Shown here piece by piece: positions 1-64,000 of a stretch of DNA of 64,000 nucleotides. This DNA comes from an uncultured Nitrospira sp. (GTDB lineage Bacteria; Nitrospirota; Nitrospiria; Nitrospirales; Nitrospiraceae). Positions within the stretch are counted from its first letter, which is position 1. Each line of letters opens with the position of its first letter. Location of the stretch: positions 1 through 64,000 of the forward strand of contig CABVSR010000008.1 in NCBI GenBank assembly GCA_902500995.1, written 5' to 3'. The position numbers and the translations under genes are program-made. The notes under the pieces were generated by a model. That model was not told where the DNA came from and ran no database searches. It saw nothing but the letters and a program-made list of their open reading frames with translations.

Positions 1-84
1 CCATCTGCGCGATTTCGTCATGGCCTTCGGCCGGCACGCGCTTGGTGAGATCGCCCTCGCCCTTGGCGATGTCGCGCGAGATCT
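1..84. repeat. Direct repeat copy A (HAMP-coding segment of receptor 1)
   Basis: Bases 1-84 match bases 1804-1887 at 82 of 84 positions (differences at 56 and 77), in the same orientation and reading frame. Both encode the HAMP stretch [15 protein letters not shown]. The repeat may extend past the window edge. Similarity collapses after base 84, that is, towards the sensor-coding part. Confidence 0.9.
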
Positions 85-769
85 TGCACATAATGGACAA
101 AGGCTGAGTGATGGATTTTGCAACCGACAATCCTATGAATACTGCGACGGCAAGAAACACAACCGTCCATAAAATGCCTTGACGGAGGTAGCTCTGAATG
201 ACAGTAGCGATCTGCTCCTCCATTTGTTTCTGCCAAGGAATCCCAAGGGCGATGACCTGGTCGATGGCCGTTCTATGTTCAATATATTTCGGTCGCAAAG
301 CAGTGATTGCCAGCTGACGCGCTTTATTCAGATCGCCGGCTACCACTGCCGGAATGAAGTCGCGGTCTCGGACGTCGAGAAAGGCTCGTCCCGCTTGATA
401 AGCAGAAAACGTGAGCCTATGTTTCAGCTCTCCCTCTGGAAGCTCTTTTTCCCAGTATGAGTGTCGGAGCTCATATTCTTCGCGCAAGCGCTTACTCTTA
501 AGGATCAGAGCGTCAAGGCTCGCCCGATCCGTTTCTACCAACATCTCGAGAGTGATTGCATAAGACTCTACAAGATACTCCGGAGGGGGAAGCACATCGG
601 CCATCAGATCCTTCGCTTGCGCAATTTGCTTGTAGAGCGGTCCATTGACTTTGACCTCTTCGACACCGACGTACAAACTTGTGAAAGCCGCCGCCAAGGC
701 TAGGACAAATGGAGTGGCAAGGAAGAACAATTTCCTTTTGATTGAGAGATGACTCAACCATCCATTCAT
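1..769 (-). CDS. Methyl-accepting chemotaxis protein, N-terminal part (cut by window edge)
   Basis: Inner-membrane chemoreceptor feeding the CheA kinase. The frame begins MNGWLSHLSIKRK and stays open to base 1, so only about 256 N-terminal residues are visible. Order: a first membrane helix (about residues 14-36), a periplasmic domain of about 165 residues without a CxxCH motif, a second membrane helix (about 200-220, ILWTVVFLAVAVFIGLSVA), then a HAMP segment ending DEIAQM at the edge. The start is ATG at 769, preceded by GAGGGGAAAG. The signalling domain must lie outside the window. It follows a second receptor gene after 153 bp that hold a hairpin. The HAMP segment is almost identical in DNA to that of the neighbour. 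The ligand is unknown. Confidence 0.9.
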   Translation of the reverse strand, partial: MNGWLSHLSIKRKLFFLATPFVLALAAAFTSLYVGVEEVKVNGPLYKQIAQAKDLMADVLPPPEYLVESYAITLEMLVETDRASLDALILKSKRLREEYELRHSYWEKELPEGELKHRLTFSAYQAGRAFLDVRDRDFIPAVVAGDLNKARQLAITALRPKYIEHRTAIDQVIALGIPWQKQMEEQIATVIQSYLRQGILWTVVFLAVAVFIGLSVAKSITQPLSIMCKISRDIAKGEGDLTKRVPAEGHDEIAQM

Positions 770-863
770 AGCTTTCCCCTCTGCGGCGACATTACAAACT
801 TTTCGTCAACTTCAACGTATGGAAATCCTACAAGACTGAGAAGATCGTCAACGGGCTTCGCAA

Positions 864-899
864 CCAGACGGCCCGCGGAGTAGTCTGCGGACCGTCTGG
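864..899 (-). terminator. Strong hairpin between the two receptor genes
   Basis: On the minus strand a 13-bp stem (one G-U pair) with a 10-nt loop lies 24 nt after the stop codon of the heme-type receptor. The arms are 864-876 and 887-899. No T-run follows, so it is as likely an mRNA 3'-end stabiliser or processing site as an intrinsic terminator. Weak promoter-like matches to TTGACG/TAGGAT between it and the next gene were not strong enough to list. Confidence 0.45.
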
Positions 900-922
900 C
901 GATGGCACCTGGTGGTTGCTGC

Positions 923-2599
923 TTACAGCTTGAATCCACCCACGATTCCCTGCAGTTCGACCGCCAACTGGCTGAGGTCCTGACTGGCCTTCGCCGACTC
1001 ATGCGCGCCGGACGACGACTCTTTCGTGACTTTCGCCACGTTTTCGATATCGCTGGCAATTTGTTGCGTCGCCACCGACTGTTCTTCGGAGGCCACCGCA
1101 ATTTGCCGGATCATATCGGCGCTTTCCGAGACCATCCGCACGATCTGGGCGAGGGCTTCGCCGGTCTTGTTGACCAGATCCACACCCGCCGTGACCTTAT
1201 GCGTGCCCTGCTGCATCGAATCGACGGCTCCGCGCGTATCCTGTTGGATCTGGCGGATCATGTCGCCGATTTCCTTCGTGGCTTTGGTCGTCCGTTCTGC
1301 AAGTTTCCGGACTTCATCGGCCACGACGGCGAATCCACGTCCCTGTTCGCCGGCTCGCGCCGCTTCGATCGCGGCGTTCAAGGCCAGCAGGTTGGTCTGG
1401 TCGGCGATATCTTCGATCGTGCGGACGATTTCGCCGATTTGATCGGACGACTTGCCCAGATCGGAGATGATCGTCGCCGAGTTCGACACCGCCTCGGACA
1501 ACTGTTGCATCCCGGAGATGGTGCTGGACACCACTGTGCCACCCTCTTGCGCGGTCTTGACCGTATCCTGCGCCAAGCTGGCGGCCTTGCCGGAATTTTG
1601 CGCAACCTGGCCGACCGTCGCGTTCATTTCTTCCACCGCGGCGGCGGTTTGTGACGCGCGGGACGTTAAGGTATCGGTGCCCTTCGAGATTTCTTCGGCA
1701 GTAGCGGACAACTCGACCGAGGCGGACGCGACCTTATCCGTCACGTGAGCGACCTTCTTGACCATGTGCTGCAACTTCTCGATGAACTCGTTGAAGTACT
1801 GACCCATCTGCGCGATTTCGTCATGGCCTTCGGCCGGCACGCGCTTGGTGAGATCGCCTTCGCCCTTGGCGATGTCGCGGGAGATCTCGCTCATCTTGGC
1901 CATCGGCTGCAGGACGATGTTGCGAAGCAGCATATACATCACGACAAGAATGATGGCGACCATGGCGCCCATCAAGCCGCCCGTCTGCCATATGGAGCGA
2001 TTGGAGAGTGCAATGGCTTCGGTCATCGGCATCGACATGCTCAGCATGCCCAGCACATCACCGACCTGATTGTTGGTATGGCAGCTCAAACAGGCCGTCG
2101 AGCTGGCTTTGTCCACGGTCGCGCGGCGGAACGTGGGCACACCATTGATTTCATCCCGGCGCGCATAGGATTCGGCTCCGGCCATGATGGCGCGGATGGC
2201 TTCGTTTTCAAAATTATCCTTCGGGGTATTGGCCTGGTTCATGGGATTCTGGCTGATGAGGCGGACATTGTAGAGGCCGCTGCGATTGGCCTCTTCGCCC
2301 ATTTCACGAACCGCCGTGGCAGGAAAGGGAATCGCATCGGCCATGCCCGCATGATCCTTGAGCACTTGGATTTCGCCACCCATTTTGGATTTCTTGATCT
2401 TGGCGACGTAATTCTGCGTGATGTAGGCGCGGCTGATCATGATCTGCGTCGCGACGATGTTAGAGCGGCCGGTCAACATCGTGTCCATCTTGGATTCTTC
2501 CTGCTGATACAGAACTGCGAGCCCCAGCCCGATTACGATCAAAGCCATTAGCGAAATAGAGACAATGAACTTCGGTCCGATCGACATGCGCTTCATCAT
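923..2599 (-). CDS. Methyl-accepting chemotaxis protein with a periplasmic c-type heme motif
   Basis: Chemoreceptor of about 558 residues. Seen: TM1 ([19 protein letters not shown]), a periplasmic domain of about 170 residues containing ACLSCHTN, i.e. a CxxCH heme-attachment motif, TM2 ([18 protein letters not shown]), HAMP, and a full cytoplasmic signalling domain with the conserved hairpin ([20 protein letters not shown]). The domain layout resembles Tll0287/DUF3365-type heme sensors, so it may sense redox, oxygen or a small ligand; that is inference. There is no C-terminal CheR-tethering pentapeptide (it ends IVGGFKL). ATG at 2599 lies 9 nt after GGAGGAGGT; GTG 2656 and ATG 2608 are in-frame alternatives. 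It lies directly downstream of cheB. Confidence 0.93.
1804..1887. repeat. Direct repeat copy B (HAMP-coding segment of receptor 2)
   Basis: This is the partner of bases 1-84 (82/84 identical). It lies within the HAMP-coding part of the heme-type receptor. The sensor domains on the other side are unrelated, so identity is confined to the signalling side. Confidence 0.9.
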
Positions 2600-2656
2600 G
2601 ATCCCCATACCTCCTCCTACTCCTCCATGCGTGAACGGTTGACTTGACGATTTCAC

Positions 2657-3754
2657 TCACACCATGTTCATGATCTCGCCGATGACTTTTGGAAGCGCCA
2701 CCACTTTTTCCGCACATCCTGCTTCAACGACAGCTTTCGGCATGCCGTACACGACACTCGACGCTTCATCCTGCGCCACGGTTCGACCTCCTGCTGCTTT
2801 GATGGCCTTCATTCCTTCCAGACCGTCATGCCCCATGCCGGTTAAAATCACTCCGATGCTGCGTTCACCAAACAATTCGGCCACGGATTGCAGCATGACG
2901 TCGACGGAGGGCGCATGGGGATGTTTTTCGAAATTGGGAGACAATTTGACTACCGAGGTCGTAATGGTTTTCTTCACCACTCGAAACTGCATGCCGCCCG
3001 GCGCGACCAGCACCCGCCCCGCTGTCACTTCGTCGCCGTCGACCGCCTCCCGCACCTCCAAGGCGCACAGATTGTTCAATCGTTCGGCAAAAGGTTTTGT
3101 AAACGTACTCGGCATGTGCTGCACGATGACGATCCCGGCCGGACAATCGCCCGGGATGGTGGGGATAATCTCGAACAGGGCTTGCGGTCCACCGGTGGAG
3201 CATCCGATCGCAATCAGTTTGGTGCCGCGCGTCACGGAGACAGATCGGCTGCTCAAGGCCTTGGCCGGAGCCGCCGTGACTTTCGCCGGACCCGTGACGT
3301 TCAGTCTTTTCAGTTTGCTGCCGGCATATCGGGCAGCCAGCACTTTAGGGACCAGGATTTTTTGAATCTCTGCGATTTTTGACGCGACGCCGTCCAGTTG
3401 TTTGGGAATAAAATCAACCGCCCCCCACTCCAAGGCCTGCAACGTTTCTTGAGCGCCTTCAACCGTCACGGAGCTCACCATGATGACCGGCACGGGATTC
3501 TTGGTCATGATCTGCTGCAGCGCCTGAAGTCCGGTCATCCCCGGCATTTCCACATCCATCGTGACGACATCGGGCTTCAGCTGCTGAACCTGTTGGACCG
3601 CTTCTTCGCCGTTCCGCGCCACCCCGACCACCTGGATCTGCTTGCCCTCTTCGAGCATGGAGGTGAGGCTTTTCCGCATAAACGCGGAATCGTCCACGAC
3701 CAAGACACGAACCGGGTTCGCGACGCTCTGCGGCTGTGAGAGTGGTAGTGCCAT
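2657..3754 (-). CDS. cheB: CheB, receptor methylesterase/deamidase response regulator
   Basis: Removes methyl groups from receptor glutamates and deamidates glutamines when phosphorylated by CheA, giving adaptation. The protein has 365 residues. The receiver domain (about 15-135) has the acidic pair DD at 21-22 and phospho-acceptor Asp67 (TMDVEMPG). The C-terminal methylesterase domain (about 175-365) carries the triad Ser186 (GCSTGGP), His213 (QHMP) and Asp310 (GMGHDG). The start is ATG 3754 (MALPLSQ); an upstream TTG at 3790 is less likely. cheV lies 79 bp upstream, and the heme-type receptor follows immediately. Confidence 0.97.
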   Translation of the reverse strand: MALPLSQPQSVANPVRVLVVDDSAFMRKSLTSMLEEGKQIQVVGVARNGEEAVQQVQQLKPDVVTMDVEMPGMTGLQALQQIMTKNPVPVIMVSSVTVEGAQETLQALEWGAVDFIPKQLDGVASKIAEIQKILVPKVLAARYAGSKLKRLNVTGPAKVTAAPAKALSSRSVSVTRGTKLIAIGCSTGGPQALFEIIPTIPGDCPAGIVIVQHMPSTFTKPFAERLNNLCALEVREAVDGDEVTAGRVLVAPGGMQFRVVKKTITTSVVKLSPNFEKHPHAPSVDVMLQSVAELFGERSIGVILTGMGHDGLEGMKAIKAAGGRTVAQDEASSVVYGMPKAVVEAGCAEKVVALPKVIGEIMNMV

Positions 3755-3833
3755 AGGGTGTTTACCGATACATCGGCCGACTGTACACAAAGCTTGAATC
3801 AGCGCTCACCTGACGGTTGTCTGCGGTCGAGGG

Positions 3834-4817
3834 TCAGGCCGCTTTCTTTGCGTGCAGGTTGGGATTCTGAATATAGAGCGCCAGTTTCTCGCCGAGCATT
3901 TTCGCGTCGAACTTCGTAATGTAATCCGTTGCGCCGACGGTTCGCCCCTTTTCCATGTTGCAGGCGCCGGTCAGGGACGAATGGAGCATGACCGGGAGGT
4001 GCGCCAGCCTCGGATCGGCACGAATGTGTTTGGTCAAGGTGAATCCGTCCATCTCGGGCATTTCGATGTCGCTCAGAATGCACTGGATCTGATCCACCCG
4101 TTCTTTTCCTTCGGCTGTGGCCTGTTCCGCCAGGGCCTGCAACTTCGCCCAGGCTTCCCCGCCGGTGGTGGCGATCACATACGACATGGAGAGGCGGTCC
4201 AAGGCTTTTCGAATCTGCATACGGGCCACGGATGAATCGTCGGCGAACAATACGCACTTCGACCTCAGCTCCGGTGCGATGGTCATACCGGCGAACACAT
4301 CGTCATCCGTGCGCGGGCATATATCGTTCAAGACCTTTTCCACATCCAGAATCAGGACCATCCGCCCGTCTTCCAGCATCGTGACCGCCGTCACGGCGCC
4401 TTTGTTGTTTTCCCGGACGATCGCCGGAGGCGTCTTAATGGCAGACCAGGAAAAGCGAATAATGCGATCCACACCGGCGACCAGAAATCCTTGCAGGCTA
4501 CCGTTGTATTCCGAGACGATCAGGTACGGGTTTCCTCCGGGAGAGCCAGTCCCTTGCCCCTCGGTTTCCATGCCCAGGCCCAAACTGCGCTTCAGCCCGA
4601 CGACGGGAACCATGATGCCCCGGATATTCGCCATGCCGACAATCCGGCTATCGGCTTCCGGAATCTGGGTGAGCTCCGGCAGCTTCATCACCTCGCGTAC
4701 CTTGAACACATTGATGCCAAAAATCTCGTTCGTCCCGAGCTTGAACAGCAGCAACTCCATCTGGTTCGCGCCGGCCAGCCTCGTCCTGGCATCGATTTCA
4801 TTAATCAGTGTGGACAT
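3834..4817 (-). CDS. cheV: CheV, CheW-receiver coupling protein
   Basis: Scaffold protein that links receptors to CheA and can itself be phosphorylated. The 327 residues divide into a CheW-like domain (about 15-170, with the signature around RIVGMANIRGIMVPVV) and a receiver domain (about 187-320) with DD at 193-194, Asp250 (LSDIEMPEMDG) and Lys302. ATG at 4817 follows GGAGGAAGT. No separate cheW gene is present in the window, so CheV may supply the coupling role for this cluster; a cheW elsewhere cannot be excluded. It lies between cheA and cheB. Confidence 0.96.
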   Translation of the reverse strand: MSTLINEIDARTRLAGANQMELLLFKLGTNEIFGINVFKVREVMKLPELTQIPEADSRIVGMANIRGIMVPVVGLKRSLGLGMETEGQGTGSPGGNPYLIVSEYNGSLQGFLVAGVDRIIRFSWSAIKTPPAIVRENNKGAVTAVTMLEDGRMVLILDVEKVLNDICPRTDDDVFAGMTIAPELRSKCVLFADDSSVARMQIRKALDRLSMSYVIATTGGEAWAKLQALAEQATAEGKERVDQIQCILSDIEMPEMDGFTLTKHIRADPRLAHLPVMLHSSLTGACNMEKGRTVGATDYITKFDAKMLGEKLALYIQNPNLHAKKAA

Positions 4818-4902
4818 ACTTCCTCCGATCTCGCGCGTCTCTGTTCAACAACTATTTCAGAATACCTATCTCTCGTTTCCAACCCCGGTCTCGGTCTTTC
4901 CG

Positions 4903-6783
4903 TCAGGCGGCGATGCCCGGGTTGTGCCACGCTTGGGCGTTTTGGACCAGCTCAGAGGTATCCAGAATGAGCACCACCTTACCTTCGCCGGTGATCGTGG
5001 CCCCCGACACGCCTTTGACGGTTTCCAGATAATCCCAGATGGACTTGATGACGACTTCCTCCTGGGAGCGCAGTTCATCGACCACGACTCCGATGCGGCG
5101 GTCGCCCAAGGCCGCGACGACCACGTAGAACCGTTCCCGATCGGCGTCCGTCGGAATATCGAATTCTTGCGCCAGTCGAATGAGCGGCAACACGCGATCG
5201 CGTAGGTGCAGCACCTCTCGCCCGTTGATCGTTTTGATCTCCGATCGCGAGATGCGCACAGCCTCGATGACGGTGCTCAAGGGGATGGCGAAGATCGAAC
5301 GCTCGACTTCCACCATCAAGGCCTGAATGATCGCGATCGTCAGCGGCAGCTTGATGATGATCTGGCTGCCCTTGCCCGGCTCGGACTCCAGGTCCACGCT
5401 GCCGTTGATTTTCCGGATGTTCGTGCGCACCACGTCCATGCCCACGCCCCGGCCGGACACATCCGTCACTTTCTCGGCGGTGCTGAATCCGGGCAGGAAA
5501 ATCAGATTGAGAACTTCACGATGTTCCATCGTCGCGAGTTCGGCCTCGCTGATGAGGCCTTTGGCCAAAGCCTTTTCCTTGATCTTTTCCACCTGGATCC
5601 CGCGCCCGTCGTCATTGATCCGAATGACGATGCTGTTGCCTTCCTGGCTGGCGGCGATGGTCAGCTGGCCTTCTCCCGCCTTCCCCTTCGCCTGGCGCTC
5701 GGCCGGTGTTTTGATCCCATGGTCGATCGCATTGCGTACCAGGTGCACCAGCGGGTCGCCGATCTCGTCGGCCACGGATTTATCCAGCTCCGTTTCCTCG
5801 CCGCGCATCTCCAGATGCACTTGCTTGTTCAGCTTTTGCGACAAGTCCCGCACCATGCGCGGCAACTTGGCGAAGACTTTTTTAATCGGCAGCATGCGGG
5901 TCTTCATCACCGCTAGCTGCAGATCGGTGGTCACCAGGTTGAGTTGCGCGAGTGTTTCGCTGAGCACGCGCACTTGCGGGTCGGACTCGTGCTGCTGTTC
6001 CAATTGCGTGCCGATCTTGATGAGACGGTTTCGCCCGAGGACCAGCTCACCGACCAGATTCATCACACTGTCGAGGCGTTTGGTTTCCACGCGGATCGTC
6101 GCATCTTCTTCCACCGGCTTCGGCTGTTTTTCTTGCTTGTGCAGGGCCTGGTCGAGAGCGCGTTCGGTGATGGCTTTCGCCTGGAGCAGAATTTCGCCCA
6201 GCGGCGTCTTCGGCTCCGGTTGATGCTGTTGCGCGGTGAGCGCATCGAACACCTGCTCTTTGGAGGCCACCCCGTCGTTCACCAGGATCTCGCCGAGCGT
6301 CTGAGGTGGGGCGACAGGAGCAGCCGGCTCCGAGGCGGGCGACGCGGCTTGAGCTTTCGGACCCGCAGCGGCTTCCGGCGCCGCCGTGGCCGCGGTTCCA
6401 TTCAGAATATCGTCGAGTTTCCCGGCAATCGCGGCGGTGGGGACATGGCTGTCGGTGCCGGTTTCCCGGATATCGGCCATGATGGCCTTGATGATGTCGA
6501 TGGTTTCGAGAATCACACTGATGATGGCCGGATTGACGGCCATTTCAGCCTGGCGTAGCTTGTTTAGAATATTCTCCCCGCGGTGGGCCACGTCGACCAG
6601 ATGGTTGAAGCCGAGAAATCCGGCCGATCCCTTCATGCTGTGCATCGCGCGGAAGATCTCATTGAGGAGATCGGTATTGTTGGGGTCGGACTCCAGCGTC
6701 ACGAACCGCTGATCCAGCACTTCCAGCATCTCGTTGGATTCCGTCAGAAAGTCGGTCAGGATTTCCTGCATTTCATCGCTCAT
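4903..6783 (-). CDS. cheA: CheA, chemotaxis histidine kinase with a tandem MshEN-like insert
   Basis: Central kinase that phosphorylates CheY, CheB and CheV. In 626 residues: an HPt domain with phosphorylated His48 (MHSMKGSAG), an Ala/Pro-rich linker (130-160), two tandem motifs LGEILVNDGVASKEQ (about 162-186) and LGEILLQAKAITERAL (about 194-217), a dimerisation domain (about 225-290), an HATPase domain with the N-box NAIDHGIK and the later GRGVGMD, and a C-terminal CheW-like domain (about 490-626). The two motifs look like the c-di-GMP-binding repeats of MshEN domains and occupy the place of the usual P2 domain. ATG 6783 follows GAGGTGG. Confidence 0.97.
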   Translation of the reverse strand: MSDEMQEILTDFLTESNEMLEVLDQRFVTLESDPNNTDLLNEIFRAMHSMKGSAGFLGFNHLVDVAHRGENILNKLRQAEMAVNPAIISVILETIDIIKAIMADIRETGTDSHVPTAAIAGKLDDILNGTAATAAPEAAAGPKAQAASPASEPAAPVAPPQTLGEILVNDGVASKEQVFDALTAQQHQPEPKTPLGEILLQAKAITERALDQALHKQEKQPKPVEEDATIRVETKRLDSVMNLVGELVLGRNRLIKIGTQLEQQHESDPQVRVLSETLAQLNLVTTDLQLAVMKTRMLPIKKVFAKLPRMVRDLSQKLNKQVHLEMRGEETELDKSVADEIGDPLVHLVRNAIDHGIKTPAERQAKGKAGEGQLTIAASQEGNSIVIRINDDGRGIQVEKIKEKALAKGLISEAELATMEHREVLNLIFLPGFSTAEKVTDVSGRGVGMDVVRTNIRKINGSVDLESEPGKGSQIIIKLPLTIAIIQALMVEVERSIFAIPLSTVIEAVRISRSEIKTINGREVLHLRDRVLPLIRLAQEFDIPTDADRERFYVVVAALGDRRIGVVVDELRSQEEVVIKSIWDYLETVKGVSGATITGEGKVVLILDTSELVQNAQAWHNPGIAA

Positions 6784-6791
6784 AACCCACC

Positions 6792-7442
6792 TCAGTTAAA
6801 ACCGAATTGCTTCAGGATTTCGTCGGCCAAATCCTGATTCATGGACGTATTTTTAGTCGCTTCCAACTGCTTCAGCATTTCGCTGGCCTTGTCCTGCTCT
6901 TTCTTGGCGGCCTGCTTCTGATAGGGGCCGAAGACCACCACGAGCTGCAGCAACTTGTGTTCGACTTCCTGGAGGATCGTGACGAGCTTGTTCACGCTTT
7001 GCGCCACCAGGTCCTGGAAAGACAAGGCCGTCATGATGTCGAGCAAGCGTTTATCGTCGGCGTTGACGGCGTTGGCGACGGCCTGCATCTGTTGGAGGAG
7101 CGCCGGGGCCACCTGCTGTTTCTGCAAGGTGAGCGTCAGGTCCTTGATCATGCCGCTGAGTTTGAGGTGGTTGTCCTGAATGGCTTCCACTTCAAGCATG
7201 ACGCGATGCGTCCCCTGCTCGGTCATGGTCTTGAGATTCGTGAGATGGGTCAACGCTTGCGGCAGCTGCTCGGTAGAGGTGCTGACCGGCGCGCTGAATT
7301 CAGACAGCGTCTTCATCGTGGTGTCGATGAAGCGGGCTAGTTCTCCGAGTTCTTCGTAGAGCTTGGTGTCGGGCGTTTTGTCTTCCTGCTCTGGTTCATG
7401 CATCGCTGGTTGCGACTGGGCCGCCGCGCGTGGCTGTATCAT
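6792..7442 (-). CDS. cheZ: CheZ, CheY-P phosphatase
   Basis: Speeds dephosphorylation of CheY-P. In 216 mostly helical residues the catalytic signature is seen as SFQDLVAQ, with Asp144 and Gln148 in the places of E. coli Asp143 and Gln147. The last residues, DEILKQFGFN, match the CheY-binding tail (E. coli ends in a similar DDLLDSLGF-type peptide). It sits between cheY and cheA, 8 bp from the cheA start. ATG 7442 is preceded by GGTGGGGGGA. Confidence 0.93.
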   Translation of the reverse strand: MIQPRAAAQSQPAMHEPEQEDKTPDTKLYEELGELARFIDTTMKTLSEFSAPVSTSTEQLPQALTHLTNLKTMTEQGTHRVMLEVEAIQDNHLKLSGMIKDLTLTLQKQQVAPALLQQMQAVANAVNADDKRLLDIMTALSFQDLVAQSVNKLVTILQEVEHKLLQLVVVFGPYQKQAAKKEQDKASEMLKQLEATKNTSMNQDLADEILKQFGFN

Positions 7443-7467
7443 CGTCCCCCCACCGGTTAAGAGCCGA

Positions 7468-7848
7468 TTACTTGAAAATCTTGTTGATTTTTTCCTGCAT
7501 CGTCTCTGCGGTGAACGGCTTGACGACGTAGTTGCTGACGCCGGCCTGAACGGCCTCCATGAGATTTTCCTTCTGAGCTTCGGCCGTGACCATGAGGACC
7601 GGAATTTTTTTTAACGCCTCATCGGCCCGAATGGCGCGCAGCATGTCGATGCCCATCATGACGGGCATGTTCCAGTCGGACACCACGAAGCCATAGGTAT
7701 CGGCCTTCAATTTGGTCAACGCTTCCTGACCGTTCTCGGCTTCTTCCAGGTTGTTGAACCCCAGTTGTTTCAGAATGTTTTTGACGATCCGCCGCATGGT
7801 GGACATGTCGTCGACGACGAGAATCTTCATATTTGGATCAGCGGGCAT
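7468..7848 (-). CDS. cheY: CheY, single-domain response regulator
   Basis: A diffusible receiver of 126 residues that, when phosphorylated, binds FliM and changes flagellar rotation. Visible: DD at 13-14, phospho-acceptor Asp58 (VVSDWNMP), switch Thr in MVTAEA, and the conserved Lys in VVKPF. ATG 7848 follows a strong AAGGAGGAC site whose first bases form the cheR stop codon. FliM in this window keeps its CheY-binding N-terminal peptide, so the partner is present. Confidence 0.98.
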
Positions 7849-7857
7849 GAGTCCTCC

Positions 7858-8721
7858 TTACTGTTTCTCATGAATGACTGAACGGCCTGCATGAATGGTT
7901 TTGAACAGCCCCGCCGTATCGTGCAGGGTCTCAGAAAATCCGATCATCAAGTAACCCTTCGGGCGAAGGGCATCGCGCAGATCCGAGACGATTTGCGCCT
8001 TGGCTTTATCGTCGAAATAGATGAGGCAGTTGCGGCAAAAAATGATATCGATGCCGCGGATCAGCTTGAGGCGAGGGCGATCGTAGAGATTCACATTCAT
8101 GAACCGCACCATGTCTTTCACCGCAGGCACAAGGGTCTGCTCTTCCTTCTTGCCGGTGAAATAGCGTGCGAGCATGGCCGGCGGCACTTTGCGCAACGAA
8201 TGGGAGGAATAGGTCGCCGCCCGCGCGATAGTGAGGACATTTTCACTGATGTCGGTCGCTAGGATGTCGATGGTCCAGCCGGTCAGCGGCGGATAGTCGC
8301 GAAGCAGCAGGGCAAGCGTATAGGGTTCGTCCCCGGTGGAGCAGGCGGCGCTCCAGATGCGGAGTTGTTTCGTCTGGGCGTTCGTTTTCATGACTTCCGG
8401 AATCATCACCTTCATAAAACTGTCGAGCTGGGCTTCGTCCCGAAAGAAATAGGTTTCATTCGTGGTGATGACCGTGTAGAGCTCGGTGATTTCCCGATCC
8501 CGGTACGCATCGAAGCGCAAGAAGTTCAGATAGTTTTCGAACGTGAGACAACGGCAGGCTTTCAATCTGGGAAGCAGCCGGCTTTCGAGCAGGTACGTCT
8601 TGTTATCCTGAAAGTGAATGCCGGTCTTCTCATAAATGAGATCCCGGAGCTGCTTGAATGTGTCGGGCGCCAGCTTCGCAGCAGGCAGCTCCGCTTTTCT
8701 CACCGTGTTGGTCTCGGCCAT
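7858..8721 (-). CDS. cheR: CheR, receptor glutamate methyltransferase
   Basis: Uses S-adenosylmethionine to methylate receptor glutamates. The protein has 287 residues: an N-terminal helical domain (about 20-75) and a C-terminal SAM-binding domain with the signature RIWSAACSTGDEPYTLA and the later FCRNCLIYFD. ATG at 8721 (MAETNTVRK) follows GAGGT with 5-nt spacing; the frame is open further upstream to 8790 without a good ribosome site. It is followed at once by cheY. Confidence 0.97.
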   Translation of the reverse strand: MAETNTVRKAELPAAKLAPDTFKQLRDLIYEKTGIHFQDNKTYLLESRLLPRLKACRCLTFENYLNFLRFDAYRDREITELYTVITTNETYFFRDEAQLDSFMKVMIPEVMKTNAQTKQLRIWSAACSTGDEPYTLALLLRDYPPLTGWTIDILATDISENVLTIARAATYSSHSLRKVPPAMLARYFTGKKEEQTLVPAVKDMVRFMNVNLYDRPRLKLIRGIDIIFCRNCLIYFDDKAKAQIVSDLRDALRPKGYLMIGFSETLHDTAGLFKTIHAGRSVIHEKQ

Positions 8722-8830
8722 CGCATACCTCGTTCGAACCGTTTCAGATGAGTCGGCTTGCCGGGCATCCCGCGAGGCCGCGCCGCTCACCTTCTGTGCA
8801 TTCCCGCATCTCCGTCGCTTCAGCGAGAGA

Positions 8831-9061
8831 TCAGTGATGCTGGGTCCGGCTGTGCATCCATTCGTGAATGTCGCGCCGGAGGAACCGCCAGTGCTTTCCG
8901 ATTTTCGAAGCCGGCAATTCTCCCAGGCGCGCGAGCTTATACACCGTGGACTTCGGCACGCGCAGAAACCGCGCGACTTCCGTCACGGTGAGAATCTCGC
9001 CTTCCGAAGGCGACACACTGTTGAGGCTGACGTTGGTTGTGGGCGCACTAGCGTTGTTCAT
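8831..9061 (-). CDS. Small excisionase/MerR-like helix-turn-helix protein
   Basis: Probable DNA-binding protein of about 76 residues at the head of the chemotaxis operon. The C-terminal half, LTVTEVARFLRVPKSTVYK to the HWRFLRRDIHEWM end, is the typical winged helix-turn-helix of the excisionase/AlpA/BldC type. ATG 9061 is chosen because the alternative ATG at 9088 would lie inside a predicted sigma-28 promoter. The gene may instead start at an internal GTG, leaving only the DNA-binding part. No integrase is nearby, so a phage role is unlikely. A role in regulating the divergent ATPase gene or the che operon is inference. Confidence 0.8.
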   Translation of the reverse strand: MNNASAPTTNVSLNSVSPSEGEILTVTEVARFLRVPKSTVYKLARLGELPASKIGKHWRFLRRDIHEWMHSRTQHH

Positions 9062-9071
9062 AACGGATATG

Positions 9072-9099
9072 GTATCGGTGGGCGCCATCTCAAACTTTA
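9072..9099 (-). promoter_or_regulatory. Predicted sigma-28 (FliA) promoter for the chemotaxis operon
   Basis: Minus strand: -35 TAAA (9096-9099), 16-nt spacer, -10 ACCGATAC (9072-9079). The FliA consensus is TAAA-N15-GCCGATAA. The core CCGATA is shared with the flagellin, flgM, csrA and HD-GYP sites in this window. Transcription would start close to 9065, leaving a very short leader before ATG 9061. Confidence 0.5.
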
Positions 9100-9100
9100 G

Positions 9101-9129
9101 TTGCCCGTTCGTGAACGATGGGGTTTAAT
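9101..9129 (+). promoter_or_regulatory. Predicted sigma-70-type promoter with a palindrome in the spacer
   Basis: Plus strand: -35 TTGCCC (9101-9106), 17-nt spacer, -10 TTTAAT (9124-9129), about 85 nt ahead of the ATPase gene. The spacer holds GTTCGTGAAC, an inverted repeat (GTTC-GT-GAAC) that could be an operator, perhaps for the adjacent helix-turn-helix protein. It abuts the divergent sigma-28 site. Confidence 0.4.
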
Positions 9130-9214
9130 AGGGTCGCAAGGTGCGGACCGCCCGGAACGCTTCGAGGGCCGGACCAGAGCGCGCCGATTCCACCAGTCTG
9201 AGAGAGAGCACCGG

Positions 9215-10144
9215 ATGGCCACGATCGTGTCGATTGGATCAGGGAAAGGCGGCGTGGGCAAAAGCGTCATCGCCGCGAATCTGGCGATGTTATTGGCCAA
9301 ACGAGGCCGACGTGTGGTGCTGGCTGATTTGGATGTGGGCGGCGCCGACGCGCATATTCTGTTCGGTCTCTTGAATCCTCCCCGGACCCTGACGGATTTT
9401 GTCGAACGGCGGGTGGAGCGGTTGGACGAGGTGCTTCAGCCCATTTCGGCGCATCCTTTCCTGCAACTGCTGCCCGGCACCGGCGATACGCTGGCCACCG
9501 CCAACCTCCCCTATGCCAAGAAAAAGCGTTTGATTCGCCACTTCGCTCAGTTGCAGGCCGACATCATCATCGTCGATATCGGCGCGGGCACCAGTTACCA
9601 TGCGCTGGATTTCTTCCTGATGGCCGATCACTATCTCACCGTGGCGACGCCGGATCCGACCTCAGTCCTGGACCTCTACCGGTTCATTAAATTAGCCGCC
9701 ATCCGGCGAGTCTTGTCGGCTTTCTTGTCGCGGGACGCCGTCAGCGAGGCGCTCTCGGAGCGAGATTTCGCCAGTATCGACGAGGTGATTCAGGCGGTCG
9801 GCGAAACCGATCCGAACGCCAGGGCCACCGCCACCCGGACCCTGCAAGGGTTTCAGCCGCACCTCATCGTCAATCGCGTCTCAGGCAAATCGCGAGTGAA
9901 TGTGCTGCAATTAAAGAAGTTGTTGAAGGAATATGTCGGAGGAGAGTTGACGATGCTGGGTGAGATTCCCGACGATCCGGCCATGACTCGCGCGGTGCGC
10001 AGCTATCTGCCGGTGGTGGAATTCGAGCCTACCGCCCCTGCTGCCGTGGCTCTCAGCGGAGCGGCCGACGCTCTTTTGATGGAGCTTGCCAAACCTGCGC
10101 CGATTCCAGCCGAATCCGCTTCTTCGCCTGAACGCGCGGCGTAA
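9215..10144 (+). CDS. MinD/ParA-family ATPase beside the chemotaxis operon
   Basis: P-loop ATPase of 309 residues with the deviant Walker A box GSGKGGVGKS (residues 8-17), an A' box DLDVGGAD, and Walker B VDIGAG. Such ATPases position cellular structures or control flagellar number. It is distinct from the canonical FlhG encoded at 51772-52638, being longer by an insert of about 40 residues after the TPDPTS switch region. ATG 9215 (MATIVSIG) is chosen because Walker A follows directly; the upstream frame lacks the fold. It is one of only three plus-strand genes here, divergent from the helix-turn-helix gene. A ParC/PpfA-like role in placing chemoreceptor arrays is inferred from location only. 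Confidence 0.9.
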   Translation: MATIVSIGSGKGGVGKSVIAANLAMLLAKRGRRVVLADLDVGGADAHILFGLLNPPRTLTDFVERRVERLDEVLQPISAHPFLQLLPGTGDTLATANLPYAKKKRLIRHFAQLQADIIIVDIGAGTSYHALDFFLMADHYLTVATPDPTSVLDLYRFIKLAAIRRVLSAFLSRDAVSEALSERDFASIDEVIQAVGETDPNARATATRTLQGFQPHLIVNRVSGKSRVNVLQLKKLLKEYVGGELTMLGEIPDDPAMTRAVRSYLPVVEFEPTAPAAVALSGAADALLMELAKPAPIPAESASSPERAA

Positions 10145-10179
10145 TCCCCCCGAGTCCCCTCCTTGCCGGAGGCCGCGGT

Positions 10180-10797
10180 TCACATCGGGTGATGCGCGGC
10201 CTTCCTCGTCCGCAGCCGCTCGGCTTGAACCTGAAGGATGTGCCGGATAATCAGTTCCTGTTCGTCGCCGCCCAGATCGACAAACTGGGTGGCGAGATGA
10301 AACCCTCCGACGCCAGCTTCGACCGGGGTCACCCGAATGACTTTTGCCGTCGTTTCGATGATGCTGAACGGCGGGAGAATCACCTTCAAGACCAGGAGGT
10401 CATCCGCCTGGAATCGGCGGGGCGTGTCGAATCCCAACCCGCCCGCACTGATGTCCACCTCGGTCAGTCGCGCAATGGCCACGCTGCCGGGGTGACTTTT
10501 CACGAGCGACTTCAGAATCGTCTCGAGCATCCAGTCGATTTTCGATACCCAGGGCAGGAGCGGAGAACTTGCAAACGTCTCCCCTGCCCGAACCAATAAA
10601 TCCACGGTCGGCTTCGAGACTGCCGTCGCGATGGTGTCTTCCGTCGCCGGCGGCAAGTATTGGTTCATCGCTTCGATCGGTTCGTCGGCCCGCCGATACT
10701 CGAGCAGCAGTCGATCGTCGATACGGAGCCATTCGCGCCGTTCTTCACTCTTGATGGTCGTGTGCGGGTGAAGCGGCCGGTCAGGTACAGGAGTCAT
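10180..10797 (-). CDS. PilZ-domain protein, probable c-di-GMP effector
   Basis: 205 residues. The N-terminal part contains an RxxxR c-di-GMP-binding motif (RREWLR, about 21-26). A spacer region of about 70 residues follows, and then DISAGGLGF (a DxSxxG match) within a beta-rich C-terminal half. The spacing between the two motifs is longer than in a compact PilZ domain, so the fold may be interrupted or composite. It is the last gene of the filament module, 51 bp after the FliT-like gene, and converges with the ATPase gene. ATG 10797 follows GAGAGGTGTG. Confidence 0.75.
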   Translation of the reverse strand: MTPVPDRPLHPHTTIKSEERREWLRIDDRLLLEYRRADEPIEAMNQYLPPATEDTIATAVSKPTVDLLVRAGETFASSPLLPWVSKIDWMLETILKSLVKSHPGSVAIARLTEVDISAGGLGFDTPRRFQADDLLVLKVILPPFSIIETTAKVIRVTPVEAGVGGFHLATQFVDLGGDEQELIIRHILQVQAERLRTRKAAHHPM

Positions 10798-10848
10798 ACC
10801 ACACCTCTCTCGTGGACGGAGGAGCCGGGTCCGGCGGCCGCGCGAACC

Positions 10849-11193
10849 TCAGGCTTCACGATGTATGGTTACACTGTCGGAGGCGAGTTGTCCGCTATTT
10901 TCGCGTAATCGGCGCAGGCGTCGTTTCACTTGGGCGGTTTCAGCCAACAAGCCGGAGAGACCCGCTTGTGCGACCAGGATAGCCTGGCGAACTTCTTCGT
11001 CCATGCTCAGCAGTTGCCGGACGAGTGCAGGGTCGGGGGCGCAAGAGGCTAGGCTGATCGCGCGTTCACTGTAGCAGGCGTCGACTTGATCCCAATCACC
11101 GGCCCGGGCGGCGGTCAGCGCTTGAAGGGTGAGTTGTTCAATGGCACGGAGATCGGGAAGGGAACCGGTTTTGGAAGGACTAGCCGCCGACAT
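10849..11193 (-). CDS. FliT-like small flagellar protein
   Basis: 114 residues, mostly helical, with no membrane segment. It overlaps the end of fliS by 14 bp and lies in the place where many genomes carry fliT, the chaperone of the filament cap FliD. Sequence similarity to FliT is not obvious by eye; the call rests on size, helix content and position. The C-terminal charged helix (QVKRRLRRLREN) is compatible with a chaperone. A generic hypothetical label would also be fair. Confidence 0.5.
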   Translation of the reverse strand: MSAASPSKTGSLPDLRAIEQLTLQALTAARAGDWDQVDACYSERAISLASCAPDPALVRQLLSMDEEVRQAILVAQAGLSGLLAETAQVKRRLRRLRENSGQLASDSVTIHREA

Positions 11194-11572
11194 GGGCCAC
11201 CGCTTCTTGCCTGGCCACGACCTGCCATCCTTCCCGGAGTGTCGTTAGGCAGCGAATCGGTCCGTCCAGATGTTTGCCGCTATGCCGGAGATTGGCTTGG
11301 ATACACTGTTGAACCATGTAGTCATACAGGCGGTGCAGGGACACAGCGATCTCCCCGCCTCGCTCGAAATCCAGCACGCTGGACAACTCTCCGACAATGG
11401 CCATGCTGCGATCGAGAAATCGCGCCTTGTCCTTGTAGTTGTTGGTGAGAATGGCTTCCCGCGCGAGTTCCATCGACTGAATCGCCGAATCGTAGAGCAG
11501 CACGATCAGCTGCACCCGGTTCGCTGTCATGACCTGTGTTTGTTTGTAGGCGTTCGCTGCCGCAGCAATCAT
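11180..11572 (-). CDS. fliS: FliS, flagellin export chaperone
   Basis: Cytoplasmic chaperone that keeps flagellin unfolded before export. The 130 residues show the family opening (AYKQTQVMTANRVQLIVLLYD), then IQSMELAREAI and the later VSLHRLYDYM. The length is normal for FliS. ATG 11572 follows TAAGGTCACT. It lies 15 bp after fliD. In some bacteria FliS also shields FliW-binding surfaces of flagellin; both csrA and fliW are present in the window. Confidence 0.95.
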   Translation of the reverse strand: MIAAAANAYKQTQVMTANRVQLIVLLYDSAIQSMELAREAILTNNYKDKARFLDRSMAIVGELSSVLDFERGGEIAVSLHRLYDYMVQQCIQANLRHSGKHLDGPIRCLTTLREGWQVVARQEAVAHVGG

Positions 11573-11587
11573 AGTGACCTTATCCGG

Positions 11588-12982
11588 TTATTGTAACGCC
11601 TGGAGAGCGCTGGTTTGTCCTTGGAGCTTTTGCAATAACGCGTCCAGTGACGCGAACTGCAGTCGCAATCGTTCTTCATAGGCCGACGCGATATCTTCCT
11701 TTCGGCCGATTTCGTCGGTGAGTTTACCGATTTGGCTGGTGATGGAGTTTTTTCGGATCGCGAAGGCGCCGCTATCGACGGCATCGAGAAAATCGACGGC
11801 CTTGACGACACGATCCGCAACGCCGCTCGACCCCGATTGCGTGACGAACAGCGCTTTGGTGGCGTTGTAGTTGCTCGCCAAGGCCGTGTCTAACTTGGAG
11901 TCTTCGATCGTGATGGTGCCGTCGCGCTCGGTTTTGAATCCGACCGCCCCCAGGCTCTTGTAAGTGGACGATCCACCGACCTCCGCGGAGATCGCGGAGC
12001 GTACCTGACTCAAGACGTTTTTCGCCGTGCTCTCGTTGAAAAAGATCCCGCCGGTCTTCGTCGAGATATCATAGACCGTTCGCTCATTGACGAACTTGAC
12101 GACATCGTTATACGCGGTTGCCAACGCCTGGATATTGGTTTTAACACTGTCGGGGTCGCGGGTGATATTGACCGTGACCGGTTCCGGACTCGGGATGGTG
12201 GCGGTTTTGGATTTCAGCGTGAGTGTGACATCGGGAATCGCATCGGTAATAACGTTGGATTCGCGCTCGATGGAAATCGTGGTTTGATCGGGATCGCCGA
12301 TGAGCACAATGGCGTTCTGCCCTGCTTGCAGCGTGCTGCTGCCGCCTGACCCACTGGAATTCGTCAAATCGAGGCTGGTGGAATCGGCGACCACGGTGAC
12401 GGTATTCGCTGCGCCGGATGCAGTGGCGGTGAGGGTCAATCGATAGGCCGGGGTCGTTTCCGTTCCGGTATTGATGACGGAGGCGGTGACACCGGCTCCT
12501 AGATCGTTAATGGCGGAGCGAAGATCTTCGAGTGTGGCGCCATCGCTCAAGTTCACGGTTTGATTCGCGCCGGTTCCCACCTTGAAGGTAAACGTACCCG
12601 GGCCGCCGGAGACGACCGACGTCGTCGTGGAGGCTACCGCCTTGGCGGTGCTGTTCGTGATTTGATGGGCCTTGGCTAATTGAGACACCTGCACCGTATA
12701 GCTGCCCGTGGCCGCGCCGGCACCGGCTTGCGCGGTCAGTTTGGTTTCATCGTTGACGGTGGTGGTGGTGCGGTCAAAACTGGATGGGAGGCGTAGGGCA
12801 TTGGCGGCACTTTGAAGCGCCAGCAGCTTGTTGCCGAGTGAACCGTAGTCGGTGAGTTTCGTCTGCAGGTCTTTTTTCTTCGCGTTCAACGCGTCGATCG
12901 GCAAGCGTTGGACTTTGGCCAGCTCGGAGACGACTTGACCAAAGTCCACGCCATTGCCTAACCCGCCGAAACTAATCGCCAT
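11588..12982 (-). CDS. fliD: FliD, filament cap protein
   Basis: Forms the cap at the filament tip and folds arriving flagellin. 464 residues: the N-terminal FliD_N region (MAISFGGLGNGVDFGQVVSE) and the C-terminal coiled region (ITSQIGKLTDEIGRKE to LQGQTSALQAL) typical of the family. The middle is Ser/Thr/Gly-rich and beta-type. ATG 12982 follows AAAGGGATG. It lies between flaG and fliS. Confidence 0.96.
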   Translation of the reverse strand: MAISFGGLGNGVDFGQVVSELAKVQRLPIDALNAKKKDLQTKLTDYGSLGNKLLALQSAANALRLPSSFDRTTTTVNDETKLTAQAGAGAATGSYTVQVSQLAKAHQITNSTAKAVASTTTSVVSGGPGTFTFKVGTGANQTVNLSDGATLEDLRSAINDLGAGVTASVINTGTETTPAYRLTLTATASGAANTVTVVADSTSLDLTNSSGSGGSSTLQAGQNAIVLIGDPDQTTISIERESNVITDAIPDVTLTLKSKTATIPSPEPVTVNITRDPDSVKTNIQALATAYNDVVKFVNERTVYDISTKTGGIFFNESTAKNVLSQVRSAISAEVGGSSTYKSLGAVGFKTERDGTITIEDSKLDTALASNYNATKALFVTQSGSSGVADRVVKAVDFLDAVDSGAFAIRKNSITSQIGKLTDEIGRKEDIASAYEERLRLQFASLDALLQKLQGQTSALQALQ

Positions 12983-13012
12983 GACATCCCTTTCATGCCG
13001 TTGCGAAGGGGG

Positions 13013-13372
13013 CTACACCTTATGGTGCAGCAGCAGCCCGGTAGGCGTTTCCAGCCTTTTCGCAAGGTCGATCACTTCCTGCTGCGGTATCTGGCGGATG
13101 ATGGTGCCGGAGTCCCCGTCCATCACCTTGACGACCACTCGGTCCAGATCCGGATCTACGGTGAACTCCAGTCTGGAATCCGCTTTCTGAAACACTTCAC
13201 GTACCCGCGACAAGGCCTGATCCAAGTCTTTGGCCTTGGCCTCGGGGGATGATTCCTGAGGTTCCGGCTCCTGCTTCTCGACCTTCTTTTCGGCCGAGTG
13301 TTGCGGCGCATGCTGCGCCGCCTGGATCGCGGCTGCGGGGAGGTCTTTATAGTTGGAAACATCGTGGACCAT
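13013..13372 (-). CDS. flaG: FlaG, filament-length-related protein
   Basis: 119 residues. The N-terminal half is Glu/Pro/Lys-rich and unstructured; the C-terminal half (LEFTVDPDLDRVVVKVMDG then GTIIRQIPQQEVI) is the conserved FlaG domain. The family is linked to filament length control but is biochemically poorly defined. ATG 13372 follows AGGAGGGCA. It stands between flagellin and fliD, downstream of a strong hairpin that may lower its transcript level relative to flagellin. Confidence 0.93.
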   Translation of the reverse strand: MVHDVSNYKDLPAAAIQAAQHAPQHSAEKKVEKQEPEPQESSPEAKAKDLDQALSRVREVFQKADSRLEFTVDPDLDRVVVKVMDGDSGTIIRQIPQQEVIDLAKRLETPTGLLLHHKV

Positions 13373-13396
13373 GATGCCCTCCTAGGTTCAGTCCGT

Positions 13397-13424
13397 GGGT
13401 AGCCCTCCCTATGGAGAGCTACCC
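13397..13424 (-). terminator. Strong hairpin after flagellin
   Basis: Minus strand: a 12-bp stem (one G-U pair) with a 4-nt loop, starting 13 nt after the flagellin stop. The stem base is GGGTAGC/GCTACCC. No T-run follows. It may partly terminate transcription or protect the 3' end of abundant flagellin mRNA, while some transcripts read on into flaG-fliD-fliS. Confidence 0.55.
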
Positions 13425-13437
13425 GCCGGCTGAAGCC

Positions 13438-14265
13438 TTATCCTCGCAGCAACGCTAACGCTTGCTGTGGCAGCGAATTGGCTTGTGCCAAGATCGCGAT
13501 ACCGGATTGGGTAAGGATCTGGTTCTTCGTGAACACAGATGTCTCCTGGGCAATGTCCGCATCGCGGATCCGCGATTCGGCCGCGGTGAAGTTCTCGGCC
13601 GTGACCGTCAGATTCTGGATCGCGACTTCGAACCGGCTCTGAATCGACCCGTAATTCGCGCGGGCGGTTGCCACTGCGCTGATTGCGCTGTCGATCTTGG
13701 CCAGCATCGACTGCGCAGCTGTCGCCGTCGAGACGCTGGCGCCGGTCAATCCAACCGCCGCTACGTCGAGGTCATCCAAAGCCACATTCAATGAATTGCC
13801 CGATCCACTCTTGAAGCCGATGAAGACCTCAAACGTGTTGGTGCTTCCGCTGAGAAGCGGCTGACCGTTATATTCCGTCGTGACCGAAATCCGATCGATT
13901 TCCGACCGCAACGCAATAAATTCCTGGTCCAGGTAGGAACGCTCGGTGGTTCCCAACGTTCCGCTGGCCGACTGGGTCGCCAACTCACGCATACGAGACA
14001 ACAGGCTGCCGATGGTGGCCGCCGCGCCGTCCGCGACCTGCGTCAAGCTGATACCGTCGCCGGCATTTCGATTGGCCTGATTGATACTACGAATCTGAGC
14101 ACGCAACGTTTCAGACACGCCCAAACCGGCCGCGTCATCGGCCGCGCGGGTGATGCGCAAACCGGACGACAACCGTTCAACTGAACGGCCCAATTGAGCC
14201 TGGTTGACCGCAAGGTTCCGCTGGGCTGCCAGTGACGCAACGTTGGTATTGACGACTAATGCCAT
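13438..14265 (-). CDS. fliC: Flagellin
   Basis: Filament subunit of 275 residues. The N-terminal D0/D1 (MALVVNTNVASLAAQRNL, then ERLSSGLRI and DDAAGLGVSE) and the C-terminal D1/D0 (ESRIRDADIAQE to NSLPQQALALLRG) are well conserved. Only about 90 residues separate them, so the outer D2/D3 domains are almost absent. The short centre is rich in Ser, Thr and Ala (for example GASVSTATAAQ), possible O-glycosylation ground given the sugar island next door. It is the only flagellin in the window. ATG 14265 follows AGGAGG. A predicted FliA promoter and a structured leader lie upstream. Confidence 0.98.
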   Translation of the reverse strand: MALVVNTNVASLAAQRNLAVNQAQLGRSVERLSSGLRITRAADDAAGLGVSETLRAQIRSINQANRNAGDGISLTQVADGAAATIGSLLSRMRELATQSASGTLGTTERSYLDQEFIALRSEIDRISVTTEYNGQPLLSGSTNTFEVFIGFKSGSGNSLNVALDDLDVAAVGLTGASVSTATAAQSMLAKIDSAISAVATARANYGSIQSRFEVAIQNLTVTAENFTAAESRIRDADIAQETSVFTKNQILTQSGIAILAQANSLPQQALALLRG

Positions 14266-14271
14266 GATGTA

Positions 14272-14284
14272 CTTCCTCCTGAAG
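14272..14284 (-). promoter_or_regulatory. Flagellin ribosome-binding site in a GGA-loop hairpin (candidate CsrA site)
   Basis: On the transcript, CTTC-AGGAG-GAAG can form a 4-bp stem with the ribosome site AGGAG as its loop, 6 nt before the start codon. GGA in a short hairpin loop overlapping the ribosome site is the classic CsrA target, and CsrA with FliW controls flagellin translation in Bacillus. Both csrA and fliW lie in this window. The regulation is inferred. Confidence 0.5.
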
Positions 14285-14329
14285 CTTCCGCACTACTCTC
14301 GGATTCGCCGGCGTCCGTGCCGACGAGGT

Positions 14330-14381
14330 GGTAACCGGGTCTGGTGGAGACGTGGCCACATCCCCGCTGCGCCTGGTTACC
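14330..14381 (-). promoter_or_regulatory. Structured 5' leader of flagellin mRNA
   Basis: Within the roughly 125-nt leader, GGTAACC and GGTTACC (plus-strand 14375-14381 and 14330-14336) form an outer 7-bp stem. Inside lies GGGGATGTGGCCACGTCTCC, which folds on itself as an 8-bp stem (two G-U pairs) with loop GGCC. This nested structure may stabilise the mRNA or present further GGA sites to CsrA. Confidence 0.45.
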
Positions 14382-14396
14382 TAGTTGCTGTGCCCC

Positions 14397-14423
14397 TTAT
14401 CGGTAGGCTTTTGGGAAGACTTA
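14397..14423 (-). promoter_or_regulatory. Predicted sigma-28 (FliA) promoter for flagellin
   Basis: Minus strand: -35 TAAG (14420-14423), exactly 15 nt, -10 ACCGATAA (14397-14404). This is one mismatch in each box from the consensus TAAA-N15-GCCGATAA. Transcription would begin near 14390, giving a leader of about 125 nt. The FliA gene is at 50991-51752. The rest of the 236-bp gap to the next gene shows no other clear signal. Confidence 0.75.
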
Positions 14424-14501
14424 AGCGGTTCAGGATGCGAAGGAATTGCGCGCAACGAGACGTAGCCGTAGGCCCTGTTCTCTATCGAACAGCAACGAAC
14501 A

Positions 14502-15044
14502 TTAAGCAGCCAGACCGGCGTCGCCGAGGCGGGGTAATAATTCGTATTCGAGCAAATCCGCGACACGGATCGCGTCGGCCGTGGTGCGCGCTCCTAACAA
14601 TTCTTGGATCCATGGCACCAACGAGGCGGAGGAGAGTCCCTCGACACCCTGGGTCTGCCCGGCATCCAACATTTCGGTATAGTCGGCCAGGCGTCCGAGC
14701 CACGCATCGATGGTTCCAACCTGAGCGGTCCCGGATCGCAAGGGGGCCAGCAGCACCTGCCCATCGCTCTGCAGTTCAGCGGCAAATCGCTCGATAGCCC
14801 GTTTCGCGTCTTGGATGATGGTGTGTAGTGATTGAGAGATGGCCTGCAGCGCGCCCACATCCCGGACCAGTTGATTGAGAAACGGCGGGGTGAGATCGCG
14901 ATCGCTGATCCGATTCCCTCCGACGGTCAACGAGGTCACGATGCGGTGGCGGGCATGTGCCTTATCGCTCAAGGCCGCCAGTGCGTTCATCATCGACGTG
15001 TCATCCGGTAACTGCAACGACTCACCATCCAGAGTGATGTGCAT
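14502..15044 (-). CDS. Unknown protein between the glycan island and flagellin
   Basis: 180 residues, not recognised. It begins MHITLDGESLQLPDD, has no signal peptide or membrane helix, and is predicted mostly helical and acidic, with a central helix (LQAISQSLHTIIQDAKRAIERF) and a Leu-rich C-terminus (LLEYELLPRLGDAGLAA). ATG 15044 follows AAAGGAG with 7-nt spacing, a strong start; an upstream frame to 15089 lacks one. Its place directly upstream of flagellin and downstream of the glycosyltransferases suggests a flagellar or export-related role, but no function can be assigned. Confidence 0.7.
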   Translation of the reverse strand: MHITLDGESLQLPDDTSMMNALAALSDKAHARHRIVTSLTVGGNRISDRDLTPPFLNQLVRDVGALQAISQSLHTIIQDAKRAIERFAAELQSDGQVLLAPLRSGTAQVGTIDAWLGRLADYTEMLDAGQTQGVEGLSSASLVPWIQELLGARTTADAIRVADLLEYELLPRLGDAGLAA

Positions 15045-15094
15045 GATCAAACTCCTTTGACAAACAGGTGTATCACGTACGTTTTCCATCGCCG

Positions 15095-16771
15095 CTATGC
15101 CGAACGCGCCATGGGAAGAGCCCGGGATCCGCCGCGGCGAACCGTTCCTCGCGCGTCGTGGAATGCGCGGAACCTGGCCGCCACCGCATGTACTCGCTTC
15201 TGCCAGCGCCGGTAGGTGGCAAGCCGGGATTGCGCCAGAGCCGTCAGTTCGCTGCCCTCATCATTGTGCGTATCCCGCACCATGGCCACCGCCAGAGAAG
15301 CGGTCGCCGGGCTTTGCATGCTGAGCGCAACAATCTTTTGCCGTTCCGCCGCTTCCTGTCGCTGCATCTGTTGCAAGGCGGTGACGGGCAACGGGCGTCT
15401 GGTCGTGAGACGGACGAGTTCTTCAGCCTTGGCGATCAGCTGCCTCGCCAGGGGCGTCAGGCGTTCCAGCACCGCCAGCGCATCGGCTCGATCAGGAGAT
15501 GGATCGGGATGAGCAGGAACCTGGCTGGGACGGCCGCTGAACTCTTCGAACCAGAATCGTCGCCAGAAACGCCCGTACCACTCGACCAGAGGGTCTTCCC
15601 GCCCGGCACATAGTTCCGTGCTCCCCAAACCGTCCTCGTCGGCACGAGAGCGATAGATGCGCGCTCCGGTAATCGATTGGGGGAAGGCGGCTCCAGTGAG
15701 CGCGTGCAAACACAAGGCCGCCATCTGATCCGGGACGAGGCGGTCTTTGCAGGCATGATGAAAACAGACCTGATCGAATCCGCAGGGCGCGCATCCGAGA
15801 TCGGGCTGCACCATCCAATGGCCCGGTCCATAGGGCCCGGTCTCCCGGAAATCCACATGGCCGACCGAGAGGTCAACCACCGGCGTGCCGACACCAACTG
15901 CAAGATGCATGGGGCCGGTATCGTTGGTCACAAGCAGCCGGCAGCACGACAGCAGGGCGGCGAGTTGCGGTAACGAGGTCTTCCCCACCGCATCGCAGAG
16001 CGGAGCAGTCCCTCCCGCCTGGCGGAATGAGGTTTGAGCGAGTTGAATGGCTTTGCGTTCTTCGGGGGTGCCGATGAACAGGTACCCGACCGGTGCCTGC
16101 CGGCTGAGGGACGCCAACGTCTGCCCGAACAATTCAGGGCGCCAGGCTTTCATGGGATCGCTGGCACCCACCTGCACCGCGACCCAAGACATCGGTTGTT
16201 TGCCGCACGACGCGAGAAAATCATGCGCCCATTGAGCGGTGTCGGCGGGAATGTTCAGCGAGAGCGGCGCAAACGGTCCCGTGCCACTGCCACCCAACGC
16301 ATAGATATCCACGAGATTGAAATGGTTGAAACGACGTTCATGATGCACATCCGTCAGATAAGCCATCCAAGGATTATGAATGGTCACATCTCCGTCTTTC
16401 GGGGCTGCGATGCCGCGAATTTCTTTCGCGCCGACGTATGAGGTCAGCAGTCCGCTCCGCCGGTTGAAGGTCAGGTTCACGACACGGTCATAACGGGCCT
16501 CGACCAGAGGCTCGGCCCACCGCGTCATCTCCTGATAGAGGGTCACCACATCCTTGGTTTGCGCCCGACTCTCGTCCACCAGACGATGAAAGTCGTATCC
16601 GACAATGTGCCGAAGGTGCGGCAACAGCTTCGCGACCGGGGCGAACCGTTGGTCCACGACCAGGTCGACTTCCGCTCCCGACGATTCGTGCTGGAGGCGC
16701 TGAAGCAGCGTGCCCATTTGCACGAGATCGCCCATTCTGGTGATATTGATCAAAAGGATGCGTGTGCTCAT
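15095..16771 (-). CDS. Glycosyltransferase family 9 (heptosyltransferase-like) with a C-terminal extension
   Basis: 558 residues. The first about 360 residues follow the GT9 GT-B fold: ILLINITRMGDLVQMGTLL at the N-terminus and the donor-site region VTNDTGPMHLAVGVGTP in the C-terminal half. GT9 enzymes transfer heptose-type sugars from nucleotide donors. The remaining about 190 residues are helical and Arg/Gln-rich and are not part of the usual domain. The start overlaps the upstream CgeB-like gene as ATGA. It is the distal gene of the sugar island, so its acceptor could be a flagellar or surface glycan. Confidence 0.85.
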   Translation of the reverse strand: MSTRILLINITRMGDLVQMGTLLQRLQHESSGAEVDLVVDQRFAPVAKLLPHLRHIVGYDFHRLVDESRAQTKDVVTLYQEMTRWAEPLVEARYDRVVNLTFNRRSGLLTSYVGAKEIRGIAAPKDGDVTIHNPWMAYLTDVHHERRFNHFNLVDIYALGGSGTGPFAPLSLNIPADTAQWAHDFLASCGKQPMSWVAVQVGASDPMKAWRPELFGQTLASLSRQAPVGYLFIGTPEERKAIQLAQTSFRQAGGTAPLCDAVGKTSLPQLAALLSCCRLLVTNDTGPMHLAVGVGTPVVDLSVGHVDFRETGPYGPGHWMVQPDLGCAPCGFDQVCFHHACKDRLVPDQMAALCLHALTGAAFPQSITGARIYRSRADEDGLGSTELCAGREDPLVEWYGRFWRRFWFEEFSGRPSQVPAHPDPSPDRADALAVLERLTPLARQLIAKAEELVRLTTRRPLPVTALQQMQRQEAAERQKIVALSMQSPATASLAVAMVRDTHNDEGSELTALAQSRLATYRRWQKRVHAVAARFRAFHDARGTVRRGGSRALPMARSA

Positions 16772-18585
16772 AACAGGTCGCGTGTCTCGCTCCGATATTC
16801 ATCCAGCATCAGCACCATCAATTCTTCACGCTTGAGCGCGGCGGTGGGACCTTTGCTGCGAATCCTGGCCGCCACGTCTTTGAGTTCGATGCGCTGGCCG
16901 TTCGGGCAATCCTTCAGCAGCGCTTCCAGCGGACGATCATCGGCGCAACGCTTCAGTAGGGCCTCCTGCTGGCGCTCCCCTCGCAGCACGGAGCCCACGC
17001 GATCCGGCTGAGACAGCCCGATCTGTCCCAGCAACTCTCGCATCCGATGCACGTAGGTATGCTCGCTCAACACACGCGCGCGGGCGGCATCGGCCATGGC
17101 CTGGCGTGCCGGAGGATCATTCAGCCATCGTTCAATCAATCCCGGAACGTCGCCAAACTCCTTGAACGAGACCATCTCCTGTTCGGTGAAAAACCTGGGC
17201 AACTGTGAGCGATGGTCCACCAGCTGGAAGGCCCCGCAGGCGGCCAATTCAAACGTACGCGGATTCACGAAGTCGGCGTCCGGATCCAAACCGGCGCCAG
17301 TCGTGGAATGCAGGTTCAGATTGATCGCCGTAGCGTTAAACACCTTCATGCAGGTGGCCGTGTCGATCCGGGCTCCGTCCAGTTGCAGCACCGAGCGGAG
17401 ATCGTCCGCGCCGTCCCATTCGTTCCCCCAGAGCTTGAACGACCAGGGCCGGCGGAGCAGAGACGGAAACAGCCGCCGGCGATTGGCATACCCTGCGCCG
17501 ACGAACGACACGTCGGCGCCGTACAGACGGCGGTCGTCTTCCGACAGGGCCAAGGGACGGTGCAGCTCCGGATCGGCGGCCATAGGCAGGTAACTGACCT
17601 GCCGCGCACCCGCCTGCCGGAACGCATCCATGCACGCCCCCTGCTGAAACACGAACCAGAATTCGTATCCCGGCGCGAGTTGCTGCCAATAGGTCAAATG
17701 CCGGTAGTTCTCCACGAACCACATCGCGGTGAGAAATTTCTTTTTTCGCAGATGTTCGAGAACCGGCAAGGTCAGGGGAGCCTGCGCCATCGAGAGCACG
17801 AGGTCGGGAGGCGACTCCGCGAGCGTGGCCAGAGTCCACTGGCTCAGCACATCGGCCATCCGGCCCTGCACCAACTGCCGGTTGCGCCCGTCCTGGAGCC
17901 GTCCCATCACCTCATAACTCGCCGCATGCACGCTGTGATCAATCCACTGGACCTTGTGGCCCAGTGTTTCCAAGGCTCGCTTCACGTATCCGGCGATCGG
18001 AAGCGAACCCCCGTAAATCGGTCCCACCAGCGCAATCGTCAACTGGCCGCCGGCCTGGCGGGAAATCTCTCGCCGCAATCCTTCTTCAAAGGCGCGATGG
18101 AACTCTGCATCCGGCTGCGCGGCCGGCGCGTACGTCAGGCAACGTATCGGGCGGCCTGCCTGGGTCAATCGCCCGGCAATCTCGGATGGCGATCCGGCCA
18201 GCCACAGCACCGATTCACTCCAGGACTCAAGGGCCCGCGCCTCCAGCGCATCGTGAAACTCGTCGAGGCTGGGGATCAGTACGGCCAGAGAGACCTCAGG
18301 CGGTAATGTGTTTCGAAGCGCCTCGACATGGTAGAGCAGACCGATCCCTGCTACGACGACCGTTTCTCCCGGTTGGCACGTTGCTGCATGCGTGGCAGCC
18401 CAGGTTTGAGCTTCGCGGAGGGGATCGTACGCGCTATGAATCCAGCGGCCGGCACGCCGCGCCGATGGCACATGGTTCCGCGCCGGTTCGATCGCCAGCA
18501 CGCCGCCAGCTGCGGACTTGACCGCCGCCGCAAAGTCCCGATCACGTGCCGCCAGGAGGTCGAGATTGTGATGAAGATGATTCAT
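16768..18585 (-). CDS. CgeB-like GT-B glycosyltransferase
   Basis: 605 residues. The middle and C-terminal parts fit the CgeB/DUF3880 glycosyltransferase group: LVGPIYGGSLPIAGYVKRALE, then VGAGYANRRRLFPSLL, and NPRTFELAACGAFQLVDHR near the donor-binding end. The N-terminal about 170 residues (GETVVVAGIGLLYHVEALR) resemble the 6-hydroxymethylpterin-kinase-like domain found in flagellin-modifying proteins of the Maf/DUF115 type, though only in general shape. Start and stop form ATGA overlaps with both neighbours, so translation is probably coupled. Donor and acceptor are unknown. Confidence 0.82.
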   Translation of the reverse strand: MNHLHHNLDLLAARDRDFAAAVKSAAGGVLAIEPARNHVPSARRAGRWIHSAYDPLREAQTWAATHAATCQPGETVVVAGIGLLYHVEALRNTLPPEVSLAVLIPSLDEFHDALEARALESWSESVLWLAGSPSEIAGRLTQAGRPIRCLTYAPAAQPDAEFHRAFEEGLRREISRQAGGQLTIALVGPIYGGSLPIAGYVKRALETLGHKVQWIDHSVHAASYEVMGRLQDGRNRQLVQGRMADVLSQWTLATLAESPPDLVLSMAQAPLTLPVLEHLRKKKFLTAMWFVENYRHLTYWQQLAPGYEFWFVFQQGACMDAFRQAGARQVSYLPMAADPELHRPLALSEDDRRLYGADVSFVGAGYANRRRLFPSLLRRPWSFKLWGNEWDGADDLRSVLQLDGARIDTATCMKVFNATAINLNLHSTTGAGLDPDADFVNPRTFELAACGAFQLVDHRSQLPRFFTEQEMVSFKEFGDVPGLIERWLNDPPARQAMADAARARVLSEHTYVHRMRELLGQIGLSQPDRVGSVLRGERQQEALLKRCADDRPLEALLKDCPNGQRIELKDVAARIRSKGPTAALKREELMVLMLDEYRSETRDLL

Positions 18586-19775
18586 GCCGCCATCGATTCA
18601 CAAAGGTCCGGTGCACAAGTTCGCCAGATTCCGGCACGCGAGTGTTCGATCGCCTCGCGGCCGGAGCCGTCGTCAAAAAAGACTCCCCATCGATCCATAC
18701 GGCTCCTCCATAACGTCCAATCCTCCGCGTTCCGATGCCGGCCGTCGCACATCACCTCGATGCTCTCCTTGATCGGCCAGCTGCCGGGCTGTGTATGCGC
18801 CGCATGCTGAAAGACCCAATGACCGTCGCCATAGGGACCGGTTTCGTGGATACGGGCGCGTGAAAAATACCATCCCATCGCCCTGGTCCCGACCAGCGTG
18901 CCCAAATGAAGCGGGCCGGTATCGGCTCCGACGACCCAGTGACAGGTGTGCAGCACGCGCATCAACTGGGACAGGGTCGTGCGCCCCGCCGCGTTCCAGA
19001 TACGACCGTGGAGTAGCGCGGGAAGCGATTCGAGGATTGCCTGCGCCGTCTCGCGCTCCGTGCCGCTTCCGATCAGGACGATGTGCCCGTCATCCGTCTC
19101 GGTCAGGAGTTCACGAATCCATTGGCTCCATACGGCGGGGCCCACACAACGATCCGCCTCCCCTGCACCGATGGCCAAGGCCACCCAGCGCCCCGGGCGC
19201 GCACCGATCTCGGCAAGGTCTCCCGGAAGATCGACGGCCGGCGGCACCAGCAACGGCGCCTCCCCTCGCGGCCGCACGCCGCACATGCCGCACCAGACAT
19301 CCGCGAGGTGCACGCGATTGGCTCCCCGTTCCCTGGCGACCTGCCGGAGATGTTGCGCCCAGGGACGAATCCGCGCCTCGCTGTGCTCCTGATCCTGTGC
19401 GGAGGAGAAACGGCCTGAAAACAGCTGCGTCATCAATTGGCTTCGCACGTGCTGATTCAGCGGATACACCCGTTCATAAGTGGTGTCACCCAGCGACGCG
19501 ACATAGCGCTGCATGGCGTGCAGTGTGGCAGTCGGATTCTCCTGCCACCGCTCGGCCCACGCGCGCCATTGTTCTCCGTCCCAGGGAATCACGCGGCCGA
19601 TCCGCCGATCTCCGGCCAGCACCGCCGTCAAGGGTGCCGCACAGAGCACATCCAAGGTTCGCCCCTGAGCGGTCTCCAACAACGCTTCAATGGCGGGAAG
19701 CGATTGCACCAGATCGCCCAATCGGGCCAGCTGAATCACCAGATCGCGGTGCTCCGCTGAAGGCTCATGCGGCAT
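18582..19775 (-). CDS. Glycosyltransferase family 9 (heptosyltransferase-like)
   Basis: 397 residues from ATG 19775 (MPHEPSAEH). GT9 features: LVIQLARLGDLVQSLPAIEALL at the N-terminus, WVALAIGAGE in the centre, and VVGADTGPLHLGTLVGT in the donor-binding half. It overlaps the end of the giant glycosyltransferase gene by 11 bp and the CgeB-like gene by ATGA. It is the second GT9 in the island; the two differ clearly and are not a recent duplication. In-frame codons continue upstream to 19796 without a better start. Confidence 0.87.
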   Translation of the reverse strand: MPHEPSAEHRDLVIQLARLGDLVQSLPAIEALLETAQGRTLDVLCAAPLTAVLAGDRRIGRVIPWDGEQWRAWAERWQENPTATLHAMQRYVASLGDTTYERVYPLNQHVRSQLMTQLFSGRFSSAQDQEHSEARIRPWAQHLRQVARERGANRVHLADVWCGMCGVRPRGEAPLLVPPAVDLPGDLAEIGARPGRWVALAIGAGEADRCVGPAVWSQWIRELLTETDDGHIVLIGSGTERETAQAILESLPALLHGRIWNAAGRTTLSQLMRVLHTCHWVVGADTGPLHLGTLVGTRAMGWYFSRARIHETGPYGDGHWVFQHAAHTQPGSWPIKESIEVMCDGRHRNAEDWTLWRSRMDRWGVFFDDGSGREAIEHSRAGIWRTCAPDLCESMAA

Positions 19776-22700
19776 GGTTCTGTACCACCTGACCAACCGG
19801 GTCAGCCAGCTGCTTCGCTAACTCGTCCAAGCCCTCGAAGGCCGGTGCCAGGACTTGCAAACAGTCATATTCACGACGGGCCTCTACCCGGCGTCCTGCT
19901 CTCAACAGCACTCCGGCCAAAGCAAATCGCATGGCCATATTGCCGGGGTTGCGCGCGATAAACGAAGACAGCTGCGATGCGAGGGCGTCCCAGCGTTGCA
20001 GCAGCGTGCCGCATTTGAGCAACCAGTGCATGCATTCTTCGTCGTCGGGGTGCTGCGCGCAGAGGGCAGTGATTTCCGACCAGGCGCTCTCCGGTCGGTT
20101 GTTGCCGATCGCGGCCATCACCAGGCCCATCGCCGCTTTTCGCTGATCGGCTCCTCCCCGTTTGGCCTCTTCAAAGGCCCGTTCTGCTTCCGCATAGGCC
20201 AGTCGTTGCATCGCGACGATCCCGCGCAGCAGCCATCCTTCTCCATGGGAAGGCTCTTCGTTGAGCAGCGCCGTCAGATGACGGTCGGCGTCGTCAAAGG
20301 CCCCTGTCTCCAACGCATGCTTGGCTAACCCGATCCTGGCATGGGGATCTTCCTCTATGGCCAATATGCGTTTCCAGAATGGAATGGCTAACTGTGGTTG
20401 CGCGATGCCGGTACAGAGCAACGTCCCCCAGCGCAAAATCCAGGCATCGGCCGGCCACTCGTCGACTCTTCCAAGATAGGCGGCGACGGCCTCAATGTCC
20501 TGGCGCAACCCTGCCCGCTGGAGATCCGCCAGCATGGCGCGCTGAGTCTTGGTGTGCGGATCGGCGATCACTTCCAGCCGGTAACCCAGCATGTCGTTTT
20601 CGATGTAGGTGTGGAGCGCATACCCGTCTTCAAAATGCAGGAGGTCTTCGTCCGCCAACCACCAGCAGGCACCCCAGCGCTCATGCAGCCGGCGGCTATT
20701 ATCCTGCTCATGGGTTTTTCGCCCCGGCGTTTTGCTTTCCAGGTGATACAGGACGCTCTTGGGCTGATAGACGATTTTCCACTGCAGTTTGTTGATCTTC
20801 AGACACAGGTCGACGTCTTCGAATCCATTGCGATACCCTTCATCGAATCCCTCCACCTGCTGAAAGACCTGGCGCCGGACCAGCATGCAGGCGGCCGTGA
20901 CACATTGCAGCTCCCGCCGGCGGGACACGGCGGCCGCTTGGGCATTCCCGCCGCGGTAGATATGGTACGGGAGGAACCACTCTCGCGAGAATGCGACACC
21001 GGCATGTTGGATCGTGCCGTCTTCGAACAGCAGCTTGCTGCCTACGACCGCCACGCCCGCATGGGCGCGGACCTCATCGACGAGGGCCGAGAGCCAGCCT
21101 TTGAGCGGCACCGTGTCATTATTGAGGAAGACGAGAAATTCCCCGCGTGCCGCGCGCGCGCCCTGGTTGCAGGCCTTGGCGAATCCCAAGTTCTGCTCGT
21201 TGCGGATGACCTGCACATCGCCGCCCAGACTTTGCAGGAATGTCTCCACGCCATCCGTCGACCCGTTGTCCACCACGACGACTTCGTAGCTTACTCCGTC
21301 GGTCACCTCGGCCAAGGCCTCGAGGCATTGCTTGGTCAGGGCGGCGTTGTTCCACACGGGGATGATGATCGAACAGTCGTAGGCACACCCGGCAGGGGTT
21401 TTCGTGGTGGTCGAACTCTCGAGTGTCGCAAGATTTTTCTTTTGGGCTTCTAAGACGCCCGACAGACGCTCGGCATGAGGACGGTATTTCCGATAAATGA
21501 GGTCCATCGTCCGTCGATAGGTGTCCTTCAAACTGCTGGTCATCGACGATCCATCGATACGCCAGGTGAACTCGGCCGTGGCCTTCTTGATATGGTGAAA
21601 AGGATAGTGAAGCGCCATGCGGATCCAAAGGTCCCAGTCTTCATGAGCAAAGAGGGATTCATCGAAATATCCCGCTTGGTCGAGGCAACTGCGCTCATGC
21701 ATGACTGTCAGCACAGGCAGGTAATTGCGAATCAACAATTCTCGCGGATCAAAATCACGTGAATGCGGGAGATCTCGTCCGGTGACGACGTAGTGCTCGC
21801 CCTGCCGTCTTTCGTGGATTCTCCAGGCATCTGTATAGGCGATTTTGTGCTCACCGCCCTGCAAGGCCGCGAGCAAGGTCTCCAGGTGATCCGGACAATA
21901 CCGGTCGTCATCGTCGAGGTAGGCGATGTACGTCCCTTTCGCGGCGCGCAGCCCCGTATTGCGTGCTGCGGCCAGACCACGATTCTCTGTATGTTGAATG
22001 GCCACAAGCCGTGCGCCGGCATTGAAGCCGTCGATGACGGAGGTAACATCCTGCCCGCCATCATTGACGACGAGGATCTCGAAGTCTTGGCACGTCTGTG
22101 CAAGCACACTCTGGATTGCTTCCCGAAGACGATCAGGGCGGCTATAGGTCGGCATGATCACGCTGACCAGTGGGCGAACATCGAAGGGAGGCGACGAGAT
22201 CGCTTGTCCCTGTTCATCCGGCGCCTGCCACGCCCACACTTGATAAAAGGGAATGAGTGTTCGCTGGTGACATTCCGCAGAAGTGGGTGCGGGAAGAAAT
22301 CTGAAACTGGGCAACTCAATGCTGACGCGATCGTTGCCAAGACGAACAAACTGATTGCCGATGAAGAGACGCTTGAGGTCGGCTTCCGTCAGCCATTCTT
22401 CAACCGGCTGATTCGGCGGGGCAAGCTTCTTCCACAGATCGAACACTTCCGCCCGCGGCGTGGTCACAATGACATGCCCGCGAGGCTTGACCAAGCGGCG
22501 AATCAGGGCTACGAAGTGTGCCTGATCGGCCTGAGGCACATGCTCGATGACTTCCGAACTGAGCACCACATCAAAAGGGCGGAAATCGGCTTGTTGCAAC
22601 AGCGACTCTGCATGTCCGGCGTGCAAGCGCAAATGAGGATAGAGTGTTCGACCATGTGTCACTACGGCAGCAACTGGTTCGATGCCCGTGCAATCACCAT

Positions 22701-25161
22701 ACGCTGATGCCAGATTCGTCAGCCACCCTCGGCCGCAGCCAAGATCCAAGATCCGGAGACGCGAGGTCTCACCCTTGCGAGCACGCAGTCGGACGATGTG
22801 TTCCAAGTACGCAGCAATCTTGACCCACCGAGCTGTCTCATCATTGTTCGGCTCAGGCCTCGACCATTCGGGATTCTTGATGAACAACTCGGCATAATAC
22901 GCCGCCTCATGAGCGTGCTCATCCATGCCGGCCTTTTCACCATGCATCGGCCTTCCTCCGTGTTCTGTTGGGTGGGAGTTCGAGACGGTCGTCTGTATCC
23001 TGGCGAGTTGCTGAAATTGTTGCAGCATTTCATTCGCAGGATGGAGCGCGCAAACTCGCGCCAGCTTCTCGGCGTGCTCCAGGCTCAGTTGTGATAGACG
23101 ATGTCTCGCAGCACTCTGCACGTCCTTACTGAAGACATCAGGATGATGCATGACCAAGTGAGCCTTCACGAGCTCCTGATTGGCGTGCACCTGAGCGACC
23201 ATGGTGCCGGGACGGTTGCGATACAGAAACAGCGGTTTCGCCAGATGGTGAGAGCGGAACCCCAGCTTGGCTGCGGAGAGCCAAAAGCTCCAATCCTCCG
23301 CACCAAGATACATAGCCGGGGAATATCCGCCGACCGCCTCCCATACCGCGCGCCGGTAGAGAGAACAATAATCGTGCACATTGCTGTGAAGCAGTCGCGC
23401 GATGGTGGAGATATCCTTGCGATGAACATGGGATGTCTCGCCGAAGTTCTGTTCATCCACATAGACCACGGCAATATCCGCTTGATGCTCAAGAATCGAC
23501 ACGGTCTCGTTCAGATAGTCGGGATGCAAGCGATCGTCGGCATCGAGCGGTAGCAGATAGGCCCCTTGAGCGGCTCGGATTCCGGCATTCCTTGCATCCG
23601 CCAATCCCCCGTTCGTTTTACGAATGAGCCTGATGCGATGAGTGGGATAGGTTGCGATCAATTGCGCCGCGACCGCCGCCGTATCGTCAGGACTTCCATC
23701 GTCGACGATGACGCACTCCCAATCGCGATACGACTGGGCGATGACACTTGTCACGGCATCTGCCAGAAAATGTGCCTGCTGATAACAAGGAATGATAATC
23801 GACACCTTGGGAACAATTCGGGACCTCTCACCGCGGGTCTCAGACGTCTGCCACTCTGAGCCGTGCCCTGTGGCCGGCAGAAGCGATGCGTTCGGGCGTC
23901 GCTCCCCGGTCGAGAGAGTCGTCTTCTCAGCCGGCTCGTTCGAAGGGGCGGCATCTAGGCCAGTGCTGAGCAGTAAGTCAGCGAACGTTGGCTCTACTTG
24001 TGTGATCGCTTGATCGCGATCAGAAAATGAAGGGACAACACCCGTGGCTATCCATGAGAGAATCTGCTGGATGCGCTTTTCAGCTGTATGATGGCGGATC
24101 ATTTTTCGAGTCGCGTTCCGGGCCAATTCATACGCGTAACCTTTTTCCCGGAGTACCGATGCGATGTGCTGAGCCAACGTGCTCGGATCATCTTTAGGGA
24201 AGAATACAATGTCTTTCCCCTCTTCGAACAAGGCTCGATTACGAGGACGATCCGTGATATCCCAGGAAATAACCGGTCTGCCCGCCGCCATCGCCTCATA
24301 GACGCGTCCGCCATATCCCTTTTGAAACCCTGGTAAATTGACGATGCACGCCCATTCCCTCAGGCTCTTCATCCATTGGGTAAATTCAGTCAATCGTACG
24401 CGTTGCAGATCGGAGACATATTTCGGTAAGAGCGTCTCTACGGCATCAGGATGGCGCGCTAATAGCTTAGCCGCCGTCAACTGCAACTGATCGAAGAGCT
24501 GCTGGACCGCCGACGGCGAAGAGGCGGGTGAAATCAATATACCTTTCAGGCCGGGATGGTCGAGCCAAGCTTGGCGATGGCCGTATGGTGTACCGTGAAA
24601 CGCCGCCAGGTTACGCACTGGATGCTCGTCCGGAGGATCGATAAATCGTTCCGGAACGAATGCGGGGCACCAGAATGCGGGTATGTTCCTCTTCGCATTG
24701 ATTGGACCTGCATCGACCTCGTCGATCACCACCGCGTGAGTCATATACGCGAGTTGGGATTCGGTTACCGCCGCCCGTTTGGCCGTGATCGGTGAAAAGC
24801 CCTGCTCTTCTTGAGTATATGAGAGTGATTCCATCACGAACCCCACACGAACCGGAGCCAGTGACGCGATCCATTCGAGAAGCTGACGATCATATTCGTA
24901 ATGGACTAACCACACCCAGACAAGGTCGAACTGCTTTCCCCGGCACAATCGCTCAGCGTGCTTCAGCCAGTTGGCGCTCGCGGGTGAAGATGACGGAGGG
25001 ATAGCGGGAATCGTCAGACACTCATACCCATTCGCTTCGAGTCCTTCCCGGATCGCAAAATTCGCCGAATACGTCCACGGTCGGGCGCTGGCCCACGTAG
25101 GGAATTCCAACTGCACAAGAAGCGCTTTCGGCTGGTGTGATCGATTCATGGGATACGCCAT
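19765..25161 (-). CDS. Giant multidomain glycosyltransferase (GT-B, three GT2, methyltransferase, TPR)
   Basis: 1,798 residues from ATG 25161. Domains, approximate residues: GT-B transferase 12-372 (GYGGRVYEAMAAGRPV); GT2-a 452-690 (VSIIIPCYQQ, acidic motif LDADD); class I SAM methyltransferase 800-950 (ILDLGCGRGWL, SSEVIEHV); GT2-b 998-1230 (VSVIMPTYSRPDR, YLDDDD); GT2-c 1262-1510 (CSIIIPVWNN, LNNDT); and TPR-like helices 1600-1790. One polypeptide could thus build and cap a short glycan, with the TPR part binding a protein target. The frame is intact throughout. GTG 25200 and ATG 25149 are alternative starts. Codons in the 5' half look less GC-rich than in the 3' half, suggesting assembly by fusion. 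Confidence 0.9.
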   Translation of the reverse strand: MAYPMNRSHQPKALLVQLEFPTWASARPWTYSANFAIREGLEANGYECLTIPAIPPSSSPASANWLKHAERLCRGKQFDLVWVWLVHYEYDRQLLEWIASLAPVRVGFVMESLSYTQEEQGFSPITAKRAAVTESQLAYMTHAVVIDEVDAGPINAKRNIPAFWCPAFVPERFIDPPDEHPVRNLAAFHGTPYGHRQAWLDHPGLKGILISPASSPSAVQQLFDQLQLTAAKLLARHPDAVETLLPKYVSDLQRVRLTEFTQWMKSLREWACIVNLPGFQKGYGGRVYEAMAAGRPVISWDITDRPRNRALFEEGKDIVFFPKDDPSTLAQHIASVLREKGYAYELARNATRKMIRHHTAEKRIQQILSWIATGVVPSFSDRDQAITQVEPTFADLLLSTGLDAAPSNEPAEKTTLSTGERRPNASLLPATGHGSEWQTSETRGERSRIVPKVSIIIPCYQQAHFLADAVTSVIAQSYRDWECVIVDDGSPDDTAAVAAQLIATYPTHRIRLIRKTNGGLADARNAGIRAAQGAYLLPLDADDRLHPDYLNETVSILEHQADIAVVYVDEQNFGETSHVHRKDISTIARLLHSNVHDYCSLYRRAVWEAVGGYSPAMYLGAEDWSFWLSAAKLGFRSHHLAKPLFLYRNRPGTMVAQVHANQELVKAHLVMHHPDVFSKDVQSAARHRLSQLSLEHAEKLARVCALHPANEMLQQFQQLARIQTTVSNSHPTEHGGRPMHGEKAGMDEHAHEAAYYAELFIKNPEWSRPEPNNDETARWVKIAAYLEHIVRLRARKGETSRLRILDLGCGRGWLTNLASAYGDCTGIEPVAAVVTHGRTLYPHLRLHAGHAESLLQQADFRPFDVVLSSEVIEHVPQADQAHFVALIRRLVKPRGHVIVTTPRAEVFDLWKKLAPPNQPVEEWLTEADLKRLFIGNQFVRLGNDRVSIELPSFRFLPAPTSAECHQRTLIPFYQVWAWQAPDEQGQAISSPPFDVRPLVSVIMPTYSRPDRLREAIQSVLAQTCQDFEILVVNDGGQDVTSVIDGFNAGARLVAIQHTENRGLAAARNTGLRAAKGTYIAYLDDDDRYCPDHLETLLAALQGGEHKIAYTDAWRIHERRQGEHYVVTGRDLPHSRDFDPRELLIRNYLPVLTVMHERSCLDQAGYFDESLFAHEDWDLWIRMALHYPFHHIKKATAEFTWRIDGSSMTSSLKDTYRRTMDLIYRKYRPHAERLSGVLEAQKKNLATLESSTTTKTPAGCAYDCSIIIPVWNNAALTKQCLEALAEVTDGVSYEVVVVDNGSTDGVETFLQSLGGDVQVIRNEQNLGFAKACNQGARAARGEFLVFLNNDTVPLKGWLSALVDEVRAHAGVAVVGSKLLFEDGTIQHAGVAFSREWFLPYHIYRGGNAQAAAVSRRRELQCVTAACMLVRRQVFQQVEGFDEGYRNGFEDVDLCLKINKLQWKIVYQPKSVLYHLESKTPGRKTHEQDNSRRLHERWGACWWLADEDLLHFEDGYALHTYIENDMLGYRLEVIADPHTKTQRAMLADLQRAGLRQDIEAVAAYLGRVDEWPADAWILRWGTLLCTGIAQPQLAIPFWKRILAIEEDPHARIGLAKHALETGAFDDADRHLTALLNEEPSHGEGWLLRGIVAMQRLAYAEAERAFEEAKRGGADQRKAAMGLVMAAIGNNRPESAWSEITALCAQHPDDEECMHWLLKCGTLLQRWDALASQLSSFIARNPGNMAMRFALAGVLLRAGRRVEARREYDCLQVLAPAFEGLDELAKQLADPVGQVVQNHAA

Positions 25162-25174
25162 CTCCTTTCCCCGA

Positions 25175-26800
25175 CTATCCGTTAGGATGCCGCGGATCAC
25201 CGAAATGTCCGGCCGGCGCCGCTGCTGCTCTTGACGCGGAGGAGATGGTCAACAATGACGCCGTGCTGCTTGAGCCGGTCGAATCGACACCGACGGGCTG
25301 CGCGTTCATGGCCGGTTCCTGGATATGACCGAAGGCCCCGTCTCCCAGGCTGATGAGTTGTTCCTGCGATGCGTTCCCGGGACCGGTGAAGAGCTTTTTC
25401 GAAAGGAGGCGCGCCACACGCACCAGCATGAGCGAACCCCCGATGACTCCGTGTTTTTGCAGCATGGGAATCCAGCGCCAGGGGGCGGAATAGATGCTCA
25501 CAAATCCTTCGTTCTGGAGGTCGATCAGGTCATGCGGCGTCAGATCCCCAACCGTGGTGACGGCCGATCCATACCGCCGGTACTCGGAGAAATCCTGCGT
25601 CATCAGGCGGACACCCTTCTCTCCCTTCACCGCGAGTTTATGAAATTCAGTCCCGGGATAAGGCACCGCGATGGCGAAATTTGCTTGTTTGACTTCTCTG
25701 GCTTGCCGTAAGAATTTCAATGTCGCCCGCACCGTCTCCCGGGTCTCCCCCGGCAACCCGATCATCACCGAGTTCAAGGCCTCGACTCCGTACTTGTTAC
25801 AGATGCCATTCGCCTTCACGTAGTGCTCCAGCGGGACCTGTTTCTTCATCGTCTTCCGTATTTCGGGGTCGACGGTTTCAAGTCCGAACGACAGACGGAT
25901 GAGGCCGCTTTTCACCAACCGGGCAATCACCTCTTCTTCGACCAGATTCGCCCTGGTGCTCCCTTCGAATGTAATCTGTAACCCTTCCTGATCGATGAGG
26001 TCGCAGATCTCCAGAATGTGGTCTTTCCAGAGCGTCATCACATCATCGACGATATAAAAGTGCCGGGTGCCAAAGATCTCCACGACCTGCTTCATTTCAT
26101 TGACGACCGATCGCGGAGAGCGCACGCGCATCTCCGTGGTCTTCAACGCCTCCGACGCGCAGAAGATACATTTCCAGGGGCAGCCGCGCATGGTTTGGAT
26201 TGAGGTGAACGGGAGACGTCCGCGCAGCGTGCCGAGTTTGTACCGGGACATCGGCAGCCGGTGCCGCGCTGGAACAGGCAGGGCGTCGAGATCGGTGATG
26301 TCGGCCGGCCGGCCGGTCGAAACGAGGGTACCGTTCTGCCGATACAAGATCCCGGGGACCGCTGAGAGGTCCCTGCCCTGTTCATAGGCATTCAGGAATT
26401 GCGGCCATGATTCCTCCGCCTCTCCGATGAAGGCATAGTCGAAACAGCCCAGCAGCGCCTGCTCCTTCATAATAGTGATATGGGGGCCACCTACGGCGAT
26501 GGGAATCTTCGGCGCGAGTCGCTTGATGCCTTCCGCCACGGTTTTGCTCAAATGAAAAAACGGGCTCGTCGCCGTAAAGCCGATGAGATCCGGCTTCATC
26601 GCAACCGCCCGCTGCACCATGTCATCCAATGGAACCTGCTCGGATTCGCCGTCGAGGATCGTGACCTTGTGACCGTGGCGTTCGGCAATAGCGGCCAGCA
26701 GCGCGAGGTTCAGCGGGGGCCAGGTCGAATTCCGGCGGGCAAAATGGCCGAACAGCCCGTACGCCCCCGTCCATGTGGGATACAGCAACAAGACGTTCAT
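25175..26800 (-). CDS. B12-binding-domain radical SAM protein
   Basis: 541 residues. An N-terminal cobalamin-binding-type domain (MNVLLLYPTWTG, then GFTATSPFF and VGGPHITI) is followed by a radical SAM domain with the cluster motif CPWKCIFC (CxxxCxxC), and a C-terminal Ser/Ala-rich tail of about 50 residues. Members of this broad class methylate unreactive carbons or carry out other radical steps; a sugar C-methylation is possible here but unproven. The cobalamin domain has no obvious DxHxxG, so B12 may bind base-off in another way or not at all. ATG 26800 follows GAGGTGATGT. It lies directly upstream of the giant transferase gene. Confidence 0.87.
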   Translation of the reverse strand: MNVLLLYPTWTGAYGLFGHFARRNSTWPPLNLALLAAIAERHGHKVTILDGESEQVPLDDMVQRAVAMKPDLIGFTATSPFFHLSKTVAEGIKRLAPKIPIAVGGPHITIMKEQALLGCFDYAFIGEAEESWPQFLNAYEQGRDLSAVPGILYRQNGTLVSTGRPADITDLDALPVPARHRLPMSRYKLGTLRGRLPFTSIQTMRGCPWKCIFCASEALKTTEMRVRSPRSVVNEMKQVVEIFGTRHFYIVDDVMTLWKDHILEICDLIDQEGLQITFEGSTRANLVEEEVIARLVKSGLIRLSFGLETVDPEIRKTMKKQVPLEHYVKANGICNKYGVEALNSVMIGLPGETRETVRATLKFLRQAREVKQANFAIAVPYPGTEFHKLAVKGEKGVRLMTQDFSEYRRYGSAVTTVGDLTPHDLIDLQNEGFVSIYSAPWRWIPMLQKHGVIGGSLMLVRVARLLSKKLFTGPGNASQEQLISLGDGAFGHIQEPAMNAQPVGVDSTGSSSTASLLTISSASRAAAAPAGHFGDPRHPNG

Positions 26801-26872
26801 ACATCACCTCATCTGAACGACAGCAGACCCATTCTCACTCAACCCTGCCGGCACATCATGGCGATCCGGCCA

Positions 26873-28711
26873 TTACGGCTGCGACTGATCCGTCCGGCGC
26901 ACCACGTCGGGGTATTCGGGATTCATCCACCCCTCGGCCGGTTCGATCACCATGTTGGCGCGGAACTCTTCGCGGGGCAGGTACGGATACATATCTTCAA
27001 TGGGTGTCTTCCAGCCGAAGATCCTCGGCTCATAGGTGTGGAACTCGTGCATGTCCACATCGCAGACGACCGGGCCGTCGAATGCCAGGACCTCGTCGAT
27101 TTTGGCATCCATCTCCGCATGGTTCGCGATGGCGACGGTCTTGATGCCGTAGGCCTGGACGATCTTGAGAAAATCCGGCGGATGGTAGCCTTTCGGCCCA
27201 CAGGCTTCGGCGCGGCCTTGAAAATTCGTTTCTTGATAGGCCTTGGTGATGCCGTAGATGTGATTGTTCAAAATGAACGTTTTGACTTTCACGCCATAGT
27301 TCACGAAGGTCTGCAGTTCCTGGGGATTCATGTTGAAGCCGCCGTCGCCGATGGTGCAGACCACCTGCCGCGCAGAATCGGCAAACCAGGCGCCCATCGC
27401 GCCGGCGAAGGAGAACCCCATGGGAGAATTGCCGTTGTTGGTGAGATTACGCTGGCCGTACTTCGTTTCGAAGGCATGGTTGCTGACGACGATGTTCCCG
27501 CCGCAGTCGCCCACGAGGATATCCGTCGCGCCCATTTTCTCGGATAAGCGCCGCATGAACGCATAGGGATGCACGCGCTCGCGTTGCGCAAAAAACTCGG
27601 GACGCACCGGATCGTACCGCCGCTTCCATTCCATGACCCTGGCCGTCCAGGCTGAGAAATCCGGCAAGGGTTTGCTGCGGCGATCGAGCGCCATCAACAG
27701 GCGTTGTGTAAAAACCTTGGCGTCGCAGAGGATGTTCACGTCAAAGGGCACCTGCTGGAACTTCCGCTGCACCATGGCCGGATCGATCTCAACGAGGTAT
27801 TTTCTGGCCTGCCGAGCGAAACTCTGCACGTTGCCGCCGGTGATACGGCCCGAGATGCGGCTGCCGATGGACAAGAGCAGATCGCTGTTCTGAATACCGA
27901 AGTTGCGGCCAGCGCCCCCGTAGGTCCCTACCCGCCCGCCATAGTTTTCATAGTCGGAGCTGATCACATCCAGCGCATTCCAGGTCGGAAAACAGGGGAT
28001 GTTCAATCTGCGTCCCAGGGCGCGCACCTCGTCCTGGGCATCAGCCAGGCGCACGCCTCCTCCCACCAGAATCACCGGGCGTTCCGCCTGTTGGAGGTCG
28101 CTGATCAAACGGGCAATCTGCTGGTCTACGACCGTGAGGTCGAAGCTCACGGCCGCAGGCGGGTCAAATCCCATCAATTGCTTGGCATCCACCATGGCCT
28201 TTTGCACGTTCAGCGGAATATCCAGCAACACCGGTCCTGGCCGACCCTCCTGGCACATCCAGAGGGCTTTTTCGAGTTCAAAACGCACGTCATCGGGATT
28301 CGCGATCATCTTGGCGTATTTCGTCACCGGCGCCGCCATCGCCACGATATCCGTCTCCTGGAATCCGATCTGGCGAATCGATGGATCGGGGCGTAAGAAG
28401 CGCGAATTGATCTGCCCGGTGAGAAAGATGCAAGGAATCGAGTCGTAGAAACAGTTCCCCATCGAGGTCAGCAAATTCATCCCGCCCGGCCCGCTGGTCG
28501 CGATCGCCACACCGGGGATGCCCTTGACCTTGGCATATCCTTCAGCGGCGAATCCGCCGGCCTGCTCATGCATGACCGCGACATATTCGGTAGACGCGGT
28601 CCTGGTAAAGGCATCAATCAAGTCACCGTTGGCGGCGCCGTACACGACGAACATCTTGTCGATACCCCGGTCGGCCAAGGTGTTGATGATGTAGTCCGCA
28701 ACCTTGATCAT
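26873..28711 (-). CDS. Thiamine-diphosphate enzyme of the acetolactate synthase family
   Basis: 612 residues. The catalytic Glu49 lies in HEQAGG; the N-terminal pyrimidine domain continues with IATSGPGGMNLLTSMGN. The central domain follows. The C-terminal ThDP domain has GDGGFNMNPQE, with NN about 27 residues later (about 455-482), the cofactor signature. The family decarboxylates 2-keto acids and can add the two-carbon unit to an acceptor. In this sugar island a YerE-like reaction (pyruvate-derived branch added to a keto sugar) is more plausible than amino-acid synthesis, since no small regulatory subunit or ilvC is adjacent. ATG 28711 follows AAAGGAGC. Confidence 0.88.
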   Translation of the reverse strand: MIKVADYIINTLADRGIDKMFVVYGAANGDLIDAFTRTASTEYVAVMHEQAGGFAAEGYAKVKGIPGVAIATSGPGGMNLLTSMGNCFYDSIPCIFLTGQINSRFLRPDPSIRQIGFQETDIVAMAAPVTKYAKMIANPDDVRFELEKALWMCQEGRPGPVLLDIPLNVQKAMVDAKQLMGFDPPAAVSFDLTVVDQQIARLISDLQQAERPVILVGGGVRLADAQDEVRALGRRLNIPCFPTWNALDVISSDYENYGGRVGTYGGAGRNFGIQNSDLLLSIGSRISGRITGGNVQSFARQARKYLVEIDPAMVQRKFQQVPFDVNILCDAKVFTQRLLMALDRRSKPLPDFSAWTARVMEWKRRYDPVRPEFFAQRERVHPYAFMRRLSEKMGATDILVGDCGGNIVVSNHAFETKYGQRNLTNNGNSPMGFSFAGAMGAWFADSARQVVCTIGDGGFNMNPQELQTFVNYGVKVKTFILNNHIYGITKAYQETNFQGRAEACGPKGYHPPDFLKIVQAYGIKTVAIANHAEMDAKIDEVLAFDGPVVCDVDMHEFHTYEPRIFGWKTPIEDMYPYLPREEFRANMVIEPAEGWMNPEYPDVVRRTDQSQP

Positions 28712-28736
28712 GGATGCTCCTTTCCCTGCGTGCGTG

Positions 28737-30245
28737 CTAGGCCGCTCGATCGGCCGCCCGATCGTGATGGCGGCGGCGCACTTGATGCCGGCACATCTCC
28801 GCAACATGAGCGACGACGCGCGGGCCGAACGTACGTTGCAACAGGCTCACATACTCTGAGTGACCGAAGTATTCGAGGAAGGCGCGATCGCGAAAATCCA
28901 GGACCTGCGTGGCGGTCAGGCTGTCGGTCGGCAGAGGGAGACAGTCGTAGGCATGTTGCGAATAGCCGATCCATCCCGGGCCGCCTGGATCGTCCGGCAA
29001 CGCCCATTGCTTCTGTTTGGCCAGGCTGTACAACGCGGAGCCGGGATAGGCCATGGCACAGTAGAAGTTGGCCCATTCGGTATTGAGAGTACGGGCCAGA
29101 TCCAAAGTCGCGCGCATGCTCTCCATCGTGTCGTCCGGGAGGCCAAAAATATAGTTGGCGGCCACATGAATCCCGTGGGCGCGGATGCGCGCCACCGTGG
29201 CGACGATCTCGCGCTCACCGAACCGGCCCTTTTCGACGCCGTCGCGCACATGCTGGCTGCCTGATTCGATGCCGAGCCCCAGCCACCTAAATCCGGCGCG
29301 CGCCAGTTTCTCCAGGACTTCATCCGGCACCGTATCCACGCGGGCATAGGCCCAGATGTTCAAGCGATAGCCCCGTTCGATGATCCGGTCGCATATGCCG
29401 ATCACATGCCGACGGTTCAAGACGAACATCTCGTCCGGAATCTTGATGTTCGACACACCGTAGTCGCGCACCAGTCGGTCGATCTGGCCGATGACATTGT
29501 CGGGGCTCCAGACGCGCAACATCGGCGTGCCAAACGGCGCGTTGATGCAGCAAAAGGAGCAGATAAACGGGCATCCCAGGCTGGTCTGCAACGAGGCGTA
29601 GGGAGTTCTCGCCTCCGGGTTTTCGAAACAATGCCAATTGTGCGCGCGATACCGGCTCATATCGAGCAGATCCCAGGCTTGGCCAGGCAGGTCCCGATCG
29701 AGATTCGTCAACAGCGGCGCCGGCGCATTGCCGACCGGATTGCCATCCTCCATGTGCCACAACCCCGGCACCTCGCGCAGCGAATGTTGCGGGGCTCGCA
29801 GGGCGACCAGCAGGCCGTGAATGGTGGCCGGCCCCTCTCCCTGACAGACATAGGTATAGGGCTCCTCCAGCAGCGTGCGTTTCGGCAAGGCGGAGGAATG
29901 AGTGCCCATCACGAGCGTCGGGATGTCGGCGATGGTATTGAGAATCTCGCAGACCTTCCGGCCGGCGGGCATGCATTGCGTGGAGGCAGATGGTTGTTGC
30001 CCGTAAATGACAAAGACGGCCAGCCGCGGCGCGATGGCGGCGATCTGCTCTGCCGTCTCTTGATGAGTCAGACCCTGAGCCTCCGCGTCTAGGATCGCCA
30101 CAGAGCAACTCTGTTGCCGGAGATAGGTGGCAATCAATCCGGACCATACCGGCGGCTCAATGGCGGCGAAGTCGCGGCTCAGTTCCTGGTAGACCTGGAC
30201 GCGGCTGGGAGGCGTCACGAGTAAGACGTCAAGCGGCTTGGACAC
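28737..30245 (-). CDS. Second B12-binding-domain radical SAM protein
   Basis: 502 residues from GTG 30245 (SKPLDVLLVTPPSRVQVY), which follows GGGAGGGTGCC; the upstream frame lacks a ribosome site. The N-terminal Rossmann-like domain carries LVMGTHSSALP; the radical SAM motif is CPFICSFCC; a C-terminal helical part is rich in His and Arg. It overlaps the aminotransferase gene by 17 bp. It shares domain order with the radical SAM protein at 25175-26800 but is clearly divergent, so the two probably act on different substrates. Confidence 0.87.
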   Translation of the reverse strand: MSKPLDVLLVTPPSRVQVYQELSRDFAAIEPPVWSGLIATYLRQQSCSVAILDAEAQGLTHQETAEQIAAIAPRLAVFVIYGQQPSASTQCMPAGRKVCEILNTIADIPTLVMGTHSSALPKRTLLEEPYTYVCQGEGPATIHGLLVALRAPQHSLREVPGLWHMEDGNPVGNAPAPLLTNLDRDLPGQAWDLLDMSRYRAHNWHCFENPEARTPYASLQTSLGCPFICSFCCINAPFGTPMLRVWSPDNVIGQIDRLVRDYGVSNIKIPDEMFVLNRRHVIGICDRIIERGYRLNIWAYARVDTVPDEVLEKLARAGFRWLGLGIESGSQHVRDGVEKGRFGEREIVATVARIRAHGIHVAANYIFGLPDDTMESMRATLDLARTLNTEWANFYCAMAYPGSALYSLAKQKQWALPDDPGGPGWIGYSQHAYDCLPLPTDSLTATQVLDFRDRAFLEYFGHSEYVSLLQRTFGPRVVAHVAEMCRHQVRRRHHDRAADRAA

Positions 30246-31449
30246 GGCACCCTCCCAGTTTCTGCGCAAAGGCGATCGTGCGCGACACCCCTTCCAGGAC
30301 ATCTTCTTCGTGTCCGCATAGGGCCAGTCTGACATGTGTGGCGTAGGTGTCGCCGAAGCAGCGTCCTGGAGTGACCGCCGTCTGTGCTTCCTCCAGCAGC
30401 CGCCGGCAAAACGTCATCTCGTCGAGGCCGGTCTCCGTAATATCCACAAAGAGATAAAAGCCGGCTTCCGGCTTGTGACAGCGCAGGATTCCAGAGCGGG
30501 CGATGCGGTCGTAGCAGGTTCCGATAAGGCGGCGGTTGCGAGCGCACACCTCGTCGGCATAGGCGTCCAGCACGGACAGCCCCGCGAGGCAACCGGCCTG
30601 GGTAAAACCGGGCAGACAGGAGTAGAGCGTGGAATTGGACAGGGCCAGTTTGGCGATGACAGCCTCATGTGCCAGGGCATATCCGGTGCGGAATCCCGGA
30701 ACAGACAACACTTTGGAAAAGGACGACATCACCACTACATGTCCGGCCTGCGGGGCGGCAAGACTCACGCAAGTGCGGTCGAAGGCCAGATCGGCATAGG
30801 TTTCATCGCTGAGAAGCCAGATCCCTTCTTGTGCGCAACGTGCCACAAGTTCGTGAAGGATCTCCGCCTCATAGACGGCGCCGGTGGGATTGTTCGCATT
30901 GTTGAGGATGATCGCGCGTGGTTTGGTCGACATCGCCGCCTCGATCGCCGGCCGTGACAGGTGAAAGCCGTCGCGCGCCGGAAGCGGGACGGGAACGACC
31001 TCCACATCGAGGTGCGCGGCTGCCGCCCAATAGGAAGGGAAGGCCGGCGTGAAGAGTACGACCCGGTCCCCGGGATTGCAGGTGATATCTAAAAACTGGT
31101 GAATGAGCAGATTGGCCGGGCTGATGACCACCTGTGAGGCGGTGAAATGGTGGCCGGTACGAGAGGCGTACCGATCAGCCAACGCCGCGCGCAGTTCCTG
31201 GAGGCCGGCCATCGGGGCATAGCCGACCTGCCCGGCCTGGAGTTCCCGGATGGTCGCTTCAAGCATCGAGGCCGGAGGGGCCATACGCGGATTCCCGAGT
31301 TCAAGGTGATAGATACGGTGGCCCTGGCGCTCCAGCGCTTGCGCGCGATCCATCACGCGAAACATTTCCTGCCCGATCAGACGTTCGCCTCGAGAAGAAA
31401 AGCACGGCCGGCCCGAGCTCTGCGGCGACGGATTTCGCTGCTGCGTCAT
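30229..31449 (-). CDS. PLP aminotransferase, class I/II fold
   Basis: 406 residues of the aspartate aminotransferase fold type I. Visible: LELGNPRMAPP near the N-terminus, NNANNPTGAVY, the cofactor-contacting DETYADLAF, and the Schiff-base lysine in SSFSKVLSVPGFR. The fold is that of amino-acid rather than sugar aminotransferases, so it may supply an amino acid or keto acid to the pathway, for example to pair with the ThDP enzyme. The start overlaps the nucleotidyltransferase stop as ATGA. Confidence 0.88.
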   Translation of the reverse strand: MTQQRNPSPQSSGRPCFSSRGERLIGQEMFRVMDRAQALERQGHRIYHLELGNPRMAPPASMLEATIRELQAGQVGYAPMAGLQELRAALADRYASRTGHHFTASQVVISPANLLIHQFLDITCNPGDRVVLFTPAFPSYWAAAAHLDVEVVPVPLPARDGFHLSRPAIEAAMSTKPRAIILNNANNPTGAVYEAEILHELVARCAQEGIWLLSDETYADLAFDRTCVSLAAPQAGHVVVMSSFSKVLSVPGFRTGYALAHEAVIAKLALSNSTLYSCLPGFTQAGCLAGLSVLDAYADEVCARNRRLIGTCYDRIARSGILRCHKPEAGFYLFVDITETGLDEMTFCRRLLEEAQTAVTPGRCFGDTYATHVRLALCGHEEDVLEGVSRTIAFAQKLGGCRVQAA

Positions 31450-32210
31450 CGTGACATCGATCCTTGTCTGTGGTGAAGCGGCGCCGCCGGGAAATAGGCC
31501 GCCTCGTCTTTCCAGGTCTCACGGAAGTGCGCCAGACGTTCGGGAGTGCCGATATCGTGCAGTTGGCTGGCGGTGACGAATCCATACAACTGGTGCGTCA
31601 CGAGACGCGGAAGCAGTTCTCGCTCCAAGGACCAGGCCGGTGTCTCCGGAAACAGCTTGGTGACGGAGCGATCGAACAGGTAGATCCCTGCATTGTGATA
31701 CTTCGTCGTGCGCCTGCCGGGCTTTTCGACCATCGACAGAACGCGATCGCCCTCGCCTAATGCCACTGCGCCGGTATCCTCGCGCGTCTCAATCTGGGTC
31801 ACGGTTATGGTGGCGCCGGCACGTTTGCGCATATGGAAACGCATGAGGCGCTCAGGATCAATCTCGCAGAATGAATCGCCATTGAGCACCAGGAATGGAT
31901 TGCTGCGGACTAGGGGAATGGCGTGGGCCAACGCCCCGCCTGTGCCGAGGGGCATGGGATCGCGCACGAACAAGGCTTCGTAGGCCCCGCGATGGCGCAG
32001 GAACCAGTCTTCGATCATGTCGCCGAAATGGCCCGTGCTGAAAATGAACCGGCGCGCGCCATGTCGCAGAAAGTGTTCGACCAGCAAGGACACGAAGGGC
32101 CGCCCGTGAATCTCCGCCATCGGTTTCGGGCGGTCCGAAACGACGGATTGCAGGCGGGTGCCGAATCCCCCGCACAGGATGATCACATCACAATCGGCGA
32201 ACTGCCCCAT
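31446..32210 (-). CDS. Sugar-1-phosphate nucleotidyltransferase (HddC-like)
   Basis: 254 residues beginning MGQFADCDVIILCGGFGTRL, the nucleotide-binding signature, with RPKPM, NGDSF (metal site) and VEKPGRR. It activates a sugar 1-phosphate with an NTP. Directly following a GHMP sugar kinase, the pair mirrors HddA/HddC of GDP-heptose synthesis (D-glycero-D-manno-heptose 1-phosphate guanylyltransferase), so a GDP-heptose-type product is the leading guess. The start codon overlaps the kinase stop (TGATG). Confidence 0.86.
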   Translation of the reverse strand: MGQFADCDVIILCGGFGTRLQSVVSDRPKPMAEIHGRPFVSLLVEHFLRHGARRFIFSTGHFGDMIEDWFLRHRGAYEALFVRDPMPLGTGGALAHAIPLVRSNPFLVLNGDSFCEIDPERLMRFHMRKRAGATITVTQIETREDTGAVALGEGDRVLSMVEKPGRRTTKYHNAGIYLFDRSVTKLFPETPAWSLERELLPRLVTHQLYGFVTASQLHDIGTPERLAHFRETWKDEAAYFPAAPLHHRQGSMSR

Positions 32211-33280
32211 CAGGCGGCCTTTCCGATCAGCGCCGCCTTCAGCCGGGCCGCGGTCTGGGCGGAGCTCTGCGCCCACACGTCATCCAGCATCAGCTGATCC
32301 TCCTGGTAAAACACGATATGCGTGCCCAAGCCCTCGAACCTGAACGGTACTTGGAGCAAACCCGGCAGCGCCAGGCGAATCCGTTCATGATCTTCCGGCC
32401 GGGCGAAGAGCAACATGAAGCCGCCGCCGCCGGCCCCGAGCAGTTTTCCTCCGAGCGCGCCCGCCTCCCTGGCTGCCGCGTAGATCGCATCGATGGCCGG
32501 CGTGGTGATGCGCGAGGTCAGGCGCCGTTTGAGCATCCAGGCTTCATGCAGCAGGGCGCCGAAGTCGGCCAGGTCGCGCTCACCGGTCAGGATCGCCATC
32601 CCCTCCTCGACCATCTGCAACATGGTGGAGAGTTCCCGCTGCCGGTGTTTGGTGCGATCGATCTGTTCGCGGGCCACTTCAGACGCGATGCGGGAGAAGC
32701 CCGTGAAATAGAGTTGCAGGTGACTCTGGAACGACGCCAGACGATCCGGGCGCATGATGATCGGGGTATAACCGATGTCGCCATTCGGGAAAAACGTGGC
32801 TTTGCACAAGCCGCCGTGGGCAGCGAGAACCTGATCCTGACAGCCCACGGCCTCACCGAGCACGTCTTGCTCGACATGAATCGCGGCCTGGGCCAACTGC
32901 GCTTTGCTCGGCATGACGTGCTGCAGCGCGTACAGGGTGTGCAACAATCCGACGGTAAAGGAGGAGCTGGAACCCAATCCCGTTCGCGCGGGAAGGTCCC
33001 CGTCATGGTGGATTTCGAGGCCCTCATCGATATTGAGGTATTTCAGCACCCCGCGGACGGCAGGGTGCTCGATCTCCTCGTTCTGTTTCACCAGTTCGAT
33101 ACGCGAATAGGCGATGCGCGTGCGATGTTCGAAGAAAGGCGGTAGTTGCCGGCAGCTGATATAGCAATACTTGTCGATGGTGGTAGCCAACACCGCGCCG
33201 CCATGTTCACGGAACCAGACGGGATAGTCGGTGCCGCCGCCGAAGAAGGAGATTCGAAACGGCGTTCTGCTGATGATCAT
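32210..33280 (-). CDS. GHMP-family sugar kinase (HddA-like)
   Basis: 356 residues. N-terminal FGGGTDYPVW and the ATP-binding motif RTGLGSSSSFTVGLL identify the GHMP kinase family; GGKLLGAGGGGFMLLF is the conserved C-terminal motif. The whole protein resembles D-glycero-D-manno-heptose 7-phosphate kinases (HddA/HldA analogues of GDP-heptose pathways) and LmbP-type kinases. ATG 33280 follows GGGGAGGCG. A sedoheptulose isomerase (GmhA) and phosphatase (GmhB), needed for a full heptose route, are not in the window. Confidence 0.87.
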   Translation of the reverse strand: MIISRTPFRISFFGGGTDYPVWFREHGGAVLATTIDKYCYISCRQLPPFFEHRTRIAYSRIELVKQNEEIEHPAVRGVLKYLNIDEGLEIHHDGDLPARTGLGSSSSFTVGLLHTLYALQHVMPSKAQLAQAAIHVEQDVLGEAVGCQDQVLAAHGGLCKATFFPNGDIGYTPIIMRPDRLASFQSHLQLYFTGFSRIASEVAREQIDRTKHRQRELSTMLQMVEEGMAILTGERDLADFGALLHEAWMLKRRLTSRITTPAIDAIYAAAREAGALGGKLLGAGGGGFMLLFARPEDHERIRLALPGLLQVPFRFEGLGTHIVFYQEDQLMLDDVWAQSSAQTAARLKAALIGKAA

Positions 33281-33310
33281 CGTCGCCTCCCCTCTCCGTC
33301 CATACCGGCA

Positions 33311-34258
33311 TCACACATTGGCGTACTGTCCGGCTTTGACGATCGTGTAGCACTTGATCAGCTCGCGGATGCCACGCTCCAGCGACCATTCCGGCTTAAA
33401 CCCGGTGGCCAGTAGACGCTGGTTCGAGACGATGTAATCGCGTTTGTCGGGATCCTCGCCGATCGGCGCTTCGAACGCCACGAACTGCGGAAGCACCCGC
33501 TGGATCTCGCGGCAGAGTTCGAGTTTCGACAGGTTGGCGTCGTCCAGCCCCACGTTATAGGGCCGGTCTTTCATGTCTTCAAAGTGATCGATGGCGTGGA
33601 GGAAGGTCCGGACGACATCCCGGATATGGATGTAGTTCCGCTTGCAGTGCCCTTCAAAGACCACGACGGCTCGATCCTGCACGGCGCGCCAGACGAAATC
33701 GTTCACCAGCAAATCCATGCGCATCCTGGGCGACACCCCGAACACCGTCGCCAGACGCAGCGTGATGGCATTGCCACGATCCAGGACGACGCGTTCCGCC
33801 TTGACCTTCGTTTCTCCGTAGAGACTGATAGGCCGAAGCGGCGAGTCTTCGGTGCAGGGCACACCCGGTTGGCCGATGCCATACCCGCTGTTGGTGACCG
33901 GGAAAATCATTCGCTGGCGCGGCGACGACAGTTTGCAGAGGAGTTGGACGGCTTCGAAATTCACCGTATAGGCCCCGACACGATCCCGATCGCAAAGCGG
34001 CGCGCCCACCAAGGCAGCGAGGGGGATAATGATGTCGGCCTTGCGCAGCAGGTCTGTCAGCAGCCGTTCATCCCGGCAGTCTCCGCGCAGGACCTGAAAC
34101 TGCTCTTCGGCGCAACAATCCATCAAGCTGTTTTGCCGGTAGAGGAAGTTGTCGAGGACCGTCACCGCGTATCCACGGTCAAGCAAGTGCCTGCTCAAGA
34201 CGGATCCGAGGTATCCGGCGCCTCCGGTGATGAGCACCTGTGTTGAACTCTTCGCCAT
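33311..34258 (-). CDS. NAD-dependent nucleotide-sugar epimerase/dehydratase
   Basis: 315 residues of the extended short-chain dehydrogenase family. The Rossmann motif is ITGGAGYLGS, and the catalytic Tyr/Lys pair is seen in SLYGETK (YxxxK). Substrate is unknown; by context it acts on the activated sugar made by the kinase-nucleotidyltransferase pair and could yield the 4-keto intermediate that the DegT-fold enzyme needs. ATG 34258 follows GGAGCTCG at a long spacing; the open frame upstream lacks the fold. Confidence 0.87.
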   Translation of the reverse strand: MAKSSTQVLITGGAGYLGSVLSRHLLDRGYAVTVLDNFLYRQNSLMDCCAEEQFQVLRGDCRDERLLTDLLRKADIIIPLAALVGAPLCDRDRVGAYTVNFEAVQLLCKLSSPRQRMIFPVTNSGYGIGQPGVPCTEDSPLRPISLYGETKVKAERVVLDRGNAITLRLATVFGVSPRMRMDLLVNDFVWRAVQDRAVVVFEGHCKRNYIHIRDVVRTFLHAIDHFEDMKDRPYNVGLDDANLSKLELCREIQRVLPQFVAFEAPIGEDPDKRDYIVSNQRLLATGFKPEWSLERGIRELIKCYTIVKAGQYANV

Positions 34259-34310
34259 GGTCAAACGAGCTCCTTCTGGCTGAGCCGAGCGTACTGTCCG
34301 ACTCCCCTCT

Positions 34311-35504
34311 TCATGCGGCCTCCACGACGATGCGGGAAATATGCAGGACATCCTGCTCGGTCATCGAGGCGTGGTTCGGGAGAAAAAATCCGCAATGATG
34401 GACCCGGTCCGCCACGGGAAAACTGGCCTTCCCGTAGCGATTCATCCAAAACGGATGCAGGCCGAGATTGCCGGCTGAAAAAATTCTGGTTTCCACTCCC
34501 TCGGCCACCAAGGCCCGGACGACGCGTTTGCGCTGCTCGGAGTCGTCGGCCAGCAGCCCGAAGGAAATGCTCGCGACCTTGCTGCCCTGAGGCGGCCGCT
34601 GCGTGTAAAACCGTTTCCCCAATTGCTCGAGGTAGCGATCGTGATTGGCCTGGCGCCGGGCGGTCATCCAATCCAGCTTGCGCAATTGCTCGAGGCCGAT
34701 GAACGCGTTGAGATCGGTCGAGCGCAGGTTGAATCCCGGTTCATAGAAGACGAACGGCGAGTGAAAGTCGTCCACCTGATATTGCTCGACCAGCTCGTGG
34801 TGCCGCGCCTGGTCCAGATCCTTGCTCCACCCGTGGCTGCGCAACATGAGGAGGAGATCCGCGAGTTGCTTGTCGCCGGACGACACCATGCCGCCTTCAA
34901 TCGTGGACATCTGGTGGCCGAAGTAAAAGGAAAAGCTCGCCATATCGCCGAAGGTGCCGACCTTCCGGCCTTCGTATTCGGCTCCGATGGCGGCGCAAGC
35001 ATCTTCCAGGAGATAAAACCCGTACCGATCCTTTAACGTCTGCAGCTCGCGCATGCGATGGGGCACACCCAGCACTTGAACCAAGAGCACCGTCTGCGCG
35101 CCGTGACGTTTCAGGAGATCTTCGAGATGATTCAGGTCGAGGCCGAAGGTGTCGGGATCCGCCTCGCACATGAATGGAGTAAACCCGAACTGGATGGCGG
35201 GCGCGATGGACGTCACCCATCCGACACTGGGGACGATCACGTTCGTGTTGCGCAACCGGCCCGATCGCAGCAAGGCGTAATACATGAGGAGATTAGCCGA
35301 CGAGCCTGAGTTGCAGTGCACCGAATAGGGTTGTCCCAGCCACTGCGACCAGCGCTGTTCAAAGTCGACTGTGACCGCCCCTTTGGTGAGCCGGGGGTAC
35401 GTTCGCAGCCAGTCGATCAAATGATCGATGTCCTGCCGGTCGATCGTATCCTGCGCGAGGCACCATCGCGGGTTGAGCTTGGCACTCTGTGCGTGAAGCG
35501 TCAT
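34311..35504 (-). CDS. DegT-fold PLP enzyme with His in place of Lys (ColD-like sugar 3-dehydratase)
   Basis: 397 residues of the DegT/DnrJ/EryC1 fold: CNSGSSANLLMYY, LLEDACAAIGAEY, then FYFGHQMSTIEGGM and RSTDLNAFIGLEQL. The position that holds the PLP-binding lysine in aminotransferases is His197 (codon at 34914-34916). GDP-4-keto-6-deoxymannose 3-dehydratase (ColD) also uses a histidine there and removes the C3 hydroxyl instead of transaminating. The surrounding residues resemble ColD more than the aminotransferases, so a sugar 3-deoxygenase is the preferred call. ATG 35504 follows GAGGACGAC. It is the first gene of the sugar island. Confidence 0.88.
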   Translation of the reverse strand: MTLHAQSAKLNPRWCLAQDTIDRQDIDHLIDWLRTYPRLTKGAVTVDFEQRWSQWLGQPYSVHCNSGSSANLLMYYALLRSGRLRNTNVIVPSVGWVTSIAPAIQFGFTPFMCEADPDTFGLDLNHLEDLLKRHGAQTVLLVQVLGVPHRMRELQTLKDRYGFYLLEDACAAIGAEYEGRKVGTFGDMASFSFYFGHQMSTIEGGMVSSGDKQLADLLLMLRSHGWSKDLDQARHHELVEQYQVDDFHSPFVFYEPGFNLRSTDLNAFIGLEQLRKLDWMTARRQANHDRYLEQLGKRFYTQRPPQGSKVASISFGLLADDSEQRKRVVRALVAEGVETRIFSAGNLGLHPFWMNRYGKASFPVADRVHHCGFFLPNHASMTEQDVLHISRIVVEAA

Positions 35505-35572
35505 GATTGTCGTCCTCTGCCAAAAAAGTGGTCCCTGGCCGTCACCGGACCGGACCGGGCATCAGAAGACCA

Positions 35573-35588
35573 ATCAAGATGTATGCCA
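35573..35588 (-). promoter_or_regulatory. Weak sigma-54-like site ahead of the sugar island
   Basis: Minus strand TGGCAT-N5-TTGAT, with GG and the -12 dinucleotide spaced as in sigma-54 promoters, but the invariant GC of the -12 box is GA. The -24 element is identical to those of the fliL and flgF sites. It lies about 70 nt before the first sugar gene. A direct repeat GGTCCGGTCCGGT lies between it and the gene. It is listed as a candidate only. Confidence 0.25.
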
Positions 35589-35697
35589 CTCAGGATTCGA
35601 GGAAGAAGAAATGAAAGTGCGGGTTTTCTACGCCGGGCGACTGCTGGATGGCTGGTGACCGGGCAAAAAATTCCCAGTCATCGGCAGCCGCTGCAGT

Positions 35698-36411
35698 CTA
35701 GGCGGACTCGAAGGAATGTTTCTGAAGGACGAATGCTTCCAGCGCTTTTTTTACTGATCCTCCCCATCCCCGGTACTCGATGGTTTCTTTCCCGTCGAAC
35801 TGGAACTCCAACCCGAGATGCGTTCCGTCTGCCTGCATTGACACGTTTCGGACGACCCCTGTCAGATTGTTGACGTGACCCGTGCCCACGATTTCAAATT
35901 CCGCGCGCAAGACCATGCCGGGAACAAAGTCCTGCACCGGCCGCCGCAACAGCACTGCGCATCCGGAGGCGCTCAGGTCCCGTAACAATCCGCCGATGCG
36001 CGACTGATCGTCGGATGGTTGCTGGCGCCGGTGCTGCTCCACCTGCAACAGGATGACCGGTTCTTGGGCGGCCACACGCCCGTGTTTTCTGAGCGGGACT
36101 TCTTCCAGCGTGCCTGGAAAGGCCAGCAACAGAAACGGGAACGGCTGCAACTGGGCATGGAGCACCTCCGTGCGGTAGCCGATCATGTTCCCCTTGTAGA
36201 TGTATCGCAACAGACAGGCAGTCCCTGCAGCGCAGGAAATAGGTTGCCCAAAATGAAACGGCCATTCGCACACGATCCAGCTGCGCGGCTTCCACCCCAG
36301 GACTGAGGCACCATACTGGGCCCCCGTGCCTTCGTCAGGCAGAGTCAGTTGCAGCGAGAGGCCCACTTCGAGGAATGATGCCGGATGGCGATGCACGATC
36401 AGATCATTCAT
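35698..36411 (-). CDS. YcgR-like PilZ-domain flagellar brake protein
   Basis: 237 residues from ATG 36411. The N-terminal half resembles the PilZN/YcgR N-terminal domain; the C-terminal PilZ domain has the c-di-GMP motifs RKHGR (RxxxR) and DLSASGCAV (DxSxxG). YcgR-type proteins bind c-di-GMP and slow or bias the flagellar motor. It is divergent from an HD-GYP phosphodiesterase, so a c-di-GMP effector and a degrading enzyme are paired. A candidate FliA promoter lies upstream. It is not part of the sugar operon, from which a 193-bp gap separates it. Confidence 0.85.
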   Translation of the reverse strand: MNDLIVHRHPASFLEVGLSLQLTLPDEGTGAQYGASVLGWKPRSWIVCEWPFHFGQPISCAAGTACLLRYIYKGNMIGYRTEVLHAQLQPFPFLLLAFPGTLEEVPLRKHGRVAAQEPVILLQVEQHRRQQPSDDQSRIGGLLRDLSASGCAVLLRRPVQDFVPGMVLRAEFEIVGTGHVNNLTGVVRNVSMQADGTHLGLEFQFDGKETIEYRGWGGSVKKALEAFVLQKHSFESA

Positions 36412-36461
36412 GATGTGTTCCCGGGCCGGTCTTACAAGGCCTGGACGTACCCCCGTCAGCT

Positions 36462-36488
36462 GTATCGGCATACGGCTTCAAAATCTGA
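36462..36488 (-). promoter_or_regulatory. Candidate sigma-28 promoter for the YcgR-like gene
   Basis: Minus strand: -10 GCCGATAC (36462-36469), 15 nt, -35 TCAG (36485-36488). The -10 box is one base from consensus; the -35 box is weak. The leader would be about 45 nt. Confidence 0.38.
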
Positions 36489-36519
36489 AGTCCAGTGGAT
36501 GAGCCCTGCGCACCACCGG

Positions 36520-36547
36520 TAAAGACCGCTCTCTCATCGACCGATAG
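36520..36547 (+). promoter_or_regulatory. Predicted sigma-28 promoter for the HD-GYP/hybrid kinase pair
   Basis: Plus strand: -35 TAAA (36520-36523), 16 nt, -10 ACCGATAG (36540-36547). It has the same form as the flgM site. It lies back to back with the candidate site of the divergent YcgR-like gene, with about 30 bp between the two. Confidence 0.5.
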
Positions 36548-36617
36548 GTAGAGAACAGGCAGCAGCCCCTGCCGAGCGTCGGCGCGGGCTATCCGAGAAT
36601 GAGGGCACATCTCTGAC

Positions 36618-37871
36618 ATGGCGTCGACAAAACGTATCCCCATCGATCAGCTCACGGTCGGCATGTTCATCGCCGGTCTCGATCAACCCTGGTACAAGAC
36701 CCCGTTTCTCCTTCACAAGTGGCTGGTGTCCAATCCCGATGACATCGTTCAGCTAAAACGGCACGGCATTCAGATCGTCACCATCGACACCGATCGGGGG
36801 TTGGATGTTGGGACAGCACCCGTCTCCGCGCCCGAATCAGCTCCCCCGGCGACGGAACCGCAACCGGTTGCTGCTGAGACCGTAGAGCCCCCTCCCGCCA
36901 ATGGCCATCCTTCACACGCTGCGGCGGTGGCGGCCGCCTATCAGGAGGCCGTTCAAGCGGTCGAACGCGTATTTACGGACATTGAAGCTGGTCAACCGCT
37001 GAAAATCGCGACGCTCAAACCGGTGGTGAGTAAGCTCCTAAAAACGATCGTCGAGCAACCGGAAGCGATGATGATCCAGTTTTGTCTGGATAAGATGCGC
37101 CGCTTCGATGGCACCCTGGCCAACCATGGCATGGATGTGTGCGTGTTGACGCTCATCCTGGCGGTGGAAAATAGCTGCACGGAAGGCGAGATGGAAACCC
37201 TCGGGCTCGCGGCGCTGCTGCACGACATCGGATTTGTCCGGCTGCCGCGCAACCTCTACCGGAAACCCTCGCCGTTGACCGAGCAGGAACAGGCGCTCAT
37301 GCGCCAACACCCGCAGCTGGCGGCCACGGTATTATCGAAAATCGACCTCCTCCCGGAAGCGGTCTTCCACATCATCGTGCAACATCATGAATGTCAGGAC
37401 GGGAGCGGATACCCCAAGATCGTAAAACCCGGGGGGCTCTCGCCGCTGGCTCAATTGGTGGCCCTGGCGGATACCTACGACGATCTCGTCACATCCCGCT
37501 ACGGCCGTCCACCGCTCTTGCCCCACGACGCCATCCGGCAACTGTTCGTGCTGGGGGCCAAGGGCCGCTACGACAAAAACCTGGTCGAAGTCGCGGTCAA
37601 GATGCTGGGGGTCTACCCGCTCGGAAGCCTCATCAAACTGAATACGAACGAATGCGCGGTGGTCATCGGCCTCAACCATGAAGACCGGTTGCGCCCGCGT
37701 ATTCGAATCATCAGGGGACCGGATGGTGAAATCCGGAATCCTCCGATCGAGAGCGACCTTCAGAATCAGACTGCCGATCAACCGGCGCGGACGATTCTCC
37801 GCGCCTTGGATCCCGGCCGGGAGCAGATTGATCTGCCGCAATATCTCGATGTCGCTATAGGTGGCGCGTAA
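36618..37871 (+). CDS. HD-GYP c-di-GMP phosphodiesterase
   Basis: 417 residues. The N-terminal DUF3391-type segment ([16 protein letters not shown]) leads into a Pro/Ala-rich linker (65-105) and the HD-GYP domain (about 150-350) with LLHDIG (HD at 202-203), HH at 256-257 and DGSGYP (GYP 264-266). All key metal and GYP residues are present, so hydrolysis of c-di-GMP is expected. ATG 36618 opens with [10 protein letters not shown]. Two bases separate its stop from the hybrid kinase start, so both are one transcription unit. It lies divergent from a YcgR-like effector. Confidence 0.93.
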
Positions 37872-37873
37872 GC

Positions 37874-40717
37874 ATGGATCGCCAGTCACATTCGCGTTCC
37901 TCTCAACCCCCGGCAATCACCGGCTCGGCACCCGCTCCGGAATCGATGAGCCTGCTCTGGGATGCCGTCCCGCTGGGAATTTGTCTGTTGGCGGCGGATC
38001 ACACCATCAAGTTCGTCAACCGGATGGCCGCTCGCCTGCTCCGCCGGTCGTCGGCCGACTGCGCCGGGAAAAGCTTTGGGGATCTCCTCGGCCAGCCGCT
38101 CGACTTCCAGGATGCGTTGCACTCGACAGGGGTGCTCAAATTCCAGGCCGGTCTTACTGCCTCATCCGGGAGCGCGACGGATTGCGAGACGGCAGATGTC
38201 CCCGCACTCACGGTGCTCGAGTGGGAGCAATTGCGTCTGTCCGGCATCCCCTCCGTCGCCACACTGCTGACGCTTCGGGATATCTCGCGGGAATGCGAGC
38301 TGGAACAGGACCGCGACCGCCTGGCCACCGTGGCCGAAGAAAGCCCCTACCCGATCGTAGAGATCGACCGCAACGGCAATATCCTCTATGTGAATCCTGC
38401 GATGGTCGAGGTCCTCTGCCGCTTCGGGTACGACCCGCAGGGGAAACCGGATATCCTGCCCGACAATCTTCCGGCCCTGGCGGCCACATGCCTGCTGGAA
38501 GGGCGCACGCTGAGATCTCAGGAGGTGGTCAGAGGTGAGGCTTGTTATAGCTGGACCCTGTGCCCCGTTCCCAGCAATCAACTCGTGCGCGCGTACGGGA
38601 TCGACCTCAGCGAAGTCCATGCGACACATCGCGCGTTGAACGCCACTGCCGATCATCTTCGGGAAAGCAACCGCCAATTGGATCAGGCGCTCCAGCAGGC
38701 TGAGGCGGCGGCACGGGCCAAATCGGCGTTTCTCGCCATGATCACGCATGAGTTGCGCACCCCCATGAACGGCGTGATCGGCATGGCCGGCCTGTTGCTC
38801 GACACCCCACTGACCGACGAGCAACGCTCCTTTACACACACCATTCAGCAATGCGGTGAAGCACAGCTCTCGCTGATCAATGACGTGCTGGAATGCAGCA
38901 AGATCGAAGCCGGCAAGCTGGAACTGGAGACGCTGGATTTCCAGCTCCGCACGACGGTGGAAGATGTGTTGTCGCAGTTTGCGGAACGGGCCCAACGCAA
39001 AGGCCTTGAGATTACCGGCCTGGTTCACGCCGCCGTGCCCAATGCGTTACGCGGCGATCCGGGGCGGCTGCGCCAGGTTCTGACCAACTTCGTCGGCAAC
39101 GCGGTCAAATTCACCGAGCAGGGCGAGGTCACGCTGCAGGCATTCCTGGAACGCGACACCCCAAGCGGAGTGATGATCAAGTTTGAAGTGACGGACACCG
39201 GTATCGGCATCAGCGAAGAGGTGCAAGGGCGCCTGTTTCAGGCCTTTACCCAGGCCGATAGTTCCACCACCCGCAAATACGGCGGAACCGGACTCGGGCT
39301 GGCCATCTCGAAACAACTGGTGGAACTGATGGGCGGCACCGTCGGCCTCCGGAGCCGGCCGGGAGAAGGCACCACGTTCTGGTGCACGGCCCTCTTCCAG
39401 AAGCAAGCGAGCTGTTCGCCGGCCATCGTGCCGTCGGCTGAGCTGACCGGCCGCCGGATTCTCATCGTCGACGACAACGAATCGAACCGCACGATTCTCC
39501 ATCATCTGATCTCGGGATGGGGCATGCGGGACGGCCAGGCGCGTGATGCCGCTGAAGCAATCACCATGCTGGAGCAGGCGGCCGCGAATGGTGAACCCTA
39601 CGATGCGGCCGTATTGGATATGCTGATGCCCGGCAAGGATGGGCTCCAGTTGGCACAGGACATTCGGACTCACCGGCAGGGTGCGGGCATTCGTCTGGTC
39701 GCGTTGACGTCGCTGATCCAGCCAGGCCATGCGGAAAGGGCGCGGCGGGCCGGGTTCACGGCCTACCTGACAAAGCCGGTTCGGCATGATCAGCTGCAAG
39801 GGTGCCTTCGGGTGGTATTCGGACTGCAGCACCAAGACCCGGTGGCATCGAAGGGGCCAGGACAGCCCATTTCCCCTTCCCTGATTACGCGCCACACGCT
39901 GGCTGAACAGTCCCCTCGACCGCGCATTCTGGTGGCCGAAGACAATGTGGTCAATCAAAAGCTCGCGGTTCGCATGCTCGACCGGTTGGGCTATCAACCA
40001 GACGTGGTGTCCAATGGCGAGGAAGCCCTGACGGCCATCGAACGCGAATCCTATGCGGCCATCGTCATGGATTGCCAGATGCCCACGATGGACGGGTATG
40101 AGGCGACCAGGCGCATTCGCGCGCAAGAAGCGCAACAAGACGGAACGCGGACCCGCGCGCACATTCCCATCATCGCCTTGACCGCGAATGCCTTGCCTGG
40201 AGACCGTGAACGATGCAAGGCCGCCGGCATGGACGACTATCTCACTAAGCCGGTCAAAACAGATGACCTCGGCATCATCCTGCAACGGTGGGCGCCGGTG
40301 AAGACCGCCGCTGAAGGAACTCCCGCTCCACCCGCCCCGGCTCCTCGCGACACGAGTAAGACGGACGCGCATGTGTTCGACGCATCCGCCATGCTGGCAA
40401 ACATCGGCGGCGATGCTGAACTCTTCGTGCAACTGATCCGTCTGTTTCTGGATCGTCACGGCATGATGGTCAAGGAGATCGAGTCGGCCGTCGGGCAGGC
40501 TGATGGCCCGGCGCTCGAGCGGGCCGCGCATAGTCTCAAAGGCACGGCAGGGAATCTGTGCGCACCCGATGTGGTGCTCTTGGCAAGCCAGTTGGAAGCA
40601 TGCGGACGCCTCGGCACACTCACGGAAGCTCCCGGCCTGCTGGTTCGCTTGAACCGCACCGTGCAGGAATTAGTCGCAGTCTTATCCCGCCAGATCGACT
40701 CAGCCAGCCCGCAGTAA
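37874..40717 (+). CDS. Hybrid sensor histidine kinase (PAS-PAS-HisKA-HATPase-REC-REC-HPt)
   Basis: 947 residues with no membrane helix, so cytoplasmic. Order: PAS-like 25-145, PAS-like 150-250, coiled coil 255-285, HisKA with His292 ([10 protein letters not shown]), HATPase about 395-515, receiver 1 about 533-650 ([20 protein letters not shown]), receiver 2 about 690-805 ([21 protein letters not shown]), and HPt about 850-940 ([11 protein letters not shown]). A complete phosphorelay lies in one chain; the final regulator could be any receiver protein. It is co-transcribed with the HD-GYP enzyme, suggesting that c-di-GMP turnover and this kinase are linked. Confidence 0.95.
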
Positions 40718-40830
40718 CACCGTTCTCTACGCAGCAGAGACCCGAATAGCCGGACCCTCCCCGACGAGGATGCCGAGCCACAGTGCCTGTGAGGTCTGTG
40801 AGACCTGAACGAGTGTCTGGATCGTCTGGG

Positions 40831-41310
40831 TTAGCGGGCTGAGGCCTGCAAAGGCTGGGAAGGCGACTGGTTGGCCGCTGCGGGAGCAACGGCAAAGAGC
40901 GGATAGCGGGTCGGCAATTCCTCCGGCAGCACCAACTGTTTGCACAGCCTGGTGCGGTGATTCATCACCAGAGGGCCGCGCAGATTGGCCGTCACTGCGG
41001 TCGGATCGTCGGAAGGAATCGTCAAAATCGTCACGACGGACAATTCGTCGTCTTCCAGCTTCTGGATTTCAATCAGCGCATCTGCGGTGATGGTAATGTG
41101 GTAGTCCGGCTTGAACAAGGCCGGATCGAGAATGACGAAGGCGAGGTGAGGCTCCTCGACGCACTGCAGCCACTTGAACGGCGCATCTGTATCGTGGTCG
41201 AGGATCACGTACTTAGTCCAGTCGGGGAATCCCAAAATACCGGACGGAAACACCAACAGCTGGTCGTCACTGACCTCAAACGTTCCGAATCTGGTCGACC
41301 GGCACTTCAT
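40831..41310 (-). CDS. fliW: FliW, flagellin-binding CsrA antagonist
   Basis: 159 residues. The family pattern is visible in LLVFPSGILGFPDW and the later NLRGPLVMNHRTRLCKQLVL. FliW binds flagellin or CsrA; when flagellin accumulates FliW is held by it, and free CsrA then represses flagellin translation. The gene is 10 bp from csrA, the standard pairing. A C-terminal Ala/Gln/Ser tail of about 20 residues is extra. The 113-bp convergent gap beyond it holds a short hairpin (AGGTCT-GTG-AGACCT, 40792-40806) without a T-run. Confidence 0.95.
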   Translation of the reverse strand: MKCRSTRFGTFEVSDDQLLVFPSGILGFPDWTKYVILDHDTDAPFKWLQCVEEPHLAFVILDPALFKPDYHITITADALIEIQKLEDDELSVVTILTIPSDDPTAVTANLRGPLVMNHRTRLCKQLVLPEELPTRYPLFAVAPAAANQSPSQPLQASAR

Positions 41311-41319
41311 GGATGGTTC

Positions 41320-41565
41320 TTATCCCCCCCTGCGACCCGTTTTATTGGACAATTGGCGGAAGGCTTCGAGAGGAATGACTCCGGGCCCCGCCGCGATGCG
41401 GTTTTCGTCTTGAATCCTCGCGTGCACTTCATCGCGATGCACTTGCACATTGGGCGGCGCCTCGATCCCCAGCCTGACCTGCCCGCCTTTGATGCCGAGC
41501 ACCACGATGCGGACATCGGGACCGATAGTGACACCTTCTCCCCGACGGCGTGTTAAGACCAGCAT
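41320..41565 (-). CDS. csrA: CsrA, translational repressor
   Basis: RNA-binding regulator of 81 residues, with MLVLTRRRGEGVTIGPD and VRLGIEAPPNVQVHRDEV exactly as in the family. It binds GGA motifs in mRNA leaders. The tail after about residue 60 is longer than in E. coli CsrA, like FliW-controlled CsrA proteins, where this extension forms the FliW contact. ATG 41565 follows AAGGAAGG. It lies between flgL and fliW and carries a candidate FliA promoter. Confidence 0.97.
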   Translation of the reverse strand: MLVLTRRRGEGVTIGPDVRIVVLGIKGGQVRLGIEAPPNVQVHRDEVHARIQDENRIAAGPGVIPLEAFRQLSNKTGRRGG

Positions 41566-41604
41566 ACAAGCCTTCCTTGGCGTGTGAATACGGGTACATG
41601 GGGT

Positions 41605-41631
41605 ATATCGGTTCCGGTGAGAATGAACTTG
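41605..41631 (-). promoter_or_regulatory. Candidate sigma-28 promoter for csrA-fliW
   Basis: Minus strand: -35 CAAG (41628-41631), 15 nt, -10 ACCGATAT (41605-41612). Compared with the flagellin site (TAAG-N15-ACCGATAA) it differs in one base of each box. It would give csrA-fliW its own late transcript in addition to read-through from flgL. Confidence 0.4.
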
Positions 41632-41639
41632 AGCGCCGG

Positions 41640-42530
41640 TTACGGCAGATAGTTGAGCAACGAGGAATCGAAAATTTTGCTGAAGGTCTGGCTTGCCGCC
41701 TGCACCGCGACCTGCTGAAGACTCAGCTGGCTGATGGCCGTGGCAAGGTCGGCATCCTGGTTGTCGGAGATGGCCTGGGAAATGGTCAGGGTCGCCGTAT
41801 CCAGGGCATCGTGCGTGACTTGCAGGCGATTGGCAAGTGCACCGACCGTCCCCTGGGCGTCGCTGATCTGTGCCGTAGCCAGGTCCAGATTGCCGATTCC
41901 GGCTTGGATGCCCGGGCGATTATTACTCTCGAGCGCCGTCAGCAGGTCCCGGAGCGAATCGAACATGTTCGTGGTCGCGCCGGTGAAAATGCTGCTTCCG
42001 GGGACGAGGATTTGCACGGTCTGATTTTCGCCAACGGAGATCGACTGCGATTCCGTGTTGCCTTGATAGGTCACCGTATCGCCGGCGTTAATGACGTAGG
42101 GCGTCACATTGGTTTTCGTTCCGCCGAACACGGCCTGCCCGGCGACTTCCGTATTCCCCAGCTGGACCAATTGCCGTTGGAGCTGGCGGACTTCCTTGGC
42201 GATCGTCTGGCGCCCTTCGGCGGAGGTCGTATCGCTGCTGGCTTGAATGGTCAACTCGCGCACGCGGGTAATGAGGTTCTGTGCCTGCCCCAACGCCTGG
42301 TCTGCGGCGTTGATCCGGGAGGTCCCGAAATTAATATTGCGGATCCATTGCGTCGTCTGGGCCAGCGCGGATTTGTCGAGGACAATCTGGCCGTAGGCGC
42401 TCGGGTCGTCTTCGGGCGTGGAGACACGTTTTTGGCTCGAGACCTGCTCCTGCGAGGTCAACATTTGCAGGCGGGAGCGTTGGAGGTTTCCGAGCAGGGT
42501 GTTGTACATCTGTTGATCGGCGACTCTCAT
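41640..42530 (-). CDS. flgL: FlgL, hook-filament junction protein
   Basis: 296 residues forming the junction between FlgK and the filament. N-terminal MRVADQQMYNTLLGNLQRS and EQVSSQKRV match the flagellin-type D0/D1 helix, and a C-terminal helix ends QTFSKIFDSSLLNYL. ATG 42530 follows CGGAGCAGG. It lies 31 bp after flgK. Confidence 0.95.
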   Translation of the reverse strand: MRVADQQMYNTLLGNLQRSRLQMLTSQEQVSSQKRVSTPEDDPSAYGQIVLDKSALAQTTQWIRNINFGTSRINAADQALGQAQNLITRVRELTIQASSDTTSAEGRQTIAKEVRQLQRQLVQLGNTEVAGQAVFGGTKTNVTPYVINAGDTVTYQGNTESQSISVGENQTVQILVPGSSIFTGATTNMFDSLRDLLTALESNNRPGIQAGIGNLDLATAQISDAQGTVGALANRLQVTHDALDTATLTISQAISDNQDADLATAISQLSLQQVAVQAASQTFSKIFDSSLLNYLP

Positions 42531-42561
42531 AGGGCCTGCTCCGGGTGAAGTGAGTCGATGG

Positions 42562-43956
42562 TTACCGCTTCAACGACAAGATCGTCTGCAGCATTTCGTC
42601 GCTGGTGGTGATCAGCTTCGAAGCCGCCTGAAACGCGCGCTGATACTTCAACAAATTGATTAACTCTTCGTCCATCGAGACGCCGGAAATCTCCGCCCGA
42701 TGGGCCAGCAATTGATCGTGCAGGATTTCCTGCCCTTGTAGGTCCCGCGTCGCCCCTTGAAGAGTGGCTCCGAAGCTGCCGGCCATGGCCCCGTAGTAGC
42801 TTTGAAACGTCGTATTGCCTAAGCCCGCGACCGACGCCGTTTGCAAATTCGCCAGGGCGAGGGCATTGACGTTGTTGCCCGGCACACCGGCGGCCGTCGA
42901 GGAGGCGGCGATTTTCTGGCGATCCGTCAGCGCCATGCTGATGGTACCGGCCGTCGTCCCCGTCGCGGTGAAGAAGTCCTGCGTCGTGGATCCGTCCAAT
43001 CCGTACCCCAGGCGATGCTGGGTATTGACCTGCGACACGAGTTGCGACGTGAGGGTGTTGAGCGAGGTCTGCAGGCCGGCGGCCGTGGTGTCCCGCGCAT
43101 CGAGCAGTCCCTTGAGGCTGCCGCCGCTGATGGAAGAGGTGATATCCGTGTTGGGGCCGGTCCCGCCGTCGTACCGCACGTCGAGCAATCCGCCGTTGGT
43201 CGTATCGGGAACCCCCGCGAGCTTATAGGCGGTCTGCTCTGTCACGAGGATCTGGCCGACTCCGACAAAGACGGTGACCTGCCCGGTGCCGTCTTCGATT
43301 GAAGAAATATCGACCAGTCCGGCGAGGTCGTTCAGGAACCGGCCGCGCTGGTCGCGGAGATCGTTCGCCTGCTGCCCGCTCACTTCCGTCAGTTTGATCT
43401 GGGCATTCAAGTCGGCGATCTTGCTCGCCAGCGCATTGACGTCGGCGATCGCGCTCCCGACTTGGCCATCGAGAGAGAGGCGTTGCGCCGACAGTTGCGA
43501 TGAGGCTTGATTCAAAAGCTTCGTGACTCCGTCGGCCTTGGTCAAGAGCACCGTGCGGGCCGTAAGGTCGGCGGGATTGGTCGCCACGTCCTGCCAGGCC
43601 TTGAAGAATTCATTGAGTCCGGCGGCGATGCCTTGATCGTTCGCATCGTTAAACAGGATTTGAACTTGCGAGAGGGCCTTCTGTGACGCTCCGAATTGCC
43701 CGATCCGCTCGTTTGAACTCAAGAGCTGCTGTTCCACGAAGCTGTCGACCGAGCGGCGGATTTCCGCCACCTGGACGCCGGTTCCGATCTGGCCGGGCCG
43801 GCCGTTTTCCGGGAGCGTTTGGGTGAGGACCGCTTCCTGGCGCGAATAGCCGGGTGTGCGGACATTGGCGATGTTCTGTCCCGTGACGGACATGGCGCGC
43901 TGAAAACTCGACAGCGCGTTGGACCCCACACCGAATAATCCGTTCAATCCAGACAT
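42562..43956 (-). CDS. flgK: FlgK, hook-associated protein 1
   Basis: 464 residues. N-terminal LFGVGSNALSSFQRAMSV with NIANVRTPGYSRQE, and the C-terminal LINLLKYQRAFQAASKLI, match FlgK. It joins hook to filament. The length is near the family average. It is followed by flgL and preceded by flgN, its export chaperone, 12 bp upstream. Confidence 0.97.
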   Translation of the reverse strand: MSGLNGLFGVGSNALSSFQRAMSVTGQNIANVRTPGYSRQEAVLTQTLPENGRPGQIGTGVQVAEIRRSVDSFVEQQLLSSNERIGQFGASQKALSQVQILFNDANDQGIAAGLNEFFKAWQDVATNPADLTARTVLLTKADGVTKLLNQASSQLSAQRLSLDGQVGSAIADVNALASKIADLNAQIKLTEVSGQQANDLRDQRGRFLNDLAGLVDISSIEDGTGQVTVFVGVGQILVTEQTAYKLAGVPDTTNGGLLDVRYDGGTGPNTDITSSISGGSLKGLLDARDTTAAGLQTSLNTLTSQLVSQVNTQHRLGYGLDGSTTQDFFTATGTTAGTISMALTDRQKIAASSTAAGVPGNNVNALALANLQTASVAGLGNTTFQSYYGAMAGSFGATLQGATRDLQGQEILHDQLLAHRAEISGVSMDEELINLLKYQRAFQAASKLITTSDEMLQTILSLKR

Positions 43957-43968
43957 GGCGGCGACTCG

Positions 43969-44409
43969 TTATCCTTTGGCTCTCACCAGACCGGCGCCGG
44001 CTGCTACTGCAGTGCCCGACGATGAATAGAGGGCGGCAGACTCCGGGGTCCCTTGCCAGCGCTTGAGCGCGCCGTGCAGGAATTCAAGGGATTGCCCGAT
44101 GAGCGCCGCATTAAACCGATTCAACCGATCCGTCTCGACGATCGCCGCGACCAATTGAGATTCCAACGCTGTGGGGGCGCCGGATGTGTGAAACTGCCCT
44201 CCCTCGGACCGGCGCTGTTGCTCCAGGTCTCGAATCTCATCAAGAAGTTGAGCTTTTCGCGCCGTGACGGAAGTGAACTGCCCGAATGACAGGGAGCGGA
44301 TCGCGTCCCGCTCTTCGACGAGTAAGGCTTGGAATGCGCGCAGCTTGTCGAGCATGGCGCGCACCGGCCTGTCTGAGTCTGTTGGGGTGTATGGCGAGAG
44401 GGTCGACAC
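43969..44409 (-). CDS. flgN: FlgN-like export chaperone for hook-associated proteins
   Basis: 146 residues, helical, with no membrane segment. The coiled segment RAMLDKLRAFQALLVEERDAI and its position between flgM and flgK fit FlgN, which chaperones FlgK and FlgL. Primary sequence is weakly conserved in this family, so position carries part of the call. GTG 44409 follows GAGGAGGAAG. Confidence 0.85.
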   Translation of the reverse strand: MSTLSPYTPTDSDRPVRAMLDKLRAFQALLVEERDAIRSLSFGQFTSVTARKAQLLDEIRDLEQQRRSEGGQFHTSGAPTALESQLVAAIVETDRLNRFNAALIGQSLEFLHGALKRWQGTPESAALYSSSGTAVAAGAGLVRAKG

Positions 44410-44483
44410 CTGGCTTCCTCCTCGACAGTAACGTTCCGGCCTACGAGGACAGCGAGCGAAGGGTCGCGCCGGCGATCGACTCG

Positions 44484-44792
44484 TTACAGGACCGCATCCG
44501 TCAAGACGTTACGAATGATGGCATCCGCCACTTTCTTGCCGTCGACGTTATACGTGCCCCCTTCGACCGACTGCTGTATCTGACCGACTCTGGCGTCACG
44601 TTCATGGTCCGGCTGTTCCGCCGCCGCCCGTAACCGTTGCAGTTCTTTGGCCCGCTCGGAAATCTGTACGCGGTCCTGCGCCGGCGTGGCCGGAGAAGCG
44701 GTTTTTTTGCTGTGATGTGTCCGCTCGGTCTCCTGGACGCCTAAGAGAATTTTCGCGAGATCTGCGGCCCGGCCATTATTTGAGATCTCCAT
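44484..44792 (-). CDS. flgM: FlgM, anti-sigma-28 factor
   Basis: 102 residues. The C-terminal half is the FlgM domain (VQISERAKELQRL, then GQIQQSVEGGTYNVDGKKVADAIIRN). FlgM holds FliA inactive until it is exported through the completed hook. ATG 44792 follows GGGAGGAGAAG. It has its own predicted FliA promoter, giving the usual negative feedback. Confidence 0.95.
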   Translation of the reverse strand: MEISNNGRAADLAKILLGVQETERTHHSKKTASPATPAQDRVQISERAKELQRLRAAAEQPDHERDARVGQIQQSVEGGTYNVDGKKVADAIIRNVLTDAVL

Positions 44793-44850
44793 GACTGCTT
44801 CTCCTCCCTTGTGCAGGGTGTTCCGATAGGCTTTCCCCTAGTCGAGTACT

Positions 44851-44878
44851 CTATCGGCGAGGGTGGCCGGGAACTTTA
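44851..44878 (-). promoter_or_regulatory. Predicted sigma-28 promoter for flgM
   Basis: Minus strand: -35 TAAA (44875-44878), 16 nt, -10 GCCGATAG (44851-44858). It has a perfect -35 and one mismatch in -10, with spacing one longer than the usual 15. Transcription would start near 44845, about 50 nt before flgM. Confidence 0.6.
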
Positions 44879-44893
44879 GGCGAAACGGTCGTT

Positions 44894-45223
44894 TTATCGG
44901 TTTTTTTCGACGTAGGCATCCACAAAGGCCGTGAGGCCTATGCCCCCGGCCTGGGTCGCCATACGGGCAATCTCTTGGTCGTAAAACGAGTACCAGACCT
45001 GCTCCGCCTTCCTGTCCAGAAGTCCTTTCGGGACGGTTTCCCGCATTTTTCCAATAAGATAGGAGATGAAATAGGCTTCAAATTCTTGTCCGGCCTTATG
45101 CAGGGCGTCCCCAGATTTCTGCGCGCCCTGCCCCTCCCCTTTGGCGCGCTCTAGGCCCGCCGGATGGGTGGCCGACATCTGCGCCAGATCAAGTTGGCCG
45201 TTCAGCAGATTCTTGATATCCAT
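44894..45223 (-). CDS. flgJ: FlgJ-type rod-binding protein (no muramidase domain)
   Basis: 109 residues, matching only the rod-binding domain of FlgJ (AGQEFEAYFISYLIGKMRE and YSFYDQEIARMATQAGGIGLT). The peptidoglycan-hydrolase half found in enteric FlgJ is absent, as in many other phyla, so another enzyme must open the wall for the rod. ATG 45223 is 14 bp after flgI. Confidence 0.92.
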   Translation of the reverse strand: MDIKNLLNGQLDLAQMSATHPAGLERAKGEGQGAQKSGDALHKAGQEFEAYFISYLIGKMRETVPKGLLDRKAEQVWYSFYDQEIARMATQAGGIGLTAFVDAYVEKNR

Positions 45224-45237
45224 TTTTCGAGCCTTTC

Positions 45238-46548
45238 CTACACAATCTCAAGATTGGCTTGAAGTGCGCCGGCTGAGCGCAACGCCGACAAGATCGCCAC
45301 CAGATCGCGCGGGGTCACCCCCACGGCGTTGAGTGCCCGGACGACTTCTCCGAGCGTCACCGTCTGGTCGACCACGATCAAGCGCGACTCCTGCTCGGCC
45401 ACCTCGGTCTGCACATCGGGCGTGACGGTGGTTTGACCCTGGGTCGAGCCGATCACCGGCGCCGGTGGCTGCGAGACGTTGAGCGTATTCTTCACGGAAA
45501 TGGTGAGGTTGCCATGCGAGATCGCGCAGGTGGACAAGCGGACATGTTCTCCCAGCACCACCGTGCCGGTCCGTTCATTGACCACGACTTTCGCGGCAAC
45601 GTCGACGCTGACATCCAGCCCTTCCATCGTCGCGATATACTCCACGACCCGCCCTTGGAAGGTCGAAGGCAAGGTGGTCTTCACGAGGCCCGCATTCACC
45701 GGCACCGCAGTGCCTTTTCCGAAGGTCCCATCGATCACCTCGGCCGTGCGGATCGCGGTCGTGAAATCCGGATGCCGCAACAGGACCGACACCGTGTCCC
45801 ATGTATCGATATCCACCGCCACTTCTTTTTCCACGATGGCGCCGGCAGGCACGACGCCCGCGGCCTGATGGTTCTTGGTGACAGTGGCGCCGCCGGCGCC
45901 GCCGGTCCCCCCGAGAAACCCGCCGATGGACACCGGTCCCTGCGCCACCGCAAACACTTGTTGGTTCGGCGCTTTGAGCGGCGTCAAGAGCAACGTGCCG
46001 CCCTGCAGGCTCTTGGCGTTCGCCATGGAGGACACCACCGCGTCAAGCGTCATGCCCGGTTTCACGAACGGCGGAAGTTTGGCCGTTACCATGACCGATG
46101 CGATATTGCGCGTGAGCAGCTGAATTGGATCGATCACGAGATTGATGCCCATCTTGTTCAACATGGACATCATGGCCTGAATGGTGAACTGGCCGCCGAT
46201 GACCTGGTCGCCCGTTCGATCGAGACCGACCACCAGCCCGTATCCGATCAACTGGTTTTCTCGAACCCCTTCGATGGTCGCCACATCCTTGACACGCACC
46301 GCGTGGGCCAGCGAGGCGCTGAAGAACGACACCGTCAGAAACGCCAGCATGCCCACAGCGGTCCGGCGCAGCCAGGGGCTCATCTGCCGGCGAGGTTCCG
46401 TTGCCGGAGCCGGTTTGGGAGGGGGCGGCGTCCAGGGACGGGTCAGGAGCTCCGGGTCCATCGAGGGCGTCCGCAACACCCCGCTCGATAGCATGAGACG
46501 AAAACACTGCATGATCATGGCCCGTTGTTGTTTGCGTGGCTTCGTCAT
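45238..46548 (-). CDS. flgI: FlgI, flagellar P-ring protein
   Basis: Periplasmic ring around the rod in peptidoglycan. The mature part begins AVRVKDVATIEGVRENQL and ends ALRSAGALQANLEIV, the usual FlgI limits, after a signal peptide (LRRTAVGMLAFLTVSFFSASLAHA). Of the possible starts, ATG 46548 (MTKPRKQQRAM) has a good ACAGGAGTC site but leaves about 55 residues before the signal peptide; ATG 46383 (MSPWLRR) would be a normal signal-peptide start but has a weak ribosome site. Either gives the same mature protein. Confidence 0.95.
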   Translation of the reverse strand: MTKPRKQQRAMIMQCFRLMLSSGVLRTPSMDPELLTRPWTPPPPKPAPATEPRRQMSPWLRRTAVGMLAFLTVSFFSASLAHAVRVKDVATIEGVRENQLIGYGLVVGLDRTGDQVIGGQFTIQAMMSMLNKMGINLVIDPIQLLTRNIASVMVTAKLPPFVKPGMTLDAVVSSMANAKSLQGGTLLLTPLKAPNQQVFAVAQGPVSIGGFLGGTGGAGGATVTKNHQAAGVVPAGAIVEKEVAVDIDTWDTVSVLLRHPDFTTAIRTAEVIDGTFGKGTAVPVNAGLVKTTLPSTFQGRVVEYIATMEGLDVSVDVAAKVVVNERTGTVVLGEHVRLSTCAISHGNLTISVKNTLNVSQPPAPVIGSTQGQTTVTPDVQTEVAEQESRLIVVDQTVTLGEVVRALNAVGVTPRDLVAILSALRSAGALQANLEIV

Positions 46549-46591
46549 GATGACTCCTGTCCCACTCCTCGTCGTTTCGACCGATACGCCG

Positions 46592-47305
46592 TTAAAAGGG
46601 ATAGACCCAATCCAGAATCCTGACGAACCAGCCCGGCCGCTGCACGTCGTCCACCACGCCCAGGCCGGAATATTCGATTTTGGCGTCGGCAATGGCGCTG
46701 GATTGCACCGTGTTTTTCGTATTGACGTCGACCCGGCGGACGATGCCGGCGATGGTCATGATCTGCCGCTCCGAATTCACGGTGACTTCGCGCCGGCCTT
46801 CGATGCGCAAATCGCCGTTGGGCAGCACTTCCGTCACAATGGCCGAGATGGTGCCGGTCAAGGTGTCTTCCCGGTTGGTGGCGCCCTTTCCGCCGAATTT
46901 GTTCTTGGCGCTGGCGTCGATGCCGAATCCTCGTTTGGCTTCCCCACCGAGCCGGATACCCGGAAGGCCGAGGTACCCCATGCCGGTGCCGCCGAGTCCG
47001 TTGGAGACCGTGGAGTCCTTTTCCGCGCTGGTGTCGGCGCTCTTCGACCCCTTGTGTTTTTCGGAGATCAAAATCGTGATGATGTCGCCGGCCCGCATCG
47101 CGCGCAGGTCTTCGTACAGATAGGCCCGCCCGTTTTCTTCCTGCCAGAGCGATCCGGTCGTCTTGGGCGGCGGCATCTTGGCCAGTTCCGCCTTCGAGGG
47201 CTTGGGGGCAGACGAACTCGAACAGCCCGAAAGCACGCAGAGGGTGACTCCGCAGAGGAGCCATCCGATGTGACGACAGCGGGTGAACCAATTAAAAGCT
47301 GACAC
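46592..47305 (-). CDS. flgH: FlgH, flagellar L-ring lipoprotein
   Basis: Outer-membrane ring lipoprotein of about 237 residues. The lipobox LSGC follows a hydrophobic leader (IGWLLCGVTLCVLSGC). The C-terminal domain (GIVRRVDVNTKNTVQSS then IEYSGLGVVDD) fits FlgH. The start chosen is GTG 47305, which overlaps the flgA stop by 14 bp and follows GGGGGTGG; the open frame extends upstream to 47392. It lies between flgA and flgI. Confidence 0.95.
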   Translation of the reverse strand: MSAFNWFTRCRHIGWLLCGVTLCVLSGCSSSSAPKPSKAELAKMPPPKTTGSLWQEENGRAYLYEDLRAMRAGDIITILISEKHKGSKSADTSAEKDSTVSNGLGGTGMGYLGLPGIRLGGEAKRGFGIDASAKNKFGGKGATNREDTLTGTISAIVTEVLPNGDLRIEGRREVTVNSERQIMTIAGIVRRVDVNTKNTVQSSAIADAKIEYSGLGVVDDVQRPGWFVRILDWVYPF

Positions 47306-48098
47306 GGACCACCCCCGGACCCACCACGGTTGCCCGCAGGTCCTTTCCGGAATCGACGTTGGACACGGTGATGGTTTGACCCAGCTCACCATGCGATTTG
47401 GTCACGCCGACGGTTTGAATCGAGAGGCCTCCCTGCCGGGCTTCGATCGTCACCCGATCGCCTTTGCGCACTGCAAACGGGCGACGCACAGAAGCCGGCC
47501 GGATCGCGTTTTGCGGCGGCAGCGGGCGGATGGCGGCTTTGCCCACGACATCCGCCGGATTGGTGACGAATGGTTGTTTGAGGTCGTACAGCACGATCCG
47601 CTCCGTCGTGACGTCCTCGGGCGCGATCTCCTCATCGGCTTTGATGGGGCGGACCGGCACGACGACTTCGATCACGGCCGCGACGTCCGCCGTCGCATCG
47701 ATGGTCTTGAGAAACCGGCCGTTGACGGACAGATGAATTTGAAACACCCGGCGTCCGAGCGGGTCTTCGGAGCGGGCGCCGCTGACTTGCAGGTCCACGG
47801 AGCCGGCCGGAACAACGATCGGGTGCTGCGGTTCGCCGAGCGCGATCTGGCAATCCACTGCTCGCCCGGCGAGTTCACGCTTGACGAACTGCTGGATGAC
47901 CCCCCGGATCTGTTCCGGGTAGATCGTCCGTTTCCCGCGCGACAACGGCAGCGCATGGGCACTCTGCACGAGGGCTTCATGCACCCGGAACAGAGGCCGG
48001 ATCGGAGCCCGCTCCCCTGCCGCCGCGGGAAGGACCGCACTCGCGCAGAGGCTGATAGTCGCCACACAGAGAAGGCCGGCTCGATTCACTGGTTTCAC
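47292..48098 (-). CDS. flgA: FlgA, P-ring assembly chaperone
   Basis: 268 residues with a signal peptide (GLLCVATISLCASAVLPAAAG). The C-terminal SAF-type domain (VVPVRPIKADEEIAPEDV to GQTITVSNVDSGKDLRATVVGP) is typical. FlgA helps FlgI assemble in the periplasm. The start is GTG 48098; an alternative GTG at residue 4 has a better-spaced GGGGTG. It lies between flgG and flgH. Confidence 0.93.
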   Translation of the reverse strand: MKPVNRAGLLCVATISLCASAVLPAAAGERAPIRPLFRVHEALVQSAHALPLSRGKRTIYPEQIRGVIQQFVKRELAGRAVDCQIALGEPQHPIVVPAGSVDLQVSGARSEDPLGRRVFQIHLSVNGRFLKTIDATADVAAVIEVVVPVRPIKADEEIAPEDVTTERIVLYDLKQPFVTNPADVVGKAAIRPLPPQNAIRPASVRRPFAVRKGDRVTIEARQGGLSIQTVGVTKSHGELGQTITVSNVDSGKDLRATVVGPGVVRVSF

Positions 48099-48122
48099 CC
48101 CTGGTTCAAGGTATGGCGCCGA

Positions 48123-48914
48123 TTACCGGCGCAGGTTGTTGGCGATCTGCATCATTTCGTCGGATGCCTGGATCGTCTTCGAATTAATTTCGTAACTCCG
48201 CTGCGCGATGATCATATTGACCATCTCTTCCGCCAGATTGACGTTGGAGCTTTCCAGAAATCCCTGTTGCAGCGTACCGAACCCCGTGGAGAATCCGCCG
48301 GTTCCCTGCTGCGCCGGTCCCGAGGCAAAGCTGTCGAGAAACAGATTGCTGCCCATGGCCACCAAGCCGGACGGATTGTCGAAGCGCACCAGCTGAATCT
48401 GCCCCACCTGCGAAGCCTGGGTCACGCCGGGGAGCAGCACGGAGACGGTGCCGTCCTGGCCGATGTCGATTTTGAGCGCGCCGGACGGAATGGTGATGAC
48501 CGGGGTCAGCTGATCGCCGTCGCCGGTGACCAGGTTGCCGACGTTGTCGCGCTTGAAGGAACCGTTTCGCGTGTACATGATCGTGCCGTCCGGCCTGGCG
48601 ACTTGAAAGAAGCCCGCGCCGTCGATGGCCAGATCGAGATCGTTGCTCGTTTGCCGCATGTTGCCCTGCATCCACTCCTTGGCCACGGTAATGGGACGAA
48701 CCCCGCCTCCGACCTGCACGCCCACGGGAAAGACGCCGACGTTCGAGGCGTTCGTGCCCGGCAAGCGTTGAATCTGGTACAGCAGGTCGCCGAATTCCGC
48801 CCGGCTGCGCTTGAACGCATTCGTGTTCACGTTCGCCAGATTGTTGGCGATCGTGTCCACGTTGAGTTGCTGGGCCGTCATGCCCGTCGCCGCCGTCCAC
48901 ATTGCCCGAATCAT
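48123..48914 (-). CDS. flgG: FlgG, distal rod protein
   Basis: 263 residues. N-terminal MIRAMWTAATGMTAQQLNVD with TIANNLANVNTNAFK and C-terminal EMVNMIIAQRSYEINSK identify FlgG. ATG 48914 follows AGGAGGAG. It lies 10 bp after flgF. Confidence 0.97.
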   Translation of the reverse strand: MIRAMWTAATGMTAQQLNVDTIANNLANVNTNAFKRSRAEFGDLLYQIQRLPGTNASNVGVFPVGVQVGGGVRPITVAKEWMQGNMRQTSNDLDLAIDGAGFFQVARPDGTIMYTRNGSFKRDNVGNLVTGDGDQLTPVITIPSGALKIDIGQDGTVSVLLPGVTQASQVGQIQLVRFDNPSGLVAMGSNLFLDSFASGPAQQGTGGFSTGFGTLQQGFLESSNVNLAEEMVNMIIAQRSYEINSKTIQASDEMMQIANNLRR

Positions 48915-48924
48915 AGAACTCCTC

Positions 48925-49692
48925 CTATTGCACGCGGCCGAGATCCTGGATGGCCGTATCCGTCATGCGGTCCAGCGTCTGAATGAGCTTTTGCGCCGAT
49001 TCATAACTGCGCATGCCCTGAATCATCTTCACCATTTCGCTCAACGAATTGACGTTCGATTCTTCGATATGCCCGGACTGCAGCAACGGTTTGGCCGAGA
49101 CGGTCGGCTTCCCGCCCGTAAACAACCCTTCGGCGAACTTCTGCGGCATCTCGTTGGGAGGAAATTCGACGACTTTGATCGTCCCGATCGGGTTCCCGTT
49201 GACTTGAATGCCGCCCTCGGCATTGATCTGGATGTTTCCTGGGGGCACGGTGATCTCGCCCTTCGTGCCCATGACGGGATGCCCTAAATTGGTGACCAAC
49301 CGCCGTTGCGCATCAAGGGAGAAAATGCCGTTACGCGTATACCGCACCCCGTCGGGAGTCTTGACCTCAAAAAAGCCGTCGGTCTGGATGGCCACGTCGA
49401 GTGGATTGCCGGTAATGCGGATGCGCCCCGGCTCGAAGGTCGTGCGCATGCCGTTCGCTTCGGCAAACACGCGTTCGGTCGGGCCGGCCGGGCGCGTGGA
49501 AATGGTGGACGTGATGCCGACTGAGGCGGCGCCCGTCCCCATCGAACCGGCGCGGGCGAAGAGTCCGCGAAATCCCTGCTGGTCCTGTTTGAAGCCCGCC
49601 GTGTTGACGTTCGCCAAATTGTTGGCGAACACCTGCAGTTGTTTTTCCTGAGCGACTGCGCCGGAAAGAATGGGATAGATGGCTCGATTCAT
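48925..49692 (-). CDS. flgF: FlgF, proximal rod protein
   Basis: 255 residues of the FlgF/FlgG rod family: MNRAIYPILSGAVAQEKQLQ with NNLANVNTAGFK at the N-terminus, and EMVKMIQGMRSYESAQKLI near the end. It is the first gene of the flgF-G-A-H-I-J run and has a predicted sigma-54 promoter about 45 bp upstream. ATG 49692 follows AGAGGAACC at long spacing. Confidence 0.95.
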   Translation of the reverse strand: MNRAIYPILSGAVAQEKQLQVFANNLANVNTAGFKQDQQGFRGLFARAGSMGTGAASVGITSTISTRPAGPTERVFAEANGMRTTFEPGRIRITGNPLDVAIQTDGFFEVKTPDGVRYTRNGIFSLDAQRRLVTNLGHPVMGTKGEITVPPGNIQINAEGGIQVNGNPIGTIKVVEFPPNEMPQKFAEGLFTGGKPTVSAKPLLQSGHIEESNVNSLSEMVKMIQGMRSYESAQKLIQTLDRMTDTAIQDLGRVQ

Positions 49693-49716
49693 GTGTTGCC
49701 GGTTCCTCTCGTCCTG

Positions 49717-49729
49717 CCTGTGTCACAGG
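49717..49729. promoter_or_regulatory. Palindrome at the predicted flgF transcription start
   Basis: CCTGTG-T-CACAGG, a perfect 6+1+6 inverted repeat, lies about where transcription from the sigma-54 site would begin. It could be an operator; a hairpin with a one-base loop is not possible at full length. No more can be said. Confidence 0.3.
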
Positions 49730-49736
49730 GAGAGTT

Positions 49737-49752
49737 AGCAATCGACATGCCA
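49737..49752 (-). promoter_or_regulatory. Predicted sigma-54 promoter for flgF
   Basis: Minus strand TGGCAT-GTCGA-TTGCT: GG and GC are separated by 10 nt, as required for sigma-54 (consensus TGGCAC-N5-TTGCA/T). The start would lie near 49726. An inverted repeat TCGCG...CGCGA (49753-49770) abuts the upstream side. The rest of the 279-bp gap to the GGDEF-like gene shows nothing recognised. Confidence 0.65.
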
Positions 49753-49971
49753 TCGCGAGACATTCCGCGACGGATCAAGCCTGCACCGACCGGACGAAGA
49801 AATCGCTTATGATTGCCGATAGATGGCCGTCATCAACGAATGGAGTGCGCACGCGCGCCCTGCGGTTGCGCGAAGGAGAGCCGTCAAAGCTGCTGAGGGG
49901 AGGAAGTCTTTACCGCTGACTGGGAAAGTCCTGCCTACTGTGCACGGTGCCGAGGAAGAGAATAAGAAGAA

Positions 49972-50838
49972 TTACGCCGCGATGGTCGAGGGGGAATCTA
50001 CCGAACGATCGGTGAGCACGTACTCGAGGCCGGAAATGCCCGCGGCATCCGCCTGCGCCGCTTCCAACGCAGAGATCGCCGCTTCCAGCAGCAGGTTCGG
50101 GTCAAGATCGTCTGGATGAGAAAGACTGATACCGATCCGGCTGGTCAAGAACACTTCGTGGTGATCGAGGGTGATCGGCAAGGCGATCGCCCCCTGCATT
50201 TTCCTGGCGAGCATCATCACCTCATCCGGACCCGCCACCTGATCCAATAAGACGGCAAACGACCGTTCGCCGACTCTCGCCACCGTATCGGTGGTGGGCA
50301 ATGCGCTTTTCACGCGAGCCGCCTCGATGCGGTACATCAGATGGCTGTTCAAGTCGGCCGGAGCTTCGGCGGCTGGTATGAAATAGTCCAGCTCGATCAT
50401 GAGCACCGCCACCCGGCCGCCCTGTTTCTGCGCGCGGATCAGCGCCTGATTGAGCAGTGAGAGGAATAGACGCTTCAACGGTAGGCCGGTGACCTGATCA
50501 TAGGTGCTCTTTCCGTCGGCTTCCAACGTCTTCCAGGCCCGATGCGGTGTGGCGGCGGGGCGCGGCGTCCAGAAGGTCGCCCCGAAGATCACCAGGGTGA
50601 ACGCGACCCCGAGCAAAATCATCACGGGATAGGCCGTTAAGGCGGACATGGTCAACAGACCGATAGCCGCCGTCCAATACAGACCTCCCGCCATGAACAG
50701 CAGGCAAGCCAACACGCCTAAGCGGGCGGCATCATACGACCGGGAAGCGGTCTCGTAGCCAAGCCCCACATGCCCCGGAGCCTGCTCGGGCTCGGTGGAA
50801 GCGCTCGAATCGCGGGATGCTGGTTGAGGCAGATCCAT
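49972..50838 (-). CDS. Membrane protein with a degenerate GGDEF domain
   Basis: 288 residues from ATG 50838. Two membrane helices (LGVLACLLFMAGGLYW and YPVMILLGVAFTLVIFGATF) precede a diguanylate-cyclase-like domain: DQVTGLPLKRLFLSLL fits the family opening, but the signature is RVGERSFAVLL instead of GGDEF. Both the metal-binding and catalytic residues are changed, so it probably does not make c-di-GMP; it may bind a nucleotide or act as a protein partner. It lies between fliA and flgF. No ribosome site of note; the upstream frame is open to 50883. Confidence 0.82.
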   Translation of the reverse strand: MDLPQPASRDSSASTEPEQAPGHVGLGYETASRSYDAARLGVLACLLFMAGGLYWTAAIGLLTMSALTAYPVMILLGVAFTLVIFGATFWTPRPAATPHRAWKTLEADGKSTYDQVTGLPLKRLFLSLLNQALIRAQKQGGRVAVLMIELDYFIPAAEAPADLNSHLMYRIEAARVKSALPTTDTVARVGERSFAVLLDQVAGPDEVMMLARKMQGAIALPITLDHHEVFLTSRIGISLSHPDDLDPNLLLEAAISALEAAQADAAGISGLEYVLTDRSVDSPSTIAA

Positions 50839-50990
50839 AGGCGCGCACAACACAGACGGTTGCCCGATGAACCTCGGGGTCAAGAAGGTATCGGATGGAG
50901 CGGGGGGAAACTGAAGGCCGCGGCCAGGCCCCGGAGGCGGCCGCTCAGAGGACCGGCAGCCCGGGAGATCTGTCGATTGGAAGGGGTGGC

Positions 50991-51752
50991 TTAGACATCA
51001 ACCGGTTCAAGGCGCGCTTTGAGATGGAGGATGGCTTTCGAGTGAATTTGGCAGACCCGCGATTCAGTGACTTTCAAGGCCTGCCCGATCTCTTTCATGG
51101 TCAACTCCTCGAAGTAATACAGCGACAGCACAAGCCGCTCTTTTTCAGGCAGATCCTGGATCGCCCGTTCCAATACGTGGCGTGCGCGCTCGTTGACCAG
51201 GACCGAGAGCGGATCCGGCTGATTGGAGTCGGTCAACATGCTGATGATCTTGTGCCCATCGGCGTCTTGTACTCCGAGATCATCCAGGCTGATCACGACC
51301 GCGCCTCGGGACCGGGTGAGAAAGTCGTCCAGCTCGTCGGCCGACATTTTCAATTCTTTGCCGACTTCCTGGTCTGTGGGCGGACGGCCAAGCCGGTGCA
51401 GCAATTCAGAATAGGTCTTTTGCAGCAGGGAGATCCGCTCGTGGACCGAGCGTGGGATCCAGTCCATCGACCGGATTTCATCCAGCATGGCGCCGCGAAT
51501 CCGGAATTCCGCATAGGTCTTGAACTTCGCCTCGCGGGTCGGGTCGTATTTGTCCATCGCATCCATCAATCCCATGATCCCGACGGACATCAGGTCTTCC
51601 GCATCCATGTAGGCCGGCAGCCGGAAGGCCAGGCGATGCGCCATGGCTTTCACCACGTGGGTGAATTCCTGGATCACGCGTTCGCGATCCGCTTCCGCAA
51701 TCATCCGTCGCGAGGCGTTTCCGGCCGCAGACACTTTGCGTGCTTCCATCAT
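50991..51752 (-). CDS. fliA: FliA, sigma-28 factor
   Basis: 253 residues. Region 2 (AEDLMSVGIMGLMDAMDKYDP and AEFRIRGAMLDEIRSMDWIPRS) and region 4 (LPEKERLVLSLYYFEELTMKE, then SRVCQIHSKAI) are those of flagellar sigma factors. It directs late genes; candidate targets in the window share a CCGATA core. ATG 51752 follows GGAAAGGAT. It is the distal flagellar gene of the fliL-to-fliA run, and its antagonist FlgM is encoded at 44484-44792. Confidence 0.97.
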   Translation of the reverse strand: MMEARKVSAAGNASRRMIAEADRERVIQEFTHVVKAMAHRLAFRLPAYMDAEDLMSVGIMGLMDAMDKYDPTREAKFKTYAEFRIRGAMLDEIRSMDWIPRSVHERISLLQKTYSELLHRLGRPPTDQEVGKELKMSADELDDFLTRSRGAVVISLDDLGVQDADGHKIISMLTDSNQPDPLSVLVNERARHVLERAIQDLPEKERLVLSLYYFEELTMKEIGQALKVTESRVCQIHSKAILHLKARLEPVDV

Positions 51753-51771
51753 GCGCGTACAATCCTTTCCG

Positions 51772-52638
51772 TCAGTGCGTCCGCAAGAGTTGTTGCCAGA
51801 GGAACTGCACGGTGCCCTTCGGAAGCGCCGGAGGCGTCAACTGCGCCACCGCTTCAGTCAGCTCGCGAAACGCGCGGCTGGCCGGCGCGTGAGGAAACAG
51901 ATCGATGACGGCCCGTTGCTGGGAGACGGCCATCGGGACGTAATCGTCTTGAGGAATGGCGCCCAGGTAGTCGAGTGAAATATGGAGAAAGCGGCTGACG
52001 GCCACTTCCAGCTTCCGGTAGATGCGGGCTGCATCGCGCGGGGACTTCACCATGTTGACGAGGACGTGAAAGCGCCGTTCCCGGTATTGGCGCAAGAGCA
52101 CTTTCATCAAGGCATAGGCATCGGTCAGCGAAGTGGGTTCCGGGGACACGACCACCACGATCGATTGAGCGGCCGCTGCGAAGTACGTCACCGTGGAAGA
52201 AATCCCTGCGCCGGTGTCGATCAACAACACATCCATGGTGGAGGCCAGGCGCTCTAGTTCTTCCTGCAAGATCATCTGTTGCGCTTCGGTCAAGACGGTC
52301 AGTTGCGAAATCCCCGTGCTGGCCGGCAGCACGACGATGCCATGGGGGCCGGTCAACGCGATCTCCTCCAGCCGGCACGTTTTCGCGAGCACGTGCTCGA
52401 GCGTGTACTTGGGCGTGAGGCCCAAGAGAATATCGACATTCCCGAGGCCGAGATCGGCATCCAACACCAGGACGCGCTTGCCGGTCTGCGCCAGCGCGAT
52501 CGCCGTGTTGGCCACTACGTTGCTCTTCCCCACCCCGCCTTTGCCGCTGGTGACGGTGATGACCTGGGTGCGGGAGGGACCGACGCTGCCGTCAAACGTC
52601 TTCAGTTGCGGATCCAAAATCTCTGGTTCGATCGCCAT
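51772..52638 (-). CDS. flhG: FlhG (FleN/MinD-like) flagellar number ATPase
   Basis: 288 residues with deviant Walker A TSGKGGVGKSN, A' box LDADLGLGNVDILLGL, and Walker B LIDTGAGI. It acts with FlhF to limit flagellar number and in many species antagonises the sigma-54 activator. ATG 52638 follows AAAAGGGGAGAG. It stands between flhF and fliA, the standard order. It differs from the MinD-like gene at 9215-10144. Confidence 0.95.
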   Translation of the reverse strand: MAIEPEILDPQLKTFDGSVGPSRTQVITVTSGKGGVGKSNVVANTAIALAQTGKRVLVLDADLGLGNVDILLGLTPKYTLEHVLAKTCRLEEIALTGPHGIVVLPASTGISQLTVLTEAQQMILQEELERLASTMDVLLIDTGAGISSTVTYFAAAAQSIVVVVSPEPTSLTDAYALMKVLLRQYRERRFHVLVNMVKSPRDAARIYRKLEVAVSRFLHISLDYLGAIPQDDYVPMAVSQQRAVIDLFPHAPASRAFRELTEAVAQLTPPALPKGTVQFLWQQLLRTH

Positions 52639-52665
52639 CGTCTCTCCCCTTTTATTCGCGTCCTT

Positions 52666-53949
52666 CTATCGCGAGCACGTCTTGATTGCGGGCGACCCTG
52701 CCGGCGCAGCCTGCTTGAGCCACGGGAGACCATGACCTTCTCCCGGCGTCCGAACCTGCCCGCCTAAGAGCAGGTCGCCCAAGCGATTGACTTGCGCCTG
52801 AACTAAATCATCGGGCACCCGTTGGCCGGTGCCCCAGTAGGAAAGCGGGACGCCGGTCCGATGCGTCGCTTCAAAGATCCCGCCGTAGCCGGTCGTCTCA
52901 TCCAACTTGGTGAAGAGGAGTCGTAATGACGGCACGTCCACGCATTGGCTGGTACTGACCACGATATCGGGCACCCTGGTGCCGGCGGCTAATACGAGAT
53001 GGACCTCCATGGGAAGGGCTCCATTGGCCAACCCTCGCCAGCGCTGGGCCGCAATCGGCTCGTAGGGGTTGAATCCCGCCGTATCGATCAGAATCAGTTC
53101 GGCCTCGCGGGCTTGCTCGATAGCCGCGCGTGCCTCTTCGCAGGTGGCGGCCACGGCCAGCTCGATTCCGAGGACATCCGCATAGAGCCGCAGATGTTCC
53201 ACCGCCGCCGGGCGATAGGTGTCCATGGTAATCAGGGCGACACTGCGTTGTTCGACGATCCCGTAATGCGTCGCCAACTTGGCAATGCTCGAGGTTTTGC
53301 CGACCCCGCTCGGCCCGACGAAGAGCGCGATCTTCTGTTCGCCCGCGGTGGTCAGCAACGGACCGGCGGTGGTCACGCGATCCAACAACACGGTTCTCAA
53401 CAACTGCAGAGAAGAACTCCGCTGGGACGCCCCCTGCTCCACCAGGGTTTCGCGCAACTCCCGCAGGCAGGCTTCGGCGGTGGCATGCTCCACGCCTTGG
53501 GCCAGCAGATCTTCGTACACACGCTGGAAGGACTGAAATGTGGCGGCCTGACCGCCTCTATGGCCCTCGTCGGATTTCGCCGCGCGCGCCGGCTGCTGTG
53601 GCGGCATGGAAGCCTGGCGACCTGAAGCCGGCGGTGGTTCTTGCCGCTTCTCCAGCGCGCCTTGCAGCTGCCTCTGAAAGCGTGATTCCTCCGCAGACAC
53701 AGCGGGCGCCTGCGCGGAGGACAGAGTTACGCGAACCTCTTCGTCCAGGAGAGGCGCGGCTTCCGGCACCGCGGCGTCGTCTTCAATCGCCGCCATCACT
53801 TCGAGCATGGACCCGCCCAGGAGGCCGAACCCGTTATCCCAGGATCGCACGCGTTTCGTGGAGAGAATCACGGCATCGGGCCCCAGCGTCTCCTTGATGG
53901 AGCGAATGGCCTCATGCATCGATGCGACGTGAAAGGTCCGTACCTTCAT
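52666..53949 (-). CDS. flhF: FlhF, SRP-type GTPase for flagellar placement
   Basis: 427 residues: a basic N-terminal B domain opening MKVRTFHVASMHEAIRSIKE, a Pro/Gln-rich linker, an N domain, and a G domain with P-loop FVGPSGVGKTSSIAKLA, TMDTYRPAAVEHLR and LIDTAGFNPYEP. It sets the site of flagellar assembly, usually a pole. The start overlaps the flhA stop as ATGA. Together with FlhG it suggests a defined, probably polar, flagellation. Confidence 0.96.
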   Translation of the reverse strand: MKVRTFHVASMHEAIRSIKETLGPDAVILSTKRVRSWDNGFGLLGGSMLEVMAAIEDDAAVPEAAPLLDEEVRVTLSSAQAPAVSAEESRFQRQLQGALEKRQEPPPASGRQASMPPQQPARAAKSDEGHRGGQAATFQSFQRVYEDLLAQGVEHATAEACLRELRETLVEQGASQRSSSLQLLRTVLLDRVTTAGPLLTTAGEQKIALFVGPSGVGKTSSIAKLATHYGIVEQRSVALITMDTYRPAAVEHLRLYADVLGIELAVAATCEEARAAIEQAREAELILIDTAGFNPYEPIAAQRWRGLANGALPMEVHLVLAAGTRVPDIVVSTSQCVDVPSLRLLFTKLDETTGYGGIFEATHRTGVPLSYWGTGQRVPDDLVQAQVNRLGDLLLGGQVRTPGEGHGLPWLKQAAPAGSPAIKTCSR

Positions 53950-56054
53950 GCCAAGCTCCTCTGGTCACTGCCGTCGAGATCGAGCCGCACTGTTTCCATC
54001 GCCTGCAATCGCGTCACGCTATCGACTTCGTTCAGTCCCAAAATCGGCACCGAATGCAGAATGCGGTCCGTGAGTTTCCGGAGATGCCGCCGCAGCGAGG
54101 GGGAGCAGAGAATCACCGGTTGATGCCCCCGCCCGACCATCCGTTCCGCGGCTTGCTTCAAGGCACTGAGCAGTTTCTGTGCCACCAGCGGATCGGGAAC
54201 CCACTGGTTCCCCTGCCCGGCCGCATTGGCCTGATCGGCCAGGGTGCGATCCAGGCGCGGATCGAGTCCGATGATCGGCAACGACCCATCCGGCGCAAGA
54301 TATTGCTTCGTAATCGTCCGCCCCAGCGCCTGGCGAGCCACTTCCGTGAGGATGTCCGCATCTTTCGTGGTGACGGCGTGGTCGGCGATCGTTTCTAAAA
54401 TGGTGCGCAAGTCGCGAATGGGCACGCCCTCGCGCAGCAGATGCGACAACACGCGTACCAGCGTCCCGAGCGGAATCAGATTGGGAATGACTTCCTCGAC
54501 CAGCTTCGGGTGATTTTTGCCTAGCTGATCGAGGAGTCCCTGCACTTCCTGCCGCCCCAGGAGCTCATGCGCATGCCGCTTGATCAGCTCCGACAAGTGA
54601 GTTGCGATGGCGGAACCGGGGTCCACGACCGTGTACCCTGCCATTTGCGCCTGCTCGCGCTGCTGGTCCGGCACCCAGATGGCCGGCAATCCGAACGCGG
54701 GTTCTTTTGTCGGCAACCCATGGATGACTCCCCGCTGCGCGGTACCCGGATCGATGGCCAACACATGGGCCGGCATCACCTCCGATTTCGCCAACTCCAC
54801 GCCCTTGAGCAGCGCCGCATATTCATTCGGCCGGAGTTGCAGATTGTCGCGAATGTGGATCGGCGGGAGCACGAACCCCATCTGCTCGGCAAATTGCCGC
54901 CGTAATCCTTTGATCCGGTCGAGCAAGGCGCCGCCTTGCCCTCCGTCGACGAGACCGATGAGCCCGTATCCCACCTGGACTTCCATGAGGTCCAAGGGAA
55001 CGACTTGGGTCGCAGCCTCCTCGGCTTTGACTTGCGGCGATTCCGGTTCGGGAACGGCGACGGCCGTCTTTTGGTGTTCATTGAGTTGAAAAGCCATCCA
55101 GCCGGTCAGACTACCCAGCGCGAGAAACGCCAGATGGGGCAACCCGGGCACCAAGCCCATAGCGAGCAGAATGCCGGAGGCGGTGCCGATGGCTTTCGGC
55201 GAGATGAGCACCTGGCGGGTAATTTCAAATCCCAGGTTCACTTCGGAGGCGGCGCGGGTAATCACGATACCGGCCGCTGTGGAGACGATAAGCGCCGGGA
55301 CCTGGGCCACGAGACCCTCACCCACCGTGAGCAAGGTGTAGGTCTGGGCGGCGGCGGACAAGGTCATTCCCTGCTGCAGCACGCCGATGGTCAATCCGCC
55401 GAGAATATTGACCAGCGTGATGACCACGGCCGCCACGGCATCGCCGCGGACGAACTTGCTCGAACCGTCCATCGCTCCGTAGAAATCGGCTTCCTGCGCG
55501 ATTTCCTTTCGCCGCTGGCGGGCTTCCTTATCGTTGATCAGGCCGGCGTTCAAATCGGCATCGATCGCCATCTGCTTGCCGGGCATGGCATCCAAGGTAA
55601 ACCGCGCGGCGACTTCCGCCACGCGCCCGGCGCCTTTGGTGATGACGACGAAATTGATGATGACCAGAATCGAAAACACCACCAGGCCGACGGTATAGTT
55701 CCCGCCCACCACGAAATTGCCGAAGGCGCGAATGACTTCTCCGGCCGCCGCCGCGCCTTCGTTGCCGTGCAATAGAATCAGGCGGGTGGAGGCGATGTTG
55801 AGGGCCAAGCGGAGCAACGTCACCATCAGCAGAATCGAGGGGAACACGGAGAACTCCAGCGGGCGCCGCACCTGCATGCCGACCAGGAGAATGATGATGG
55901 AGAGGGTAATGTTGAAACTCAGCAGCAAATCCAGAAAGAAACGCGGGAGCGGGACCAGCATCACCATCAAAATCCCGACCACGCCGACGGACATGAGAAT
56001 GTCCGGGTGTTTCACGAGGGATGTGCTGGGTAACGACGTATTCTCTTTCACCAT
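53946..56054 (-). CDS. flhA: FlhA, export gate protein
   Basis: 702 residues: eight predicted membrane helices in the first half (for example FLDLLLSFNITLSIIILLVG) and the FHIPEP-family cytoplasmic domain (FVLPPIHIRDNLQLRPNEY, then VDPGSAIATHLSEL). It forms the proton-driven export gate of the flagellar type III system. ATG 56054 follows AAGGAACC. It is followed by flhF. Confidence 0.98.
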   Translation of the reverse strand: MVKENTSLPSTSLVKHPDILMSVGVVGILMVMLVPLPRFFLDLLLSFNITLSIIILLVGMQVRRPLEFSVFPSILLMVTLLRLALNIASTRLILLHGNEGAAAAGEVIRAFGNFVVGGNYTVGLVVFSILVIINFVVITKGAGRVAEVAARFTLDAMPGKQMAIDADLNAGLINDKEARQRRKEIAQEADFYGAMDGSSKFVRGDAVAAVVITLVNILGGLTIGVLQQGMTLSAAAQTYTLLTVGEGLVAQVPALIVSTAAGIVITRAASEVNLGFEITRQVLISPKAIGTASGILLAMGLVPGLPHLAFLALGSLTGWMAFQLNEHQKTAVAVPEPESPQVKAEEAATQVVPLDLMEVQVGYGLIGLVDGGQGGALLDRIKGLRRQFAEQMGFVLPPIHIRDNLQLRPNEYAALLKGVELAKSEVMPAHVLAIDPGTAQRGVIHGLPTKEPAFGLPAIWVPDQQREQAQMAGYTVVDPGSAIATHLSELIKRHAHELLGRQEVQGLLDQLGKNHPKLVEEVIPNLIPLGTLVRVLSHLLREGVPIRDLRTILETIADHAVTTKDADILTEVARQALGRTITKQYLAPDGSLPIIGLDPRLDRTLADQANAAGQGNQWVPDPLVAQKLLSALKQAAERMVGRGHQPVILCSPSLRRHLRKLTDRILHSVPILGLNEVDSVTRLQAMETVRLDLDGSDQRSLA

Positions 56055-56076
56055 CTCGGTTCCTTAATGACCCGGA

Positions 56077-57159
56077 TTATGCCGGGGGCAGTTTCCCGCG
56101 CACGCGATACACGAAGGCCAGAATCTCGGCGACAGCGCGGTACAGATCTTCCGGCACTTCACGGCCCACCTCGACCAGCTTGTACAATGTCCGGGCCACC
56201 AGCTTGTTTTCGACGATCATGACGCCGTGCTGACGCCCGATCTCTCGGATCTTTTCCGCGACAAAGCCCGCGCCTTTAGCCACCACAACCGGCGCGCCCA
56301 TCGCCTTCGAATCGTATTTCAAGGCCACCGCCAGGTGCGTCGGGTTCGTGATGATGACGTCTGCCTTCGGCACCTCGGCCATCATCCGCTTGCGCGACAT
56401 TTCCCTCTGGGTGCTGCGGATCTTGGATTTCAACGCGGGATCTCCTTCCGCCGCGCGACTTTCTTCCTTGATTTCGTCGCGCGACATCCGCAGGTCGCGT
56501 TCCCATTGAAACCGCTGATAGCCGTAGTCCAGCGCGCCGATGACCAGCGCCGCGCCGCTCATCATGAGCGCGGCTTTGAACGTCGCCCACCCGACCGTGG
56601 GCAAAAGCGTGTCCATTCCGAATTGCGTCAGCGAGGAGAATTCAAGCATATCCTGCTTGATGGTGAGGTATCCCACGCTGCCGATCGTCAGGATCTGAAG
56701 CCAGGATTTCACCAATTCGCTCAGGGCCCGGACAGAAAAGAGTCTGGAGAACCCGCCCATCGGGCTGATGCGCGACCAATCGACAGTGAGGCCGTCCTGC
56801 CGCCAGATGAACCCGGTCTGCATGAGATTGGCGGAGACTCCGACCACGGCGATGCCCGCGACGACCGGTCCGAGGATCATAAAGACATCCAGCCCGATGC
56901 GGCGCAGAATGAGATGTAAGTGGTCGAGGCTGAGCGCGCGGAGCGTCGAGTCCTCCATAGACTGGCTGAGCCAATGCTGCAAGGAATGGCGGAGTCGTTC
57001 CATGATGGCCGGCGTCATCCAATAGAGCGCGCCAAAACTTCCGAGCAAGGCGACGGCCATGGCTCCGTCTCGGCTGATCGCGATCTGGCCCTTCGCTCTC
57101 GCCTCGGATTTCCGTTTCGGTGTCGCCTGTTCTGTGCGATTGCTTGCGCCGTCAGCCAT
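56077..57159 (-). CDS. flhB: FlhB, export gate and substrate-switch protein
   Basis: 360 residues: four membrane helices, then a cytoplasmic domain with the autocleavage site NPTH in VIITNPTHLAVALKY. Cleavage switches export from hook to filament proteins in concert with FliK. The start overlaps fliR by 8 bp. ATG 57159 follows GGGGTTGGGG. Confidence 0.97.
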   Translation of the reverse strand: MADGASNRTEQATPKRKSEARAKGQIAISRDGAMAVALLGSFGALYWMTPAIMERLRHSLQHWLSQSMEDSTLRALSLDHLHLILRRIGLDVFMILGPVVAGIAVVGVSANLMQTGFIWRQDGLTVDWSRISPMGGFSRLFSVRALSELVKSWLQILTIGSVGYLTIKQDMLEFSSLTQFGMDTLLPTVGWATFKAALMMSGAALVIGALDYGYQRFQWERDLRMSRDEIKEESRAAEGDPALKSKIRSTQREMSRKRMMAEVPKADVIITNPTHLAVALKYDSKAMGAPVVVAKGAGFVAEKIREIGRQHGVMIVENKLVARTLYKLVEVGREVPEDLYRAVAEILAFVYRVRGKLPPA

Positions 57160-57940
57160 GCCCCAACCCCTTCAGGAGGCTCAAGATGGTCTCCACCAGG
57201 TTTTCGAATTCTTTCTGGAACAATGAGAGCGTAAACGGCATGGCCAGACTCATGGCCAACAGACCCGCCCCGATCGTGAGGGGGAAGCTCAAGACGAACA
57301 CGTTCATTTGCGGCACGGCCCGCCCGAGGATGGCGAGGACGGTATTGACGATCAGCAGCGTGGCGAAGACCGGCGCCGCCATCTTGAGCGCGACACCCAG
57401 CATGTTCTGCGCCAGATGAATGATGTCGGTGGCGATGCTGTCTGACAGCGCGGCGCCGAACGGCGGGACAAATTCGTAACTCATGCCGATGGCATGCACC
57501 ACGAGCAGGTGCGCGTTCAGCGAGAGAAAGACCAGCGAGCCGAGGGTGAGCTGAAATTGCGCGATGATCGGCGCGTTCTGATGGCTCATCGGATCGAACA
57601 TCTGAATCGCGCTGAACCCCATTTGCGTGCCGACCAGTTCACCGGCGACTTGAAAACCGGAAAACAAGAGACGGACGGCCAGGCCGATCGTCAACCCGAT
57701 CAGAAACTCGCTTCCGACGCCGGCAATCACCAGAACCGGATCAGCCGGAAATGCCGGCAAGTGAATGATCGGAGCCAGCACCAGCCCCAGCATCGTGACC
57801 AGTCCGGTCTTGACCGGCATCGGAATAGTGCGCGTGTTCAGAATGGGAAACACGCTGAGAATGCCGGCGATCCTGACCAGCAGAATCGAAAACGACTGGA
57901 ATTGCGGCAACGCGAGATGCAGGGTTTGAGCAGCAGTCAT
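57152..57940 (-). CDS. fliR: FliR, export apparatus membrane protein
   Basis: 262 residues with six to seven membrane helices and the conserved GTQMGFSAIQMFDPMS segment. It is part of the FliP-FliQ-FliR core of the export gate. It lies between fliQ and flhB. Confidence 0.96.
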   Translation of the reverse strand: MTAAQTLHLALPQFQSFSILLVRIAGILSVFPILNTRTIPMPVKTGLVTMLGLVLAPIIHLPAFPADPVLVIAGVGSEFLIGLTIGLAVRLLFSGFQVAGELVGTQMGFSAIQMFDPMSHQNAPIIAQFQLTLGSLVFLSLNAHLLVVHAIGMSYEFVPPFGAALSDSIATDIIHLAQNMLGVALKMAAPVFATLLIVNTVLAILGRAVPQMNVFVLSFPLTIGAGLLAMSLAMPFTLSLFQKEFENLVETILSLLKGLGHG

Positions 57941-57955
57941 ACTCTCGGCGACCTA

Positions 57956-58228
57956 TCAGTGTATCAACGTCGGAATGCTGGTGATGATATGGGTCATAAA
58001 GGCGATGAGCACGCCCATCATCCAGGGCAGAAACAGCAAGGTGGCGGCAAAGACCGCCAGCACCTTCGGCACGAAGGTCAACGTCGCCTCGTTGATCTGC
58101 GTCATCGCTTGAAAGGTGCTGACCATCAGTCCGACGACCAGGCTGAGCCCTAGGATGGGGGCCGAGACCAACATGGTGGTTTCGATTGCCTGGCGTCCGA
58201 GTTCTGTGACCGTTTCAATCGTCATCAT
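57956..58228 (-). CDS. fliQ: FliQ, export apparatus membrane protein
   Basis: 90 residues, two membrane helices (TMLVSAPILGLSLVVGLMVS and VLAVFAATLLFLPWMMGVL) and the conserved FQAMTQINEATLTFVPK. The size is standard. ATG 58228 follows AATAGGATAG. It lies between fliP and fliR. Confidence 0.97.
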   Translation of the reverse strand: MMTIETVTELGRQAIETTMLVSAPILGLSLVVGLMVSTFQAMTQINEATLTFVPKVLAVFAATLLFLPWMMGVLIAFMTHIITSIPTLIH

Positions 58229-58236
58229 CGGCTATC

Positions 58237-59037
58237 CTATTGGAAGCTCTTCACCATGGATCCGACTACGAGGTACCACCCGTCCGCGAGGACAAACAGG
58301 ATGAGCTTGAAGGGCAGCGAAATCATGACGGGCGGCAGCAGCATCATGCCCATGGACATCAGGACACTGGCGACGACCATGTCCACAATGAGAAACGGGA
58401 TATAGAGGAGAAATCCGATCTGAAAGGAAATCCGCAATTCGCTGAGCACGAATGCGGGAATAATCACATGCGTCGGCACCTGATCGACCTGCGCCGGTTT
58501 CGGCGAATGGGACAATTCGAGAAACAGTTCGAGATCCTTATCCCGCATTTGCTTGAGCATGAAGCCCCGGATCGGTTGAATCCCTCGATTCCAGGCATCT
58601 TCGTAGCCGATCTGTTCGGCCAGTAACGGCTGCAGCGCATCCTTGTAGACGGCCTGCCCGACCGGCGCCATCACGAACATGGTGAGAAAGAGCGCCAGAC
58701 TGATCAGGACCTGGTTGGGCGGCACCTGCTGTGTTCCGAGGGCCTGGCGAAGAAACGACAGGACGATGACCATGCGTGTAAACGAGGTCACCATGATGAA
58801 CAAGGCCGGCGCGAGCGAGAGGACGGTCAACAGCGCGAGAATTTGCAGCACCACCGCCGTCTGCTTGGTGCCGCTCTGGCCGAAATCGAGTGTCAGCGAG
58901 GGCCCCTCCGCAAAGGCGGCCGAGGCGCTGAAGATCAGCATGACGCAAGCAAGCAGGACCCATCCAGCGCTCCGGCCCTTGGAGCCGGAGACCGTTCCCC
59001 TGGCATGGTGGCGCGACGCGGGATTACAGCCCGGCAT
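58237..59037 (-). CDS. fliP: FliP, export apparatus membrane protein
   Basis: 266 residues from ATG 59037, which follows AAGGAGACCC. A signal peptide (LLACVMLIFSASAAFA) is followed by the conserved FTRMVIVLSFLRQALGTQQ and PFLIVDMVVASVLMSMGMM. It overlaps the fliO stop. Confidence 0.97.
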   Translation of the reverse strand: MPGCNPASRHHARGTVSGSKGRSAGWVLLACVMLIFSASAAFAEGPSLTLDFGQSGTKQTAVVLQILALLTVLSLAPALFIMVTSFTRMVIVLSFLRQALGTQQVPPNQVLISLALFLTMFVMAPVGQAVYKDALQPLLAEQIGYEDAWNRGIQPIRGFMLKQMRDKDLELFLELSHSPKPAQVDQVPTHVIIPAFVLSELRISFQIGFLLYIPFLIVDMVVASVLMSMGMMLLPPVMISLPFKLILFVLADGWYLVVGSMVKSFQ

Positions 59038-59392
59038 GCAGGGTCTCCTTGTGCTGCTCGTACCCGACGGGCTCAACCGGGCGGATGGCGCTCTTCGACG
59101 ATGCCTCCAGCAACAGCCGTTTCACCTGCTCCGGATCGGTGACTTTCCCCAGCGGAACCAGATCGGTCGCCGTCGTGCCGAGGATCAGCACCTCGCCGGC
59201 CACGGCTACCACCAGGACATGTTTGCGGGATCCCAGCGAGCCGCTGCCCAGAATGTTCACCACCGGGTCTCCGGCGACCGGGAGAAACCGCCGGCCTACG
59301 CTGGATCTCACCAGGGCCAGCAGGCCGAACATCAACGCCAGCACGACGCCCAGCGCCGAGACCATGCGGACCACACTTTCCCAGACATCCAT
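59024..59392 (-). CDS. fliO: FliO, export apparatus assembly protein
   Basis: About 122 residues: one membrane helix (VSALGVVLALMFGLLALV) and a cytoplasmic part with LGSRKHVLVVAVAGEVLILG. FliO helps FliP assemble. ATG 59392 (MDVWESVV) is preferred because the helix follows soon after; the frame is open to 59488, which would overlap fliN. Conserved position between fliN and fliP. Confidence 0.9.
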   Translation of the reverse strand: MDVWESVVRMVSALGVVLALMFGLLALVRSSVGRRFLPVAGDPVVNILGSGSLGSRKHVLVVAVAGEVLILGTTATDLVPLGKVTDPEQVKRLLLEASSKSAIRPVEPVGYEQHKETLHAGL

Positions 59393-59447
59393 GGAACGCT
59401 CGACCTTCCACACACCCGCGCCGGCGGCCCGCCGGGCTGCCCGGTGA

Positions 59448-59816
59448 CTATCCGAGTTGCTGAATGCGTTGATTGGGACTGACCACATCGGTCAAACGAA
59501 TGCCGAATTTTTCGTTGACCACCACGACTTCGCCGCGCGCGACCAATTTGTTGTTGACCAGCACTTCCATCGGCTCTCCGGCGAGTTTGTTCAGCTCGAT
59601 GACGGATCCCTGCCCGAGCTGTAACAACTCGCGTATCAACATGCGCGTCGACCCGATCTGCACGGTGACCTGCAGCGGGATGTCGAGCACAAAATCGATG
59701 TTCTTGTTGGCCGGCACCGCCCCCTGGTTATCCACCGGGGGAAACGAGGTCGCCTGCGGGCTCTGGTCGGCGCCGTTGGATGCGTCCGTCTGCGGGGTTG
59801 TATCGCCGTTGCCCAT
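59448..59816 (-). CDS. fliN: FliN, motor switch protein
   Basis: 122 residues from ATG 59816 (MGNGDTTP), after AAAGGAGA. The C-terminal SpoA domain (FVLDIPLQVTVQIGSTRM to EKFGIRLTDVVSP) is that of FliN, part of the C-ring with FliM. The first 40 residues are Pro/Gln/Asp-rich linker. Confidence 0.97.
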   Translation of the reverse strand: MGNGDTTPQTDASNGADQSPQATSFPPVDNQGAVPANKNIDFVLDIPLQVTVQIGSTRMLIRELLQLGQGSVIELNKLAGEPMEVLVNNKLVARGEVVVVNEKFGIRLTDVVSPNQRIQQLG

Positions 59817-59845
59817 GCGCAAATCTCCTTTGATGCCGGCGCGGC

Positions 59846-60817
59846 CTAACCGAGGACCTTGGTGACGCGGCAGGCATGATTGCCTTTGAACACCCCGGGC
59901 TGCCCGTGAAATTTCGGATCGCCCTCGACCAGACACAACATCGGATCACCGGGATGCTGATCCAGCATCAACACATCGCCGGGGCTGAAGTTCATCAGGT
60001 CCTGCACGTTGATGTTGGCCGTGCCCAGTTGGACCGTCACGGCCACATCGCATTCCTGCAACGAATCCTTAAACCGGCTTCCCCAGCTGCTGTCCTGCTC
60101 GACGTTGTCGGCAAAGAGGCCGGAGTACAGTTTTTCTTTGATCGGCTCCAGCATGGAATAGGGATAGGCGATAAACATTTCACGGGTGATCTCGCCGAGA
60201 TGCACCTGCAACGTCACCACCACGACGATTTCGGAGGTGGTGACCACCATGGCAAATTGCGGGTTACTTTCCGAGCGCAGGTAGTTGAGCTTGACCGGCA
60301 TCACGGCGTGCCAGGCTTTTTCGAGGTCGATGAGCGCTTGCTGAACCAGCTTCTTGATCAGCCGGACCTGAATGGTCGTGAATTCTCTGCCTTCCGGTTT
60401 CACGTGGGTCTGGACTTTCCCGCCGAAGAAGAAGTCCACGATCAGGTACACCAGCATGGCGTCCATGATGTAGAGCCCGTTGCCGCGCAGAGGCTCCATG
60501 GCGAACAAATTGAACGAAGACGGCACCGGAACCTTTTGTATGAAATCCCCGAATTTGATGATTTGCGTGCCGAGGACGCTGAATTCGATCTTCTCCCGCA
60601 GGAGGCTCGTCCAGGAGACGGATTGCTGCCGCGTGAAGCGGTCATTGATCATTTCCATCGTGGGCATGCGCCCGCGAATGATCCGCTCCTGGCTGGTCAG
60701 GCTGTAGGCTTTGACGCCGCCCGGTTCTTCCTCTTCCTTGGGCGCCGTGTCGACGTCGCCGGACATGACCCCGCCCATGAGGGCATCGATTTCTTCCTGC
60801 GAGAGAATCTTGTCCAT
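59846..60817 (-). CDS. fliM: FliM, motor switch protein
   Basis: 323 residues. The N-terminal peptide LSQEEIDALMGG is the CheY-P-binding site; a middle domain and a C-terminal SpoA domain follow. ATG 60817 starts MDKILSQ. It lies between fliL and fliN. Confidence 0.97.
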   Translation of the reverse strand: MDKILSQEEIDALMGGVMSGDVDTAPKEEEEPGGVKAYSLTSQERIIRGRMPTMEMINDRFTRQQSVSWTSLLREKIEFSVLGTQIIKFGDFIQKVPVPSSFNLFAMEPLRGNGLYIMDAMLVYLIVDFFFGGKVQTHVKPEGREFTTIQVRLIKKLVQQALIDLEKAWHAVMPVKLNYLRSESNPQFAMVVTTSEIVVVVTLQVHLGEITREMFIAYPYSMLEPIKEKLYSGLFADNVEQDSSWGSRFKDSLQECDVAVTVQLGTANINVQDLMNFSPGDVLMLDQHPGDPMLCLVEGDPKFHGQPGVFKGNHACRVTKVLG

Positions 60818-60839
60818 GCGGTGCTCGGCGCGGCTCCGG

Positions 60840-61379
60840 TTACTGAATCACAAATTCGGTGAAGTAGGTCGATTTGACGGATTTCTTCGGCAAGAGGCCG
60901 TTGATGCGATCGGTGATATCATCGCGCAGTTTGTGTTTGCCCTGCGGCGAGCGGGCGGTGGCGGAATCCAGACTGGTCAACAGGACGAGAATGGCATCGC
61001 GAATCTGCGGCGTGCGCGCCTTGATCTGCTCGACCGTTCCGGAATTGTCGGCTTCCACTTTCAAGGTCACTTTGAGGTAACGAATTTCCGGCGAGTCCGC
61101 GAGATTGACGATGAACGGATCCAGATCGGCGATGGCGCTGGCATCCGCGACCGCACCATGCTCCCCCCCGGCCTTCTCTTCAGGCGCGCCATGCCCGGCC
61201 GCCTTGTCTTTTGCGCCCTCGGCAGGCGCCTTTTCTGCGGAGGATCCGCCCATCATTTTCATCATCGCAAAGCCGCCGCCCAGCGCGAGGAGCAATACGC
61301 CTCCGACGATGATGATGACCATCTTCATGGGAATCCCAGCCGGTGCGGCGGGCGCCTTTTCTTCAGCTGCTTCTGACAT
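60840..61379 (-). CDS. fliL: FliL, stator-associated membrane protein
   Basis: 179 residues: one membrane helix (MVIIIVGGVLLLALGGGFAM), an Ala/Glu/Lys/Gly-rich linker, and a periplasmic domain ending STYFTEFVIQ, typical of FliL. ATG 61379 follows GCAGGAGGA. It heads the fliL-to-fliA run and has a strong sigma-54 site. Confidence 0.96.
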   Translation of the reverse strand: MSEAAEEKAPAAPAGIPMKMVIIIVGGVLLLALGGGFAMMKMMGGSSAEKAPAEGAKDKAAGHGAPEEKAGGEHGAVADASAIADLDPFIVNLADSPEIRYLKVTLKVEADNSGTVEQIKARTPQIRDAILVLLTSLDSATARSPQGKHKLRDDITDRINGLLPKKSVKSTYFTEFVIQ

Positions 61380-61421
61380 ACGATCCTCCTGCGGACAGTG
61401 TTTGCCGGTGCCGCTCGGTTG

Positions 61422-61437
61422 TGCAATGCATATGCCA
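61422..61437 (-). promoter_or_regulatory. Predicted sigma-54 promoter for fliL
   Basis: Minus strand TGGCAT-ATGCA-TTGCA, with GG-N10-GC spacing and a perfect -12 box. Transcription would start near 61411, about 30 nt before fliL. It probably drives fliL through fliA, which run with short gaps or overlaps. Confidence 0.72.
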
Positions 61438-61442
61438 CGTGG

Positions 61443-61457
61443 GGCGCGCTACGCGCC
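61443..61457. promoter_or_regulatory. Palindrome abutting the fliL sigma-54 site
   Basis: GGCGCG-CTA-CGCGCC, a perfect inverted repeat, lies 5 bp upstream of the -24 box. Activators of sigma-54 usually bind further upstream, so it could equally be a repressor site or chance in GC-rich DNA. Confidence 0.3.
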
Positions 61458-61668
61458 TCTCGCTTGCCCCGCGCAACGCGTGAGATCGTCTGATAAGACA
61501 AGCATTTGGCGTCGAACTGGTTCCGGCGCGAAGTCCGGTCGTAGCGCGCGCGATGCCGTTGTCACGGTGGTGACGCGGGATTCACTTGAGGCCGACAGAA
61601 TGTTGACGAGCGGTGGAGATGATGAGAAGCGGCGATGTGCGCGGGAACTAGGTAGAATTTGCCGACTT

Positions 61669-61705
61669 GGGCCCCGGCGCCGGTGATGCCACCGCGCCGG
61701 AGCCC
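61669..61705 (-). terminator. Long hairpin after flgE
   Basis: Minus strand, starting 7 nt after the flgE stop codon: a 12-bp GC stem (one G-U pair), a bulged G, then GGTG/CACC around a GCAT loop. No T-run follows. It may end or stabilise the flgE transcript ahead of the independently promoted fliL operon. Confidence 0.5.
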
Positions 61706-61712
61706 TCACCGG

Positions 61713-62936
61713 TTATCGCTTGAGATTGACGAGTTCCTGCAACATTTCGTCGCTGGTCGTGATGGCCCGCGAATTGGCCTGGAACGCGCGCTGCGTAATG
61801 ATCATGTCGACGAATTCTTTTCCCAAATCCACGTTGGACTGTTCCACCGTGCCCGACAGAACCCGGCCCAATCCATTGATCGTCGGGGCTCCGGCCAGGG
61901 CCGCGCCCGATTCGACGGTCTCCAGGAAGTGGTTGTCGCCGACATTGGCCAATCCATCGGGATTGGTAAACCGGCTCAACACCACTTGCGCGAGGGCTCG
62001 CGTCTGCCCATTCGTAAACTGCGCCATGACCCGCCCTTCTTTGTCGACGCTGATGCGGTCGAGCGTGCCGGAGGAATATCCGTTTTGCGTCTGGCTCTGC
62101 ACGCCGGAGGCGGCGCCGAACTGCGTGAACGAGGCCAGGTTTACCGTGACGCTTTGCGGGGTGGTCGCTCCATTGGTGAACGCAGCGGTGATCGTCTGCG
62201 TCCCGCCTGCCGTGACGGCGCCGCTCGCGTTAAACGTCATGTTGGTTTGCGCGGCGGCTGCGCCGCCGTCGATCTGCGAATACACGCCCCAGGCATTCGC
62301 GGCGGTCTTCCGGAAATACAACTGCATTTGATGTGAATTGCCCAACGAGTCATAAAACGTCATGCCCGTTGAAAAGTTATATGACGTGGTATCGTTCACA
62401 CTGAACGCGGTCGTCGGGGCCGTGGCGTTCGCATTCAGATTCCCGAGAATCGTCGCCGTGCTGGTGGTCTGCGGCGGGACCGCGCTCGAGGTCAAGGTGA
62501 TGCCTCCGATCGTGCTGGTGATATTGCCGATCGTATCGGCCTGGTATCCTTGCAACAGCGCTCCGCTGGCATCAACCACCCGCCCCACACTGTCCACCTT
62601 GAATTGCCCCGCCCTGGTGTAGAAATTCGAGCCCGACGCATTTCGCACGAGATAAAAGCCGTTTCCATCGACCGCCAAATCGAACGTGTTCCCGGTCGTG
62701 GTCATCGAGCCCTGCGAGAAATTCGTCTGCACATCATTGAGGTAGACGCCGAGGCCGATCTGGTCGCTGCCGGCTCCGCCCGCCATGCTGGACGAAATCA
62801 AATCCGAAAAGGTCGCCCGACTGGACTTAAATCCCGCCGTCCCCACGTTGGCGATGTTATTGCCGATGACACCCATGGCGTTCCCGTACGAACTCAATCC
62901 GGTCACCGCGGTGAACATCGAAGTCAAAATGCCCAT
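61713..62936 (-). CDS. flgE: FlgE, hook protein
   Basis: 407 residues. N-terminal TAVTGLSSYGNAMGVIGNNI with ANVGTAGFKSSR, and C-terminal EFVDMIITQRAFQANSRAI, are FlgE signatures. The centre is Thr/Ala/Asn-rich as usual for hook proteins. ATG 62936 follows CAAGGAGGAGAG. Confidence 0.97.
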   Translation of the reverse strand: MGILTSMFTAVTGLSSYGNAMGVIGNNIANVGTAGFKSSRATFSDLISSSMAGGAGSDQIGLGVYLNDVQTNFSQGSMTTTGNTFDLAVDGNGFYLVRNASGSNFYTRAGQFKVDSVGRVVDASGALLQGYQADTIGNITSTIGGITLTSSAVPPQTTSTATILGNLNANATAPTTAFSVNDTTSYNFSTGMTFYDSLGNSHQMQLYFRKTAANAWGVYSQIDGGAAAAQTNMTFNASGAVTAGGTQTITAAFTNGATTPQSVTVNLASFTQFGAASGVQSQTQNGYSSGTLDRISVDKEGRVMAQFTNGQTRALAQVVLSRFTNPDGLANVGDNHFLETVESGAALAGAPTINGLGRVLSGTVEQSNVDLGKEFVDMIITQRAFQANSRAITTSDEMLQELVNLKR

Positions 62937-63005
62937 GATCTCTCCTCCTTGTTGCCTGGCTCTCTTATCTGCTTTTCAATCGTCCGCCGTTGGGGCCGAT
63001 CATCG

Positions 63006-63293
63006 TCATGCAGCCGCTGTCTTGTTAGTCTCCGTCGTCTTAGGTTGGGCGGACTCCTGGAGCGCGACACTTTTTTCCATCAGTGTCACCAGCTTGGACA
63101 TTTGCTCCAACTGGGAGAATTGGGCCGTCTGCGCGATGAACGCCTCATTTTCGAGCGGCTTCAGCGGGTCCTGATGTTGAAGTTGCGTCACCAAGAGTTT
63201 GAGGAAATCATCTTTGCCGAGCGGTCTGGGTCCGGTGGTCGTTGTCGATGCATCGGCTGAATTCGACTGGGTAATCACTTTGCTGATATCCAT
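63006..63293 (-). CDS. flgD: FlgD, minimal hook cap scaffold
   Basis: 95 residues. The conserved N-terminal region is intact ([20 protein letters not shown] and [14 protein letters not shown]), but the C-terminal Tudor/FnIII-type part of about 120 residues found in enteric FlgD is missing. The stop is clean and the Thr/Lys-rich tail shows no frameshift. Short FlgD proteins exist in several phyla. ATG 63293 follows GAGGGAGGA. Confidence 0.93.
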
Positions 63294-63305
63294 AGGTCCT
63301 CCCTC

Positions 63306-64000
63306 TCAGGCAAACAGACTCACGCGTTCGTTGGATCTGGCACCAGCCTCTCCCCTCGCCGCGCGCTCCTCTTCTCGTGGCGAGCCCTGGGACTGGTTCG
63401 TGGACGGCGTGCGGCCCTGCTGCTGTTGCTGCTGAAACAGCCAGGCGTTGTCTCCGCGCCCCTGTTGTTGATCGACCGTCACCCGTAACATGCCCATCTC
63501 CAGGCCGGTCGTCCGCAGCGACGATTCCAATGTTTGTCCTTGTTGCAACAAGCCCTGCCCCAATTCCCCATGTTCCGTCCGGATATGCGCATGCACGGTT
63601 TGGTCGCTCATCATGACCCGGACACGTAACGCCCCCATGTCCAGCGGATCCAAATCCAGCGTGACGCTCTGTGAAACGGGAGCCATCTCACGCATCTCCC
63701 CCAGCCGTTCGGATTCGGACGCGCGCAGCACCGCGGTTGCCTGGCCTGACTCGCCGCGCCCGAACGAGCCCTCGCTCGCGGCCGGCGCCGATGGAGTCAC
63801 GCCATTCATCCGTTCCAGGAATGCCGGCCGAGGGTTCTGGTCAATGATTGGGGACTGGTTCGGCAGGGAACGGTCGCCTTCCGCGGACGAATCGGAAAAA
63901 CTTTGTCCGCCCTGTTCCATGAAACGTTCTGCACCGGTCCCTGTTTGGCCTTCGCTCACCGACGTTCCCTGCGCAAGCGCATCGAGAATGGCCGAACGGT
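63306..64000 (-). CDS. fliK: FliK, hook-length control protein, C-terminal part (cut by window edge)
   Basis: At least 231 residues; the frame is open at the right edge, so the N-terminal part lies outside. The C-terminal domain fits FliK: LDLDPLDMGALRVRVMMSD, then GLLQQGQTLESSLRTTGLEM. It is followed by a Gln/Arg-rich tail (FQQQQQQGR). FliK measures hook length and triggers the FlhB switch. A GTG at 63959 is inside the open frame and is not taken as the start. Confidence 0.9.
   Translation of the reverse strand, partial: RSAILDALAQGTSVSEGQTGTGAERFMEQGGQSFSDSSAEGDRSLPNQSPIIDQNPRPAFLERMNGVTPSAPAASEGSFGRGESGQATAVLRASESERLGEMREMAPVSQSVTLDLDPLDMGALRVRVMMSDQTVHAHIRTEHGELGQGLLQQGQTLESSLRTTGLEMGMLRVTVDQQQGRGDNAWLFQQQQQQGRTPSTNQSQGSPREEERAARGEAGARSNERVSLFA

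Follow-up and report, generated by a model that had tools for sequence, protein, structure and literature searches.

The question raised by this locus is what a very large glycosyltransferase protein encoded close to flagellin acts on, and how its domains divide the work. The window, the whole stretch of DNA that was analysed (64,000 nucleotides from an uncultured Nitrospira sp.), contains an unbroken minus-strand frame from the first GTG at 25200 to the stop at 19765, listed as an ORF of 1,811 aa. The giant gene, as it is called here, likely starts at ATG 25149 (19765..25149, 1,794 aa) or at ATG 25161, with GTG 25200 as a further alternative; inspection of the sequence revealed AAAGGAG just 5' of the putative start. 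A preliminary description of this DNA had claimed a single enzyme of about 1,800 residues in one frame, which was borne out, on the minus strand and at about 1,794 aa. Full-length relatives at 84–86% identity were found, all in Nitrospira and with Ca. Nitrospira defluvii among them, and the source genome itself is, judged from its sequence, a Nitrospira near Ca. N. defluvii. Because these orthologues have the same length, a chance ORF or frameshift artefact was ruled out; plus-strand shadow ORFs over the region were not accepted as genes. The protein was left without a family name, since among the 25 NCBIfam families listed only one GT2 domain model passed the cut-off. In one relative (G455, L177:11-8590) the giant consists of two overlapping frames of 1,497 and 867 aa, either because the gene is naturally split or because the assembly contains a frameshift.

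From the N- to the C-terminus, Pfam gave the order GT-B, GT2a, SAM methyltransferase, GT2b, GT2c and TPR tail (all features below are on the minus strand). The GT-B domain (residues 7–381, 24007..25131) is matched weakly by PF13524/PF13692, which represent its C-terminal half; the AF2 model (pLDDT 84.8) has the two Rossmann domains of the GT-B fold and was linked by Foldseek to GT4/GT-B enzymes (best 5.7e-10). PF00535 matches three separate stretches (2.4e-95), each with the DD/ND, DxD-type and ED motifs of GT2 enzymes. These are GT2a (residues 447–650, 23200..23811; DD483-484, DxDD536-539, ED618-619), present in 8 of the 101 copies read, GT2b (residues 991–1222, 21484..22179; ND1029-1030, DDDD1079-1082, ED1170-1171) and GT2c (residues 1257–1484, 20698..21381; DN1294-1295, NND1343-1345, ED1444-1445). 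The AF2 model of GT2c (17 close sequences) was poor, with segment residues 124–288 largely below a pLDDT of 50. The methyltransferase (residues 790–965, 22255..22782) is of the class I SAM type, with a PF13489 match of 5.9e-16 and GxGxG804-808. Among relatives possessing the respective domain, the GT2 motifs, the GxGxG and E285 of the GT-B domain are conserved in at least 97%. The tail (residues about 1540–1785, 19795..20532) matches TPR_19 (2.2e-9) and in its model is an uninterrupted run of 13 helices, largely with pLDDT > 90, whose tandem pairs form a TPR superhelix resembling designed TPRs, the TPR of OGT and SPINDLY. OGT and SPINDLY are both protein O-glycosyltransferases; the likeness to OGT is confined to the TPRs, with no GT41 match in the giant by Pfam. 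The composition proposed earlier, one GT-B, three GT2, a SAM methyltransferase and a TPR-like tail, was confirmed by Pfam, AF2 and Foldseek, and the catalytic motifs are intact in each domain.

Read 5' to 3', the minus-strand run holds sugar-biosynthesis genes, a B12/radical-SAM gene, the giant, three glycosyltransferase genes, a 195-aa gene, flagellin, FliD and chemotaxis genes. The sugar-biosynthesis genes (26873..35504) encode a TPP enzyme, a second B12/radical SAM protein, a class I/II aminotransferase, a nucleotidyltransferase, a GHMP kinase, an epimerase and a DegT aminotransferase, and the B12-binding radical SAM protein adjoining the giant lies at 25175..26800 (PF04055, PF02310). The start of the first downstream gene, for a GT9-type glycosyltransferase (18582..19796, PF01075), overlaps the giant stop; its ORF runs from TTG 19796, an in-frame ATG near 19775 being the likelier start. 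It is followed by a DUF3880 + GT-B (CgeB-like) glycosyltransferase (16768..18585) and a second GT9-type glycosyltransferase (15095..16771), both identified by Pfam. The conserved 195-aa protein (14502..15089) has no Pfam match; the relatives read also have it immediately ahead of the short flagellin. FliC, a short flagellin of 275 aa (13438..14265, PF00669/PF00700), is the proposed acceptor; it is served by its own putative sigma-28-like promoter, found by eye (TAAGTCTT-N11-ACCGATAA, 14397..14423), and FliD is close by. The island had earlier been placed behind flagellin, which is incorrect: the giant lies upstream (5') on the shared strand, with the three glycosyltransferase genes and the 195-aa gene in between. 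The donor sugar was not assigned from the biosynthesis genes, as the nucleotidyltransferase and the kinase resemble HddC/HddA far below the NCBIfam cut-off. The TPP enzyme among these flagellar sugar genes (26873-28807) is acetolactate-synthase-like and may make a branched or acyl-modified sugar in the manner of YerE.

The distribution of the giant was surveyed in 175 genomes of the family, which are related to one another, with counts that are neither independent nor corrected for kinship. Short flagellin (about 280 aa; open frame mostly 275–320 aa) was found in 107 of them, and the GT2c-TPR half of the giant in all 107, four times as fragments or pieces on broken contigs. Where giant and flagellin share a contig, they are on the same strand in 97 cases out of 97, the giant being about 5.2–6.9 kb upstream. 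The 13 genomes with a long flagellin (626–787 aa open frame) all lack GT2c-TPR, and G017, of the same genus and with no flagellin, is without the giant. The neighbouring DUF3880/GT-B gene accompanies the giant from genome to genome and is absent from all long-flagellin genomes. Eight giant copies had no full flagellin match. For four of these (G003, G031, G133, G182) the contig ends nearby, and in three (G116, G132, G142) the giant–flagellin block is split over contigs, G132 showing a partial flagellin match 3 kb from a neighbouring glycosyltransferase. In the last, G164 (70% complete), the second GT9 gene is cut and flagellin is absent from the next 13 kb. Conservation of the giant in relatives without flagella was therefore not observed, as seven of the eight copies lie at contig ends or splits and the region is cut away in the other, an outcome that speaks for flagellin as the target.

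The long-flagellin genomes carry a different enzyme. A strong match to PF01973 (Maf; E < 1e-34) was found in 13 out of 13, and in G165, whereas in the family survey no giant-bearing or short-flagellin genome had one; Pfam gave no such match in the giant or in the source genome. Maf, a nonulosonic acid transferase by its known activity, is well established as a glycosyltransferase of flagellin; the giant thus turns up in genomes that lack a recognised flagellin modifier. In the four long-flagellin genomes scanned, Maf has a TPR tail and lies immediately 5' of flagellin or with one gene in between, and in two of the four a methyltransferase stands in front (MT-Maf-TPR). At L182, L183, L184, L185 and L186 (G166, G071, G157, G194 and G185) a flagellin of 626–655 aa has a gene of 888–1,193 aa upstream, which in the four scanned encodes the Maf-TPR or MT-Maf-TPR protein. 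Long-flagellin genomes also gave second, weaker flagellin-domain matches, probably FlgL. Both states, giant with short flagellin and Maf with long flagellin, occur within two genera, g6 and g30, and more than one switch is therefore probable.

Flagellin as the target has good genetic support: it co-occurs with the giant at a fixed spacing and on a fixed strand, and the giant and Maf exclude each other. This upholds one part of the earlier interpretation, an assembly line for a methylated oligosaccharide on a TPR-held protein, namely that the protein is flagellin. On the genetic side, linkage to flagellin and co-inheritance with it accord with cytoplasmic flagellin O-glycosylation; strict linkage of this kind speaks of co-inheritance, not of a reaction. 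In 82 out of 82 aligned short flagellins, Ser or Thr is found at positions 101, 107, 139, 144, 153, 179 and 180. These are candidate acceptors, although structural constraint could also cause the invariance.

The giant has a constant end and a variable front. In the 101 copies read, which were chosen by their TPR tail, GT2c is joined to the TPRs in every case and the domains before it are modular, with at least 15 architectures ahead of GT2c-TPR. The front of the window protein, GT-B/GT2a/MT/GT2b (MT, methyltransferase), is shared with three others. More frequent fronts are GT-B with an insert of about 760 residues containing a GT4, then MT/GT2b (26 copies), GT-B/MT/GT2b (13 copies) and a second methyltransferase followed by GT-B/MT/GT2b (12 copies); a radical SAM domain is contained in the front of 10 copies. 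On the GT2c-TPR tree the front label changes at least 35 times, also between close, fully supported sisters such as G092 and G097; the number comes from parsimony on a rapidly built tree with 16 automatically parsed module labels, without shuffled-label comparison, and some label differences may reflect seed choice instead of real domain change.

Compared with G025 and G016, the window protein shows 38–59% identity in aligned 100-residue stretches before residue 1200 and about 90% inside GT2c, the change falling at residue about 1260. At the DNA level, similarity to the window is regained at about 21380 in G020 and G016 and lost at about 26870 in G020 and G025, the two relatives compared that retain the TPP gene. 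These borders define an exchangeable cassette between conserved genes (21380..26870), sharp on both sides, comprising the giant's first 1,255 residues and, in some relatives, the B12/radical-SAM gene. One of its borders, as aligned, is in-frame and at a domain boundary of the giant. Upstream sugar genes also differ in a few relatives (G016, G006). The alignments showed that species swap glycosyltransferase and methyltransferase modules onto a constant GT2c-TPR, and each species therefore probably builds a different flagellar glycan.

The reading that we favour, with fair though not strong confidence, is that the giant is a soluble, cytoplasmic, multi-domain enzyme of flagellin O-glycosylation. 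The TPR tail would dock the short flagellin before export, a role as holder that is plausible by analogy with the TPRs of FlmG and Maf-1. GT2c, the sole catalytic domain of the giant that is never lost or replaced in the 101 copies, would act where the glycan is joined to the protein, or close to it, and possibly add the first sugar. GT2b, GT2a and GT-B may then add further sugars and the methyltransferase methylate or cap one of them, with GT2 of C. difficile (PMC5207246) and WsaE (PMC2943079) as models. Donors would be supplied by the upstream sugar-biosynthesis genes, and the three constant downstream glycosyltransferases would either prime the glycan or contribute more sugars to it. The firmest part of this scheme is genetic, flagellin as the target and the exchangeable front, and its weakest part is the order in which the domains act.

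That the downstream genes are constant too counts against GT2c as primer, and a variant with the same target and another priming enzyme is a serious contender, if somewhat short of even chances. Here the giant would only elongate, one of the downstream glycosyltransferases (two GT9, one DUF3880/GT-B) would attach the first sugar, and GT2c-TPR would dock flagellin. The position of these three genes between giant and flagellin in the relatives read and the tracking of the giant by the DUF3880/GT-B gene fit this variant, as does a multi-domain GT2 of C. difficile, which extends a GlcNAc set by a separate GT1 (PMC5207246). Against it, the giant is the only one of these proteins with TPRs in Pfam, and GT2c is joined to the TPR module in every copy read. 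Returning to GT2c as primer, a more specific proposal can be put forward tentatively, at clearly less than even confidence: a modular glycan assembly protein with a constant docking and priming GT2c-TPR, onto which recombination at one fixed domain border would graft interchangeable glycosyltransferase, methyltransferase and radical-SAM modules; the filament glycan would then follow largely from the domain order of a single polypeptide.

A role of the island in making a lipid-linked or LPS-type polysaccharide, with its place beside flagellin owed to genomic habit alone, is improbable. Fusions of glycosyltransferase and methyltransferase such as WsaE do serve lipid-linked glycans (PMC2943079), and the island contains heptosyltransferase-like GT9 genes, but the giant excludes Maf and tracks short flagellin exactly. 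Moreover, those genes of the interval 13.4–36.5 kb that were scanned gave no Pfam match to an oligosaccharyltransferase or other ligase, flippase, ABC transporter or initiating phosphosugar transferase, as a lipid-linked pathway would require, although these could lie elsewhere in the genome. Slightly less probable again is modification of another flagellar protein such as FlgL, FliD or the hook protein, since FliD, though also close to flagellin, and other flagellar genes occur in long-flagellin genomes without the giant as well (a FliD-like gene in G194, the probable FlgL).

Several known systems share single traits with the giant. FlmG of Caulobacter crescentus, whose TPR domain binds flagellin, likewise unites TPRs and a cytoplasmic glycosyltransferase (PMC7591256), but it has 596 aa, one GT-B, an N-terminal TPR and pseudaminic acid as its sugar, with no methyltransferase or extra glycosyltransferases. 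Maf-1 owes its acceptor specificity to its C-terminal TPR (PMC13317340, citing Unay 2024). The Maf proteins of the sister genomes resemble the giant in this C-terminal TPR and in lying upstream of a flagellin, a long one; their transferase domain is unrelated, and they are paired here with a flagellin of 626–787 aa. In C. difficile, GT2 (CDR20291_0242) combines glycosyltransferase and methyltransferase in one protein and adds and methylates two rhamnoses on flagellin, yet requires a separate priming GT1, and the portion of the paper seen reports no TPR or exchangeable front (PMC5207246). Enterobacterial flagellin islands contain GT41 and GT2-30 with methyltransferase domains and are highly diverse between strains; in the portion seen of that study the diversity is one of whole-gene content and no constant GT2-TPR end is reported (PMC4875605). 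WsaE, of the Geobacillus S-layer glycan, is a soluble protein with two glycosyltransferase domains and an O-methyltransferase; unlike the giant, it works on a lipid-linked glycan with ABC transporter and ligase, and none of its three active domains is a TPR (PMC2943079). Aeromonas Fgi-1, a single GT2 of 327 aa, was dropped as a multi-domain precedent. The component domains, a multi-domain glycosyltransferase and methyltransferase acting on flagellin, and a TPR-guided flagellin glycosyltransferase are thus known already. In the open-licence papers searched on multidomain glycosyltransferases of flagellin islands and on Nitrospira flagellin glycosylation, no description of the giant protein was found, nor one of a constant GT2-TPR end with a recombining multi-glycosyltransferase front.

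While flagellin islands in the cited literature vary by gain or loss of whole genes, variation here lies inside one gene, whose product probably gives the filament a sugar coat particular to each species. About a hundred natural variants, in a nitrifier family of global importance, combine an exchangeable front with an end that stays constant and is probably turned towards the acceptor. These natural swaps form a ready set for asking how a chain of glycosyltransferases sets glycan structure, and because flagellin form and glycosylation system switch together, from giant and short flagellin to Maf and long flagellin, the connection between the two can be put to the test.

Related arrangements were seen in other genomes. 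In G442 (L169:1567-13245), a more distant member of the Nitrospirota, a single frame of 3,893 residues has several GT2-like stretches, and the 20 kb that were read gave no match to flagellin. At L085 and L180, radical SAM domains are fused into multi-glycosyltransferase proteins near flagellin, in L180 together with B12-binding, functions that are separate genes in the window. The more distant Nitrospirota G416 and G346 likewise carry large multi-glycosyltransferase proteins near flagellin, and the theme is therefore wider than the family of the window.
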